Origin: Siphonodentalium dalli
Lineage: Eukaryota; Mollusca; Scaphopoda; Gadilida; Siphonodentaliidae
NCBI GenBank assembly: GCA_032622095.1
Contig: CP136068.1
Span: 123,695,989 to 123,759,988, forward strand
Length of the DNA stretch: 64,000 bases
Direction of reading: 5' to 3'
The notes below the pieces were generated by a model. The model worked only from the letters and a program-made list of their open reading frames with translations, was not told where the DNA came from and searched no databases. Shown here piece after piece: positions 1-64,000 of this stretch (positions are counted from its first letter, which is position 1; every line of letters starts with the position of its first letter). The translations under genes and the position numbers were made by a program.

Positions 1-240
1 GTTGTAGATCATCTATATATAATATATCTTATGTCAGTGCACCCTTCCGGATGTTCATTTTACCCCTCCATATACATAGGCTACCAGGGAAGTTTAGATT
101 GAAAACTTCACCCATCATGCAATATTAGACAATACAATACTGTTCCTCAGAGTTTTTCGGGAAATAATGGCCAATGGCAGAACAATTATAGTCTTTTGAT
201 AAACACCGAATGTGAATTATATGGAGTAATGTTATAATAT
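1..240. other. No gene seen
   Basis: AT-rich sequence before the first MITE. I see no coding frame of substance, no repeat shared with the rest of the window and no RNA gene. Confidence 0.5.
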
Positions 241-1144
241 TTATAGATGCACAATCAGATAAAGCGCCCCTCAATTACTATTTATTTGGATTCGGGGCAA
301 GACAATATTTGATTCGACTCGAGGAACCCACCAGTCAAAGCTCAGAATTATTAGATATCGATTTTTCAAATCTATTATTTTTCACCATCGATAATTAATA
401 GTGGCCCAGTAAACAGTCGCTGAGCCGACTGTCTCGGATCAAGTTGGCAATGAAGATGGATAACTCTAAAATAAAGAGGCTTTCTTCTTGATAATAAGGC
501 CAAATTTCGTCTAACATGTTGATGAGTTCTCAATATCACTGCACACATCCGCAAGTTCACTACATTATGATTTTGACAACATCATAATTGTCACTGCAGC
601 AAACGACCGACTCAGTCGCTGATTGGTAGAATACAAAACTCTCAACTACAAACCGTTCGTTCATTGCAACACGGATGTAAATTATTTCCTATTTTCGCAC
701 CATTTCGTAGCCAGTATACTGTATACCTCATAAAATCCAATGAGTATTCACCAATTGAGGCTCCACATTGTAAATAATATCCAAGGGTATGTATGACCTT
801 GCCGGTCTTCACTGGGTGCGATTAATTACAACAAAATAATGCTAACCGCTGTCAACTATGGTATCAAATTTCCCAAAACGTGTTATTTATTAACATGTTG
901 TTCGTGTTGAATATCGTGAAGTTTGGCCGTATTACCACTTGATTTTGTCAGAGACCGTCGGTTTGACGACTTTTTTCTGGGCCAAAAATAAGCACACATT
1001 TCGAGACATAACAAATTTCAAAAATCGATATATGTTCACTCTGAGCTTTGATGGGTGGGTTTCTCGACTCGAATCAAATATGTTTTACCCCAAAGCCAAA
1101 GAAATAGTAACTTGGGAGCGTTAATTTGGATTATGCATCTTTAA
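241..1144. mobile_element. TTAA-flanked MITE, copy 1 (long form)
   Basis: The left end begins TTATAGATGCACAATC and the right end finishes GGATTATGCATCTTTAA, so the ends are inverted copies bounded by TTAT/TTAA. Just inside, the block at 285-400 (motif TTGATTCGACTCGAGGAA) reappears inverted at 1010-1100. The same arm pair occurs in the copies at 5092 and 13766. The core, about 410-930, is not shared with the shorter copies. No transposase frame is visible. TTAA target sites are known for the piggyBac and Kolobok superfamilies; which one applies is inference. Confidence 0.7.
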
Positions 1145-1919
1145 AAATAATCGCCGTATTTTGCGCCTTTAATTTATTGCGCATTTGGTGAACGGAAACA
1201 TGTGCGTTGCGGTGGCCCTGTGGATAGCGCCCCACCGGCCAGAAAACAGCTGTCACCACCATTCCCGATTATGCTACGCGCAGCGCATTGTTCGCTACGA
1301 GCATCTCATAACAAGTTCGAAGAGTGCTACAAACATACCCAAAATACAGCCGATTCCATCGATGGAAATTCAATTTTCGAACACTTGATCCAAACATATC
1401 GCGTACGTTTCACAGCAGTCATAGAGCTTGCGTGGATGTCGAACATCGCGCACAATCAATATTGCATGCATTGCATATGCGGAACTTCTTTAAATTTTAT
1501 AATATTTGGGACAAGCCCGCATTTCGCGTCAGAATTTTCAAAAAATACACGTTTGTCAAAGAGATCTATGACATTTATTGCATCAAGGATTGATTCATTT
1601 GTTGCGCCTATCATCGGTGTTAACATAGAAAAAGAGGGCTTTCTCGAAAACAACTTGTTTATGGACAAAAAACTTACACTAACTGGGAGCGAATGGTGAA
1701 CGCTGTTTTCCAGCCATGCAGTGAGCCGCTATACACAGGGCTATCGCAACGCACAAAACCGGATGCAACGATCGAGTGGTATATATATAGATGTAGATTG
1801 TATGGAAATGAGCACCAAATTTGACCATTCTAGCTCAATTAGTTATAGTATTACTCCTCCATCCATGTATGTACGCACACGGTCGGTATGGGAACCAATC
1901 TGGACAGTATGGGGTGTGG
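1145..1919. other. Unassigned intergenic sequence
   Basis: No repeat partner is seen elsewhere in the window. A plus-strand open frame of 165 codons (1202-1699) overlaps several other open frames. It has no recognisable motif and no composition that marks it as coding, so I do not call a gene. Confidence 0.4.
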
Positions 1920-1927
1920 GATTCGAT

Positions 1928-3130
1928 CAGAGGCGGACTGGCCGATCGGGAGACCGGGAAATTTCCCGATGGGCCGGAGGCCGGAAAAATTCTGATTCCA
2001 CGTGATTTTCTATCAAGCGAGAATTCGATGGGGTTTTTTTTACGGTTGGGGGGGGGGGGGGTATATATGGTTGGGCCGCCCAACCACAACTTGGGCCGCG
2101 AATGAAGCCGACGTGCATGGGCCGTCACATGTGTTGTGTAACCAGCACTCTTCTCACATAAATTCAAGAAGTGAATTCCATTTTATAACGGCGTCTGAGA
2201 TTTCCAGATTGTAACCATATTTGGAACCGTCACTAAACAAGAATATATTGATTCGGAAATTATTCCACATGTAAAATGTTTTACTTCGGATAATGTGTAC
2301 TGCCAATATATATATATAAATATATATCACCCGAGAAGCGGAAAACCGGCGAGGAAAGACAGAATTTAAGTTTTTCAGGTTCCCCATGTGAGTATAATGT
2401 GACATTCGGGGGGGGGGGGGGGCAGAGGCGGACTGACCGATCGGGAGACCGGGAAAATTCCGGACGTGGGCCGCCACTGTTTTGTTTAACGAGCCGATCT
2501 GGCTAATCGTAAATTTGTCATTAAATGAACTTGTCAGCATCATATAACACCACATAAAGACCCCGCTAATCTCGAGATTTTAACGGTAACTCCCAGCTGT
2601 AAATCCGAAAAAAATCTCACCCACCCCTCCCGGACTCTCCCCCAATTGAAATTTACAACAAAATAGGAACGCTTCAGTTGATGCCAGTCTAGATGCTAGG
2701 ATTCGCGATGTTTTTGTATATATAGTTTTCAAAATTTCTCAACCATGTCATGTTCTCTTGCCCGTAGCCGTTTGCATTTGTCTGGAGTTAGACTGCTAGA
2801 TGTTCGAATTTATGCAATTGTTCAGGTAAAAATATCTGAATGGTCTCATACCGGGAATATATATGAACCATGGTTTATGAATATATATAGGATATTAGGC
2901 CACGGGTGGAAACGGAATTATGCAAAAACATGTATTTGGTCTGGACATCTGATTCAAGGGGGGGGGGGGTGCAAATGAAATTACGCAAAACATGTATTTG
3001 GTCTGATTCTGATTCAAGGGGGGGGGGGGTGCAGTTGGAATTTCCAAGGTGGACTGTGGACACACCCCGAACAGATGGGCCGGTATTATATTTATTTCCC
3101 GGGCCGGATTTTTGGCCCAGTCCGCCTCTG
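1928..3130. mobile_element. Non-autonomous hAT-type element 1
   Basis: The terminal inverted repeat is CAGAGGCGGACTGG at 1928 and its reverse complement ending at 3130. The element is flanked by a perfect 8-bp duplication GATTCGAT at 1920-1927 and 3131-3138. An 8-bp target duplication with a CAG-starting inverted repeat is diagnostic of the hAT superfamily. No transposase frame is present. A second copy of the left end lies inside at 2423, directly after a 15-base G run, so the interior may hold a nested or rearranged relative. The interior at about 2690-3070 is shared, inverted, with 33054-33450. Confidence 0.85.
2930..3045. repeat. Two-copy 60-bp tandem repeat with G tracts
   Basis: The stretch from 'acatgtatttggtctg' through a 12-base G run and 'tgca' occurs twice with a 60-bp period (G runs at 2958-2969 and 3018-3029). 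It lies inside the hAT element. Confidence 0.7.
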
Positions 3131-3138
3131 GATTCGAT

Positions 3139-3575
3139 ATCCCGAAGTAATCCTGATACTAATGTGCAGGCTCAGAATATAAAGCGATGGGTCCAATTTA
3201 ATAACATTCACTTTATTTCTGAGGGACAAAAGAGAACGTTTTTTTTTCACAATGTGCGCGCTCAAAATTTACGTCAGCAACATCGATCGGATCTTAGCCA
3301 ACTTATAGTGAGCGAGATCACTGAGTCGCTAACATGTTGGTTCCATCCAGCCCCGTTCCGCGCATTCAGTGCTACATGCATATGGAATTCATGAATATTC
3401 AAAATGCTACTCCAGAACTTTGACCTGTGGTACTTAAACTGCGAAATGGGGTTTGGATGGATCCAATATGGTAGCGACTCGGTGATATCGCTTATAGCAT
3501 AAAGCCATCACTTGTCAAGCCTCGATCCAGCAACTATCCTCTATTGACCGATTGAATATACTACTAGATTAGGTA
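3139..3575. other. No gene seen
   Basis: Unique-looking sequence between the hAT element and the block shared with the galactosyltransferase 3' flank. No supportable coding frame. Confidence 0.4.
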
Positions 3576-3725
3576 CCTCAACAAAAGCACCATGTTCACA
3601 GTTTATTACACCTGAAAAATTGATAATACTATTTTGGAGGTTCTTCTTTCAAATGGTATATAATATGGCATTTATTTTATATAATGTGATCTGGGGGTTC
3701 GAAAATTAATTGGGGCTTTGAAGTC
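3576..3725. repeat. Block paralogous to the 3' flank of the galactosyltransferase gene
   Basis: This segment (motifs ATGTTCACAGTTTATTACAC, TTCAAATGGTATA, TGTGATCTGGGGGTT) matches 34845-35425 in the same orientation. The latter copy is interrupted by a MITE at 34934-35365, so this one shows the empty site. No galactosyltransferase coding sequence follows here. Confidence 0.7.
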
Positions 3726-3789
3726 ACATTACCAGACTCGATTTCCTACGTCCGGGAAATTTGTACCACCTTTGGTTTGGAATTTGCTG

Positions 3790-3995
3790 GGAACTAAATC
3801 TGTTCAACAGTTGGAAATTTCCAATGGTATGGGCATTTCATTCCAAAGATTAGCCGATAATGGGAAATTGTTCGACATTTTTTTTTATCAGAAATGATCA
3901 AACGATATTGCATCAGGTATATGAAATTTCCAACTGTTGAAAATCTTGACCAACGTTGGAATTTAGGCACCCCAGCCCCTGTAACCATGCACGTC
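3790..3995. repeat. Diverged end fragment of hAT element 2
   Basis: The motif GAAATTTCCAACTGTTGAAA followed by a run ending in 'ccccagcccctgtaaccatg' resembles the right end of the hAT element at 34075-34158. It is a relic only. Confidence 0.4.
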
Positions 3996-4070
3996 AATGT
4001 GAGCATGGTTATAAAATTGTTCTCTTATACATGTATTTATCGTTTAGGTTGCGGTGGTATCTGGCTTGGG

Positions 4071-4373
4071 GAACAGCTGACACCCAGCAGTATCATTGTG
4101 GCATATCACGACAGCTCGAACAGCTGACATCCAGAAGTATCATTGTGGCATATCACGACAGCTCGAACAGCTGACACCCAGCAGTACCATTGTGGCATAT
4201 CACGACAGCTCGAACAGCTGACACCCAGCAGTATCATTATGGCATATCACGACAGCTCGACTATCTCATGGGCCGAGTGGAGTAATAATGGAGAACAGCT
4301 GACACCCATCAGTATCATTGTGGCATATCACGACAGCTCGACTATCTCATGGGCCGAGTGGAGTAATAATGGA
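4071..4373. repeat. Minisatellite, 47-bp and 81-bp units
   Basis: Units beginning GAACAGCTGACA start at 4071, 4118, 4165 and 4212 (47-bp spacing) and again at 4293. The last two are lengthened to 81 bp by an extra 34 bp (motif TCATGGGCCGAGTGGAG). Since 47 is not a multiple of three, the open frames across it are not repeats of one peptide in frame and I do not call them coding. Confidence 0.9.
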
Positions 4374-5091
4374 ATGCCAACGCCAGACCCTGCTAATAAT
4401 AAATGCATCTATATCAACCTCGCATGTCAGTTAGAGGACAAAGGCTGCACGTGTTCGTACCCATCCGTGTGTGTAATTGATGTGTGAGTTTGTGAAAAGT
4501 ATAGGCAAACACAATTATATATTGTGAGGAGGGGGTCGATTCTGTGCAGTGTACGATTGCACCATGGCATCACCGTTAATGAAAACCGACGGAGGGCAGA
4601 GACCCGACACTCTTTTATGGAGATATAGTTCTTGAACATTAGCGCCGGATGACTGAATGGGTTTGTGCCCTCGGTGGCTTTCTTGGACGGTTCTTCCAAA
4701 TGAGGACAGATTTGTCCAATATCACGAGATTCATTTATCAGTGTAAATATGTTATGAATATCTAAATGTACCCATGTTTAAAGACTGAATAAAAAGTTGA
4801 AGTTGAAAAAAGTTGACCATAAATGATCATATAAGATGATGCTACTATTAAGTTACTTAAACTGTATGTGTCTAGAACGACATTACTTTAGCCTTTGTCG
4901 TGTCCACGTGTAGGATATCGAACATTTTACATTTATATGCTATGTGCATGTAGCTGTGTTACATCTTGTTACGTGTTTATATATATCATGACGTCATTTC
5001 CTAAACGCGTCCATAATTACCATACCGTGAAAATAAAATTAACGAATTGGACTGATCAGTGAAACTATGAAATGCGATAACTTAGTTGGGG
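4374..5091. other. Unassigned; possible LINE or SINE 3' tail near 4780
   Basis: No gene can be supported. At 4782-4815 'gaataaaaagttgaagttga' is the kind of short repeat that ends LINE or SINE copies, so part of this stretch may be a retroposon 3' end. The family is not identifiable. Confidence 0.3.
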
Positions 5092-5568
5092 TTAAAGGTA
5101 CTCAACCCGATAAAACTCCTCTCAATTACTATTTCAATGGCTTCAGGGGTCAAAAATATTTGATTCGAGTCGAGGAAGTCACCCATCAAAGCTCAGATTT
5201 GTTAGATATCGATTTTAGAAATCTATTATTTTTCATTATCGGGAATACTATCTGGCCCAGAACTCAGTCAAAATTGCGTTAAAATTACCACTTGATTTTA
5301 GAGTTATTCATCCTTGTCTGTTTGAATAGATTTGGAGTACACATCCAGAGCAGATTACGGCAGTTATTAGTACTCATCTCGAGAACATAACAAATTTGAA
5401 AAATCAATATCTAATAACTCTGAGCTTTGTTTGATGGGTTCCTCGACTCGAATCAAATATGTTTTACCCCCAAAGCCAAAGAATTAGTAATATAGGACCC
5501 TCTGATCGGATTGTTGTTGTTGGAATCTGTTGAGATGGGGACCCTCTTTACGGGTTGAGTACCTTTAA
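5092..5568. mobile_element. TTAA-flanked MITE, copy 2 (perfect 18-bp inverted ends)
   Basis: TTAAAGGTACTCAACCCG at 5092-5109 is the exact reverse complement of 5551-5568, including the flanking TTAA. Internal arms at 5150-5260 and 5390-5470 are inverted copies of each other and match copies 1 and 3. There is no coding capacity. The perfect ends suggest this is the least decayed copy. Confidence 0.85.
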
Positions 5569-5926
5569 AGGAATGTGTTACATAACTATTCCATCATTAG
5601 TATTAGCATTTATCCAGCTTCGTGCCACCTTTGTATTTTTCACCGGAGACCGCAAATTCGGCGGGGAAGTTTGGGGTCACCGCTTCGGAATTGCTATCGA
5701 CTCGGAGTGCCTTGGTGCCAATAGACGTTCTAGAATCGTTTTATGTAAGTGTTACACCAGCAAGTATACAGTTTAATAGTTAACGGGTGTGCTGTCTTGC
5801 TTAAAAGTGTGTGGTTGGTCAGAACTTTGGAAACAGATCGAATTGTGTGTGCGAACTTCCGTTCGGTCGCCCAATTTATTCACGACCCAATATCCCACTT
5901 GAAGAGCAGATATGAAGTACAGACAC
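5569..5926. other. Unassigned sequence left of the LINE insertion
   Basis: Non-repetitive within the window. A GTAAGTG splice-donor-like string occurs at about 5744, but no exon can be supported. It was contiguous with 18374 onward before the LINE inserted. Confidence 0.35.
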
Positions 5927-6000
5927 AAGTATCACTTGGGTAATGTTAGTGTTTTAATATAGTTTCTTCATAAAACTAGTTTAACCACCAACTCATTTAT
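5927..6000. repeat. Left copy of 74-bp direct repeat flanking the antisense LINE
   Basis: Matches 18300-18373 with two differences and no gaps. It abuts the 3' tail of the LINE, while its partner abuts the truncated 5' end. I read it as an unusually long target-site duplication. Confidence 0.8.
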
Positions 6001-6624
6001 ATATATATATCTTTAATTCCTCCTTGATAGAAGATCATTACAAGAATACATTGAAACAAATTAAAGAAACATAAGCAAAACATGAACATACCATAACCCC
6101 CAAAAAAATATGTTGGAGAACAAAGATATAGAAATATATATACTAAAGCAGTCATTCTTCACCGCACATGTATACATTCGCGCCATACAAACACAAAACC
6201 ACATTCGAGCACAGTCACACCAATTCGCTCACAGATTAATGAACATTATGTACAAGACTACGGAAAACCACACACTGTCAGCACATACACATACACACCC
6301 CCACGCATGTACAAACTCTCACATACACACATATATCCACATGACTCGCAAATACGAACAACTCTGAAACCCACTCATTTAGTGGCGGCCACAAATCCCC
6401 TACCCGCACTGAATCAGCTGTATAGACTCATATTTGTATTATCTTGTTAGAAAGCTCCACGAGAGCTAAGACAACACCATTCAATTCTTATATTAACTAA
6501 AGAACATATTTACACTAAAGGATGTAATCCAAGAGAGCAGAGTACAGCGCCATCGAGCACATATGGTGCATTATTATGCACAAAATTTGAAGTAAGAGTG
6601 CGTTAACAATTACAAGGGGGATAA
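6001..6624 (-). mobile_element. 3' non-coding part and tail of antisense LINE A
   Basis: Lies between the LINE stop region and the 74-bp flank. It ends at an (AT)n tract (6001-6012) that would be the LINE 3' tail on the minus strand. It includes CA-rich DNA at 6275-6340. The small plus-strand frame at 6110-6367 is low-complexity (His/Thr-rich from cacaca) and not called. Confidence 0.6.
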
Positions 6625-7890
6625 CTAACTTCGATAGAATATCATTTTTGAAGGAGTTTCCAGAAACGAACTCCATTCATACCAGAAGATTTTTGTTGCT
6701 TGGATGAAAAATCGCAGTAAATGTGTTACAGGTATCTGACTAATATGGACAAGACCCGGTGGTAAATGACCTAAGAAAAGTGCAGTTTGTTGTTCTATCG
6801 GGAGATTGTCAACAAACTGATATGCTGTAACTGACAAGCGGTCGATGAACAAATACCAGAATTTATTACGGGTGACTGCCAGTGCTGGGCAGAATATTAA
6901 GAAATGTTGAACCATGTCAGTATATGTCATCTGGCATGCAGTACATTTGGTTTCGTCGGCAGATGTCGGAGCACACAGTAACTGCAATGCAATGTGGAAG
7001 CCTTCTTTCTCTTTGGGATAATACTTACAAACACGCCACATGAATGCGATATCTGGACTACTATGCACTAAACGAAATCGTTCAAAAGAAGGGTCACTGT
7101 GAATTCGAACCAACCAATCATCTTTCCAAAACAAAGATCCTTGTTTCACAAGAAGCTTCCAACTACCTTTATTATGGAAGGTGGCAGTTACCGTGTATAC
7201 TCAGACAAGTACTGAGTCAAACCAAATTGATGAAGGATATCTCGTAAGTCCCTGAAAAAGATATTTCTGTTAGCATTGTTACAATCATGAACACATTGTA
7301 GTAGTCTGATAAGGAATACCTTTTTAACCACCTTCTCGGAAGTGATGTTGCATAAAGAACAGAGTAGTGATAGTTTACGACGATGGATATAATGCAGAGG
7401 AGGAGGAGAACCCAGTAAGCCCAGTACCATATCCGTTCGTGTTCTCATGTGGAGACCTTGAATGTGCTTAAGACTCTGGCGGTGAGCACGTTCGAGGCGG
7501 TCACATTCTGTATGTGTTAGCCCACATAGTATTTCGCTTCCATATAAGCCTTTGGGAATTATAACTGAATTGTAAATTTTAAGGGAACTCATTGGTGTTA
7601 TTCCATCGGCATTAATACCAATATTTGATAGTGCAAAGTATGTTTTCCTCATTTTGGAGCAGATATCTTCAACAAAATATGCTCTAAAGTTATGTTTTCT
7701 TAGAGGGATACCTAAGTGAGTAACGCATTCAGCTTCATCCACTCGATGTGTACCAAGAAACCAGTTTGTTGTGCGCTTAAGTGCCGCGGTTTTTGATTCA
7801 TTGAATACTATGACATGTGATTTAGACGGGTTATATTTATACCTCCACTCTGTACTATATTGCATGCAAACGTCAATTAAGGACTGCAAT
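6625..7890 (-). pseudogene. LINE A reverse transcriptase, C-terminal half
   Basis: Minus-strand frame 7889-7188 begins LQSLIDVC, continues with YNPSKSHVIVF and the thumb motif THLGIPLR, and ends at a stop. The protein continues in another frame at 7149-6625 with a Cys/His cluster (CTACQMTYTDMVQHFLIFC), as in the C-terminal regions of many non-LTR retrotransposons. The frame change near 7150-7190 marks it as dead. The N-terminal half, with the ADD active site, lies at 17399-18299. Together they form one 5'-truncated LINE split by the foldback element. The exact clade is not resolved. Confidence 0.8.
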
Positions 7891-8725
7891 ATGGGCAGCC
7901 ATTCGGTCGGAAATTACATGAAATAAAAGTTAATGGTGGCTTGTAAAAACAATAGTCTCCATTTTTAAACCAATGGTCGTTCTTTGATTCTATAAGAGAC
8001 AATTCCGTTTCAATAGATATAGATTCAAACCAAATAGTCTCCATTTTCAAACCAATGGTCGTTCTTGGATTCTATAAGAGACAATTCCGTTTCAATAGAT
8101 ATAGATTCAAACAAAATAGTCTCTATTTTCAAACCAATAATCGTTCTTGGATTCAATAAGAGACAGTTCCGTTTTAATAGATAAAGATTCATAATCAATG
8201 TTGACCGATGCAAAATTAATGTTCTATTTTAATTTAATAGCGTTCACTGTTCAACTAATATCTAATAACACACAATTAGTAAGATTCGCGCATATTCAAC
8301 AAACGTACATTCCGTTTCAATGGCCATATTTTCTTAATCAATAAAGATATTTCAATATCCAATAGTCTCCATTTTCAAACTAATAGTCGTTCTTGGATTC
8401 AATAAGAGACAATTCCGTTTTAATAGATATATTTTCTTAATCAATAGAATCTACTTCAAAACCAATAGCCGTTCCTGGATTCAATAAGAGACAAATCTAC
8501 TATTTCCGGTCAAACCAATGAATAATAATTGAAGATTATTAACATCCGTTTACAAACCAATGATCATTTCTCGAATTAATAACTTCCGTTTACAAACCAA
8601 TGATCAATTCTTAAACCAATAAACGCTAGGGTCGCCACCAATATCAAATTAACGCTAGGAGCGCCACCATGAATCTTGTTGGATTTACCAAACTGGAAAT
8701 TCCGTGACGTCAACATGGGATACCC
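7891..8725. repeat. Left arm of foldback element
   Basis: Inverted partner of 16600-17398. Outer parts are close to identical. Inner parts, such as AACGCTAGG and CCGTGACGTCA near 8655-8712, are recognisable but diverged. The arm contains short tandem repeats of its own and many copies of 'aaaccaatgrtcgttc'. Confidence 0.75.
7951..8190. repeat. 83-bp tandem repeat, three copies, in left arm
   Basis: 'aatagtctccattttcaaac' starts at about 7951, 8034 and 8116, each followed by 'ggattcwataagagaca' and 'ccgttt(c/t)aatagat'. Another copy begins at about 8361. Confidence 0.75.
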
Positions 8726-8944
8726 CACTGCCAAAAAAAAAATGCATGTTCTCGAACATTTTCGCGTCAGAAAGTGACCCTGAACATGAAAACTGCGATG
8801 ATATACGGACGGTGGACTATGTCCTGTACCTGTAGCAGATACCGAAGATCCAGTTGAGAGCTGATTTTTAATATTGTCATTATTATTGACCCAGAAGATC
8901 TGAATTAAGCAACCGAATTTGAGGACTGTACTAGTATCACTCAT
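8726..8944. other. Foldback interior before LINE B
   Basis: A minus-strand open frame (8944-8576) extends into the inverted arm. It has no motif I recognise and could be a relic of the element's own gene, but nothing supports a product. Confidence 0.3.
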
Positions 8945-11178
8945 TCAAACTCGAAAGCAGTACAAACTTGCCCTAGTAAATAGCAAGTTACAACACAATC
9001 ATAAAATAAGAGCAAAAGTACATAAGGCCCGCGTATCCTCCACCAGGGAGTTTTGGAAATTTATAAACGAACTCGAACCTAATCGGAAAGAAAAGCCTAT
9101 GCCAAACATTGATGAATTCCAAGATTTCTTTGAATCTGAAGAAAAAAATGCCTCCGAAAACGACACTCACGAAGAGCATATCCCTGACATAGAACAATTA
9201 GTCGGGATAGATAACTCTACATTGTCAATTCCCATATCAATCGAAGAGGTGCGTAGCGCAGTTAGTAAATTGAAAATCGGCAAATCGCCCGGAATTGATA
9301 ATATAACGAACGATTATATAAAACAAATCTGCAACACTATTTGAAAATACTTATGTGGAGTTTTTCAATCTTATCCTTGATAGTGGATTAGTACCTCATA
9401 CCTGGACAGAAGGGATAGTCCACCCAATTTACAAACATAAAGGCGACGGTTTAGACCCAAATAACTACAGAAAGATTACACTCTTAAGCTGTCTATCAAA
9501 ACTATTCTCGAGCATTCTGAACAGTCGACTTAATTTATTCCTGTACTTGAATAACATACAAACAGAATGTCAGGCCGGATTCCGTAAAGGCTACTCAACA
9601 GCAGATCATATCTTCTCCCTGTATACCATAAGGGAGTTACTTAAAGCTAAGAAAGAACGCTTGTTTTGTGCTTTTATTGATTTTACAAAAGCTTTTGACT
9701 CGGTATGGCGAGCAGCTTTATGGCAGAAACTGATTAAATATAAAATAGATGGGAAAATCCTTGCAGTTATAAAAGCATTGTATAATAACCTGAAACTCTG
9801 TATTCGCACGAAAACGCACGAATCAAGCTTCATCAACAGTAGTGTGGGCCTAAAACAGGGAGACAACTTATCACCTCTGCTATACGCCCTATACGTCAAC
9901 GATATCGAAAGCTCACTGAAAAAATCAGGTTATAATGGTATAGATATATCAGATTTCGACAGCGAGTTTTACATAAAGCTCTTTATCCTGATATATGCGG
10001 ACGATACTGTCCTACTGGCACATTCAGCCGACGATCTCCATTATGCCCTTCACAAATTCTCTAACTACTGTAAGCAGTGGAAACTAGATATCAACGTAAC
10101 AAAAACTAAAGTACTAATATTTGGAAGAAACTGCAAGAAAAAACATAATAATATTTTTTAAATCGGCAACAATAACATTGAAACAGTGAAAAATTATACA
10201 TACTTAGGAACTACCTTCCATAGATATGGCTCCTTCTCTCTTGATAGAAACATGCGCTGCGAAAGAGCTAAAAAAGCGATGTACGCATTACTTAATAAGA
10301 TGAGATCCAATAGCTTAACTGTAGAGAGCACACTCGAAGTTTACGAAAAATCAATTGTCCCGATTCTAACATACGGAGCAGAGATTTGGTCATTCGAAAA
10401 CCAATCCTGCTTCCAGAAAATAGAACTATGGTTTCTAAAAATTTTGCTTAATCTGAAAAAATATACACCTTCAGCATTCGTTTATGGGGAACTGGGAATA
10501 TTCCCCATCACTATGAAAATCAAATTCAGAAATTTAACGTACTGGGGAAAACTTATACAAATGAACTGCAATAGGCTACCATTTATACTGTATTATATAT
10601 TACTCACTTATTACAACTCATCTAACGTTAACAACCCATGGATTGCAAATGTGCATAAACTGTTAAATGAACTTGGAATGGGGGGTATATGGATCAATCA
10701 CACATTATCTAGTCTCGACAGATTTAAGAAGTCGCTCAAGTGTAGGCTGGAAGACCAATTCATTCAAGAATGGAGAGGTACAATTTGTAATTCAAATAAG
10801 TATGCCTTTTACAGAATTATAAAACACGACTTCACCAAAGAGAAATTCCTCTATTTCGTGAAAAACGACACCGTCCAAATACTTCTGAAATTTCGTACCC
10901 GCAACCACCACTTACCAATCGAATCTGGTTCATGGATTAACTCAGATTATTCCGATAGACTATGTACTCTATGCGGTACAAATATAGGGGACGAATTCCA
11001 CGTAATATTGCAATGCCCGTGTTTAAAAGACCTGCGAGTCAAATACATACACAAATATTATTATTGTCGACCAAATACCATCAAATTAAGTGAACTTTTT
11101 AACTGTAAACGACATAAAACGTTGAAAAACCTATCTCTTTTCATTAGACGGGTCCTGATTTTATTCAAAAACTCCTGA
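8945..11178 (+). pseudogene. LINE B reverse transcriptase (5'-truncated, two lesions)
   Basis: Three plus-strand frames form one protein. At 8919-9344 is the N-terminal part (KLKIGKSPGIDNITNDYIK). At 9355-10161 are the RT fingers and palm (NNYRKITLLSCLSKLF, FCAFIDFTKAFDSVW, LKQGDNLSPLLYALYVND, and the active site YADDTVLL near 9990). At 10186-11178 are the thumb and C-terminus (KNYTYLGTTF, LTYGAEIW, and a Cys/His cluster CTLCGTNIGDEFH...CPCL). A frameshift near 9340 separates the first two, and one in-frame TAA at 10159 separates the second and third. No endonuclease domain is present, so the copy is 5'-truncated. The C-terminal cluster is common in I/Jockey-like and related invertebrate LINEs; the clade is an inference. 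Confidence 0.88.
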
Positions 11179-11385
11179 GGCATACTATATACGTAATACA
11201 TTAAAATCCGACATTTGCACAACCATGGGCTGTTCTCAATCAACTGCATTATTATAATATGTGTAATTTTCAACGCGCACCACTTTTGTAATTTGCACAG
11301 AAATTATATGCACTGTATTCCACCGAGCTCTATTGTGTCATATTTGACGATTTGAGTGAATAAATAATTGAATTGAATTCACTGT
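11179..11385 (+). mobile_element. LINE B 3' UTR and tail
   Basis: Follows the stop at 11178 and ends near 'gaataaataattgaattgaa' (11358-11378), a typical short-repeat LINE 3' terminus. Confidence 0.55.
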
Positions 11386-11429
11386 CAGTATCTGAAATCA
11401 CTGTCAGTATTACTGTGATTATCACTGTT

Positions 11430-12300
11430 CCCAACTGACCTACATGTACCAGCTCAGAAACCAGATCATACAAAGCGTCACTCAATCACCATATCTTGGA
11501 GTCATGCTCTCAAACGATATGAAATGGTTGCCACAGATAGACAAGATCACGAAGAAGGCTAACAGCACGCTCGGATTCATCAGAAGAAACCTTAGGAAGG
11601 CACCATTCAAGAGTAAATGCGTAGCGTGTGAGACACTCGTAAGATCGTCGCTGGAATACGCAGCCGTCATGTGGGATCCTCACCAGCAGCAGAACATCGA
11701 CGCCCTGGAGAGAATACAGAGAGGAGCTGTACGGATCATGACCGGCAATTACCAATCGAAGGACATGGCCAAACTGACGAATGACTGCGAGATAAGACCA
11801 CTCGAAGAAAGAAGGAAAGACCAGAGGCTGGAGCTCTTTCACAAGATGGATAAGGGGCAGGTGTCGGCTGTAAACACTCAGTGCTTAATTAAACCAAAAA
11901 AGGTGGGCAGAAAAATCCGAGCCAAGAAATTTGCAGATTTCAGTGCCACAAATTTAGTCTCAAAACAGGAATGTAATAATTCACTGTCCTACCGGTAAGA
12001 GCCACTGGTGACAAACTCTGCTGAATACTCAAATTCATTCTTCCCACGGACAATTATTCAGTGGAACACTCTAAACGAGATGGACGCATGCGAAATTCAA
12101 AATAGAACAGCAGCGGACAACTCAACAGTCCCGCAAAGAACATAATTCTCTCTCTCCCGGCGTTCTACACATCCGCGAGGATCATACGCCGTACACCATC
12201 CAGATCCAGATGCATGGATTGTCTGTCAAAATCCGGTGGAGAACTTAGGATGTGTTCGACAAGTACTAACAACAGCAGTATGATGATTATGTCAACAATA
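11430..12300 (+). pseudogene. LINE C fragment (CR1/L2-like RT C-terminus)
   Basis: The frame at 11444-11998 carries SPYLGVMLSNDMKW, NSTLGFIRRNL, LVRSSLEYAAVMWDPH, IDALERIQRGAVRIM and LEERRKDQRLELFHK. This is the thumb and connection region typical of CR1/L2-type elements. After a stop at 11996, the same family signature continues with FFPRTIIQWNTLNEMD at about 12034-12090. The 3' end runs into 'caacaataacaacaacaaca' (about 12290-12310). The catalytic palm is absent. It sits directly downstream of LINE B in the same orientation, but its motifs differ enough to be a separate insertion. Confidence 0.8.
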
Positions 12301-12877
12301 ACAACAACAACATCTCTCACACCGTAAGATAATCTTTCGATCTACTGTGTAGTGCGTACTAGCACTGTACTAGTACATTGCGACGACTTCTTCTGAAAAC
12401 AACCATTGAGTGGAACCGCTTCAAACAGTCAGATGTTGATTCAGGCGATTCGTATTTCCGTAATATTGAATGTCTGAAGGATTTATTAAATATGGATTCT
12501 ATTTTCTAGACGTTTCATACGAGCGTCGTGGAATCGGAATCTGAACATTGCTGGAGTATTGATCAAGTAAACCTGACAGTGCGGAGAGCACTTCAGAACT
12601 CAATCATAAGCCAACTAGAACAGAGGTCATGTCAACTTACAGGTTGCATTATACATGCATATATTGTGACCACATAAATGATATATACAACTGCAGTGAC
12701 TTCTTCATTATTTCAGTATTTGATACCATAACCATGGTCGTTCCATAGTAATCCATACCATAATTTTTGGTTTTACATAACGGTAGGGTACCGGAATGTT
12801 TGGTTACTTTTTTTTATTTCGTACTTTGTAGAAAATCATTTATTTGTTTCCATATGGTGTGACATACATGTAGTAAC
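12301..12877. other. No gene seen
   Basis: AT-rich filler inside the foldback element between LINE C and the minisatellite. Confidence 0.4.
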
Positions 12878-12990
12878 ATGGTACGAAATGGCCAATTGAT
12901 TTCCTACATGGTACGAAACGACCAAACAATAAGGTATGAAACTACCAAAACTATGGTACGAAACTACCAAAAATATGGTACGAAATGACT
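12878..12990. repeat. Degenerate minisatellite 'atggtacgaaayNaccaa'
   Basis: At least five imperfect copies (12878, 12908, 12932, 12953 and 12975) of a roughly 20-25-bp unit. Two isolated copies recur at 14370-14405 and inverted traces at 13650-13740. Confidence 0.7.
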
Positions 12991-13083
12991 TAAGATGACA
13001 CAAAACGTCCTGTACCCATTTATATCTCCTCGGCAAGGGGACCAACGAGACAGTGACCCTGTAGACTAGCAGCGCCAACATCG

Positions 13084-13201
13084 TTGGTTTGATATTAGGC
13101 CCTATATCACCCTGAGGTAACCTCATATCACAATCAGCCTGACGACAAAGGCTGATATGAGGCTACTGATAACTGAAATCAGGCCTATAATATCAAACCA
13201 A
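13084..13201. mobile_element. 118-bp hairpin MITE
   Basis: TTGGTTTGATATTA...GGCC at 13084-13101 is inverted at 13182-13201. A second inner stem pairs CCTCATATCACAATCAGCCT (13121) with AGGCTGATATGAGG (13149). The whole unit can fold as a long hairpin. Confidence 0.65.
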
Positions 13202-13765
13202 CCAAGTAATACCCTACATGTATCTATTAATTACGGTAGTTCGCCTCTTAGTAACAGTGTAATATTGACAACTTTTTCTAATGAGTGACATCACAAAAAA
13301 TTGGTATCTATGCCTATTCTAATAGTGAAATAGAATTACACCATGTCAAAGCCATACCGTGTATTACTCAGATCGTGATGTCATAAAATCATACATGTAT
13401 TACTCTTAATTAGTGATGTCGTAAAATGATCGTGCCATATCGTGCAAAAATGTCATATCTAATTAATAATTTTCGAACAAATTTTGGACCGATATACATT
13501 TACCATGTAGCCATCTGTAGGAAACTTCCTTCCAAGGGGGTGCTGTCGGAACATACATGTATCAAGGTGGACCCCCTCCCCAATGGGAGACTCGTATCCA
13601 TGCCCATTGGAAATAAATGATAATGTGCAATGGATGAATAGGTTGCTGGCATTTCATACCATGGAAGTTTTTTCGCACCAGGGTTCTGGACATTTCATAC
13701 CCGTTCCTGTATCATTTCGACAATTCGTACCTTTGAGTATACCGGTATTATTTTTTTAAATGACA
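13202..13765. other. No gene seen
   Basis: Contains a weak duplication of 'gatgtcataaaatcatacatg' (about 13377) and 'gatgtcgtaaaatgatcg' (about 13416). No coding support. Confidence 0.4.
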
Positions 13766-14200
13766 TTAAAGGTACTCAGTCCGATTCGATGGTTCCCATA
13801 TCATCATATTTCAACAACAACACCATTTTTTTAAATGCCACTTCGTTTACCAGAATCGATTAATGCCCCAAAAATAATGCTAACCAGTCAAATATAGTAT
13901 ACAATTGCCCAAAACCTGTTATTTATCAATATTTTGTTCAATGAATTTTTGCGGGTTTGTCAAATATCTGACACAAGAAAAGCCACTTGCTTTTTGAGTT
14001 ATCCATCTTCATTCGTCCTCTTTCGACTTTTTATTGGGCCACTGAAAATTATCGATGGTAAAAAATAATAGATTTCAAAAATCAATATCTGATCATTCTC
14101 AGCTTTGATGGGTGGGTTCCTCAACTCGAATCACATATGTTTTACCCGAAGCCAAGGAAATAGTAATATTCAAGTGTTAATTCGGATTATGCATCTTTAA
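13766..14200. mobile_element. TTAA-flanked MITE, copy 3
   Basis: The left end is TTAAAGGTACTCAGTCCGA and the right end is TCGGATTATGCATCTTTAA. The left end resembles copy 2 and the right end copy 1. The right internal arm (TTGATGGGTGGGTTCCTC near 14105) matches the other copies. The left arm is degenerate. Confidence 0.75.
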
Positions 14201-14747
14201 CTTTGTCGCGACAATTTCAATATGTTAACATGTAAATGTTGGGTTGTCATCATCACGAACGTTAAATCATGATCATGTTCACTCTCATTAAGTTAACACG
14301 ATTAATATAATTTTTCACATGTACGAATGACCATTCATCATTTTTGGGAATCAATGAAACATACCAATATATGGTGTGAAATGACCAAAAACATGGTACG
14401 AAACAATTAAATGTGTCATTCAAATCAAGGGTACAAACTGGCCATAGTAGGAAAAGTCGTTTGAGCCATCCAACAGACCTGGGTGAATCGCTTGGGCGAT
14501 CGGTTTTCCACAGTAAGGATGCATCTTGGAAGAGGGGAGTCAATCTAATTAACTGTTTAATATCTATAACCAATACTTAAAAACAATAACAATTTATTCT
14601 GATTTCTTTTGAAACACACAGAATTATTATTTACTGAGAATATTCAATATAAACATATACAAATTCTCAAACAAAGGGAATTTCAATGTTCAAGAAATTT
14701 AGAGTCCCCTCTTACTTATGGGAGGCCCTTTTCACATTTATTATTTA
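14201..14747. other. No gene seen
   Basis: Holds two relics of the 'ggtacgaaatgaccaaa' minisatellite at 14370-14405 and otherwise unassigned AT-rich DNA. Confidence 0.4.
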
Positions 14748-14906
14748 TTTGCGCTCAAGCACAAATATTAAGCTTAAACATAAATCATTTGGGCTTAAGC
14801 GATTGTCATTTGCGCTTGAGCACAAATATGTGTCTATCAATTTGTTTGCGCTTAAGTGAAAATCATTTGCGCTTAAGTGTAAATGCTTTGCGCTTAAGCG
14901 CAAATA
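14748..14906. repeat. Palindromic minisatellite (TTTGCGCTTAAGCGCAAA type)
   Basis: Seven or so degenerate copies of ATTTGCGCTTAAGYG-CAAAT in alternating phase. Each unit is a near-palindrome around CTTAAG. Further copies occur at 15842-15895 beyond the duplicated block and MITE. Confidence 0.75.
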
Positions 14907-15009
14907 CCTAGCACTCCTTTACTTCCCTCTGATTGTGAATGATGGAGTCCATCTCATAGTATATTATTATGGGCCCATAGTAGTAGCCCATACAGACTCG
15001 AAAGTTGAA

Positions 15010-15375
15010 AAGTCAAAAGCATCTCTGTCTCTGGTGTCCCAAAAATTGGTGCCTCATTCCCAAAGCTCTAGTGTATTTTATTAAAGGGACATCTCCTGCA
15101 CAAATATGTACCATTTCCATGGTCATAGAAGGGGAATTAGGGGTTACTGGTGGCTTGCTTCCCTCGTGGTGTACATGTACTTATTGAATAGAAATAGGGG
15201 AAAAACATATTTTCATATTATCAGCATCCCTGTCCCTAAGAATTTGTGCCTCCATCCCAGAGATCTATTACATTTTATAAAAGAGACATATCCTGTACAG
15301 ATATATACCATTTCCATGGTCATAAAAGGTACTGGTATCTAGGGATCACTGGGGATTGCTTCCCTTGTATGATTG
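15010..15375. repeat. Diverged tandem duplication, about 200 bp
   Basis: The block ending 'taccatttccatggtcata' near 15107-15127 is repeated near 15305-15325. Upstream (TGTCC...TGTGCCTC) and downstream (TTGCTTCCC) matches keep the same order. Confidence 0.75.
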
Positions 15376-15400
15376 GCCTACAGGTATATAGACTTGAGTG

Positions 15401-15846
15401 CAAGCCTGCAAATAGCGTGTCTGTCATTTGTAGAAAGAGGTCCCCAGAGGGTGAATTTAGTGACGCTACACCGCAGAGTGGGCTAGCATCACTAAATTTA
15501 CCCTCTGGGGGCCTCATTCTGCTTAGGGTCCTCAACTGCTATGGCAGTCCTAGGATAAGATTGAAGTTCCCCAGTTGAAGTTGGTGATGTTCACCCATTT
15601 GGAGCCTCGATTATGGATTTTATCTTCTGCAAATTAGGGGATATAGAAACTTCCCAGATGGGAAAACGTAACTAAAAACAATGTTAATTTGATACCATAG
15701 TTACTTCCCAGAAAATGAGGCCTAAGCAGAATGAGGTCCCCAGAGGGTGAATTTAGTTATGCTAGCCCGCTATGCAGGGTAGCATCACTAAATTCACCCT
15801 CTGTGGACCTCATTCTGCAAATGACAGACACGCTATTTGCAGGCTT
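15401..15846. mobile_element. Multi-hairpin MITE, copy 1
   Basis: The terminal repeat AAGCCTGCAAATAGCGTGTC at the left is inverted at the right end (GACACGCTATTTGCAGGCTT). Each arm contains a second palindrome, GAGGTCCCCAGAGGGTGAAT facing its complement about 60 bp away, so each end folds on its own. The same structure occurs at 34934-35365. No coding capacity. Confidence 0.85.
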
Positions 15847-16599
15847 AAGCGCAAATGATTTGTGATTAAACGTGAAATATTTGCACTTAAGCGCAAAAAT
15901 TCATAAGTATTTGTATGTCATAATTTGCAAAGTTCTGTCCAATTCTTGTTAAAATATGACTAGATTCATAACGGTGTTATTTGGTTAAATTTCATACCGA
16001 GTTATGTGTAATCTAATTATTGAGGGATCGCGGGAGGGACTTGGATCATACGAATGACATATATTCATTGCTCCAATTATCTCTTAACATGAGCAATACA
16101 CAATGAAGTCACATTTCCGAACCAGTTCCATACAGCAGAACCTGATCTAGAAGATATTAGCGAAAAAACGTCAAATTCCCTCTTTCAGCTGTCATTTTAC
16201 CGACCATCTTGGGCGGGGAGTTCCAATTTTACCCTTAAAATGTGGCATTATATCTCTCAGAGTCATACGAACTGAATATGCCTAATTTTAAATTATATAT
16301 TTCATGGTGAGATTAATTGCGACATTTATTAAATAATATAATCACGAAACGCTCTATAAATTTGGAAAACCCCTTAAAAAGAGGGGTTAAAGTGAAATTT
16401 CAGCGTGGCTCCATATCTAATATTAAAGAAGATGTACATATGTGCAAAGTTTCATGCTTTAGTAACAATTTGAACAACTGCCTTGAAAATTTGACTTAAT
16501 CTACTCCACTATATGTCCTATATATTATAGTGAATATTTATCGTCGTTTGATTTGCACCGAGTGAACTCATATTCCAAATCGTCACATCGACATGACAT
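15847..16599. other. Foldback interior, no gene seen
   Basis: Begins with two more 'cttaagcgcaaa' units. The rest is AT-rich without a supportable frame. Confidence 0.4.
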
Positions 16600-17398
16600 T
16601 GGGAACTCCCATGTTTATTTCTATATTTCTGACGTCACGGATTTTGCGAACAAAATTGGTGGCCAGCGCCCCTAGCGTTAATTTACGAATTGCTTATAGG
16701 TTTGTGTTTTAATCATTAATTTCAAATGAGCTCATTGGTTTGACCTGAAATAATTGATTCCGCTATTAGATATTAGTTTGATAACGATAATCATTGATCG
16801 TGGGAAATAGTATATTGGTTTATAATATGTCTATTGATTATTAGTTTTACAATAAGGTCTATTAATTTTACAATAAGTTATTAGTTTTACAATAAGTTAA
16901 TGACGGTTTTAGATATAGGTTTTACTATAAGTTATTAGTTTTACAATAAGGTCTATTAATTTTACAATAGGTTATTAGTTTTACAATAAGTTAATTACGG
17001 TTTTATATATTAATTTTACAATGAGTTATTAGTTTTACAATAAGGTCTATTAGTTTGATAACGATAATCACTGATCGTGAGAAATCGTCTATTGGTTTGA
17101 AATATGGCTATTGAAACGGAATGTACGTTTACTGAATATGAGCAAAGCTGTATTAATTGTTTGTTATTAGATATTAGTTGAACAATGAATACTATTAAAT
17201 TAAAATAGAACATTAATTTTGCATCGGTCAACGTTGATTGTGAATATATATCTGTTAACACGTAATTGTCTCTTATTGAATCAAAGAACGACCATTGGTT
17301 TGAAAATAGAGACTATTGTTTTGAAATAGATTGTAGTTGTTTTTACAAACCACCATTAACTTTTATTTCGTGTAATTTCCGACCGAATGGCTGCCCAT
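16600..17398. repeat. Right arm of foldback element
   Basis: Inverted partner of 7891-8725. It carries its own AT-rich minisatellite at 16830-17050 that the left arm lacks, so the arms have diverged by repeat expansion. Confidence 0.75.
16830..17050. repeat. Minisatellite 'gttattagttttacaataag'
   Basis: About ten copies of a 20-22-bp AT-rich unit, with longer higher-order blocks ending 'ttaatkacggtttta' at about 16895 and 16990. Confidence 0.8.
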
Positions 17399-18299
17399 AC
17401 TGCAACCCTGTTGCGGTGAGCGACAGCAGAACCATTATCAACCATATCATCGGCGTGTGTCGGACAGCAGCATTTCGCATCCTTCATGACGAAATCATAA
17501 ACTGAGTTATTAAGCTCGCACAATAAGCTGTCAATGTATAAGGTATAAAAAAGTGGTGCAAGGGCACTTCCCTGCCTTGCTCCTTGCAACATTGGTATCC
17601 AGAGTGAATTGCAGTTTTGGTAGCGAGTGCAACAATGTATATCATTAAGTAACTTTGAAATAATTCTCCACGTTTTGCCCTGAACGTGCTTTTCAAATAG
17701 CTGATAAAGCAAACCGTTGATCCACACAGTGTCAAACGCTTTCCATACGTCCAAGAAGCAGACAAATAACATACTTTGTCTCTCGGACGTATAAGAAATA
17801 CATTCGGTCACCAAAAATGATGTCATAGAACAACTGACCTCACGCTGAAACTCGTTTTGCAAGGGATGAGGCGTTATCAATGAAGGCGTATAAAGCTCAA
17901 GTCTTGTGAGAATTAGTTTCTCGAATAATTTGTATATGACAGACAGCAGTGTTATAGCTCGGTAATTGTCGAAAGAGTCTTTAGGTTTAGAGCCACCTTT
18001 ATGTAGAGAAAAAATAACACCCTTCTTTGCTGCATGTGGAATATACTCCAACTGTAAAAAATGAATGAAAGACAACTCAGTGATTCGGCTAAGCGAGCAC
18101 CCCCATAGAAAATGTGCTCATAGTTGACTCCATCCAGCCCTGATGCCTTATTTAAATTAAGGTGTTTATATAAAGACGTTATTTCTGTTGAAGTTACAGG
18201 AAAAGCAATAAGAGCGTCTAAAGGGCTAGAGGAGGAGCGAGCCGATTCCCTTTCTACAAATTCATTTACATTGGCATAATGTGACTCATCGAATGACGG
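17399..18299 (-). pseudogene. LINE A reverse transcriptase, N-terminal half with degraded active site
   Basis: On the minus strand, 18308-17952 holds LNLNKASGLDGVNYEHI. After a frameshift, 18075-17399 gives FDNYRAITLLSVIYKLFEKL, FLDVWKAFDTVWINGL and GARQGSALAPLFYTLYIDSL. The active-site box reads HADDM instead of YADD. The sequence stops at the foldback insertion and resumes at 7890. The 5' end is truncated at 18299 against the 74-bp direct repeat, with no endonuclease domain. The frames of the two halves also differ by one, so the LINE carries other lesions. Confidence 0.82.
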
Positions 18300-18373
18300 A
18301 AGTATCACTTGGGTAGTTTTAGTGTTTTAATATAGTTTCTTCATAAAACTAGTTTAACCACCAACTCATTTAT
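18300..18373. repeat. Right copy of 74-bp direct repeat flanking LINE A
   Basis: Partner of 5927-6000 (two mismatches, both near the 16th-18th base). Confidence 0.8.
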
Positions 18374-18876
18374 GCCGATTGTCGTAATTATAAGCTTCGC
18401 GAAATTATACAGTTTGTAATTCGGCATCAGACACTTCTTTATGCATCGAAAACGACGTTGATTGTATGTATATGATCTATTTGTGGGTTTCGTTGAAAGT
18501 CCAAAACCGTGATCGTAACAACGGAAAGGGTAAAACGACAACGAATAGAAAGATCACACATTCTAGTGACGTAGTACCCTATTCGTAATAAATATATGTT
18601 GTCGTTCATAATGCGAAAGGTGTCTATTATGACTAGAACTAATACAAATGCTCATACTTAAAAAAAACTACCGATTTTTGTGCAAGACAGTCGCGAATGT
18701 TCTTTATCAGCTCTGTTGCACTGATCATGTGTAAGTCAATCTGACATTCAAAACAATTGCAGCATCGGTTGGATTATTTTCGGGGTAAAGAATATATACA
18801 AATAATGGTTTGATTGTGTCAGATATGAAGGACCATCTTTAACATATAACTCTGTTCGAGACTTTAATCCGTACTA
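18374..18876. other. No gene seen
   Basis: Unassigned sequence. It would have been contiguous with 5926/6000 before LINE A inserted. Confidence 0.4.
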
Positions 18877-19737
18877 TAGACCAGGCTGTGGCGGAGGTAG
18901 GCGCCACCGGAGAGCGCAGAAATTGCGCCTGGTATTTCCTGATAGGTATTCTCTAGGGGCATTATGACATTGGATGTGATCAGCGATCTGCTGGGGCATA
19001 GCGATACCACAGCCTGTTTACCATTTTTTTCTATGTGCCGAAAATATTTTAATTCACTAAAAAATACATCGTATTTTGTTCATGAAATATATCGAAAATT
19101 TCAAAATTTGAACCACATATAAGATGCGATAACTTCTAAACTAAATAGGCTAAGACTCTCAATGTGCATTAAAAAATGACACAAATATTGTGTTACAAGA
19201 TGTACTAAGACCCAATGTGCAATTCGTATCCGTTTAGTTGAGATATTACGTAATATTTCCCCTACCCCAAAATTCCTGATTTTTCGAGATTTTTCAAAAC
19301 ATTACAAAAACTGAATTTGTTGGCGAAATATTGGACCACTGGGTATGTTTTTACGAATAACATTCGTAAATAGATGTATTCAAGTGTAAACAATCCACAT
19401 CGTACACACTTTTGGAATATATATGCTTAATTATTTTTGAAAAAAAAATATCGAATTATATGGGTTTTCAACATTCAAACCAAATTCCTACCGTATTGCT
19501 GTATAATGCATCGTAATTTGACAATCTCAATAGCATTTATAGTCAAAAATATTGAATAAAATAAAATTAAAACAAACGTTTACTTCGCCATCCTTCCTAA
19601 TCATACGCGGGAAAGTCATTGTCGCAAAACATGGACTGTTGGGTCTCGGTCGGCATAATATTACTGGCCAAAAGAAACCTATACAGGTAGCAAATCATTT
19701 ATATTAGGCCATTGCATTGATTACAATTTAGTATGCG

Positions 19738-22090
19738 AGATAGAGACCGCACAGACTGAAAGGGCACAGCTACTTGCAATATCTAGTGGGACATTGCCAT
19801 TAAAACCATCAGATAAAACACAAACTGTTCTGACATACTTTTGGGTTGGCAACTCTGACATGAACTTGGAGACACAAACTGAAATGGGTCTCTTAATTAC
19901 ACCCACCTCGTAGCTTTCCAAGAGGAGTCCCCTGTTCCCTTATATTTAAAAGAAACAGTTAAGTTTGACAGAAAAGCTGAACATGAAACAAGCGAGCAAT
20001 TGGACATAATTGTGGCTCAAAAACGTTCATCTTCCATGGTTGGAGTTGATTTAATCAACGAGTCATTTTCCAATGAAACCTATGCCAATACGTATGTTTT
20101 CTGTGTCATTGTTAGGCAAATAAATGATAGCGATCAGACCGTGATAAGATATGCAGGGTGCCATAATTTAGAACGACAACATGCTTCATCAGAAGGTCCT
20201 AATAAAACAGTTTTAACATACCTATCACCCATCGGTTCTGAGGTCACCAATTTCAGAACAATCGAGCACTATTAGGCAGAAACTCGCCGTAGAAGTTAAC
20301 ATGCCATAAGTTAATGTGACCCTGGATGTCGGTGCAGCAATTAATACATACAAGTTGGTTTTAATTTCCCACAACGCTTCAATAATGTTGTTATCCATTT
20401 GGGAGATTTCCATTTCATTAAGGAGAATTTTGGTTTAATCGGGGGTTTTGTGAAAGATTCTGGTTTTGAGGTTTCAAGCAGGTGTTTGCTCTTCAGGGAG
20501 CGTGAATGGTGTTTTGTCTGGAAAGCATTATAACCGGTGTTGGACTGTTCATAGTGCATTGTCGGAAGCACTAGAAAGGCTACTGTTTGAAATATTCTTG
20601 TTGGAGCATGACACGCAGAAACCAGAAGTCTTAGTTCAGTCAGTCAGGGATTCGGATTTCATATATGACCCGGCATCAGTTCAATATGTTGATTTCATTG
20701 GCAAATACCAATTGTTCAAACAAGACAATCGACAGGGGAAGTTGAGTTAAAATGCACAGTTCTGGCTCACTCTGTATTTAGACCTAATTGATGTTCAACA
20801 CTTGGCGCGCAGTAGAAATTATATTTGATTTGCGGCTATTTTGCTGGGAATATTTTGTTCCATTATATTTTGCAATTCAAAAGACAAATTATGCAAGTCG
20901 CATTATGGGTCGCATTATGTTGAAGTACTGAAGCACATTGCAAGGTTGTATTCTGGTTTGAAGAAATTTCTGCGTGAAAAGGGATGTCGGTACAAGCTCA
21001 AGATAAAGTTCCTTTAAGGGTAGTGATAGACCAGAGAGGCGAACAAACTTTGAACAGGGACGCCAAAACAGCCGGTGGAATCAAACAGTTTGCTTCAGAT
21101 AGTATTTTGAAGTTGACATTAAATCGCCCAGAACAAGCTAAGAATGCATAGGCACTTTTGAAATTAGCCAACGTAGATAATCACAGTTCCAAATATAAAC
21201 CGCTGCGGCCATGCATCTCAAATTCTGAAATCGGAGAAATTTGTCAGATTTAGTTAGTTTTGAAAACCGAGTATACATTAATCCTTTCAATAAAAATCTT
21301 GAGATGACGTCACTCTTCCATTTAAGTTCTGGTACCACCCTTCAATTTCAAGTTCCAGAGGAAATTTCTCGATAAAAATTGGACCGGAAGCATACAACTT
21401 TTTCAAACAAGATCGTCTCAAGAGTAGGAATTTTCTCGATAACAATTGGACCGGAAGCATACAACTTTTTCAAACAAAATCGTCTCAAGAGTAGAAATGG
21501 AAGTTTCCATGACCCAATTTCTAGAACAAACTTGAAATTATTTGCAAGTGTAAATAAGAGCGTCACCGTGAAACGGAATTTAGAATCGCGGAGCATCGAA
21601 GCCAATATGAATATTATAGGGGTGTTGCTGTCTGCCTCAGCGAAGTCTGAGTAAGTTATATATTTTGATAAAGCTCTCGCACACCCTTTATGCCCCGTTC
21701 CACTTAGCCTTGCTAAAAGTAAAACCACAAAATACAATTTTGTCTTATTCACAGACACCTATTCTACACACAAAAGAGTCACTACCTCGTAAAACTGTAG
21801 TTTCACCCGATACATATGAAGAACTTGGATGGAGGTTCTTACAGTCACTGCCTTTGGGTTACACAAGGGTAGACATTGTTGTTGGTATACATACCAAGAG
21901 CAAATCAGCCGAAAGGAGTAAAAGGGGTTATTCTGACAAAGTTATCATCCAATCAGCACAGTCAAAGATTCCAATAAACTTTAATGAATTTCTGAAAAAT
22001 TGTGAAAATAAACAACGTTTAATCTCTTTGATTCAGGATGTTATAATTGACAACCGATGTAAGGCCCCAGGTATCTTTTTTGAAATTTGC
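19738..22090 (+). pseudogene. Decayed transposon-borne gene of unidentified family
   Basis: Plus-strand frames in several phases read as one protein in order. Near 19738 is AQTERAQLLAIS with FWVGNSDMNLETQ. At 20000-20275 is DIIVAQKRSSSMVGVDLINE. Near 20390 is NVVIHLGDFHFIKENFGLIG. At 20480-20750 are GSVNGVLSGKHYNRCW and EALERLLFEIFL. At 20930-21150 are HYVEVLKHIARLYSGLKKFL and VVIDQRGEQTLNRDAKTAGG. At 21520-21720 are NIIGVLLSASAKSE and KALAHPLCPVPLSLA. At 21665-22090 are RVDIVVGIHTKSKSAERSKR and KIPINFNEFLKNCENKQRLI. Motifs such as GxFHxxxxxLGxIG and GKHYNR with a downstream IDQRGEQ block resemble uncharacterised proteins I recall from many animals, but I cannot name the family. Stops and shifts are too many for an active gene; introns cannot be ruled out for some gaps. 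Confidence 0.6.
21362..21497. repeat. Two-copy 67-bp tandem duplication
   Basis: 'ctcgataamaattggaccgg' through 'cgtctcaagagtag' occurs twice, at about 21368 and 21435. It is a local slippage event inside the decayed transposon gene. Confidence 0.8.
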
Positions 22091-22425
22091 GGTATTTTTC
22101 ATGAAAAAAATACGTTTTATTTAGAAAAAAATATATTTTGCATTAAATAAAACTATCCGTTTATTAAATTTATAGACACGAGATTTTGCAATATAAAAAC
22201 GCTTGGAATATATTTCCAAACTTAATTTGTGAATTTATATGTATTTTTTTGTGAATTAAAATATTTTAGTCAAATTTTGAGAGAAAAAAATGGTAAACCG
22301 GCTGTGGTATCTCTATGCCCCAGCACCTCCATTGTCATAATGCCCCTCGATAATTTCTATCAGGAAATACCAGTCGCAATTTCTGCGCACTCTGGTGGCA
22401 CCTACCTCCACCACAGCCTGGTCTA

Positions 22426-23040
22426 CAATATTAAATACTCACTGATGAGTAGTTCCCTTAGGGAATGTTCAGGTAACAAGTTCAACAAATGGCCGTAGGC
22501 GTTTTAGGGGCCTTTTGTTGAATGGCCTATTTAACATTCCTTTAAATGAATAATAGACAAATCCAATACATACCTTTATAACTGAATGGGATAATCCATT
22601 TAGCATATAAAGGGTTAAACGGACCAGAAGTCAATGATATGGGATATGGGTCTCGGGAACAAACAGTGGTAATTGGCATATCATTGGTGTGAGAAAACTA
22701 ATAGTGTGGCTTAAATTTGCCAAATGTTCTTTGTTGGAGTCAGGGATGTGGTCAGGCACCAACACGTTTGAGATGGGGGTTAATTGACGAAGCATACATA
22801 ACTATATTCAGTAAATGCGTTCATGTATGTGTCTTTGTTAACCCGTTCTTTAATAAATACTCATTGACGAGTAGTTTAACCCTTTGGAAATGTTCAGATA
22901 ATAAGTTCAACAAACTTATTATTTGGGCAATTCCGTACACCACGAATGGGAATCCTGCTGTACTATTTATTGTCCGTCGTATATGCTTATATTTCCTGAT
23001 AATGCATCTAGATGAATAATAGGCCCTTCCCATTCATACT
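22426..23040. repeat. Diverged duplication either side of unique DNA
   Basis: 'aatactcactgatgagtag' with 'aatgttcaggtaacaagttc' at 22430-22490 recurs at 22856-22910. No gene is seen. Confidence 0.55.
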
Positions 23041-23189
23041 CTTCCCATCAGTAAACATGTCGGTACCGGCCGTATTCTTACTCATACTGGCAGTGCTAGC
23101 ACCTGCATATAAACATGTAGCCAGTACATGTACCGGCAGCTACAGGCAACCTAATGGCAACATAGTTACAAATCGTTCGTACGGGTACT

Positions 23190-24110
23190 CGGTACCGATT
23201 ATATGATGTTGACAAGAAACCGGCAAACCGACACGAAATCAATCTCGTACTATGTCAGTGCAAATCACCACAATACAACGTCATTTGACATATTGTGGCA
23301 TTATATCATTCAACAGACTTGTTGAGTTTACATGTATTCATTATCTGGAATGTAATAATGTGGTAGCCTGTACCGGCCGGTACCGTACCGATATCAACAA
23401 GCCGTGAAGTTTGTAAGCAGTCAGCCGTGCCGACCCAGCGATACGGGTAACATAAAGGGAACGTAATGGGAAATGTATCATGCAGGGCGTATCGGTGGTA
23501 TGTAAGTAACAGATCGGCAGCCGACACGAAACTAAACTCATGTTATTTCACTCTAAAGCACTAGAATGCAACTTTATTCGACAAAGTATGATGTAATATA
23601 TCATTCAACAGTGTTGAAAAGTTTACTTTCCATGCAGAATGTAATAGTGTGGTGGCTGCGAGTACCGGTGGGTGCCGTGCCTACACAAACATGTCGTTAA
23701 GTGCCGACACTGGCAACATAATGGCAGTTACAGCATGCGTGCAGTCGGTTCCGGCCATATGTAGGCAAGAAACCGAAAATCCGACACGAAATCAAACTCA
23801 TATTATATATTTCAGTGTAAATTGATATGATCTAACGTTATTTGACATGTTCACAGTATGTTGTTCAACAGTCTTGGTTACTCTTGAACAACATAATTAT
23901 ATTCATTTTCTAGAACTTAATAAAGTGCGATGGTAGCACGTACCGGCCGGCATCGTGCGATGTCGTCATGTTTACAAGCAGCCGGTTCGTATGGCCCGGT
24001 ACTCTGCGGTACGGGAACCTATACTGGTATAGCTATAATGCGGGCAGTCGATCAATATACGGGCCACATGCAGGTAAGAAACCGGCAATATGTCTTAACA
24101 AGAAAACCAT
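23190..24110. repeat. Tandem repeat, period about 280 bp, three or more units
   Basis: Ordered landmarks recur at roughly 23214/23514/23765 (CCGACACGAAAYYAA), 23305/23605/23870 (TTCAACAG...TTG) and 23350/23637/23918 (AATAATGTGGTGGC-like, then TACCGGCCGG). Units share about 65-75% by eye. A related single copy is at 28170-28280. Confidence 0.7.
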
Positions 24111-24460
24111 AGTCAGAAATGGTAACGCCACCAATATTATGGCATTACATATAAATAGAAATTATAAAAAATACATAAAATATTTTGATAACAATTGCGT
24201 TTAAACAAGTAATCCTTCAAATTATTACTAACAAAGTAAACGACTGTGGGGTCACTCAACAGATTATAAAGACTTGGACATAGTATACTGTAAATACTAA
24301 AATTTAAATGAAATAATTAAAAGATAAAATTTAGCAAGTAGTAAAAGTTAATTTTCTCATTTTGTTTTGGTTAAATAAAGCAATAATTTAAATGTAACAT
24401 TTGGTTTTAAAAAAATGATTGACCGTGGCTCTTCCAATAATTGCGCGACTGACCTGGTCA
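24111..24460. other. AT-rich, part-shared with 27645-27760
   Basis: 'aacaagaaaaccatagtcag' then 'aatggtaacg' at 24096-24128 recurs at 27648-27680. No coding frame. Confidence 0.45.
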
Positions 24461-24700
24461 ATTGTTCTTAAGAAGTTGTTTTGAGAATTACTATGGAGGG
24501 AAATAGTTGTGGCTGTGGCTTCGCAAGTAATTACCTTGGTGACGTGATGTTAACAAATCTGAACTCCAGTTAACCAAGGACGCTTCATACCAAATATAAG
24601 GTGAATTATTAATTCTTTAGAAGTTGTTTTAAGATTTACTATGGAGGGAAAGAATTGTGGTGCTGGCTTCGCAACTATTTGACCTCATTGCAACAAATAT
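24461..24700. repeat. Diverged tandem duplication, period about 148 bp
   Basis: 'agaagttgttttgagaattac' then 'tatggagggaaa' and 'gtggcttcgcaa' at 24470-24528 recur at 24618-24677. Confidence 0.7.
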
Positions 24701-25065
24701 AAATATTAGTCACTCAGGCAATAGATGTATCTATTCTGTATATTAACTTATTGGGTCTTACGTGTCTTGAGATGTCTAAATAGTTTTCGATGGACAGATC
24801 GCGCAAGGGACCCACGCCAATCTTCTCTGTTGGGATTCCAATTGTTGGCTCATTAAATAGGCGCATATGCTTAAGATACAGTCGCACGCTCCCGTAAGTC
24901 GGGTTTTGGATCCCAGTTAATGAAAATATCATTGAAATAATCGGTTTCCCCCAATAAACATCCATATATTGAATATATATGTTTTGGAGCAGAATTAGGC
25001 AGTCCATATTGGACGCCATCATGGAATTTATTTTGTTTTAATTTTCACACATAATTATTAGTTAT
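24701..25065. other. No supported gene
   Basis: A minus-strand open frame of 102 codons (25022-24714) begins MMASNMDCLILLQNIY. It has no motif I know and no sign of splicing or repeats. It could be chance or a relic. Confidence 0.3.
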
Positions 25066-25620
25066 ATGGATGGAGTTCTCATCAAACCTCACATCCTTGT
25101 ATTGGTTACAGTAATACCCAAAGTAATTGACCACTTAACCACATCAGAATTATTGGTAATTTTTCAGGATTTGAAATCCTGAAAATTTACCAATAATTTT
25201 GCTGTGGTCAAGTGGTCAATTACTTTGGACATTACTGTATAAGGATTGAGTTATCATTAAACCTCAAATCCTTATATTGGTTACAGTAATGCCCAAAGTA
25301 ATTGACCACTTAACCACAGCAGAATTATGGGTATTTTTTCAGCATTTACAATCCTCAAATTACCCATTATTCTGCTGTGGTTAAGTGGTCAATTGCTTTG
25401 AACATTACTGTATGATGATTGAGTTATCATTAAACCTCAAATCCTTATATTGGTTACAGTAATGCCCAAAGTAATTGACCCTTTAACCACAGCATAATTA
25501 TGGGTAATTTTTCAGGATTTAGAATCATGAAAAAATACACACAATTTTGCTGTGGTTAAGTGATCAATTACTTTGGACATTACTGTATGTAGATGGAGTT
25601 AAACCTCACATCAGTGTGTT
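25066..25620. mobile_element. Triplicated palindromic MITE (period about 174 bp)
   Basis: Three near-palindromes at 25107-25239, 25282-25412 and 25455-25587. Each starts TACAGTAATRCCCAAAGTAA and ends with its inverse ...CATTACTGTA, with a 42-44-bp spacer (TTATCATTAAACCTCA) before, between and after them. TA at each outer edge and CAGT-type ends fit a Tc1/mariner-like MITE. The spacer-MITE unit was then amplified in tandem. Each unit can extrude as a cruciform of about 60-bp arms. Confidence 0.85.
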
Positions 25621-25789
25621 GGGGATTTGGACCTTGACTTGGGACGTTTGGTTTTTAACGTAACAAATGCGCGTACACCTTATACACAAATTTTTTATGT
25701 AACCAGAGTTTTTCTGGGATAAGATGAGTCTGAAGCCTGTTTACATTTCAAAATGTTGTCAGTTTTGTATTGTCTGCAGCGGATCTCGA
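25621..25789. other. No gene seen
   Basis: Short linker without motifs. Confidence 0.4.
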
Positions 25790-26590
25790 CGCGTTGAAGC
25801 AAAAGTTACAAAAGATAAAATGTGTATGTGACGAGACTATAATACAAATGAAAAAAATAAATTGAGGGAGGGGTGGGTGATACAGGGAACTAAGGATTGA
25901 ACTGATATAAATTTGTAGAGCAATAACGACCAATGTTGACATATTATGCATATCAACTCTACTGTTGCAACAAGGCTATAAAATAGGGGGGTGTCAGAAT
26001 CTTAGTCATCTCTATATAGTGCCAGAATAGTCATTTATGGAGTTCTATAAGATGTTGGGTTGGTTATATGGACTCGGAGAAAAAAGGGGTTTGTACCGAT
26101 GAAGTTGATGAACTGACATAAATTAGTGGATCGATGTTGCCATGTAATGCATCGTGACTGTACTAAAGCAGCAATTATATAAAATTGGGGGGGGGGGGGG
26201 GGTCTGAAATTATATCTATAGTTGGCACCAGGATTATATAGAAAGGAATAGCAATTGATATACATATACGGTATACTATAGTAATAACATAGACATATAA
26301 GTACAAGTATCACGAGATAAAATATGACGTAACATGACTATATACCGATGAAAGAAATAAATAAATTGGACCGGGATTAGAGGTTGGGTTGGTTATATGT
26401 GGATAATTGGATATGGAATTCATACCGATGAAACGATACAAATTAGTGGAGCGATAAAGACACTTAGTCAGGCTGCGTGGGGGAAATAGGGGTTGATACG
26501 ATAGACCGAAATAAATTTGTCGAGTGATAATGACCAATGTTGACGTATAAAGTAACGCGACTGTACTGTCACACAATTATCAGGTAGAAC
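25790..26590. repeat. Degenerate tandem repeats with motif 'taaatttgtmgagygataa'
   Basis: Landmarks 'accgatgaa', 'yaaattagtggagcgat', 'gaccaatgttgac' and 'ggttgggttggttatatg' recur in order around 25830-26010, 26050-26210, 26345-26440 and 26490-26580. A 16-base G run sits at 26187-26202. Open frames on the minus strand are low-quality Ile/Tyr/Pro-rich translations of the repeat. Confidence 0.6.
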
Positions 26591-26599
26591 CGGTCAAAT

Positions 26600-26860
26600 A
26601 TGACAGGGTACAACACGTAATTATTTCCTAGATCGAAGAAATGATTTTTGTTTTTCGATGATAAAATTTAACATGGGGATTTGCCATTAAAATCGATTTA
26701 TGTCTATAAAACTGTCATTTTTCAAAATTTTGAGCTGAAACTTGGTGTGTATGTGTGTAATACTACTATATTCTTAAAATGACAGAGTTCAGCGCGTAAT
26801 TATGTTTTAGATGGAAGAAATTGAATTTGTTTTCGATAAAAAATTTACAGCGTGTACGGT
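26600..26860. repeat. Diverged tandem duplication, about 170 bp
   Basis: 'tgacagggtacaacacgtaa' at 26609 and 'tgacagagttcagcgcgtaa' at 26779 begin two similar blocks, each continuing with 'gatsgaagaaat' and 'ttttcgat'. Confidence 0.65.
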
Positions 26861-27126
26861 GTACGGCCTACGGGTCATTGAGTATGCTCAATTTTTGTAA
26901 ACAAACTTTTGTCAATAGCCGTTTTGGTCAAACTAAACCTTCTTCGACCGGGACAGCAGATTCGAATAGTAGCTAAGATGTATTTAGATAGAATTATCAA
27001 AAGAATATGACCGATCAGGGTACATTTTAAGAGAATAGAGTGGGGAAATCTTGGTGATAATTCCAGAAAATAAAGATGGAGGAGGAGAATCACAATTAAA
27101 CTTCCCACAATGCACTTCACTAAACC

Positions 27127-27572
27127 AGGGGTTCTCAATGGGTTACACATTATTTTCAGTCTATCAGATTATTTATATTTTCAACAACAAGTGACTTTAA
27201 GTTTACAATTTCAGCCTGTCCTGACTCTATCGATACGATTTAACACATTTTCAAAAACGTATTATACACCGGTGGCGTTAACTTTACAATTTAAGCATCT
27301 ACGTGATTCTATCGGTACGATTGAGTAAGGTACAAACAAGAATACATCAGGGGCTCCCAATGGGTTATATATTATTTTCAGTCTATCAAATTATTTATAT
27401 TTTCAACAACATATTATTACACCGGTGACTTTAAGTTTACAATTTCAGCCTGTCCTGACTCTATCGATACGATTTATCATATTTTCATAAACATATTATA
27501 CACCGGTGACGTTAACTTTACAATTTCGGCATCTAAGTGATTCTATCGGTACGATTGAGTAAGGTACACAAA
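27127..27572. repeat. Tandem duplication, about 222-bp unit, two copies
   Basis: 'ttattttcagtctatcaratt' to 'cggtacgattgagtaaggta' occurs at 27150-27332 and again at 27371-27568 with high similarity, including 'tttcagcctgtcctgactct'. Confidence 0.85.
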
Positions 27573-28270
27573 ATCTCCAAGAATACATTCGCCCTGTCCA
27601 CCACGCAATATCAAACTCACAGAAGCTAGAAACACTACAGGTGGCGTAACAAGAAAACCAATGTCAGAAATGGTAACGCGCTCAAGATAATATATTATAT
27701 ACCCATGATTGTAATTATAGAATATAAAATATATTGGTTTCGCGAATGACCAACTCAGAATTCCGTTAAAATAAAAATAACAACCAGCACCTAATTAACG
27801 AGCCGGCGGCCGACTCCGCCGTCTCTGACCACAACCTCCAGTGAGCTGCAGAACGTAAAAAGGTCTATAAAAGTTGAAATATAAGACTTACAATTTTATT
27901 TCTTTTATTCGTAATTGACATAGCTTATCACAAACCAAAAATCAACATTATTGACATAACGTTAATTAACGACAATAAACGAAATTGAAATTCCCAACTA
28001 AACCTCTTATCGGACTCGGCCTCCGGCTCGCAGTTCGACTTTTAATCATCCCAAAAATTCCCATTCTATAAATAAAACACCCATGTTAATGTCAGCGCCC
28101 ACGCGAAACTAGAATCTCTACATTAGTATACACGCGGCGCGCGTAATAAATATGCATATTTACACCAAGAACACGACAAGACGACACGAATCAAAGATTA
28201 TATTATTTCAGTGTTGATCTCAATTTAACGCATGAATTCTTGCATAGCTTACTTCTGTGCATTTTCTGGA
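27573..28270. other. No gene seen
   Basis: Shares a short block with 24096-24200. Includes a GC-richer patch (GAGCCGGCGGCCGACTCCGC at 27801). The end (28170-28270) is a single relative of the 23-24 kb tandem repeat. Confidence 0.4.
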
Positions 28271-28332
28271 GTGTAATAATGTGGAAAGATCGACGACTTT
28301 TCAATTTCTGGCCACAAACTTGGCCGCAATTA
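28271..28332. repeat. Short inverted repeat, left copy
   Basis: About 60 bp containing 'gatcgacgacttttcaattt' and 'ctggccacaaacttggccgc' is the near-exact inverse of 32341-32395. The pair brackets the 28476-31888 element and its satellite-like flanks. Confidence 0.75.
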
Positions 28333-29129
28333 TCTGTGTCGATCGCTGCATGTCGTATACCGATATAGGCACAACATGAAGTTTGTCCCAAGTCAATCAG
28401 AACCGGCTTGTATAGGCAATTAACATAGAGGAAAATCGGTCTACCGTGCAGGTATCCAGCACAGGCCACATATAGTCCAGGAGATATTGGTCAACCTCTG
28501 CACCCCCCCAGGACTTAACTTCACCCCACTATTTTTCTTCCTTAAGGTCTCCTCTAATTTTTTTCACTTGTTAACAAGAAAAAAAAGTGGCCGCAGAGAC
28601 TCTAGACAAGATGGCGCCCATCATGGCGGCCATTTTTTTTAAATGCACCAGGTCTCTTTGATCGCCATTATAGTAAAGATGATAGTACATGCGGTCTTGT
28701 TTTCCGCTCGATTCGTTATGCTAATATGCAACCCTTACAAATTAGCCAAAAATCCGACACCAGAATCCAATATGGCGGCCAAGATGGCCGCCGAAATGTG
28801 AAAATATGCTATTTTTCTGACATGTTACCACATTTCGTTTGTCTCTGTGGGAAAATGTTAGAATGTTTGCGTCATGTTATACATTTATCATATAGAGGAG
28901 TCATTGTCGAACACATGGGGACCATAATATGCATTCATTGCGGGATATTTTTGTCCGATATCACGTTTTCCCAAATTCCGGTATCATAGGTCAAAGCCTA
29001 ATCTCCGTTAATAACGCGATGTTATGTTTCGAATCAATGCATGTTATTGCTACTATAACAACACCCATGCATATATATTTGTAGGAGATACTCGAGCTAG
29101 GATTCCTCTTATACCTGAGTTGAGGAATA

Positions 29130-29600
29130 TTTACCCAAATCCAAGATGGCGGCCAAAATGGCCACCAGAAATAAAAAATCGCCGAAAATCGCTGATTTTA
29201 ACATCAGTGAGCATTATTGTCATGACAACTCCACACCTGCTTACTATTGTAAGTTGGGAACACTTAGGCGAAGAACTTTCCTTGTACCATATCCAAATAA
29301 AAGTCCCCCAAATCCAAAATGGCGCCCACAATGGCGGACAGATTTTGAATAATCACTGAAATTCCCTCATATTCACATCATTGGGCATTATTGTCGAGAC
29401 AACTCCACCCATGCTTACAATTGAGTTGGACATACTGAGATCAAGTAATTACATTACATCTCATGCAAGAAATGGTTTTCCAAATCGAAGATGGCGGCCA
29501 AAATGGCGTCCGAAATTTGAAAACAAGTCTACATTCCTTTACTTTATTACGATGGGCGTTATTGTTTCGCGATTTCTATCCACCATTACATGTTGATATG
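29130..29600. repeat. 175-bp tandem repeat rich in 'aagatggcggccaaaatgg'
   Basis: Units start with 'ccaaatccaagatggcggcc' or a close variant at about 29134, 29310 and 29484. Each continues with 'cattattgtcrygacaactc' and 'tgcttacwattg'. The same unit recurs outside the element at 32024-32200. Short open frames beginning MAAKMA are the repeat read through and are not genes. Confidence 0.75.
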
Positions 29601-29975
29601 GAATAGTGACATGAAGTATTCATTAGTGTTTGGCAATTGATACTCACAGCCAACATAAACCATCTACTAGTTCAACTTAAAGGTATCAAAAGCGCATAAC
29701 ATAGGTCTTATCCTTCTGGAAAGATGAAACACCACAATTAATATCGCGATGTGGCATTTCGAAATCCAGTCTCCACTTAGCACCGATAATGGCCGTAAGC
29801 GTAGGTGCGCCGAATAGTTATATCAGAACAATTACCTGATAACAGTTGCTGATTTGCCACGTCACGTCCATAATTACCTGGACCAGCTTCCATGTCTTTG
29901 TCTGATAAATCTAGGTCGCTCACACCGACAAAGTATTCACCACTTCCTGGTAGTATGGTCCCTCTAATCATAACG
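29600..29975. repeat. Block duplicated at 32250-32760
   Basis: Ordered matches: 'atactcacagccaa', 'catttcgaaatccag/attc', 'gcaccgataatggccg', 'tgataaatctaggtcg/attaatctagctcg', 'cacttcctg'. A minus-strand frame (29971-29777) is open only in this copy. Confidence 0.6.
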
Positions 29976-30237
29976 TTTCAAACAATTCATTTTCCGGTGT
30001 CTAGCTTACAGAATGTCATCTCTATGTATGTGTCTCATACCCCAGGGATAACGACATGTACACATGGCGAACCAGTTAGCTAGTCACTTCTCAATAGATG
30101 GTTCGTCAACTCACAAACTCAGCGAACGCATTGGCATATGTGGACAACTTCGACAGTGTTTCGAAGGTTGCTAGCTGTCTCATTCCCTTGGACAGATGTC
30201 TATCTGATAAGGAGAAGACCCTAGTGTACAGACTACC

Positions 30238-30490
30238 CACACTTCTTGACCTTTATCCGAAGCAAATTGTGTGACGCCCCGCAGTTGTCTCGTCGAATAT
30301 ATCCCAGCAGAGAAGAACAATGCTCGCGGTGCTAGTTTGTGGACATGCGCCATGATAGTGGGAATGAAATGGGCCAATGTATACACCACCCCTACACCTG
30401 GTGCATGTTTAAGATATCGAATGTCATGCGTGTCGGTTTTATTTGGTGTGGTAAGATTGTATTTCCACATCCGGTACGAAGCCTTTCTGA
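30238..30490 (-). repeat. Inverted pair of diverged blocks, first copy
   Basis: The minus strand reads 'aatacaatcttaccac', 'cccactatcatggcgcatg', 'ccacaaactagcaccg' and 'gtctgtacactagggtcttc', closely paralleling the plus strand at 31105-31365. The shared frame contains HKLAPRALFFSAGIYSTRQL in this copy and HKLAPCVLFSSAWICSVRRL in the other, so a relic coding segment is possible. Family unknown. Confidence 0.5.
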
Positions 30491-31104
30491 TTCAACTACG
30501 TACACTTTTGTCTGGATAATAATATGCTAGCTTCCCTCAAAACAGTCGGATGGACTAAAGGATAATGTCTTTATAGCATGAATGTATGCGTTGTTTGTTA
30601 TCCTCTCTCGGGGTTAGTGTCAGTATGTGGGCGGTATTATTCAAGAAAATGTCAGGAACTGTGGTGCATTTGTTTCACTATGTATTTAAAGAAAAAAATT
30701 ACAGTCTCGATGGCAATGGCTGTGGCCGTTGGGGAACGCGACCTTTATGCTCATATAGCTTTATATATATAACTTTAGAATATAATAGTTAATGTCTCAT
30801 GTAGGAAAATGGTCACAATGGTGATGTTACCAAGAAATCACTTGGTGTACCAACGTTTGTTGAACTGAATGCAAGAGCTCATCAACGTAACATTCCTCTG
30901 GATGTTCTTCGCGTTGAACATTTCACCATTTTGTTGATGGCATTTGTATTTTCTTGAACCATACCACCCAGCGTGAGTATGACATATCAACCAACTATCA
31001 AAGGTATCGCCTTTAAGACTACACCCCAGTCTTGGTATACAGCAGTAGCCAATGGCATACTCCTGGTCCAGTTGTTTAAGAACGGCTTCCAAACGGATGG
31101 GAAC

Positions 31105-31370
31105 ATACAATCTTAGCATACAAGGAAAGAAAAGCCACACATGAGATCCTGTCTGAATCTAAAACATAACAAAATAAGGGGCGGTGCAGTCATGGTCCAA
31201 ATTCAGTTCCACTATCATGACACATACCCACAAACTAGCACCGTGTGTATTGTTTTCATCTGCTTGGATCTGTTCGGTGAGACGATTGCTGGACGCCAAC
31301 AAGCTTGTTCTTATGATCACGTTCAAGGAGTTTGGGTATATTATGCATTATGGTCTTCTACGCCTTAGCA
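31105..31370 (+). repeat. Inverted pair of diverged blocks, second copy
   Basis: Partner of 30238-30490 on the opposite strand. Similar peptide in one frame, interrupted in both copies. Confidence 0.5.
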
Positions 31371-31989
31371 GAAATGCAACCGTCAAATGTCGGGCTTTCA
31401 ACATTCGAAGCCATATACAGAAGTTGTCCGGGTACGTCAGTGCATTAGATGAGTATGTGAATTGATGAACCATATATTGAGAAGTGGCTGTTTGGGAAGA
31501 TCACCAGGTGACAAACGAAAGGTGGTAACATGTCAGAAAAATAGCATATTTTCACATTTCGGCGGCCATCTTGGCCGCCATATTGGATTCTGGTGTCGGA
31601 TATTTGGCTAATTTGTAAGGGTTGCATATTAGCATAACGAATCGAGCGGAAAACAAGACCGCATGTACTATCATCTTTACTATAATGGCGATCAAAGAGA
31701 CCTGGTGCATTTAAAAAAAATGGCCGCCATGATGGGCGCCATCTTGTCTAGAGTCTCTGCGGCCACTTTTTTTTCTTGTTAACAAGTGAAAAAAAATTAG
31801 AGGAGACCTTAAGGAAGAAAATTAGTGGGGTGAAGTTAAGTCCTGGGGGGGGGGGGTGCAGAGGTTGACCAATATCTCCTGGACTAATATGGCGCACATA
31901 AACCTGCAAGCTGACACGACAATATACAATTATACATACACTCAGCATCCAGCAATGCATCCAGCAATTGTTGTGAATACTGAGGCGAA

Positions 31990-32235
31990 GTACATATCTT
32001 ATATCTCATCCAACAAAAAGTCTTCCAAATCGAAAATGGCGCCCAAAATGGTGGAAACATTTTGAAAACTCACTCATAATCACAAAGTGGGCATTATTGT
32101 CACGACAACTCCATCCATGCTTACAGTTGAGTTGAGAATACTGAGGTGAAGTAATTATCTTACATCTCATCCGAGAAATTGTTTCCCAAATCAAAGATGG
32201 CGGCTATATTCCTTTAGTTTCTGACAATAGGCATT
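31990..32235. repeat. Additional copies of the 175-bp 'gatggcggcc' repeat
   Basis: Units at about 32024 and 32186 match those at 29134-29600, outside the right inverted arm. Confidence 0.7.
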
Positions 32236-32249
32236 ATTGTTACTCGACG

Positions 32250-32760
32250 TTTACCCGCCTTGACGTAACTATGGATATAATATGGAACATTGATACGACG
32301 TATTCGTTTGAGTTGGGCAATTTATACTCACAGCCAAGATAATTGCGGCCAAGTTTGTGGCCAGAAATTGAAAAGTCGTCGATCTTTCCACATATTAATT
32401 TTTACTTGTGGCATAATATCGATATGTACAGAAGAACCGGTACAGTAATCAACTATCGGTTCATACTTATAGAAATCGTCTTCAAATGTATAATATTGCT
32501 AGTAGCCATTTGGACGGACGAAAGCCCCACAATTATGGTATTTCGAAATCCATTCTCCGGTAAGCGCCGATAATGGCCGCAACCGCAATGTGCCGAGTAG
32601 CTATATTATGACTAGCAAACAATTACACGAGAACTGATTCTGATTTGTCAGTTGTCACATTCAAAATTATCTGGACAAAACTTTCCATCTCTTGGTTTGA
32701 TTAATCTAGCTCGATCACAACAACAAGTTTAGTATTCAACACTTCCTGTGAGAAGGGTAA
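32250..32760. repeat. Second copy of the 29600-29975 block, plus inverted repeat partner
   Basis: Contains the partner of 28271-28332 at 32341-32395, followed by an insertion (32400-32520) not present in the first copy, then the shared 'gcgccgataatggccgc' part. Confidence 0.6.
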
Positions 32761-33045
32761 GTGTAAACGTATTTCTATTTCCAAATCCAAGCAAATAACA
32801 TTATATAAAGATGACACATATACGCATAATAGAAGTGTTAATATATGGACATGAGGATCAGACAAGCCCGAGGGTTTATATGAAGACCCCTCTTTGGCTA
32901 CATGCCCAGTCCCCCAATAAGTGAGGGAGGGGTATAGTTCAGACGGGAAGGTTTGGAAATAAAGGTTTTCGAAGAATTGGAGATAAATAACAGAATTTGA
33001 GTTAGGGGTGGAAAAAAGGGTGTGTTAGGGATAGCAGTAGGCAGA
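32761..33045. other. No gene seen
   Basis: Purine-rich toward 33000-33050. No supportable frame. Confidence 0.4.
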
Positions 33046-33053
33046 GGGGGAAA

Positions 33054-34158
33054 CAGGGACGTGGCTAGAGGGTCTCCATTCGGGGGTGTCCACCTTGTGA
33101 AATTCCAACTGCACCCCCTTGATTCAGAATCAGTCCAAACACAAGTTTTGCATAATTTCATTTGCACCCCCTCGCACCTCAATGCTCAGACCTTATCTCC
33201 TATATATTCATAAATCATGGTTCTGTATTCCCGGTATGAATGAGAACATTAAGTATTTCAACCTGAAAAATTGCATAAATCCTAACATATAGTGGTCTAA
33301 CTCCAGACAAATGCACACGGCTACGGGCATGAGACCAGAACACACCGGGCTGATCATGGTTGTTTGCCCCGGTGTGAGAAAATTTTGAAAACTATACAAG
33401 TAAATCGCAAAGCCTAGCATCTAGACTGGCCACACCTGAAGCTTTCCTATAGTGTTGGAAATTTCAAACCTCATACTCCCACTCAGGTTGGAAAATTCTC
33501 AACTGATGACCACTTCGTCCACAAGTTTGACCAAATGTAGTAAAATGTTTTTTTTTTTAACATATCAGAAGTTCTGTATTGGCCACGGGGGGGGGGGGGG
33601 GGGGGCGGGTTCGCCCCCCCCCCCTGGGTTCGGCCCGGTGTGCGAAAACTTTGAAATCTGAACAAGAAAATCGCAAAATCCTTGCATCTAGACCAGCTTC
33701 AAGCTTCTAGAGTTGGAAATTTCCAACCTGACTTAGGTTGGAAAATTTCCAACTGATAATTCCAACGACAATGTTGACCAAATGTATGACACTATTGTTT
33801 TCTTAATTAAGTAGCAGTTTTTGACTGGCCACGGGGGAGGGAACAGGACACGAGCTTTCCAAGTGTTGGAAATTTCCTACCTGTCACCCCACTGAGGTTG
33901 GGAAAATGTCCAACTGATAACCATTTCAGTCCAAAATTTTGACAAAAAAATAGGAAAATATGCAATATTGGTCCATAAACAATGAATTACCCCCAATAAA
34001 TTGTTTGAAAATCAAACTACAAGAACATTTTCAATCTATAGTTCGTGTGAAATTTCCAACTAATGTTTTTGGCAGGTATGAAATTTCCAACTGTTGAAAA
34101 TTTTGACAAAAGTTGGGGGGGGGGGTGATACCCCAACCCCCCTGTCGCCACGTCTCTG
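33054..34158. mobile_element. Non-autonomous hAT-type element 2
   Basis: The left end CAGGGACGTGGCTAG and the right end, inverted, CAGAGACGTGGCGAC are imperfect terminal repeats. The 8-bp flanks GGGGGAAA (33046-33053) and GAGGGAAA (34159-34166) match at seven positions. The left interior (33085-33450) is the inverse of 2690-3070 in hAT element 1. The right interior carries repeated 'ttggaaatttccaac' blocks (33450, 33715, 33865, 34080) with a period near 200-270 bp. No transposase. Confidence 0.75.
33587..33624. repeat. Long G run facing a C run
   Basis: Nineteen Gs (33587-33605), then CGGGTTCG, then eleven Cs (33614-33624). It could form a G:C hairpin or a quadruplex. Homopolymer length is unreliable in many assemblies. 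Confidence 0.8.
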
Positions 34159-34169
34159 GAGGGAAACGA

Positions 34170-34205
34170 TAGAGAGAGAGAGATATATAGTATATATATA
34201 TATAT

Positions 34206-34240
<35 letters not shown>

Positions 34241-34245
34241 GGGGG
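34170..34245. repeat. (GA)n and (TA)n microsatellite
   Basis: 'gagagagagagatatatag', then alternating TA, then (GA)n ending in a G run. Confidence 0.9.
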
Positions 34246-34254
34246 AGGATACAT

Positions 34255-34445
34255 TAGAGAAGGGTTAATCTTGGTGTCTGGACTTTTGGCTAATGTGTTG
34301 GCGTTGTATAGTACATGCAACATAACATATCGAGTTGAAAATAAAACTGCATGTGATATAGGTGAGATGAAGGGAATGTTAATTAGTGGGGTGAAGTTGA
34401 GTCCTAGTGGGGTGCAAAGATCGACCAATATCTCACGGACAAGTA
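34255..34445. repeat. Diverged arm fragment of the 3.4-kb element
   Basis: 'tggtgtctggacttttggct', 'tagtggggtgaagttgagtc' and 'gaccaatatctc' occur in the same order as in the arm at 31580-31880. The homopolymer G run there is only two to four bases here. Confidence 0.65.
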
Positions 34446-34844
34446 GTCCACTGTGACAGTCACACCTCTATTTTATATCTGGTAAATGATTGGACCCAAT
34501 GTATAACTGCTAACTGTAATTATTATTTTACGAAACCTCTCGAGTAAAAAGGCCCATTTAAGTTTCGAGTCACCGATTATTGCCTTGATATAGTTTTATT
34601 ATCAAACTAAGAAATAAAATATGATTAAAATGCTATAATTCATCACCATTTGGAACGTCTGTGTCGCAAAAGGTTCCTACATATAGAGTAATATAAATTA
34701 GCTGAAGTCATAAAAATATTTACCCGGTTTCGCTCCCAGAATGCAACACAATTCAAACTAAGATATAGAGTTATTCCCGTTCCATTGAAAATAATAGACT
34801 TTGCAGTATATGTCCAGATGAAACTTAAGAACAGACAACAGTCT
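34446..34844. other. No gene seen
   Basis: AT-rich spacer downstream of the galactosyltransferase 3' flank. Confidence 0.4.
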
Positions 34845-35429
34845 TTCAACAAAAATAACATGTTCACAGTTTATTACACCGGATAAGTTGATAATGCAAT
34901 AACTTGGAGCTTCCTCTTTCAAATGGTATACTCAAGCCTGAAAATAGCGTGTCTGTCATTTGCAGAATGAGGTCCCCAGAGGGTGAATTTAGTGACGCTA
35001 TCCCGCATCACTAAATTCAACTTCTGGGGACCTCATTCTGCTTAGGCCTAATCTTCTGGGAAGTATCTATGGTATCAAATTAACATTGCTTTTAGTTACG
35101 TTTTCCCATCTGGGAAGTTTCTATATCCCCTAATTTGCAGAAGATAAAATCCATAATCGAGGCGCTCAATGGGTGAACATCACCAACTTCAACTGGGAAA
35201 CTTCTATCTGATCCTAGGTCTACCATAGCAGTTGAGGGCCTAAGCAGAATAAGGTCCCCAGATGGTGAATTTAGTGATGCTAGCCCGCTATGCGGGGTAG
35301 CGTCACTAAATTTACCCTCTGGGGACCTCATTCTGCAAATGACAGACACGCTATTTGCAGGCTTGTATATACTTCTATGGCATATAATTTATATACTGTG
35401 ATCTGGGGGTTTGAAAATTAAGTGAACCT
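34845..35429 (-). other. 3' flank of the galactosyltransferase gene, split by a MITE
   Basis: Homologous to 3576-3725. The block is interrupted exactly between 'aaatggtata' and 'tatggcatataat' by the MITE at 34934-35365. It probably includes the 3' UTR; no clear poly(A) signal was chosen. Confidence 0.55.
34934..35365. mobile_element. Multi-hairpin MITE, copy 2
   Basis: Ends CAAGCCTGAAAATAGCGTGT and the inverse ACACGCTATTTGCAGGCTTG. Same inner palindromes (GGTCCCCAGAGGGTGAATTT) and core (CATAATCGAGGCGCTCAATG) as 15401-15846, here in the opposite orientation by core sequence. The flanks read ...TATACT and TATATACT..., so a target duplication of 5-8 bp is likely but its exact length is unclear. 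Confidence 0.85.
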
Positions 35430-36433
35430 TTAATCTAACAGCTCATAATTTGGCGCATGTTCCAGATTTTTGTCAATTCGGCAGCAGAATGTCCCGTGAC
35501 TTGATATGAAAGGATCACACCCTGAAGTGATCGCGTGGTTATCGAGTCGAAATTTTCCATCATGTAATACGGGTACTTCTGCTAATTTCGTACACAATCC
35601 CGTGATATAAACGTCCTCCAGATGCAAAGGCTTTATTCTAAGAGTTGCTTCCAACAGGATTGGTGCCGTGGAGCCAGAAAAGGCGTAAACAGGTCCGGCA
35701 ACATAAGGCGGATAAGCCTCCTTGTCGTATTCCTTGTAGTTGGCATACCACTTAGAGTTATTCCTCCTGATTGGCGTTTCGTGATACATATGCCCTATGA
35801 CATATTGTTTCTGCTTCACATTCTTTAGAGTATTTAGTAGTACAGCGCTGTTCAGAAAAACGTCATCGTCGACCTTAACAACGTATTTGACACTGCGGCA
35901 GTAAGTCGACACCCACCGAACAATGCTTGTGGATTTCGCTGTAAGATTTCGATAAGAGTCAACGAAATTAGCTTGACGAAATTAGCTTGAATGATATCAC
36001 CATGTTCTTCGTCCTCGCTAAGAAGTGATTGCCCATATACTGCATTCGAACCAAGTATAAAGAAGAGCTTCATCGTCCTGTTTTCTGCAATTTCCCGGCC
36101 CCATGTTTTACGTATAGCGTCCCGCCGTGGTCTGTTTTTCGGCGCAGATATCACAAAGAACATCACGACTGGTGGAGCATGCGCAAAGCACGTATCGTTG
36201 TGAGTTACGATGAACGCATAGTCTTGATAATTTACTAGTGGACGTGCTAAGAATCGGTGAGTGAGTACACCTCTATCCCATTGACCATATAACGTGACAT
36301 ACATGTATGAATTTACTAACGTCAAATATACAAAAACCCACGTGCTGCAGATCGTTACAAGAAACAATAGTTTTTTCTTCAGCCCAGACAAGGCCATTGC
36401 GCGGTGAACGTATTGTGTTTGAAGATACGTCAC
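35430..36433 (-). pseudogene. Beta-1,3-galactosyltransferase-like (GT31), broken by a 14-bp duplication
   Basis: Type II Golgi glycosyltransferase that would add galactose or GlcNAc from a UDP-sugar in beta-1,3 linkage. Residues 1-21 are cytosolic. A hydrophobic anchor (KKLLFLVTICSTWVFVYLTL) follows. Then come the GT31 signatures RRDAIRKTWGRE and LFFILGSNAVYG near residues 105-135, and EDEEHGDIIQANF near 140-155. After the break come KYVVKVDDDVF (the DxD metal site), YPPYVAGPVYAFSG and HLEDVYITGLC, ending ...NYELLD and a stop. The frame shifts at 35962-35989, where ACGAAATTAGCTTG is present twice in tandem. The span is 1004 bp; removing one 14-bp copy gives 990 bp, 329 residues plus stop, normal for the family. 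An alternative start is Met13. Intronless. Whether the lesion is real, polymorphic or an assembly error is open. Confidence 0.9.
35962..35989. repeat. Exact 14-bp tandem duplication inside the GT31 gene
   Basis: ACGAAATTAGCTTG at 35962-35975 is repeated without change at 35976-35989, shifting the frame in the segment that normally reads NFVDSYRNLT in this family. Confidence 0.95.
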
Positions 36434-36523
36434 TCCTCATTCTCTTCGTTCATGACCGTTGTTACAACTGACAGCATGGTATTGTGTCTGAAAATATAAA
36501 TATTATATAACTTATATACCATA
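36434..36523. other. Upstream region of the GT31 gene, cut by the Helitron array
   Basis: Only 90 bp separate the gene's first Met from the outer end of the array. An AT-rich stretch (36497-36520) is present, but no promoter element can be assigned with confidence. Confidence 0.4.
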
Positions 36524-37259
36524 CTAGAAGGTGACCCGACTTCGTCCGGGCTTTGACCTTGAATTGTCCATTTTGAAGGTCAATGTCAAGTGGGGTAACG
36601 ATTTGACCAGTCCAAAACACTGCCCGGACAAAGGTACCCCGACAAACGTGCCCGTCGAATCCATCCGGTTTTACCCGATTTGACCTTGAATTGATAATTT
36701 GAAGGTCAAGGTCAGGTCGGGGTCACGACTCGACCCGTCCAAAACACTCAGTGGACAAAAGTAACCCACGTATCAAATTTCGTCGAAATCCCATCAAAAT
36801 TGGCGATATGACCTTGAATTGACCCGATTTCAAGGTCAATGTCACGTCGCACGGGCAAATGAATATGCTTATGAGACTCCCCCATACGAAAGTACCCCCC
36901 AAATACCAAGTTTCATCGAAATCCCGTAATATTCGGGCGTTTGACCTTGAAATGACCCGATTTCAAGGTCAAGGTCACGTCGCACGGACAAATTAATAGG
37001 TTTATGCCACTCCCCGGCCGAAGATACCCCCACATACCAAGTTTCATCGAAATCCCGTGATATTAGGGCATTTGACCTTGTAATTACCCGATTTCAAGGT
37101 CAAGGTCACGTCGCACGGGCAAATTAATAGGCCTATGCCCGTTCCCGGCAGAAAATACCCCCACATACAAAGTTTCATCGAAATCGGGTCGGCCGTTTTC
37201 GAGTTCATCGCGAACACACAGACACACAGACAGACAGATCTTCCAAAATATATAATAGA
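36524..37259 (-). mobile_element. Array unit 1 (GAAGGTGACCC type)
   Basis: The 3' end CTAG is at 36524-36527 and the 5' end (minus) TCTATTATATATTTTGGAAG is at the right edge. The body is six imperfect direct repeats of about 130 bp, each holding TGACCTTGAA and AAGGTCAAGGTCA-like strings. Confidence 0.7.
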
Positions 37260-37997
37260 ATAGAAGGTGACCCGACTTCGTCCGGCCGTTGACCTTGAAT
37301 TGACCATTTTGAAGGTCAAGGTCAGGTGGGGTCAAACACCAACACCCCAAAAATGGAAATCGGCCCAGCGGATACCGGGAAATCGGCCCAGCGGATACCG
37401 AGATACCCTATATGCATCAAATTTCGTCCGTAAAAATCCCCCAGTTTAACCCGATTTGATTTCCACTCAAGTATATAAACGCGCCTCATATACACACGCT
37501 CATTAATTATCAAGTTTCAACGTAAAGATAAATTACCATCGGTGCCCGAGATATCGCCAAGACGTCTGAAACAGTCAAATGCATCGGCCGGTTAAGCGTT
37601 AACGTGATCTAACGTTATGACCTCTAACGACGTCATAGAAGTTACGCATTGTTTTTATCCTGATGGAAGATAGTACCACTTCTTCTTGATAACTGAGGCA
37701 GATAACTAAAACGGATACGTACGCATTATATATCGTTGGAAAGAGGAAACACGAAAGATTCTCACAGTGTCATTATTATGACTGGCATTTTATTATTCGC
37801 GCTGTTTCGAATCGCTTTGTAAGCACCGAACTCAAATGAAAGTCCCGCAACACAGCGTAAAAACAGATTTGACCTCGGCACGTGAAAAGTTGACATCGGA
37901 TCTGAAAATTAATAAGCCTATGCCACTTCCCGACCGATAGTACCCTCACATACGAAGATTCATCGAAATCGGGTCGGCCGTTTTCGAGTGCATCGCG

Positions 37998-38081
<84 letters not shown>

Positions 38082-38132
38082 ACACCACACACACACACAC
38101 ACACAGACAGAACTTCCAAAATATATAATAGA
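37260..38132 (-). mobile_element. Array unit 2 (GAAGGTGACCC type)
   Basis: The 3' end reads CTAT rather than CTAG. The body from 37560 matches unit 16 ('acagtcaaatgcatcgg', 'tatgacctctaacgacgtca'). Ends in a long CA tract and TCTATTATATATTTTGGAAG. Confidence 0.65.
38000..38105. repeat. (CA)n microsatellite
   Basis: About 50 CA dinucleotides with two 'accac' interruptions near 38079-38090. Confidence 0.95.
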
Positions 38133-39322
38133 CTAGCAGGTTAGCCCGCCACTGGCGGCATTCGTCCCATGGCTTTGTTTCAGAAACATGACATTTTTGT
38201 AATTATTTTGTTTTTATTTATTTTGGTTTTTTATTTTTGAATATGAATTTAATGTTTTTTAAATTTAATATATTTTGTTTCTGAATTGTTTTTTTATTGT
38301 AAATTGTTTTAATTAATTTAAATGTTTCTGGCGGAAAAAATTACCCGTATAAATCCCCCCCCTTCCTAGGAACGACAGACAACGCATTCTTTGTTTCGTG
38401 AAATCTCTCTACGATAACATTGCATTGAATTTAAAACAAACGCTTCCCGTCGGGAAATCTGTCTGCATAATATTTTGAGTCTGCCGTACCCGTCGTAATG
38501 TTGTTGGCATCACGGCTCCCCGAAAACTCTCACATTGCCGAAAACGTGTATTTAGTAATATCGTTGTTGTTGATATTTACGGCTTGGGGCTATTTTCTTA
38601 TTTAGCAAGTTTGAGCTCAATCGGTTCGAGTCTATAAAGGACACACTCATATATATGACACTTCCCGTAGGTAGCAAGTTTGAGCTCAGTAGGCATTCCC
38701 TGGAATTTCCCGTAGATTGGCAGATTCCAGTAGCTTTATAACGGTATATCTGGGGAGAAATCTGATGCTATATTCGTGATTATCTGGGATGATTTCGGTA
38801 TATACCGAAGGTATATACTGTAAAAACAAAGCGCGCCATCCGTGCTCGCAGGGAATAAATTTCGAGCGATAACGTTTGCGTAAATACGAAATTGTGAGTG
38901 TTGGTTTGTAACCGGGATTTCTGAGAAGCATTATGCCTATAACTACCCCCCCTAAGCCCTGACCTAAGTGTCATACATACTATAACAATGATGTTGTAAG
39001 AGCTCCAATAAATCTCCCCGCATAGGCAAGCACTCAATGTTCCCGTATAACTCTGCAGATGCCAATAACGTTGAATGGTAAACAGACGCTCTTTATAGAG
39101 ATGCGTCAAAAACAAACGCTCATTAAATAATCACTTGATTAACCCACGCCGTGCATTTGCGGTGATTTAAGATTGGAGAACGGGTGCTCTGAGCTTTTCT
39201 AAACCGCGACCACGGTCGTGTCGGTGTGATTTGACACTTACATAGGAAGTTTGAGCTCAATCTGTACACGCGTTTTGGATTCTATGAAGTACACACACAC
39301 GGAAGTCTCAAAATATATAGTA
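38133..39322 (-). mobile_element. Array unit 3 (GCAGGTTAGCCC type)
   Basis: CTAG plus hairpin at the left. The T-rich block at 38190-38340 and 'agcaagtttgagctcaatcg' copies are shared with units 5-10 and 13. The right junction is CTAG|TACTATATATTTTGAGA. Confidence 0.7.
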
Positions 39323-40136
39323 CTAGCAGGTTAGCCCGCCACTGGCGGCATTCGTCTCATGGCTTTGTTTCAGAAACATGACATTTTTTTAATTTAACCA
39401 AATTTCAAGTCGATAGCTCCACCCGTTTCCGAGATCTGGTCTGCGCATGCGCGAAGCTGGCGTCGCACGGGCTCGGCGACCCGATAAAATTCGTACCCGG
39501 GGCAAGATACATTCACATACCAAATTTCAAGTCGATAGCTCCACCGGTTTCCAAGATCTCGTCTGCGCATGCGCGAAGCTGGCGTCGCACGGACTCGACG
39601 ACCCGATAAAATTTGTATCCGGGGCAAGATACATTCACATAGCAAATTTCAAGTCGATAGCTCCACCCGTTTGCGAGATAACGCATTCTTTGTTTTTCAA
39701 TGAGTTAATTCATGGTACCCGTCCTCCCCGTCCTAAACTTCAGAGCGGACAGTCAATTAATCCCGTCGTGAAATCCCTCTGCATAATATTTCGAGCTCTT
39801 AGATCAATTTTGCCTTTTTAGTTGCATTTCGTCCGCATCCGTATTTCGGACGCATGGGGTCAGTCGTTTAGCCACGTCCATTGGAATCCGCATCGGGCGC
39901 ATGGGGTATCGTTTAGCCACGTCCATTGCAATAAAGAGCGTTAATTGTTAAAACATCCGTATAAGGTATAGATAAAGAGCGTTATTGCCTTAACCCCCGT
40001 AGTGCCTTTGCTGTGATTTGGGAGTGGATAAAGGGTGCTCAGAGCTTCTCGAAAACACGACTACGGCGGTGTCGGTGTTATTTTACACTTACATACGAAA
40101 TTTGATCTCAATCTGTACACGCGTTTTGGATTCTAT

Positions 40137-40204
<68 letters not shown>

Positions 40205-40230
40205 CGAAGTCTCAAAATATATAGTATAGA
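39323..40230 (-). mobile_element. Array unit 4 (GCAGG type)
   Basis: Carries two and a half copies of the 125-bp sub-repeat ('gtctgcgcatgcgcgaagct', 'ggcgtcgcacgg') at 39405-39675 and a CA tract near its 5' end. Confidence 0.7.
40139..40196. repeat. (CA)n microsatellite
   Basis: About 29 CA dinucleotides. Confidence 0.95.
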
Positions 40231-41247
40231 CTAGCAGGTTAGCCCGCCACTGGCGGCATTCGTCCCATGGCTTTGTTCGAAAAAGCAATTGCAACAGGTT
40301 CCTAGACACTTGTGCTGCATTTGCACCAAATTTCGGCAATAGTCAGAAACATGACAATTTTAATTTAATTTTTTGTTTTTCAATGAGTTAATTATTTTGT
40401 TTTTCAATGAGTTAATTGTGCTTTTTTAATTTTTTAATTGAATTTTTTGTTTTTAAATTTTACCCGATTTTTTTGGTTTTTCAAGGAGTTAATTGTGCCT
40501 TTTTAATTTTGTTTTTCAATTTTACCCGATTTTTTTTGGTTTTTCAATGAACCCGTCCATGACACTTCCCGTATTTAGCAAGTTTGAGCTCAATCGGTTC
40601 GAGTCTATAAAGGACACACACATATATATGACACTTCCCGTAGGTAGCAAGTTTGAGCTCAATCGGCATTCCCTGGAATTTCCCAGTAAATATTTAGCAA
40701 GTTTGAGCTCAATCGGTTCGAGTCTATAAAGGACACACTCATATATATTTGCCGACATTGCCGTGGGGATGCCCGTTCCTACACGCGTTTTCGATTCTAT
40801 GAAGTACCCACATATATACACACATATTAATAGTAGATTGGCAGATTCCAGTAGCTTTATAACGGTATATCTGGGGAGAAATCTGATGCTATATTCGTGA
40901 TTATCTGGGATGATTTCGGTATATACCAAAGGTATATACTGTAAAAACAAAGCGCGCCATCCGTGCTCGCAGGGAATAAATTTCGAGCGATAACGTTTGC
41001 GTTCCCGCATAACTATGCAGATGCTAATAACGTTGAATGTGAAACAGACGCTCTTTATAGAGATGCGTCAAAAACAAACGCTCATTAAATAATCACTCGA
41101 TTAACCCACGCCGTGCCTTTGCGGTGATTTGAGATTGGAGAACGGGTGCTCTGAGCTTCTCTAAACCACGACCACGGTCGTGTCGGTGTGATTTGACACT
41201 TACATAGGAAGCTTGAGCTCAATATGTACACGCGTTTTGGATTCTAT

Positions 41248-41303
<56 letters not shown>

Positions 41304-41333
41304 CGAAGTCTCAAAATATATAGTATAGATAGA
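40231..41333 (-). mobile_element. Array unit 5 (GCAGG type)
   Basis: Full 3' end with hairpin at 40244-40256. From 40518 onward it is the first copy of the 3.06-kb duplication. Contains a CA tract at about 41251-41297. Confidence 0.7.
41251..41297. repeat. (CA)n microsatellite
   Basis: About 23 CA dinucleotides. The duplicate at 44328-44354 is 18 bases shorter. Confidence 0.95.
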
Positions 41334-42399
41334 CTAGCAGGTTAGCCCGCCACTGGCGGCATTCGTCCCATGGCTTTGTTTCAGAAACATGACATTTTTG
41401 TAATTATTTTGTTTTTATTTATTTTTGTTTTTTATTTTTGAATATGAATTTAATGTTTTTTAAATTTAATATATTTTGTTTCTGAATTGTTTTTTTATTG
41501 TTAATTTTTTTTAATTTTAAATTGTTTTAATTAAATTGTAAATTGTTTTAATTAATTTTTTTGTTTCTGGCGGAAAAATTTACCCGTATAAATCCCCCCC
41601 CCCCCCTTCCTAGGAACGACAGACAACGCATTCTTTGTTTCGTGAAATCTCTCTACGATAACATTGCATTGAATTTAAAACAAACGCTTCCCGTCGGGAA
41701 ATCTGTCTTCGGTCGTTGTTGTTGGCATCACGGCTCCCCGAAAACTCTCACATTGCCGAAAACGTGTATTTAGTAATATCGTTGTTGTTGATATTTACGG
41801 CTTGGGGGCTATTTTCTTATTTAGCAAGTTTGAGCTCAATCGGTTAGAGTCTATAAAGGACACACTCATATATATGACACTTCCCGTGGGTAGCAAGTTT
41901 GAGCTCAATCGGCATTCCCTGGAATTTCCCGTAGATTGGCAGATTCCAGTAGCTTTATAACGGTATATCTGGGGAGAAATCTGATGCTATATTCGTGATT
42001 ATCTGGGATGATTTCGGTATATGACTATATACTGTAAAAACAAAGCGCGCCATCCGTGCTCGCAGGGTTGGTCAGAAACAAATGTTTTTTAAATGTAATG
42101 TATGTTCCGTATATCTCTCTGCAGATGCAAATAACGTTGAATGGCAAACAGACGCTCTTTATAGAGATGCGTCAAAAACAAACGCTCATTAAATAATCAC
42201 TTGATTAACCCACGCCGTGCCTTTGCGGTGATTTGAGATTGGAGAACGGGTGCTCTGAGCTTTTCTAAACTGCGACCACGGTCGTGTCGGTGGGATTTGA
42301 CACTTACATAGGAAGTTTGAGCTCAATCTGTACACGCGTTTTGGATTCTATGAAGTACATACATACATATATACGAAGTCTCAAAATATATAGTATAGA
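41334..42399 (-). mobile_element. Array unit 6 (GCAGG type)
   Basis: T-rich block at 41390-41570 followed by an 11-base C run. Identical in length (1066 bp) to unit 9. Confidence 0.7.
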
Positions 42400-43592
42400 C
42401 TAGCAGGTTAGCGCGCCACCGGCGGCTTGTCCGAAACATGACATTGTTTTATAAATATTTTTTTAATTTTTAGCTCCACGCGTTTCAATAAGAAAAATTT
42501 GTACCCGGTAGCTCCACCCGTTTCCGAGATCTGGTCTGCGCATGCGCGAAGCTGGCGTCGCACGGGCTCGGCGACCCGATAAAATTTGTACCCGGCGCAA
42601 GATACATTCACATACCAAATTTCAAGTCGATAGCTCCACCCGTTTCCGATATCTCGTCTGCGCATGCGCTGCACGGGCGTCGCATGGGCTCGCCAATACG
42701 ACAGCGACGACCACCTGGTCAAACTACACTCACGTACCAAGTTTCGTCCCGATCGGTCGAGGTGTTGGTATCTGATGCAAAAGACGAAATTGTGAGTGTT
42801 GGTCAATAGTCCCCGCCGTGAACCGCATCGTCGCAAAGAGCGGACAGTCAATTAACCCCGTTGTGAACCTCAATCACCAACGCGACGTAAACATGTGTTG
42901 CGTTCTAAAAATAGGAAACCACTTTCTCTCTGCATAATTCTGCAGATCCTAATAACGTTGCTCCCCGTAGGTAGCATTATCGTTGTTGTTGATATTTACG
43001 GCTTGGGGGCTATTTTCTTATTTAGCAAGTTTGAGCTCAATCGGTTCGAGTCTATAAAGGACACACTCATATATATGACACTTCCCGTGGATAGCAAGTT
43101 TGAGCTCAATCGGCATTCCCTGGAATTTCCCGTAGATTGGCAGATTCCAGTAGCTTTATAACGGTATATCTGGGGAGAAATCTGATGCTATATTCGTGAT
43201 TATCTGGGATGATTTCGGTATATGACTATATACTGTAAAAACAAAACGCGCCATCCGTGCTCGCAGGGTTGGTCAGAAACAAATGTTTTTTAAATTTAAT
43301 GTATGTTCCGTATATCTCTCTGCAGATGCAAATAACGTTGAATGGCAAACAGACGCTCTTTATAGAGATGCGTCAAAAACAAACGCTCATTAAATAATCA
43401 CTTGATTAACCCACGCCGTGCCTTTGCGGTGATTTGAGATTGGAGAACGGGTGCTCTGAGCTTTTCTAAACTGCGACCACGGTCGTGTCGGTGGGATTTG
43501 ACACTTACATAGGAAGTTTGAGCTCAATCTGTACACGCGTTTTGGATTCTATGAAGTACATATATACGAAGTCTCAAAATATATATATATAT
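42400..43592 (-). mobile_element. Array unit 7 (GCAGG type)
   Basis: Includes the 125-bp sub-repeat at 42500-42690 and a block 'gatcggtcgaggtgttggta' shared with units 10 and 17. Its right boundary is not a CTAG junction but the duplication breakpoint in an AT tract. Confidence 0.65.
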
Positions 43593-44322
43593 AATTTTAC
43601 CCGATTTTTTTTGGTTTTTCAATGAACCCGTCCATGACACTTCCCGTATTTAGCAAGTTTGAGCTCAATCGGTTCGAGTCTATAAAGGACACACACATAT
43701 ATATGACACTTCCCGTAGGTAGCAAGTTTGAGCTCAATCGGCATTCCCTGGAATTTCCCAGTAAATATTTAGCAAGTTTGAGCTCAATCGGTTCGAGTCT
43801 ATAAAGGACACACTCATATATATTTGCCGACATTGCCGTGGGGATGCCCGTTCCTACACGCGTTTTCGATTCTATGAAGTACCCACATATATACACACAT
43901 ATTAATAGTAGATTGGCAGATTCCAGTAGCTTTATAACGGTATATCTGGGGAGAAATCTGATGCTATATTCGTGATTATCTGGGATGATTTCGGTATATA
44001 CCAAAGGTATATACTGTAAAAACAAAGCGCGCCATCCGTGCTCGCAGGGAATAAATTTCGAGCGATAACGTTTGCGTTCCCGCATAACTATGCAGATGCT
44101 AATAACGTTGAATGTGAAACAGACGCTCTTTATAGAGATGCGTCAAAAACAAACGCTCATTAAATAATCACTCGATTAACCCACGCCGTGCCTTTGCGGT
44201 GATTTGAGATTGGAGAACGGGTGCTCTGAGCTTCTCTAAACCACGACCACGGTCGTGTCGGTGTGATTTGACACTTACATAGGAAGCTTGAGCTCAATAT
44301 GTACACGCGTTTTGGATTCTAT

Positions 44323-44360
<38 letters not shown>

Positions 44361-44390
44361 CGAAGTCTCAAAATATATAGTATAGATAGA
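43593..44390 (-). mobile_element. Array unit 8, 3'-truncated copy of unit 5
   Basis: Starts inside unit 5 sequence and therefore lacks the hairpin and CTAG. A truncation made by the duplication, not by transposition. Confidence 0.7.
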
Positions 44391-45456
44391 CTAGCAGGTT
44401 AGCCCGCCACTGGCGGCATTCGTCCCATGGCTTTGTTTCAGAAACATGACATTTTTGTAATTATTTTGTTTTTATTTATTTTTGTTTTTTATTTTTGAAT
44501 ATGAATTTAATGTTTTTTAAATTTAATATATTTTGTTTCTGAATTGTTTTTTTATTGTTAATTTTTTTTAATTTTAAATTGTTTTAATTAAATTGTAAAT
44601 TGTTTTAATTAATTTTTTTGTTTCTGGCGGAAAAATTTACCCGTATAAATCCCCCCCCCCCCCTTCCTAGGAACGACAGACAACGCATTCTTTGTTTCGT
44701 GAAATCTCTCTACGATAACATTGCATTGAATTTAAAACAAACGCTTCCCGTCGGGAAATCTGTCTTCGGTCGTTGTTGTTGGCATCACGGCTCCCCGAAA
44801 ACTCTCACATTGCCGAAAACGTGTATTTAGTAATATCGTTGTTGTTGATATTTACGGCTTGGGGGCTATTTTCTTATTTAGCAAGTTTGAGCTCAATCGG
44901 TTAGAGTCTATAAAGGACACACTCATATATATGACACTTCCCGTGGGTAGCAAGTTTGAGCTCAATCGGCATTCCCTGGAATTTCCCGTAGATTGGCAGA
45001 TTCCAGTAGCTTTATAACGGTATATCTGGGGAGAAATCTGATGCTATATTCGTGATTATCTGGGATGATTTCGGTATATGACTATATACTGTAAAAACAA
45101 AGCGCGCCATCCGTGCTCGCAGGGTTGGTCAGAAACAAATGTTTTTTAAATGTAATGTATGTTCCGTATATCTCTCTGCAGATGCAAATAACGTTGAATG
45201 GCAAACAGACGCTCTTTATAGAGATGCGTCAAAAACAAACGCTCATTAAATAATCACTTGATTAACCCACGCCGTGCCTTTGCGGTGATTTGAGATTGGA
45301 GAACGGGTGCTCTGAGCTTTTCTAAACTGCGACCACGGTCGTGTCGGTGGGATTTGACACTTACATAGGAAGTTTGAGCTCAATCTGTACACGCGTTTTG
45401 GATTCTATGAAGTACATACATACATATATACGAAGTCTCAAAATATATAGTATAGA
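44391..45456 (-). mobile_element. Array unit 9 (copy of unit 6)
   Basis: Same length as unit 6 and apparently identical, with intact CTAG and TC junctions. Confidence 0.7.
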
Positions 45457-46660
45457 CTAGCAGGTTAGCGCGCCACCGGCGGCTTGTCCGAAACATGACA
45501 TTGTTTTATAAATATTTTTTTAATTTTTAGCTCCACGCGTTTCAATAAGAAAAATTTGTACCCGGTAGCTCCACCCGTTTCCGAGATCTGGTCTGCGCAT
45601 GCGCGAAGCTGGCGTCGCACGGGCTCGGCGACCCGATAAAATTTGTACCCGGCGCAAGATATATTCACATACCAAATTTCAAGTCGATAGCTCCACCCGT
45701 TTCCGATATCTCGTCTGCGCATGCGCTGCACGGGCGTCGCATGGGCTCGCCAATACGACAGCGACGACCACCTGGTCAAACTACACTCACGTACCAAGTT
45801 TCGTCCCGATCGGTCGAGGTGTTGGTATCTGATGCAAAAGACGAAATTGTGAGTGTTGGTCAATAGTCCCCGCCGTGAACCGCATCGTCGCAAAGAGCGG
45901 ACAGTCAATTAACCCCGTTGTGAACCTCAATCACCAACGCGACGTAAACATGTGTTGCGTTCTAAAAATAGGAAACCACTTTCTCTCTGCATAATTCTGC
46001 AGATCCTAATAACGTTGCTCCCCGTAGGTAGCATTATCGTTGTTGTTGATATTTACGGCTTGGGGGCTATTTTCTTATTTAGCAAGTTTGAGCTCAATCG
46101 GTTCGAGTCTATAAAGGACACACTCATATATATGACACTTCCCGTGGATAGCAAGTTTGAGCTCAATCGGCATTCCCTGGAATTTCCCGTAGATTGGCAG
46201 ATTCCAGTAGCTTTATAACGGTATATCTGGGGAGAAATCTGATGCTATATTCGTGATTATCTGGGATGATTTCGGTATATGACTATATACTGTAAAAACA
46301 AAACGCGCCATCCGTGCTCGCAGGGTTGGTCAGAAACAAATGTTTTTTAAATTTAATGTATGTTCCGTATATCTCTCTGCAGATGCAAATAACGTTGAAT
46401 GGCAAACAGACGCTCTTTATAGAGATGCGTCAAAAACAAACGCTCATTAAATAATCACTTGATTAACCCACGCCGTGCCTTTGCGGTGATTTGAGATTGG
46501 AGAACGGGTGCTCTGAGCTTTTCTAAACTGCGACCACGGTCGTGTCGGTGGGATTTGACACTTACATAGGAAGTTTGAGCTCAATCTGTACACGCGTTTT
46601 GGATTCTATGAAGTACATATATACGAAGTCTCAAAATATATAGTATAGATAGATAGAAGA
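45457..46660 (-). mobile_element. Array unit 10 (copy of unit 7)
   Basis: Copy of unit 7 but with a true 5' end followed by GATAGATAGAAGA and the CTAG of unit 11, showing what unit 7 looked like before the duplication. Confidence 0.7.
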
Positions 46661-47362
46661 CTAGCAGGTTAGCCCGCCACCGGCGGCTTGTCCGAAACAT
46701 GACATTTTTTTTAGCTCCACGCGTTTCAATAAGAAAAATTTGTACCCGGTAGCTCCACCCGTTTCCGAGATCTGGTCTGCGCATGCGCGAAGCTGGCGTC
46801 GCACGGACTCGGCGACCCGATAAAATTTGTACCCGGCGCAAGATACATTCACATAACAAATTTCAAGTCGATAGCTCCACCCGTTTCCGAGATCTCGTCT
46901 GCGCATGCGCTGCACGGGCGTCGCACGGGCTCGGCGACCCGATAAAATTTGTACCCGGCGCAAGATACATTCACATAGCAAATTTCAAGTCGATAGCTCC
47001 ACCCTTTTCCGAGATCTCGTCTGCGCATGCGCTGCACGGGCGTCGCACGGGCTCGCCAATACGACAACGACCACCGCCTGGTCAAACTACACACACGTAC
47101 CAAGTTTCGTCCCGATCGGTCGAGAATCGTAGATTTGTATGAAGTACAACACACACACAAACATAAATATATAAGAGAGATATGTAAATTAGATAGATTG
47201 TATCAAAATATATAGGAGATATATGTAAATTATCTACACACCATTACTGGTGTTTGTCAAAGTTTAGTGGGGTATATCAATACTCATTCACGATCATATC
47301 ATTGAGGTCCGGAGGGTGTGCGCTATCTCTCGAATACACGGAGTTCTCAAAATATATAGTAC
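46661..47362 (-). mobile_element. Array unit 11 (GCAGG type, atypical 5' part)
   Basis: Three consecutive 125-bp sub-repeats (46745-47060), then 47160-47340, which matches no other unit. The right junction is CTAG|TACTATATATTTTGAGA. Confidence 0.65.
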
Positions 47363-48415
47363 TAGCAGGGTAGCCCGCCACCGGCGGCTTGTCCGAAACA
47401 TGACATTTTTTGTTTTTCAATGAGTTAATTGTGACATTTGTTTATATTTTTTTTTAATTTTTAGCTCCACGCGTTTCAATAAGAAATTTTTTTACCCGGT
47501 AGCTCCACCCGTTTCCGAGATCTGGTCTGCGCATGCGCGAAGCTGGCGTCGCACGGGCTCGACGACCCGATAAAATTTGTACCCGGTGCAAGATACATTC
47601 ACATAGCAAATTTCAGGTCGATAGCTCCACCCGTTTCCGAGATCTGCCTTTCTGCATAATATTTCGAGCGATAACATTGCATTGAAATGTCAGACTCCCA
47701 TCGTGAACCTCAACACGAAGTAAACACGTGTTTCGAGCGATAACATTGCATTGAAATGACTCCCATCGTGAACCTCAAGACGACGTAAAACACGTGTTGC
47801 GTTCTAGGAAATGCACTCAATGCAGATGCTAATAACGTTGACTTCGTATATATATATATAATGACGTTATTAACCCCGGCCGTGCCGTTTGAGCTGATTT
47901 TTATGACTGGGAGTGGAGTACGGGTGCTCGGAGCTTCTGGAAAACGCGTGGACGACATCGTACGTGTTATTTTACCTTTAGATAGGAAGTTTGAGCTCAA
48001 TCTGTCCAGCCGTTCCCGTCCTAATGTACTATTTCGAGCGATAACAATTGTCAGACTCCCATCGTGAACCTCAACACGAAGTAAACACGTGTTTCGAGCG
48101 ATAACATTGCATTGAAGTCAGACTCCCATCGTGGACCCCCAAGACGACGTAAACACGTGTTTGTTCCGGTATAACTTTGGAGACTCTGACTTCATATATA
48201 TATATAATGACGTTATTAACCCCGGCCGTACCGTTTGAGCTGATTTCGATGACTGGGAGTGGATAAAGGGTGCTCAGAGCTTCTCGAAAACACGATTACG
48301 GCGGTGTCGGTGGGATTTTACACTTACATACGAAATTTGATCTCAATCTGTACACGCGTTTTGGATTCTATGAAGTACACACATATATACGAAGTCTCAA
48401 AATATATAGTATAGA
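47363..48415 (-). mobile_element. Array unit 12 (GCAGGGTAGCC type)
   Basis: Nearly identical to unit 14. Offset 2166 bp. Contains repeated 'tttcgagcgataacattgca' and 'gactcccatcgtgaacctca' blocks. Confidence 0.7.
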
Positions 48416-49527
48416 CTAGCAGGTTAGCCCGCCACTGGCGGCATTCGTCCTATGGCTTTGTCAGAAACATGACTTTTTGTTTTTCAATGAGTTAATTCTG
48501 CCCTTTTAATCAAGAAAAATAATGGTCTCACCATGGACCAATAACAATTCAAGTACAACATTTGGGAATTTTTCCCCACACCATTTCAATTTCCTAATTT
48601 AATGTTTTTTAAATTTAATATATTTTGTTTCTGAATTGTTTTTTTATTGTTAATTTTTTTTAATTTTAAATTGTTTTAATTAAATCGTAAATTGTTTTAA
48701 TTAATTTTTTTGTTTCTGGCGGAAAAATTTACCCGTAGAAATCCCCCCTTCCTAGGAACGACAGACAACGCATTCTTTGTTTCGTGAAATCTCTCTACGA
48801 TAACATTGCATTGAATTTAAAACAAACGCTTCCCGTCGGGAAATCTGTCTTCGGGTCGTTGTTGTTGGCATCACGGCTCCCCGAAAACTCTCACATTGCC
48901 GAAAACGTGTATTTAGTAATATCGTTGTTGTTGATATTTACGGCTTGGTGGCTATTTTCTTATTTAGCAAGTTTGAGCTCAATCGGTTAGAGTCTATAAA
49001 GGACACACTCATATATATGACACTTCCCGTAGGTAGCAAGTTTGAGCTCAATCGGCATTCCCTGGAATTTCCCGTAGATTGGCAGATTCCAGTAGCTTTA
49101 TAACGGTATATCTGGGGAGAAATCTGATGCTATATTCGTGATTATCTGGGATGATTTCGGTATATACCGAAGGTAAAAACAGAGCGCGCCATCCGTGCTC
49201 GCAGGGAATAAATTTCGAGCGATAACGTTTGCGTTCCCGTATAACTCTGCAGATGCGAATAACGTTGAATGGGAAACAGACGCTCTTTATAGAGATGCGT
49301 CAAAAACAAACGCTCATTAAATAATCACTTGATTAACCCCCGCCGTGCCTTTGCGCTGATTTGAGATTGGAGAACGGGTGCTCTGAGCTTTTCTAAACCG
49401 CGACCACGGTCGTGTCGGTGGGATTTGACACTTACATAGGAAGTTTGAGCTCAATCTTTACACGCGTTTTGGATTCTATGAAGTACACACACACACATAT
49501 ACGAAGTCTCAAAATATATAGTATAGA
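48416..49527 (-). mobile_element. Array unit 13, carrying a satellite monomer
   Basis: Positions 48479-48600 match half of the 243-bp satellite found beside the Rep/helicase gene ('atggtctcaccatggaccaa', 'tcaagtacaacatttgggaa'). The remainder matches unit 6. Confidence 0.75.
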
Positions 49528-50581
49528 CTAGCAGGGTAGCCCGCCACCGGCGGCTTGTCCGAAACATGACATTTTTTGTTTTTCAATGAGTTAATTGTGA
49601 CATTTGTTTATATTTTTTTTTAATTTTTAGCTCCACGCGTTTCAATAAGAAAATTTTTTACCCGGTAGCTCCACCCGTTTCCGAGATCTGGTCTGCGCAT
49701 GCGCGAAGCTGGCGTCGCACGGGCTCGACGACCCGATAAAATTTGTACCCGGTGCAAGATACATTCACATAGCAAATTTCAGGTCGATAGCTCCACCCGT
49801 TTCCGAGATCTGCCTTTCTGCATAATATTTCGAGCGATAACATTGCATTGAAATGTCAGACTCCCATCGTGAACCTCAACACGAAGTAAACACGTGTTTC
49901 GAGCGATAACATTGCATTGAAATGACTCCCATCGTGAACCTCAAGACGACGTAAAACACGTGTTGCGTTCTAGGAAATGCACTCAATGCAGATGCTAATA
50001 ACGTTGACTTCGTATATATATATATAATGACGTTATTAACCCCGGCCGTGCCGTTTGAGCTGATTTTTATGACTGGGAGTGGAGTACGGGTGCTCGGAGC
50101 TTCTGGAAAACGCGTGGACGACATCGTACGTGTTATTTTACCTTTAGATAGGAAGTTTGAGCTCAATCTGTCCAGCCGTTCCCGTCCTAATGTACTATTT
50201 CGAGCGATAACAATTGTCAGACTCCCATCGTGAACCTCAACACGAAGTAAACACGTGTTTCGAGCGATAACATTGCATTGAAGTCAGACTCCCATCGTGG
50301 ACCCCCAAGACGACGTAAACACGTGTTTGTTCCGGTATAACTTTGGAGACTCTGACTTCATATATATATATAATGACGTTATTAACCCCGGCCGTACCGT
50401 TTGAGCTGATTTCGATGACTGGGAGTGGATAAAGGGTGCTCAGAGCTTCTCGAAAACACGATTACGGCGGTGTCGGTGGGATTTTACACTTACATACGAA
50501 ATTTGATCTCAATCTGTACACGCGTTTTGGATTCTATGAAGTACACACATATATACGAAGTCTCAAAATATATAGTATAGA
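49528..50581 (-). mobile_element. Array unit 14 (copy of unit 12)
   Basis: 1054 bp against 1053 bp in unit 12. Open frames across it are repeated exactly. Confidence 0.7.
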
Positions 50582-51767
50582 CTAGCAGGGTAGCCCGCCA
50601 CCGGCGGCTTGTCCGAAACATGACATTTTTTGTTTTTCAATGAGTTAATTGTGACATTTGTTTATATTTTTTTTTAATTTTTAGCTCCACGCGTTTCAAT
50701 AAGAAAAAATTGTACCCGGTAGCTCCACCCGTTTCCGAGATCTGGTCTGCGCATGCGCGAAGCTGGCGTCGCACGGGCTCGGCGACCCGCTCAAATTTGT
50801 ACCCGGCCCAAGATACATTCACATAGCAAATTTCAAGTCGATAGCTCCACCCGTTTCCGAGATCTCGTCTGCGCATGCGCTGCACGGGCGTCGCATGGGC
50901 TCGGCGACCCGATAAAATTTGTACCCGGTGCAAGGTACATTCACATAGCAAATTTCAGGTCGATAGCTCCACCCGTTTCCGAGATCTGCCTTTCTGCATA
51001 ATATTTCGAGCGATAACATTGCATTGAAATGTCAGACTCCCATCGTGAACCTCAACACGAAGTAAACACGTGTTTCGAGCGATAACATTGCATTGAAATG
51101 ACTCCCATCGTGAACCTCAAGACGACGTAAAACACGTGTTGCGTTCTAGGAAATGCACTCAATGCAGATGCTAATAACGTTGACTTCGTATATATATATA
51201 ATGACGTTATTAACCCCGGCCGTGCCGTTTGAGCTGATTTTTATGACTGGGAGTGGAGTACGGGTGCTCGGAGCTTCTGGAAAACGCGTGGACGACATCG
51301 TACGTGATATTTTACCTTCAGATAGGAAGTTTGAGCTCAATCTGTCCAGCCGTTCCCGTCCTAATGTACTATTTCGAGCGATAACAATTGTCAGACTCCC
51401 ATCGTGAACCTCAACACGAAGTAAACACGTGTTTCGAGCGATAACATTGCATTGAAGTCAGACTCCCATCGTGGAACCCCAAGACGACGTAAACACGTGT
51501 TTGTTCCGGTATAACTTTGGAGACTCTGACTTCATATATATATATAATGACGTTATTAACCCCGGCCGTGCCGTTTGAGCTGATTTCGATGACTGGGAGT
51601 GGATAAAGGGTGCTCAGGGCTTCTCGAAAACACATCTACGGCGGTGTCGGTGGAATTTTACACTTACATACAAAATTTGATCTCAATCTGTACACGCGTT
51701 TTGGATTCTATGAAGTACACACATATATACACACACATATATATACGAAGTCTCAAAATATATAGTA
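50582..51767 (-). mobile_element. Array unit 15 (relative of units 12 and 14)
   Basis: As unit 14 but with one extra 125-bp sub-repeat (50840-50970). The 5' end abuts the other 3'-end type: CTTCTAG|TACTATATATTTTG. Confidence 0.7.
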
Positions 51768-52570
51768 CTAGAAGGTGACCCGACTTCGTCCGGGCTATTC
51801 AAAAACCAAATTTCAAGTCGATTGCTCCACCCGTTTCCTAGATCTGGTCTGCGCATGCGCGAAGCTGGTGTCGCACGTGCTCGGCGACCCGATAAAATTC
51901 GTATCCGGGGCAAGATACATTCACATACCAAATTTAAAGTCAATATCTCAACCCGTTTTCGAGATCTCGTCTGAGCATGCGCGAAGCTGGCGTCGCACGT
52001 GCTCGGCGACCCGATAAAATTCGTATCCGGGGCAAGATACATTCACATACCAAATTTCAAGTCGATAGCTACACCCGTTTCCGAGATATATAGCCCAATG
52101 TCATTTGCGGATACCTCGGCCGGTGATGAGTTAACGCGACACAGTCAAATGCATCGGCAGGGTGAGAGTTAACGTAATCTAACTTTATGACCTCTGACGA
52201 CGTCATAGAAATTACGCATTGATTTTATCCCGATAAAAGCATCGCACCACTTGTACCTAATAATTGAGGCAGATAACTAAAACGGATACATACATATTAT
52301 ATATCGTTGGAAAGATGAAGCCACACAGATTCTAACCGTGCAAATTATATGACTGGCAATTTATTATTCGCGCTATATCGAATCGATTTGTGAGCACCGA
52401 ACTGAAATATATTAGCGCAAAAACGGCGTAAAAATAGATTTGACCTCCGCACGTGAAAAGTTGACCTCGCACGGACAAATAAATATGCCTATGTTCGTCT
52501 CCGGCCGAAAATACCCTAAAATACCAAATTTCATCGAAATTGGCTTAGTCGTTTTCGAGTCCATCGATTT

Positions 52571-52614
<44 letters not shown>

Positions 52615-52657
52615 AACACATACATACACACACAGATCTTTCAAAATATATAATAGA
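51768..52657 (-). mobile_element. Array unit 16 (GAAGGTGACCC type)
   Basis: Relative of unit 2 inserted among GCAGG-type units. 3' hairpin CCCGGACGAAGTCGGG, CA tract near the 5' end, then TCTATTATATATTTTGAAAG. Confidence 0.7.
52573..52611. repeat. (CA)n microsatellite
   Basis: About 19 CA dinucleotides. Confidence 0.95.
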
Positions 52658-53745
52658 CTAGCAGGTTAGCCCGCCACCGGCGGCTTGTCCGAAACATGAC
52701 ATTTTTTTAATATTTTTTTTTAATTTTTAGCTCCACGCGTTTCAATAAGAAAAATTTGTACCCGGTAGCTCCACCCGTTTCCGAGATCTGGTCTGCGCAT
52801 GCACGAAGCTGGCGTCGCACGGACTCGGCGACCCGATAAAATGTGTACCCGGCGCAAGATACATTCACATAGCAAATTTCAAGTCGATAGCTCCACCCGT
52901 TTCCGAGATCTCGTCTGCGCATGCGCTGCACGGGCGTCGCACGGGCTCGGCGACCCGATAAAATTTGTACCCGGCGCAAGATACATTCACATACCAAATT
53001 TCAAGTCGATAGCTCTACCCGTTTCCGATATCTCGTCTGCGCATGCGCTGCACGGGCGTCGCATGGGCTCGCCAATACGACAGCGACGACCACCTGGTCA
53101 AACTACACTCACGTACCAAGTTTCGTCCCGATCGGTCGAGGTGTTGGTATCTGATGCAAAAGACGAAATTGTGAGTGTTGGTCAATAGTCCCCGCCGTGA
53201 ACCTCATCGTCGCAAAGAGCGGACAGTCAATTAACCCCGTTGTGAACCTCAATCACCAACGCGACGTAAACATGTGTTGCGTTCTAAAAATAGGAAAGCA
53301 TTTTCTCTCTGCATAATTCTGCAGATGCTAATAACGTTGCTCCCCGTAGGTAGCAATATCGTTGTTGTTGATATTTACGGCTTGGGGGCTATTTTCTTAT
53401 TTAGCAAGTTTGAGCTCAATCGGTTCGAGTCTAAATTTAATGTATGTTCCGTATATCTCTCTGCAGATGCAAATAGCGTTGAATGGCAAACAGACGATCT
53501 TTATAGAGATGCGTCAAAAACAAACGCTCATTAAATAATCACTTGATTAACCCACGCCGTGCCTTTGCGGTGATTTGAGATTGGAGAACGGGTGCTCTGA
53601 GCTTTTCTAAACTGCGACCACGGTCGTGTCGGTGGGATTTGACACTTACATAGGAAGTTTGAGCTCAATCTGTACACGCGTTTTGGATTCTATGAAGTAC
53701 ACACATACACACATATATACGAAGTCTCAAAATATATAGTATAGA
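52658..53745 (-). mobile_element. Array unit 17 (GCAGG type)
   Basis: Three 125-bp sub-repeats followed by the unit 7/10 block, with an internal deletion near 53433 relative to unit 7. Ends with TCTATACTATATATTTTGAG. Confidence 0.7.
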
Positions 53746-54130
53746 CTAGCAGGTTAGCCCGCCACTGGCGGGATTGGTCCCATGGCTTTGGTCGATCCAT
53801 TAAGCTTTGGTCGATCTATTTATTTGTGTTTTTCAGGGTAACCCCGTACAGGCATGACAAAATAACATTTGGTTTTTCAACGAGTTAATTATGGTACCCG
53901 TCCCTAAAAGATTTAAGGTACATCGGGCGGAAAGAACTGACCCGATGAAAAAAATTTGAGCCCGACGTTGTCCGGGCTATTCAAAAACCAAATTTCAAGT
54001 CGATAGCTCCACCCGTTTCCGAGATCTGGTCTGCGCATGCGCGAATCTGGCGTCGCACGGGCTCGGCGACCCGATAAAATTGGCGTGGTTCGTCTCATGG
54101 CTGTGTCAGAAACATGACTTTTTGTCTTTC
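53746..54130 (-). mobile_element. Array unit 18: 3' terminus joined to the satellite
   Basis: CTAG and the hairpin are present, followed by one 125-bp sub-repeat. From 54115 the sequence becomes the 243-bp satellite instead of ending. I take this as the probable 3' end of the large coding Helitron to the right. Confidence 0.6.
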
Positions 54131-56256
54131 AATGAGTTAATTCTGCCCTTTTAATCAAGAGAAATAATGGTCTCACCATGGACCAACAACAATTCAAGTA
54201 CAACATTTGGGAATTTTTCCCCACACCATTTCAATTTCCTGAGTAACTGGATTTGCATTTTTCTGTCTATACATTCACTCATCTAAGAGTTTCTTAAAAC
54301 ATTAATTATAGTTGTTGATTGATTCGTTAATTGAACTGAATGGTCAGAATACAGAACTGAAAACGTGAGGAGACACATGAGATTATCAATGAGTTAATTC
54401 TGCCTTTTTATCAAGAGAAACGATAGTCTCATCATGGACCAATAACAATTCAAGTACAACATTTGGGGATTTTTCCCCACACCAATTAAATTTCCTGTGT
54501 AACTGGATTTGCATTTTCTGTCTATACATTCACTCATCTAAGAGTTTCTTAATACATTAATTATCGTTGTTCATTGATTCGTTAATTAAACTGAGTGGTC
54601 AGAATACAGAAGTGAAAAAGTGAGGAGATAATGAGTTAATTCTGCCTATTTAATCAAGAGAAACGATAGTCTCATCATGGACCAATAACAATTCAAGTAC
54701 AACATTTGGGGATTTTCCCCCACACCAATTCAATTTCCTGTGTAACTGGATTTGCATTTTTCTGTCTATACATTCACTCATCTAAGAGTTTCTTAATACA
54801 TTAATTATCGTTGTTCATTGATTCGTTAATTAAACTGAGTGTTCAGAATACAGAACTGAAAAAGTGAGGAGATAATGAGTTAATTCTGCCTATTTAATCA
54901 AGAGAAACGATAGTCTCATCATGGACCAATAACAATTCAAGTACAACATTTGGGAATTTTTCCCCACATCAATTCAATTTCCTGTGTAACTGGATTTGCA
55001 TTTTTCTGTCTATACATTCACTCATCTAAGAGTTTCTTAATACATTAATTATAGTTGTTGATTGATTCGTTAATTGAACTGAATGGTCAGAATACAGAAC
55101 TGAAAACGTGAGGAGACACATGAGATAATCAATGAGTTAATTCTGCATTTTTAATCAAGAGAAATGATAGTCTCACCACGGACCAATAATAATTCAAGTA
55201 CAACATTTGGAAAATTTTCCCCACACCAATTCAATTTCCTGTGTAACTGGATTTGCATTTTCCTGTCTATACATTCACTCATCTAAGAGTTTCTTAATAC
55301 ATTAATTATCGTTGTTCATTGATTCGTTAATTAAACGGAGTGGTCAGAATACAGAACTGAAAAAAGTGAGGAGATAATGAGTTAATTCTGCCTATTTAAT
55401 CAAGAGACGATAGTCTCATCATGGACAAATAACAATTCAAGTACAACATTTGGGAATTTTTCCCCACACCAATTCAATTTTCTGTGTAACTGGATTTGCA
55501 TTTTTCTGTCTATACATTCACTCATCTAAGAGTTTCTTAATACATTAATTATCGTTGTTCATTGATTCGTTAAATAAACTGAGTGGTCAGAATACAGAAC
55601 TGAAAAAGTGAGGAGATAATGAGTTAATTCTGCCTATTTAATCAAGAGAAACGATAGTCTCACCATGGACCAATAACAATTCAAGTACAACATTTGGGAA
55701 TTTTTCACAAACCAATTCAATTTCCTGTGCCGCTGGATTTGCATTTTTCTGTCTATACATTCACTCATCTAAGAGTTTCTTAATACATTAATTATCGTTG
55801 TTCATTGATTCGTTAAATAAACTGAGTGGTCAGAATACAGAACTGAAACAGTGAGGAGTTAATGAGTTAATTCTGCCTATTTAATCAAGAGAAACGATAG
55901 TCTCACCATGGACCAATAACAATTCAAGTACAACATTTGGGAATTTTTCACAAACCAATTCAATTTCCTGTGCCGCTGGATTTGCATTTTTCTGTCTATA
56001 CATTCACTCATCTAAGAGTTTCTTAATACATTAATTATCATTGTTCATTGATTCGTTAATTAAACTGAGTGGTCAGAATACAGAACTGAAAACGTGAGGA
56101 GATAATGAGTTAATTCTGCCTATTTAATCTAAGAGTTTCTTAATACATTAATTATAGTTGTTCATTGATTCGTTAATTGAACTGAGTGGACAGAATACAG
56201 AACTGAAAACGTGAGGAGATAATTCTGCCTCTTTAAGCAAGAGAGATGTTCTCACC
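54131..56256. repeat. 243-bp satellite array, first block
   Basis: Units beginning TGAGTTAATTCTGCC start at 54133, 54390, 54632, 54876, 55133, 55379, 55620, 55863 and 56106 (spacing 241-257). The last is truncated. Length variants arise from an optional 'cacatgagataatcaa'. No coding frame. Confidence 0.92.
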
Positions 56257-56556
56257 ATGGACCAACAACAATTAAGACGGAACACTCTAACTTTCAAATC
56301 ATGCCTGTCTTTAGAAACCTGGCCCTCGAACAATTCAACTGTCAACTCCTGCCATGCAGGGCTGCACGTGAAATGTGATGAAAAGGTCCGGACGACCGAA
56401 GTGCCTGACAAATGTCACAGCATCCTGCGTCTTTTCCTGCATATATCGCGGGCTACCTGTGGATGTCGACGGGGGAATTACCAGTTGGCCGACTCCGGCT
56501 CTTTCCTGATCATTAGTTATCCTATCACAGAAGTGTATATATGAATCGGCACGGAG
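56257..56556 (-). pseudogene. Fragment of Helitron Rep N-terminal region
   Basis: On the minus strand, 56500-56375 reads GQLVIPPSTSTGSPRYM then QDAVTFVRHFGRPDLFITF. After one inserted C it continues in another frame with FTCSPAWQELTVELFEGQ and RHDLKVRVFRLN. This is the Helitron-like N-terminal domain that precedes the HUH nickase motif. Its end corresponds to just before the first residue visible at 63997, so it complements the truncated ORFs. It is embedded in the satellite and is dead. Confidence 0.8.
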
Positions 56557-57454
56557 TTTATGTACAACAATTGGGAATTTTTCCCCACACCAATTCTATT
56601 TCCTAAGTAACTGGGTTTGTATTTTTCTGTCTATACATTCACTCATCTAAGAGTTTCTTAATACATTAATTATCGTTGTTGATTAATTCGTTAATTGAAC
56701 TGAGTGGTCAGAATACAGAACTCAAAACGTGAGGAGACACATGAGATAATCAATGAGTTAATTCTGCCTTTTTAATCAAGAGAAATGATGGTCTCACCAT
56801 GGACCAATAACAATACAAGTACAACATTTGGGAATTTTTCCCCACACCAATTCAATTTCCTGAGTAACTGGATTTGTTTTTTTCTGTTTATACATTAATT
56901 CATCTAAGAGTTTCTTAATTCATTAATTCATTAATTATCGTTGTTCAGTGATTCGTTAATTAAACTGAGTTGTCAGAATACAGAAGTGAAAACGTGAGGA
57001 GACACATGAGATAATCAATAAGTTAATTCTGCCTTTTAAATCAAGAGAAATAATGGTCTCACCATGGACCTATAACAATTCAAGTACAACATTTGGGAAT
57101 TTTTCCCCACACCAATTCAATTTCCTGAGTAACTGGGTTTGTAATTTTCTGTCTATACATTCATCTAATAGTTTCTTAATCCATTAATTATCGTTGTTGA
57201 TTAATTCGTTAATTGAACTGAGTGGTCAGAATACAGAACTGAAAACGTGAGGCGACACATGAGATAAATAATCAAGTGAATGAACCAGATTGTGTGCAGA
57301 GCGATAATGTGGAATGTACAACGAATGAAAATGTTGGAAGAGATATCAATATAACCACTAAGCGCACCCACATCGAATGAAAGGGGAGGTCTCAAAAATC
57401 GAAGACAATGTTTTGGTTTTTCAATGAGTTAATTCTGCCGTTTTAATCAAGAGA
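56557..57454. repeat. 243-bp satellite, second block
   Basis: Partial and complete units (starts 56754, 57017 and 57426) with slightly different consensus from the first block, ending at the helicase fragment. Confidence 0.88.
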
Positions 57455-57630
57455 AATTGGCCGTCGACAGTTTGTAAGGAGTTAAACGATGTTGGATCTT
57501 CCACTTCATGCAGCAGCATTCTCAAGAAAAACAAACATTGCTGTTGTGTAGGATGAACAGTGTAGACCCTACCGAGAGCACAGTCTTTGAACACGCCCAT
57601 TACTCATTCGACGGGTTCACCATTTCGCTT
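57455..57630 (-). pseudogene. Second, diverged Helitron helicase fragment
   Basis: Minus strand reads VMGVFKDCALGRVYTVHPTQ and LHEVEDPTSFNSLQTVDGQF. This is homologous to the internal part of the adjacent ORF near 59440-59615 but about 10-15% different, with a TGA just upstream. It abuts the satellite, so an older Helitron copy was truncated here. Confidence 0.85.
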
Positions 57631-57643
57631 TTGAAAATTTACC

Positions 57644-60046
57644 TCAGTGCTTCTGGGTAGACAACGTTCCTAGTTTTCCCTTCTGGTGCATAAACGAACA
57701 GACTGGAGGGGAGCCGACCCGTGAGCATGCAACATATAGCTGTCCATGTGAGAAACAGGGACTCTGAAGTTGGAGGCCAACAACTTGAAGTGTCTGTCCT
57801 TGTGATTTGTTGATTGACATTGCAAAGCTCAATCGAACTGGGAACTGAAGCCGGCGGAACTGTATTGGCGACTCAGTGGGAATCAATGGAATCCTAGGGA
57901 GAAAAACATGCTCCCCTTTCGCACATCCAGTGAGAATAGTTGCCTCAATGATATGAGGTGATATTTTCTTGATAGAAAGTCGTGTACCATTACACAACTT
58001 AGGTGGTTCAAGATTTCGAAGCAACATGATTGGTGCACCTACCTTCAACTGCAACTGATGAGGTGGCATGCCTGGGGGTTTGAGTGAATTGAGAAACTCG
58101 GTCGGGTAATTTACAATTTCTGATTGGTCTGGAATGGTATCAATGGAGTGCATAGAATGAAGCTGTCCAGGGACTTGTTCCAACAACTTCAAGTTAACCT
58201 CGTCAACAATATCATTTGTAGGAGCTAGGATGGCTCTCTCACAGAGCCATGTGTGATCCGAGAGCTTGCTAGGAAGATCTCTGAAAACATTCACAATAAG
58301 CTCATCAAGAGAGGAAACAATCGAGCTCAAAGCAGATAGATCTATTCGTCCTTCGGCATCAGAATTGCACTTGCCATCGCCAATTCTGAGTAACTGGTCG
58401 GAAAAATATGCAGCCACGTCATTACCAAACAGATGCGCCCTCATGTTAATTGTCAGCTTGAGTATTCGAACACTCTTCCAAAGGTAAGATGATTTGATGC
58501 AAGCTTTTAATTCATCAGCCTTTGTGCCTCTTGGTACAATAGGCAGAGTTTGTCGGAAGTCTCCAGACAATAGTAAGGTTATGCCACCCATAATATTGTT
58601 ACAGCCCCTTATATCTTGCAGTGTTCGATCCAGTGCCTCGAATGCCCTCTTATCTGACATAGTACACTCATCCCAGACAATCAACACAGCCTCTCTCAAC
58701 AGGTGAGCAAGACCAGTACCCTTGCTTATATTACATGTTGGAGTATCGCTCGCATTCAAATTGAGTGGCAGTTTGAATGTTGAATGTGCAGTTCTACCTC
58801 CAGGAAGAAGTGTTGCAGCTATGCCAGAGGATGCAACTGCAACAGCGATTTTCCTTTCTTCCCTGACTGTCGCCAATATAAGGTTGGTTACAAACGTTTT
58901 CCCAGTGCCCCCGGGAGCGTCGAGAAAATAAATACCACCAAGGTGATTGGCAACACTCTGCAGTATGGTCACATAACAGTGTCGCTGCTCTGGGAGAAGA
59001 TTTGGTTCGCCCGATGACAGAGTGTGTTCGATGGTATCTAAATCATACGACAGTTCACGTAGCACCTCTCTGGGCAGTGCAGACATGCGAGAATGTTGAG
59101 TGCGAGGGAGACCGAAAGTGTGGAGCTCTGGTCCCCCAAGAGCCAGGATTTTGTTTTCGATCTCGATGAGAGAAGCATTGAAAATATCATCGTTGAATGA
59201 AACGTCAATGCCAGGATTTGCAACCTGCAACCTGTACTTAAGATCCTCCGAGAGGTTTTCTCTGAATTGGAGCCACAATTCAAGAGGATTGGCAATACCA
59301 CATATGTGCAAGAGAGTCGCAAACAAACTACGCAAACTCCTAGGAGACTTTGATATGGCTGCCTCTGTCATCGTTGCCTCCCATTGATGGTCGTCTTCCA
59401 ATAGTCCCCTTTTGAAGCACGCTTCTCTGTAGCTAAGACATAATTGGCCGTCGACAGTTCGTAAGGAGTTAAAAGATGTTGTACCTTCCACTTCATGCAG
59501 CAGTATTCTCAAGAAAAAACATTCCTGTTGTGTGGGATGAACAGTGTATACCCTACCGAGAGCATAGTCTTTGAACACGCCCATGACTCCTTCGACGGGT
59601 TCACCACGCTTGCGGCGGACCCATCGATTATTGACAAAGGTGAAATAAGATGGGAGGTCACAGTACAAAATTGTGTTGGCAAAATCATCTTCTTGGCAAA
59701 GTTTGAAAAAGGCAGTGAGTGTCGTCTCTTTTGGTGCCGATACAACTTGTGCCGCTGTTTGTTCGGTGAAGTACACTCTCTGTCCATTTTCTAAATGCAC
59801 AGCAAGTCGAAAAACGGCTGGGTGTCTATCGTGGATGGGGAAGTCAAAAATGCGCCAAAACGCTTCATTGGTACTGATGTACCTACCCATTTGAAACTGA
59901 CTCAACTCGTCCTTTGTTCTCATGTCTCGTAGGGCGAACATAGCCGCATCTGATCCCTTATTGATGTATTTGCATACATACTTTATAGCTTTTACAGAGT
60001 TGCAAAACTCAACGTTTATGTGTGCGTTGAAGATTTTTGATAACAT
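57644..60046 (-). CDS. Helitron Rep/helicase, inner copy lacking the HUH motif
   Basis: 800-codon frame identical to residues 147-946 of the outer copy except Asp for His in MSDKRAFEAL. It keeps the Rep tyrosine segment IKYVCKYINKG (Tyr 23 and 27 of this frame) and a full Pif1-like helicase: Walker A DAPGGTGKT near 378, Walker B VLIVWDEC near 457, SGDFRQTLPIVPRG near 493, and the C-terminal SINKSQGQT and LYVACSRV. The 5' part with the nickase histidines was lost at the duplication joint at 60069. The first Met at 60046 is therefore internal to the ancestral protein. It could still encode a helicase but not an intact Rep. Confidence 0.88.
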   Translation of the reverse strand: MLSKIFNAHINVEFCNSVKAIKYVCKYINKGSDAAMFALRDMRTKDELSQFQMGRYISTNEAFWRIFDFPIHDRHPAVFRLAVHLENGQRVYFTEQTAAQVVSAPKETTLTAFFKLCQEDDFANTILYCDLPSYFTFVNNRWVRRKRGEPVEGVMGVFKDYALGRVYTVHPTQQECFFLRILLHEVEGTTSFNSLRTVDGQLCLSYREACFKRGLLEDDHQWEATMTEAAISKSPRSLRSLFATLLHICGIANPLELWLQFRENLSEDLKYRLQVANPGIDVSFNDDIFNASLIEIENKILALGGPELHTFGLPRTQHSRMSALPREVLRELSYDLDTIEHTLSSGEPNLLPEQRHCYVTILQSVANHLGGIYFLDAPGGTGKTFVTNLILATVREERKIAVAVASSGIAATLLPGGRTAHSTFKLPLNLNASDTPTCNISKGTGLAHLLREAVLIVWDECTMSDKRAFEALDRTLQDIRGCNNIMGGITLLLSGDFRQTLPIVPRGTKADELKACIKSSYLWKSVRILKLTINMRAHLFGNDVAAYFSDQLLRIGDGKCNSDAEGRIDLSALSSIVSSLDELIVNVFRDLPSKLSDHTWLCERAILAPTNDIVDEVNLKLLEQVPGQLHSMHSIDTIPDQSEIVNYPTEFLNSLKPPGMPPHQLQLKVGAPIMLLRNLEPPKLCNGTRLSIKKISPHIIEATILTGCAKGEHVFLPRIPLIPTESPIQFRRLQFPVRLSFAMSINKSQGQTLQVVGLQLQSPCFSHGQLYVACSRVGSPPVCSFMHQKGKLGTLSTQKH

Positions 60047-60069
60047 GGGACAATATGGAACAACCCACC

Positions 60070-60967
60070 TTTATGTACAACAATTGGGAATTTTTCCCCA
60101 CACCAATTCTATTTCCTAAGTAACTGGGTTTGTATTTTTCTGTCTATACATTCACTCATCTAAGAGTTTCTTAATACATTAATTATCGTTGTTGATTAAT
60201 TCGTTAATTGAACTGAGTGGTCAGAATACAGAACTCAAAACGTGAGGAGACACATGAGATAATCAATGAGTTAATTCTGCCTTTTTAATCAAGAGAAATG
60301 ATGGTCTCACCATGGACCAATAACAATACAAGTACAACATTTGGGAATTTTTCCCCACACCAATTCAATTTCCTGAGTAACTGGATTTGTTTTTTTCTGT
60401 TTATACATTAATTCATCTAAGAGTTTCTTAATTCAATAATTCATTAATTATCGTTGTTCAGTGATTCGTTAATTAAACTGAGTTGTCAGAATACAGAAGT
60501 GAAAACGTGAGGAGACACATGAGATAATCAATAAGTTAATTCTGCCTTTTAAATCAAGAGAAATAATGGTCTCACCATGGACCTATAACAATTCAAGTAC
60601 AACATTTGGGAATTTTTCCCCACACCAATTCAATTTCCTGAGTAACTGGGTTTGTAATTTTCTGTCTATACATTCATCTAATAGTTTCTTAATCCATTAA
60701 TTATCGTTGTTGATTAATTCGTTAATTGAACTGAGTGGTCAGAATACAGAACTGAAAACGTGAGGCGACACATGAGATAAATAATCAAGTGAATGAACCA
60801 GATTGTGTGCAGAGCGATAATGTGGAATGTACAACGAATGAAAATGTTGGAAGAGATATCAATATAACCACTAAGCGCACCCACATCGAATGAAAGGGGA
60901 GGTCTCAAAAATCGAAGACAATGTTTTGGTTTTTCAATGAGTTAATTCTGCCGTTTTAATCAAGAGA
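60070..60967. repeat. 243-bp satellite, third block (duplicate of the second)
   Basis: Same unit order as 56557-57454. Confidence 0.9.
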
Positions 60968-61143
60968 AATTGGCCGTCGACAGTTTGTAAGGAGTTAAAC
61001 GATGTTGGATCTTCCACTTCATGCAGCAGCATTCTCAAGAAAAACAAACATTGCTGTTGTGTAGGATGAACAGTGTAGACCCTACCGAGAGCACAGTCTT
61101 TGAACACGCCCATTACTCATTCGACGGGTTCACCATTTCGCTT
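60968..61143 (-). pseudogene. Duplicate of the diverged helicase fragment
   Basis: Copy of 57455-57630 with the same TGA, produced by the 3513-bp duplication. Confidence 0.85.
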
Positions 61144-61156
61144 TTGAAAATTTACC

Positions 61157-63997
61157 TCAGTGCTTCTGGGTAGACAACGTTCCTAGTTTTCCCTTCTGGT
61201 GCATAAACGAACAGACTGGAGGGGAGCCGACCCGTGAGCATGCAACATATAGCTGTCCATGTGAGAAACAGGGACTCTGAAGTTGGAGGCCAACAACTTG
61301 AAGTGTCTGTCCTTGTGATTTGTTGATTGACATTGCAAAGCTCAATCGAACTGGGAACTGAAGCCGGCGGAACTGTATTGGCGACTCAGTGGGAATCAAT
61401 GGAATCCTAGGGAGAAAAACATGCTCCCCTTTCGCACATCCAGTGAGAATAGTTGCCTCAATGATATGAGGTGATATTTTCTTGATAGAAAGTCGTGTAC
61501 CATTACACAACTTAGGTGGTTCAAGATTTCGAAGCAACATGATTGGTGCACCTACCTTCAACTGCAACTGATGAGGTGGCATGCCTGGGGGTTTGAGTGA
61601 ATTGAGAAACTCGGTCGGGTAATTTACAATTTCTGATTGGTCTGGAATGGTATCAATGGAGTGCATAGAATGAAGCTGTCCAGGGACTTGTTCCAACAAC
61701 TTCAAGTTAACCTCGTCAACAATATCATTTGTAGGAGCTAGGATGGCTCTCTCACAGAGCCATGTGTGATCCGAGAGCTTGCTAGGAAGATCTCTGAAAA
61801 CATTCACAATAAGCTCATCAAGAGAGGAAACAATCGAGCTCAAAGCAGATAGATCTATTCGTCCTTCGGCATCAGAATTGCACTTGCCATCGCCAATTCT
61901 GAGTAACTGGTCGGAAAAATATGCAGCCACGTCATTACCAAACAGATGCGCCCTCATGTTAATTGTCAGCTTGAGTATTCGAACACTCTTCCAAAGGTAA
62001 GATGATTTGATGCAAGCTTTTAATTCATCAGCCTTTGTGCCTCTTGGTACAATAGGCAGAGTTTGTCGGAAGTCTCCAGACAATAGTAAGGTTATGCCAC
62101 CCATAATATTGTTACAGCCCCTTATATCTTGCAGTGTTCGATCCAGTGCCTCGAATGCCCTCTTATGTGACATAGTACACTCATCCCAGACAATCAACAC
62201 AGCCTCTCTCAACAGGTGAGCAAGACCAGTACCCTTGCTTATATTACATGTTGGAGTATCGCTCGCATTCAAATTGAGTGGCAGTTTGAATGTTGAATGT
62301 GCAGTTCTACCTCCAGGAAGAAGTGTTGCAGCTATGCCAGAGGATGCAACTGCAACAGCGATTTTCCTTTCTTCCCTGACTGTCGCCAATATAAGGTTGG
62401 TTACAAACGTTTTCCCAGTGCCCCCGGGAGCGTCGAGAAAATAAATACCACCAAGGTGATTGGCAACACTCTGCAGTATGGTCACATAACAGTGTCGCTG
62501 CTCTGGGAGAAGATTTGGTTCGCCCGATGACAGAGTGTGTTCGATGGTATCTAAATCATACGACAGTTCACGTAGCACCTCTCTGGGCAGTGCAGACATG
62601 CGAGAATGTTGAGTGCGAGGGAGACCGAAAGTGTGGAGCTCTGGTCCCCCAAGAGCCAGGATTTTGTTTTCGATCTCGATGAGAGAAGCATTGAAAATAT
62701 CATCGTTGAATGAAACGTCAATGCCAGGATTTGCAACCTGCAACCTGTACTTAAGATCCTCCGAGAGGTTTTCTCTGAATTGGAGCCACAATTCAAGAGG
62801 ATTGGCAATACCACATATGTGCAAGAGAGTCGCAAACAAACTACGCAAACTCCTAGGAGACTTTGATATGGCTGCCTCTGTCATCGTTGCCTCCCATTGA
62901 TGGTCGTCTTCCAATAGTCCCCTTTTGAAGCACGCTTCTCTGTAGCTAAGACATAATTGGCCGTCGACAGTTCGTAAGGAGTTAAAAGATGTTGTACCTT
63001 CCACTTCATGCAGCAGTATTCTCAAGAAAAAACATTCCTGTTGTGTGGGATGAACAGTGTATACCCTACCGAGAGCATAGTCTTTGAACACGCCCATGAC
63101 TCCTTCGACGGGTTCACCACGCTTGCGGCGGACCCATCGATTATTGACAAAGGTGAAATAAGATGGGAGGTCACAGTACAAAATTGTGTTGGCAAAATCA
63201 TCTTCTTGGCAAAGTTTGAAAAAGGCAGTGAGTGTCGTCTCTTTTGGTGCCGATACAACTTGTGCCGCTGTTTGTTCGGTGAAGTACACTCTCTGTCCAT
63301 TTTCTAAATGCACAGCAAGTCGAAAAACGGCTGGGTGTCTATCGTGGATGGGGAAGTCAAAAATGCGCCAAAACGCTTCATTGGTACTGATGTACCTACC
63401 CATTTGAAACTGACTCAACTCGTCCTTTGTTCTCATGTCTCGTAGGGCGAACATAGCCGCATCTGATCCCTTATTGATGTATTTGCATACATACTTTATA
63501 GCTTTTACAGAGTTGCAAAACTCAACGTTTATGTGTGCGTTGAAGATTTTTGATAACATGGGACAATATGGAACAACCCACCTATTGTCTGCAACAAAAT
63601 CCTGTCCATTTTTAAGTTTTATATTGGCGACATTTCCACCATCATCTGGCGATCTCCTCCTGTAAAGTGGATAGCCATCATGGCCAGTTTGCGTTTCTAA
63701 GAGGAACGCCCGAGGGTACCGCTTCGTACATTTTCGATCTTTCATGCAGGGCGAATTGAAATTGAATGGACCACATGGACCGTGTATCATCTGAGCCTTC
63801 ACAGTCTCGAACAATTCTGGATCATCATCAGGATCAGGAAATTCGGCAGAAATGAAGCTGTCGATCTGCTCAGGGCGTATTTTCTGTTTAAGCCAAGTTA
63901 AAATGTGTGCATGTGGTAGTCCTCTCTTTTGCCATTCAACCGTATACATATCGCACACAGGTTGGCCGAAAATGTGCGATTTCTTCAAAAGGTTCAT
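61157..63997 (-). CDS. Helitron Rep/helicase (RepHel), 5' end beyond window
   Basis: 946 codons without a stop; the frame continues past the window edge, so the first Met is probably internal. Order: HUH nickase motif GLPHAHIL (His 29 and 31), tyrosine segment IKYVCKYINKG (Tyr 169 and 173), then a Pif1-family SF1 helicase with Walker A DAPGGTGKT near 525, Walker B VLIVWDEC near 603, SGDFRQTLPIV near 639, SINKSQGQTLQ near 891 and LYVACSRVG near 917. RepHel nicks and unwinds DNA for rolling-circle transposition of Helitrons. The intact frame and key residues suggest recent activity. The satellite lies immediately downstream, then the array of non-autonomous units in the same orientation. Confidence 0.93.
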   Translation of the reverse strand: MNLLKKSHIFGQPVCDMYTVEWQKRGLPHAHILTWLKQKIRPEQIDSFISAEFPDPDDDPELFETVKAQMIHGPCGPFNFNSPCMKDRKCTKRYPRAFLLETQTGHDGYPLYRRRSPDDGGNVANIKLKNGQDFVADNRWVVPYCPMLSKIFNAHINVEFCNSVKAIKYVCKYINKGSDAAMFALRDMRTKDELSQFQMGRYISTNEAFWRIFDFPIHDRHPAVFRLAVHLENGQRVYFTEQTAAQVVSAPKETTLTAFFKLCQEDDFANTILYCDLPSYFTFVNNRWVRRKRGEPVEGVMGVFKDYALGRVYTVHPTQQECFFLRILLHEVEGTTSFNSLRTVDGQLCLSYREACFKRGLLEDDHQWEATMTEAAISKSPRSLRSLFATLLHICGIANPLELWLQFRENLSEDLKYRLQVANPGIDVSFNDDIFNASLIEIENKILALGGPELHTFGLPRTQHSRMSALPREVLRELSYDLDTIEHTLSSGEPNLLPEQRHCYVTILQSVANHLGGIYFLDAPGGTGKTFVTNLILATVREERKIAVAVASSGIAATLLPGGRTAHSTFKLPLNLNASDTPTCNISKGTGLAHLLREAVLIVWDECTMSHKRAFEALDRTLQDIRGCNNIMGGITLLLSGDFRQTLPIVPRGTKADELKACIKSSYLWKSVRILKLTINMRAHLFGNDVAAYFSDQLLRIGDGKCNSDAEGRIDLSALSSIVSSLDELIVNVFRDLPSKLSDHTWLCERAILAPTNDIVDEVNLKLLEQVPGQLHSMHSIDTIPDQSEIVNYPTEFLNSLKPPGMPPHQLQLKVGAPIMLLRNLEPPKLCNGTRLSIKKISPHIIEATILTGCAKGEHVFLPRIPLIPTESPIQFRRLQFPVRLSFAMSINKSQGQTLQVVGLQLQSPCFSHGQLYVACSRVGSPPVCSFMHQKGKLGTLSTQKH

Positions 63998-64000
63998 GAG

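Follow-up and report, generated by a model that had tools for sequence, protein, structure and literature searches.

The window, i.e. the whole stretch of 64,000 nucleotides of Siphonodentalium dalli DNA analyzed here, harbors part of a 49-kb array of Helitrons of the TC...CTAG type, which are arranged head to tail on the minus strand from position 36524 to about 85568 (window coordinates). We conclude that this array is probably (at roughly 60%) a composite stack of canonical Helitrons, which was built up by serial insertion at or in the 5' termini of resident elements and by segmental duplication. Elements of different families abut each other in the array, and in this genome C elements with TACT on one side have TCTA on the other far more often than the base rate.

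Anatomy of the array and identity of its units

The array contains 28 family 3' ends, all of which point in one direction. Its outer ends are host DNA, with a T at 36523 (3' flank) and an A at about 85569 (5' flank). The following features reside within the window:

36524..64000, minus strand: part of the array within the window; the whole array continues to about 85568
36524..37259, minus strand: family B unit, the 3'-most of the array; CTAG, then host T
37260..38132, minus strand: family B unit; 3' end CTAT, 5' end TCTATTATATATTTTGG
38133..39322, minus strand: family A unit that begins in the TA-type manner (TACTATATAT), interpreted as a resident from which TCTA was split off
39323..40230, minus strand: family A unit, of which about 42% can be matched to the RepHel unit
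40231..41333, minus strand: subfamily A1b unit of family A; carries a double TCTA leader, interpreted as the TCTA displaced from 38133-39322
40518..46651, no strand assigned: 3.06-kb tandem segmental duplication; copies 40518-43593 and 43593-46651, 99.3% identical
41334..50581, minus strand: eight units with 3' ends and one truncated unit, representing four or more subfamilies, with a TA joint at 47362
50582..51767, minus strand: family A unit; TA-type 5' start
51768..52657, minus strand: family B unit with family A neighbours; both of its joints are heterotypic
52658..53745, minus strand: family A unit; joined at its 5' end to the 3' terminus of the RepHel unit
53746..64000, minus strand: 3' part of an autonomous Helitron unit; full unit 53746-67836 (14,091 bp), containing repeats of 243/265 bp and an internal duplication of 3.5 kb
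57644..60046, minus strand: second, partial RepHel ORF (helicase part), product of the 3.5-kb internal duplication
61157..64000, minus strand: RepHel ORF, complete at 61157-65983 (1608 aa); Helitron_like_N/Rep and PIF1 helicase

Between 36524 and 54130, 17 family 3' ends were identified, all on the minus strand. The end at 36524 faces the host T, and the other 16 form spacer-free joints, at which the next unit begins with TC in 13 cases and with TA in three (39323, 47362 and 51768). CTAG was present at 15 of these joints and CTAT at one (37260). The segment comprises 16 units with a 3' end and one that lacks it (43591-44390), and the RepHel unit contributes its 3' end. These data agree well with the initial annotation, which had described about 18 Helitron units in a single orientation and spacer-free CTAG joints followed mostly by TC and in a few cases by TA. 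Its ordered array of 17 kb was affirmed with regard to the order, while the size has to be corrected to 49 kb. The seam of the 3.06-kb duplication gave rise to the 3'-truncated unit 43591-44390, and unit 42400-43590 at the duplication seam has an altered 5' end. Units 47362-48415 and 49528-50581 are 99.9% identical, yet an unlike unit lies between them. A 0.9-kb duplication is located inside the 9.5-kb unit, and the unit at 83936 exhibits (TCTA)6 at its 5' end.

The units possess canonical Helitron termini, TC at the 5' end and CTRR (here CTAG) at the 3' end. Out of 116 sampled joints, 91 start with TC, 22 with TA, which we read as split termini, and three with CT. The 3' hairpins noticed before were predicted in A, B and C types, with stems of 4-5 bp ending 7-9 nt before CTAG and with only weak stability compared to shuffled sequences (z -0.5 to -1.8). 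All 12 free 3' ends sampled were followed by T, and three or four of them face worn Helitron 5' ends and not plain host DNA. All 16 outer 5' edges inspected by eye had an A directly before the outermost TC; this count leaves out three CTGCCAA edges (with A before TC there too), internal cores of D units and chance core-pattern matches without a TC start. A solitary copy of subfamily A1b flanked by A and T, of the kind that the initial annotation had recommended looking for, was present in one of 15 places read (L041). The free ends, the outer edges and this copy indicate insertion between A and T without target duplication. Helentrons insert between T and T, have inverted repeats close to their termini and encode an endonuclease domain. 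They were dismissed as an assignment, as the flanks here are A and T and no endonuclease family was found in Pfam scans, in which the ORF was submitted in two pieces.

The array has a single copy of the 14-kb RepHel unit. Its 1608-aa ORF encodes Rep and a PIF1-like helicase like an autonomous canonical Helitron, presumably including the HUH motif and the two-tyrosine stretch, and the protein matches Helraiser (PDB 7lcc, E 1.6e-187). The gene had been placed beside the array on the same strand; the strand was correct, the position was not, since unit 53746-67836 is itself a member. It had further been proposed as the probable source of the array. Relatives were found at seven other places with 98-99% protein identity and frames open over the match; thus the window copy is not established as the source, and we refer to it as the autonomous member that the array contains.

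Arrays in the genome and likeness of neighbouring units

Helitron arrays of this kind are common in this genome. The exact 20-base A-type 3' end was found 10,588 times in forward direction and not at all when read backwards, which excludes chance. Set against these 10,588 ends, 6,672 pattern matches directly adjoin the 5' core of another Helitron. The supposition that an ordered array is something uncommon is contradicted by these numbers, and uniqueness of the locus was ruled out by the many other arrays. Among 7,660 exact A-type 5' cores, 4,087 follow TCTA and 1,766 follow CTAG, the remaining ones numbering 1,807. In 12 of the 15 places read, subfamily A1b lay on the 5' side of a resident, be it A, B, C or another, and none of 18 clusters among the first 100 places listed was of mixed strand. 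The sampled loci were obtained by one joint-spanning query, so arrays are over-represented in them; the whole-genome counts are based on exact matches only and do not have this bias.

In a rolling-circle concatemer, adjacent units should be alike and each joint should unite 5' and 3' ends of the same family. Within the array, the nearest relative was adjacent in two of 29 segments (1.93 expected), and the mean likeness of neighbours, 0.283 compared to 0.228 in shuffled order, was not significantly raised (p 0.09). Heterotypic joints amounted to 25 of 116 in 25 sampled sequences including the window array, where random mixing would give 33 and self-concatemers about none. Genome-wide, exact joints of C to C were counted 6,358 times, C followed by TCTATACT 327 times and C followed by TACT 246 times. 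The dominance of homotypic C joints is a point against serial insertion, as it is compatible with concatemers, with duplicated blocks or with activity at another period. Simple 5' accretion should leave the youngest units towards the 5' end. In the window array, age as determined by the best identity elsewhere gave a rho of 0.23 (p 0.25), and arrays elsewhere, a comparison set chosen by one query, gave opposite signs, namely -0.86 in C3_210, as 5' accretion predicts, and +0.93 in C8_70, against this prediction. In this run the first window unit was misbounded by a chance core-pattern match, which did not change the conclusion. The 3' half of the nested target CTGCCAA^TCTACGGG, which would have demonstrated simple nested insertion, was not found after CTAG in the 25 sequences, and CTGCCAA joints may therefore be 3'-truncated units.

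Split 5' termini and the origin of the joints

Judged by their flanking sequences, the TA joints between families C and A look like the signature of insertion into the 5' terminus of a resident (TCTA^TACT). Paired tests were performed on sequence C1 (34, 37 and 96 places). A C-start preceded by TCTA was located within 1.1 kb upstream of a C-end followed by TACT in 20 of 34 cases and of a C-end followed by TCTATACT in 12 of 37, while the same distance downstream gave 3 of 34 and 0 of 37, respectively. Upstream of C-to-C joints it was found in 0 of 100 among the matches listed, this control covering C1 below 53.2 Mb and most of the TA and TC places lying above 57 Mb. Genome-wide, 676 of 16,978 C-starts (4.0%) are preceded by TCTA, a base rate that refers to immediate neighbours, whereas the value of 20/34 includes any TCTA-preceded C-start within 1.1 kb. 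The contrast between TA and TC joints changed with the upstream range considered: TA joints scored 16/34 within 700 bp, 20/34 within 1.1 kb and 25/34 within 2 kb, and TC joints 12/37, 12/37 and 15/37, respectively (p 0.23, 0.033 and 0.008). Without the 190.2-Mb repeat, the values at 1.1 kb were 19/29 and 9/34 (p 0.0025). In the positive cases, both halves of what we read as a split resident terminus flank the inserted element, but there are exceptions. TA joints without a clear upstream TCTA occurred in C1_58, C8_70 and C5_108, and C1_97 has one such joint among its two. Extra TCTA leaders that no TA joint accompanies were seen as well, e.g., in 45457-46660 and C4_129. In C7_63 and C3_204, TCTA precedes 5' ends that are not TCTA repeats. 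A bracket test on 100 A joints listed matched nine of 21 deficits, with 6.3 expected (p 0.11).

Serial insertion would require newcomers, both autonomous and non-autonomous and of several families, that target an A^T directly at the 5' terminus of a resident or a few bases within it. Insertion at A^TC, between a host or leader A and the first T of the resident, would create a CTAG/TC joint. Insertion four bases further in, at TCTA^TACT, would create a CTAG/TA joint and leave the newcomer between the TCTA and the rest of the resident. In this way, all elements would obtain the same direction without spacers, and the stack would retain one host A and one host T, while segmental duplications would add further length. 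We infer that insertion and not circle recombination makes the CTAG/TC joints, and that the AT-rich 5' end of the resident, which is also recognised by the enzyme, is an attractive target.

The initial annotation had explained the array as a concatemer caused by rolling-circle replication that fails to stop. In such a process, the enzyme would read past the 3' end and into a further copy of the element, or a Helitron circle would serve as template for several rounds; a single integration between A and T would then place the whole concatemer. Spacer-free CTAG/TC joints with A and T at the outer ends only are what it predicts, Helraiser makes circles with exactly this joint according to PMC4778049, C-to-C joints are very common (6,358), and the units at 47362 and 49528 are nearly identical. 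It is nevertheless an unlikely origin in view of the unlike neighbours in the window array, the 25 heterotypic joints of mixed families, the C elements that are preceded by TCTA and followed by TACT as at the TA joints, and the 14-kb RepHel unit present only once; for the window array taken alone, it is hard to hold. Concatemers may contribute too, since same-family C joints dominate, the age gradient is not consistent and several TA joints lack TCTA.

Very unlikely, in our estimation, is that most of the length was made by unequal exchange or segmental duplication of a short array, or by circle recombination into residents. The duplications of 3.06 kb, of 3.5 kb in the RepHel unit and of 0.9 kb in the 9.5-kb unit, as well as higher-order periods at C1:190.2 Mb and C1:31.74 Mb, are in line with it, but duplication multiplies units and leaves the first end-to-end adjacency of different families unexplained. 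Besides, few of the 29 segments have an array partner at 99% or more over the whole length, and unit order and divergence are mostly not reducible to block duplications. TA joints and extra TCTA leaders might also reflect short-repeat slippage or inexact 5' cutting without any insertion history, which we deem quite unlikely. TCTA and also TCT leaders vary in number, up to the (TCTA)6 of the 83936 unit, and the bracket test (p 0.11) and the TA joints without upstream TCTA point the same way; the C-type 5' ends, however, are not TCTA repeats and still gave 20/34 vs. 4.0% of C-starts, with 0/100 at the C-to-C joints listed. As a full account, TCTA slippage was rejected. An assembly artefact is hardly conceivable, as joints of the same kind recur thousands of times with no mixed-strand cluster among the 18 from the first 100 places listed; the units differ, and hence a repeated or collapsed read would not yield this order.

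Carrying serial insertion further, we tentatively suggest, as a possibility somewhat short of even odds, that Helitron left ends are the main landing site, that most jumps extend existing stacks, and that TCTA/TACT remnants record the order of arrival. The A^T of the AT-rich 5' terminus, where the transposase makes its start cut, might then double as the target.

Known tandem Helitrons and significance

Tandem Helitrons and self-insertion are already known, while the scale and the split-terminus signature seem to be new. For a tandem pair, two models are given in the relevant passage of PMC2267711 (2008), insertion at the AT formed by a host A and the T of a resident, and a rolling-circle tandem. 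This pair resembles the joints described here in having CTAG/TC with a G/T junction between unlike elements; it is a single pair compared to stacks of up to 28, and the passage mentions neither internal TCTA^TACT sites nor a RepHel inside. Head-to-tail junctions and arrays like ours have also been reported for Helitrons of the bat Myotis, Drosophila, rice, maize and plant centromeres (as cited in PMC2267711, PMC5876387 and PMC5148889), where the citing passages explain them by rolling-circle or circle multimers, whereas here neighbours belong to different families. The pertinent part of PMC5148889 describes self-insertion of Helitrons in Fusarium and a tandem triple in Metarhizium, with composite elements that have several 5' termini, as in our D units; those are few cases of a non-canonical fungal family, in contrast to thousands of joints with canonical TC...CTAG termini.

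Helraiser and Helibat1 share with the present elements the RepHel protein, the TC/CTAG termini, the A^T target and the AT-rich preference on the 3' side, but stacking on resident ends is not described in the relevant parts of PMC4778049 and PMC5876387. According to the former, Helraiser prefers A^T in AT-rich sequence, mostly on the 3' side. In vitro, its left end is cut in front of TC on one strand and at an AT within it on the opposite strand. The known attraction of Helitrons to resident Helitrons leads, as far as the citing sentence goes, to sites near residents and not exactly at or inside their 5' terminus.

The CTAG/TC joint alone cannot separate a rolling-circle concatemer from neighbouring insertion, both models having been set out in the passage of PMC2267711. 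Mixed-family stacks and split 5' termini are sequence marks able to separate them, and thousands of joints in this genome are available for such a test. Should Helitrons indeed prefer left ends as targets, their load could increase while genes are spared, with composite elements that have several ends emerging as a by-product.

Anatomy of the array and of its RepHel unit

The initial annotation had described spacer-free Helitron joints in a single orientation, and such joints were indeed found. Sixteen of the 17 family 3' ends between 36524 and 54130 form joints, at which the next unit begins with TC in 13 and with TA in three cases; the remaining end (36524) faces host T, and one 3' end reads CTAT instead of CTAG. 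The run had been thought to end at 54130. Flanking sequences revealed that it continues to approximately 85568, giving an array of 49 kb in one orientation with 28 family 3' ends, bounded by host A at the 5' and host T at the 3' side. The features of the array and its surroundings are:

35430-36433, minus strand: two overlapping ORFs just outside the array 3' end, by eye possibly of the galactosyltransferase type
36524-54130, minus strand: Helitron run with 5' TC and 3' CTAG termini and zero spacer at the joints
46661-47361 and 67837-70550 (L009): D-type units with a second 5' core ~143 bases inside, as composite elements would show
53746-67836: 14,091-bp RepHel unit
53746-54140, minus strand: C-type 3' hairpin without CTAG, ~210 bp before the A-type 3' end of the RepHel unit, as if an earlier 3' end had been passed over in favour of a later one
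54131-60780: 3' half of the RepHel unit, with 243/265-bp repeat arrays and part of a 3.5-kb duplication (99.8%)
57644-60046: second ORF, derived from the 3.5-kb duplication within the RepHel unit
74460-83935 (L010, outside the window): 9.5-kb unit bounded by A-type ends; ~8 kb of it is unexplained, no ORF exceeds 164 codons, and 0.9 kb is duplicated internally

Three types of 3' ends occur in the array, A (..GGCGGGCTAACCTGCTAG), B (..GTCGGGTCACCTTCTAG) and C (..GTCGGGCTCATCGGCTAG). Twenty-seven ends belong to types A or B; the only type C unit is the 5'-most member, and B units occupy the two 3'-most positions and one in the middle. The A units comprise several subfamilies with common modules, e.g. 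a 122-bp repeat and an (AC)n tract. In the arrays C3_89, C8_70 and C6_55 (loci L003/L024/L025, L050 and L029), a sequence ending GGAATCTGCCAA directly abuts the 5' end of another Helitron; units of the A1b subfamily contain a worn 5'-end-like stretch at the position matching this joint.

A RepHel gene had been placed beside the array. The gene is present, but its 1608-aa ORF (Helitron_like_N and PIF1 helicase) sits in the array unit 53746-67836, and therefore the autonomous Helitron is one member of the array. We take LPHAH in this ORF to be the HUH-like motif and YVCKYINKG to be the two-tyrosine stretch. With the 946-aa part inside the window as query, the best solved relative was Helraiser (7lcc, E 1.6e-187). 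RepHel copies with 98-100% identity over nearly the full query and without internal stop exist at no fewer than eight places, the window copy included, and relatives with ~63-69% identity also occur in the genome, at several places in tandem; these place counts are lower bounds (48 of 946 candidates scored). A second large stack (C1:13.7157-13.7577 Mb; 19 A-type 3' ends within 42 kb on one strand) includes a same-strand RepHel with 68% protein identity.

Relatedness of neighbours and frequency of stacks

The array had been explained as a concatemer arising from rolling-circle replication that failed to stop. A run from a single template predicts like neighbours. Shuffling the order of the 29 array segments gave a neighbour similarity of 0.228, against 0.283 observed (p 0.09). 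In two of 29 cases a segment lay next to its nearest relative, the expectation being 1.93. The conclusion held when the duplicated block was counted once (26 segments, 2, p 0.13) and when the two long units were dropped as well (24 segments, 1, p 0.10). Moreover, 25 of 116 joints in 25 sampled sequences including the window array connect different families (D-type starts scored as A), 33 being expected under random pairing of 3' and 5' ends. Since neighbours are unlike and joints cross families, the window array is not a one-template concatemer. For a maize pair, Du et al. 2008 (PMC2267711) noted that insertion at an AT composed of host A and resident T yields an identical joint.

Random mixing of families does not hold genome-wide, since the same-family C joints (6,358 exact C-to-C joints; 16,978 exact C-starts) far exceed the counted C-to-A joints. 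Possible contributors to this excess are activity at a different time, concatemers and block duplication. Block duplications are certain, both here (3.06 kb in tandem, 99.3% identity) and elsewhere, where stacks form higher-order tandem repeats with periods of ~11.4-12.5 kb (C1:190.187-190.235 Mb) and 13.31 kb (C1:31.739-31.757 Mb). No consistent age gradient was found along Helitron stacks.

Ordered arrays are frequent in the nine contigs covered (2.23 Gb; window at C8:123,695,989-123,759,988). The exact A-type 3' 20-mer matched 10,588 times (reversed control, 0), and the 20-mer with a Helitron 5' core in the next 25 bases gave 6,672 matches (63%). The first 100 places listed on C1 comprise 30 single ends and 70 ends in 18 clusters, none of them of mixed strand. 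An isolated copy with A and T flanks was also recovered: among 15 A1b copies with both flanks read, drawn by a query spanning a joint, one is solitary (A...T), and a Helitron joint lies 5' in 11 and 3' in 12.

TA joints, putative split termini and proposed growth of stacks

If a newcomer inserted at the internal A^T of an A-family 5' end (TCTATACTATATATTTTGAG), its CTAG would be followed by TACTATAT, and TCTA, the displaced leader of the resident, would stand before the newcomer. As family C starts with TCTCAT, simple slippage does not account for a TCTA in front of a C element. TCTA directly precedes 676 of the 16,978 C-starts (4.0%) genome-wide. On C1, a TCTA-preceded C-start was present on the same strand within 1.1 kb upstream of 20/34 C ends followed by TACT and of 12/37 followed by TCTATACT; among the matches listed, none of 100 C-to-C joints had one. 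Within the same 1.1 kb downstream, the values were 3/34 and 0/37. With a limit of 700 bp the upstream values were 16/34 vs 12/37 (p 0.23), and with 2 kb 25/34 vs 15/37 (p 0.008). The 12/37 at TC joints are consistent with newcomers having entered a longer leader between two of its TCTA copies; alternatively, the signal is not as specific as supposed.

Fitting cases are C7_63 (TCTA, D-type start, then TACT) and C3_204 (TCTA, C, B, then TACT); C1_58, C8_70, C5_108 and one C1_97 joint do not clearly fit. Within the window, TCTA is missing from the resident 38133-39322; two places upstream, the unit 40231-41333 carries one additional TCTA compared with L034, L035 and the solitary copy L041. For the remaining three TA joints of the array, (TCTA)6 of the unit at 83936 is the sole available leader, and a surplus leader at 45457-46660 has no partner TA joint. 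A bracket test pairing missing TCTA with TCTA leaders was not significant.

Tandem Helitrons and Helitron self-insertion are already described in earlier publications (PMC2267711, PMC5876387, PMC5148889), and a later paper cites a report of Helitrons being attracted to other Helitrons. Our literature search disclosed no account of mixed-family stacks of such scale or of the displaced-leader signature, which is weak evidence of absence because most subscription papers lay outside it.

According to PMC4778049, Helraiser inserts at A^T with an AT-rich preference strongest 3' of the insertion; cleavage of its left end in vitro occurs before TC, with a cut at an internal AT of the opposite strand. 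The resident left end provides the sites A^TC and TCTA^TACT, the latter followed by TATATATTTT. TA is the dinucleotide next to 10 of the 12 free 3' ends sampled, matching the internal site TCTA^TACT. The anatomy of the stacks and the split-terminus statistics were observed directly; from them and the Helraiser cuts we infer a preference for the resident left end and the enzyme step. The resident left end would thus act as donor cut site as well as target, by which stacks would grow.
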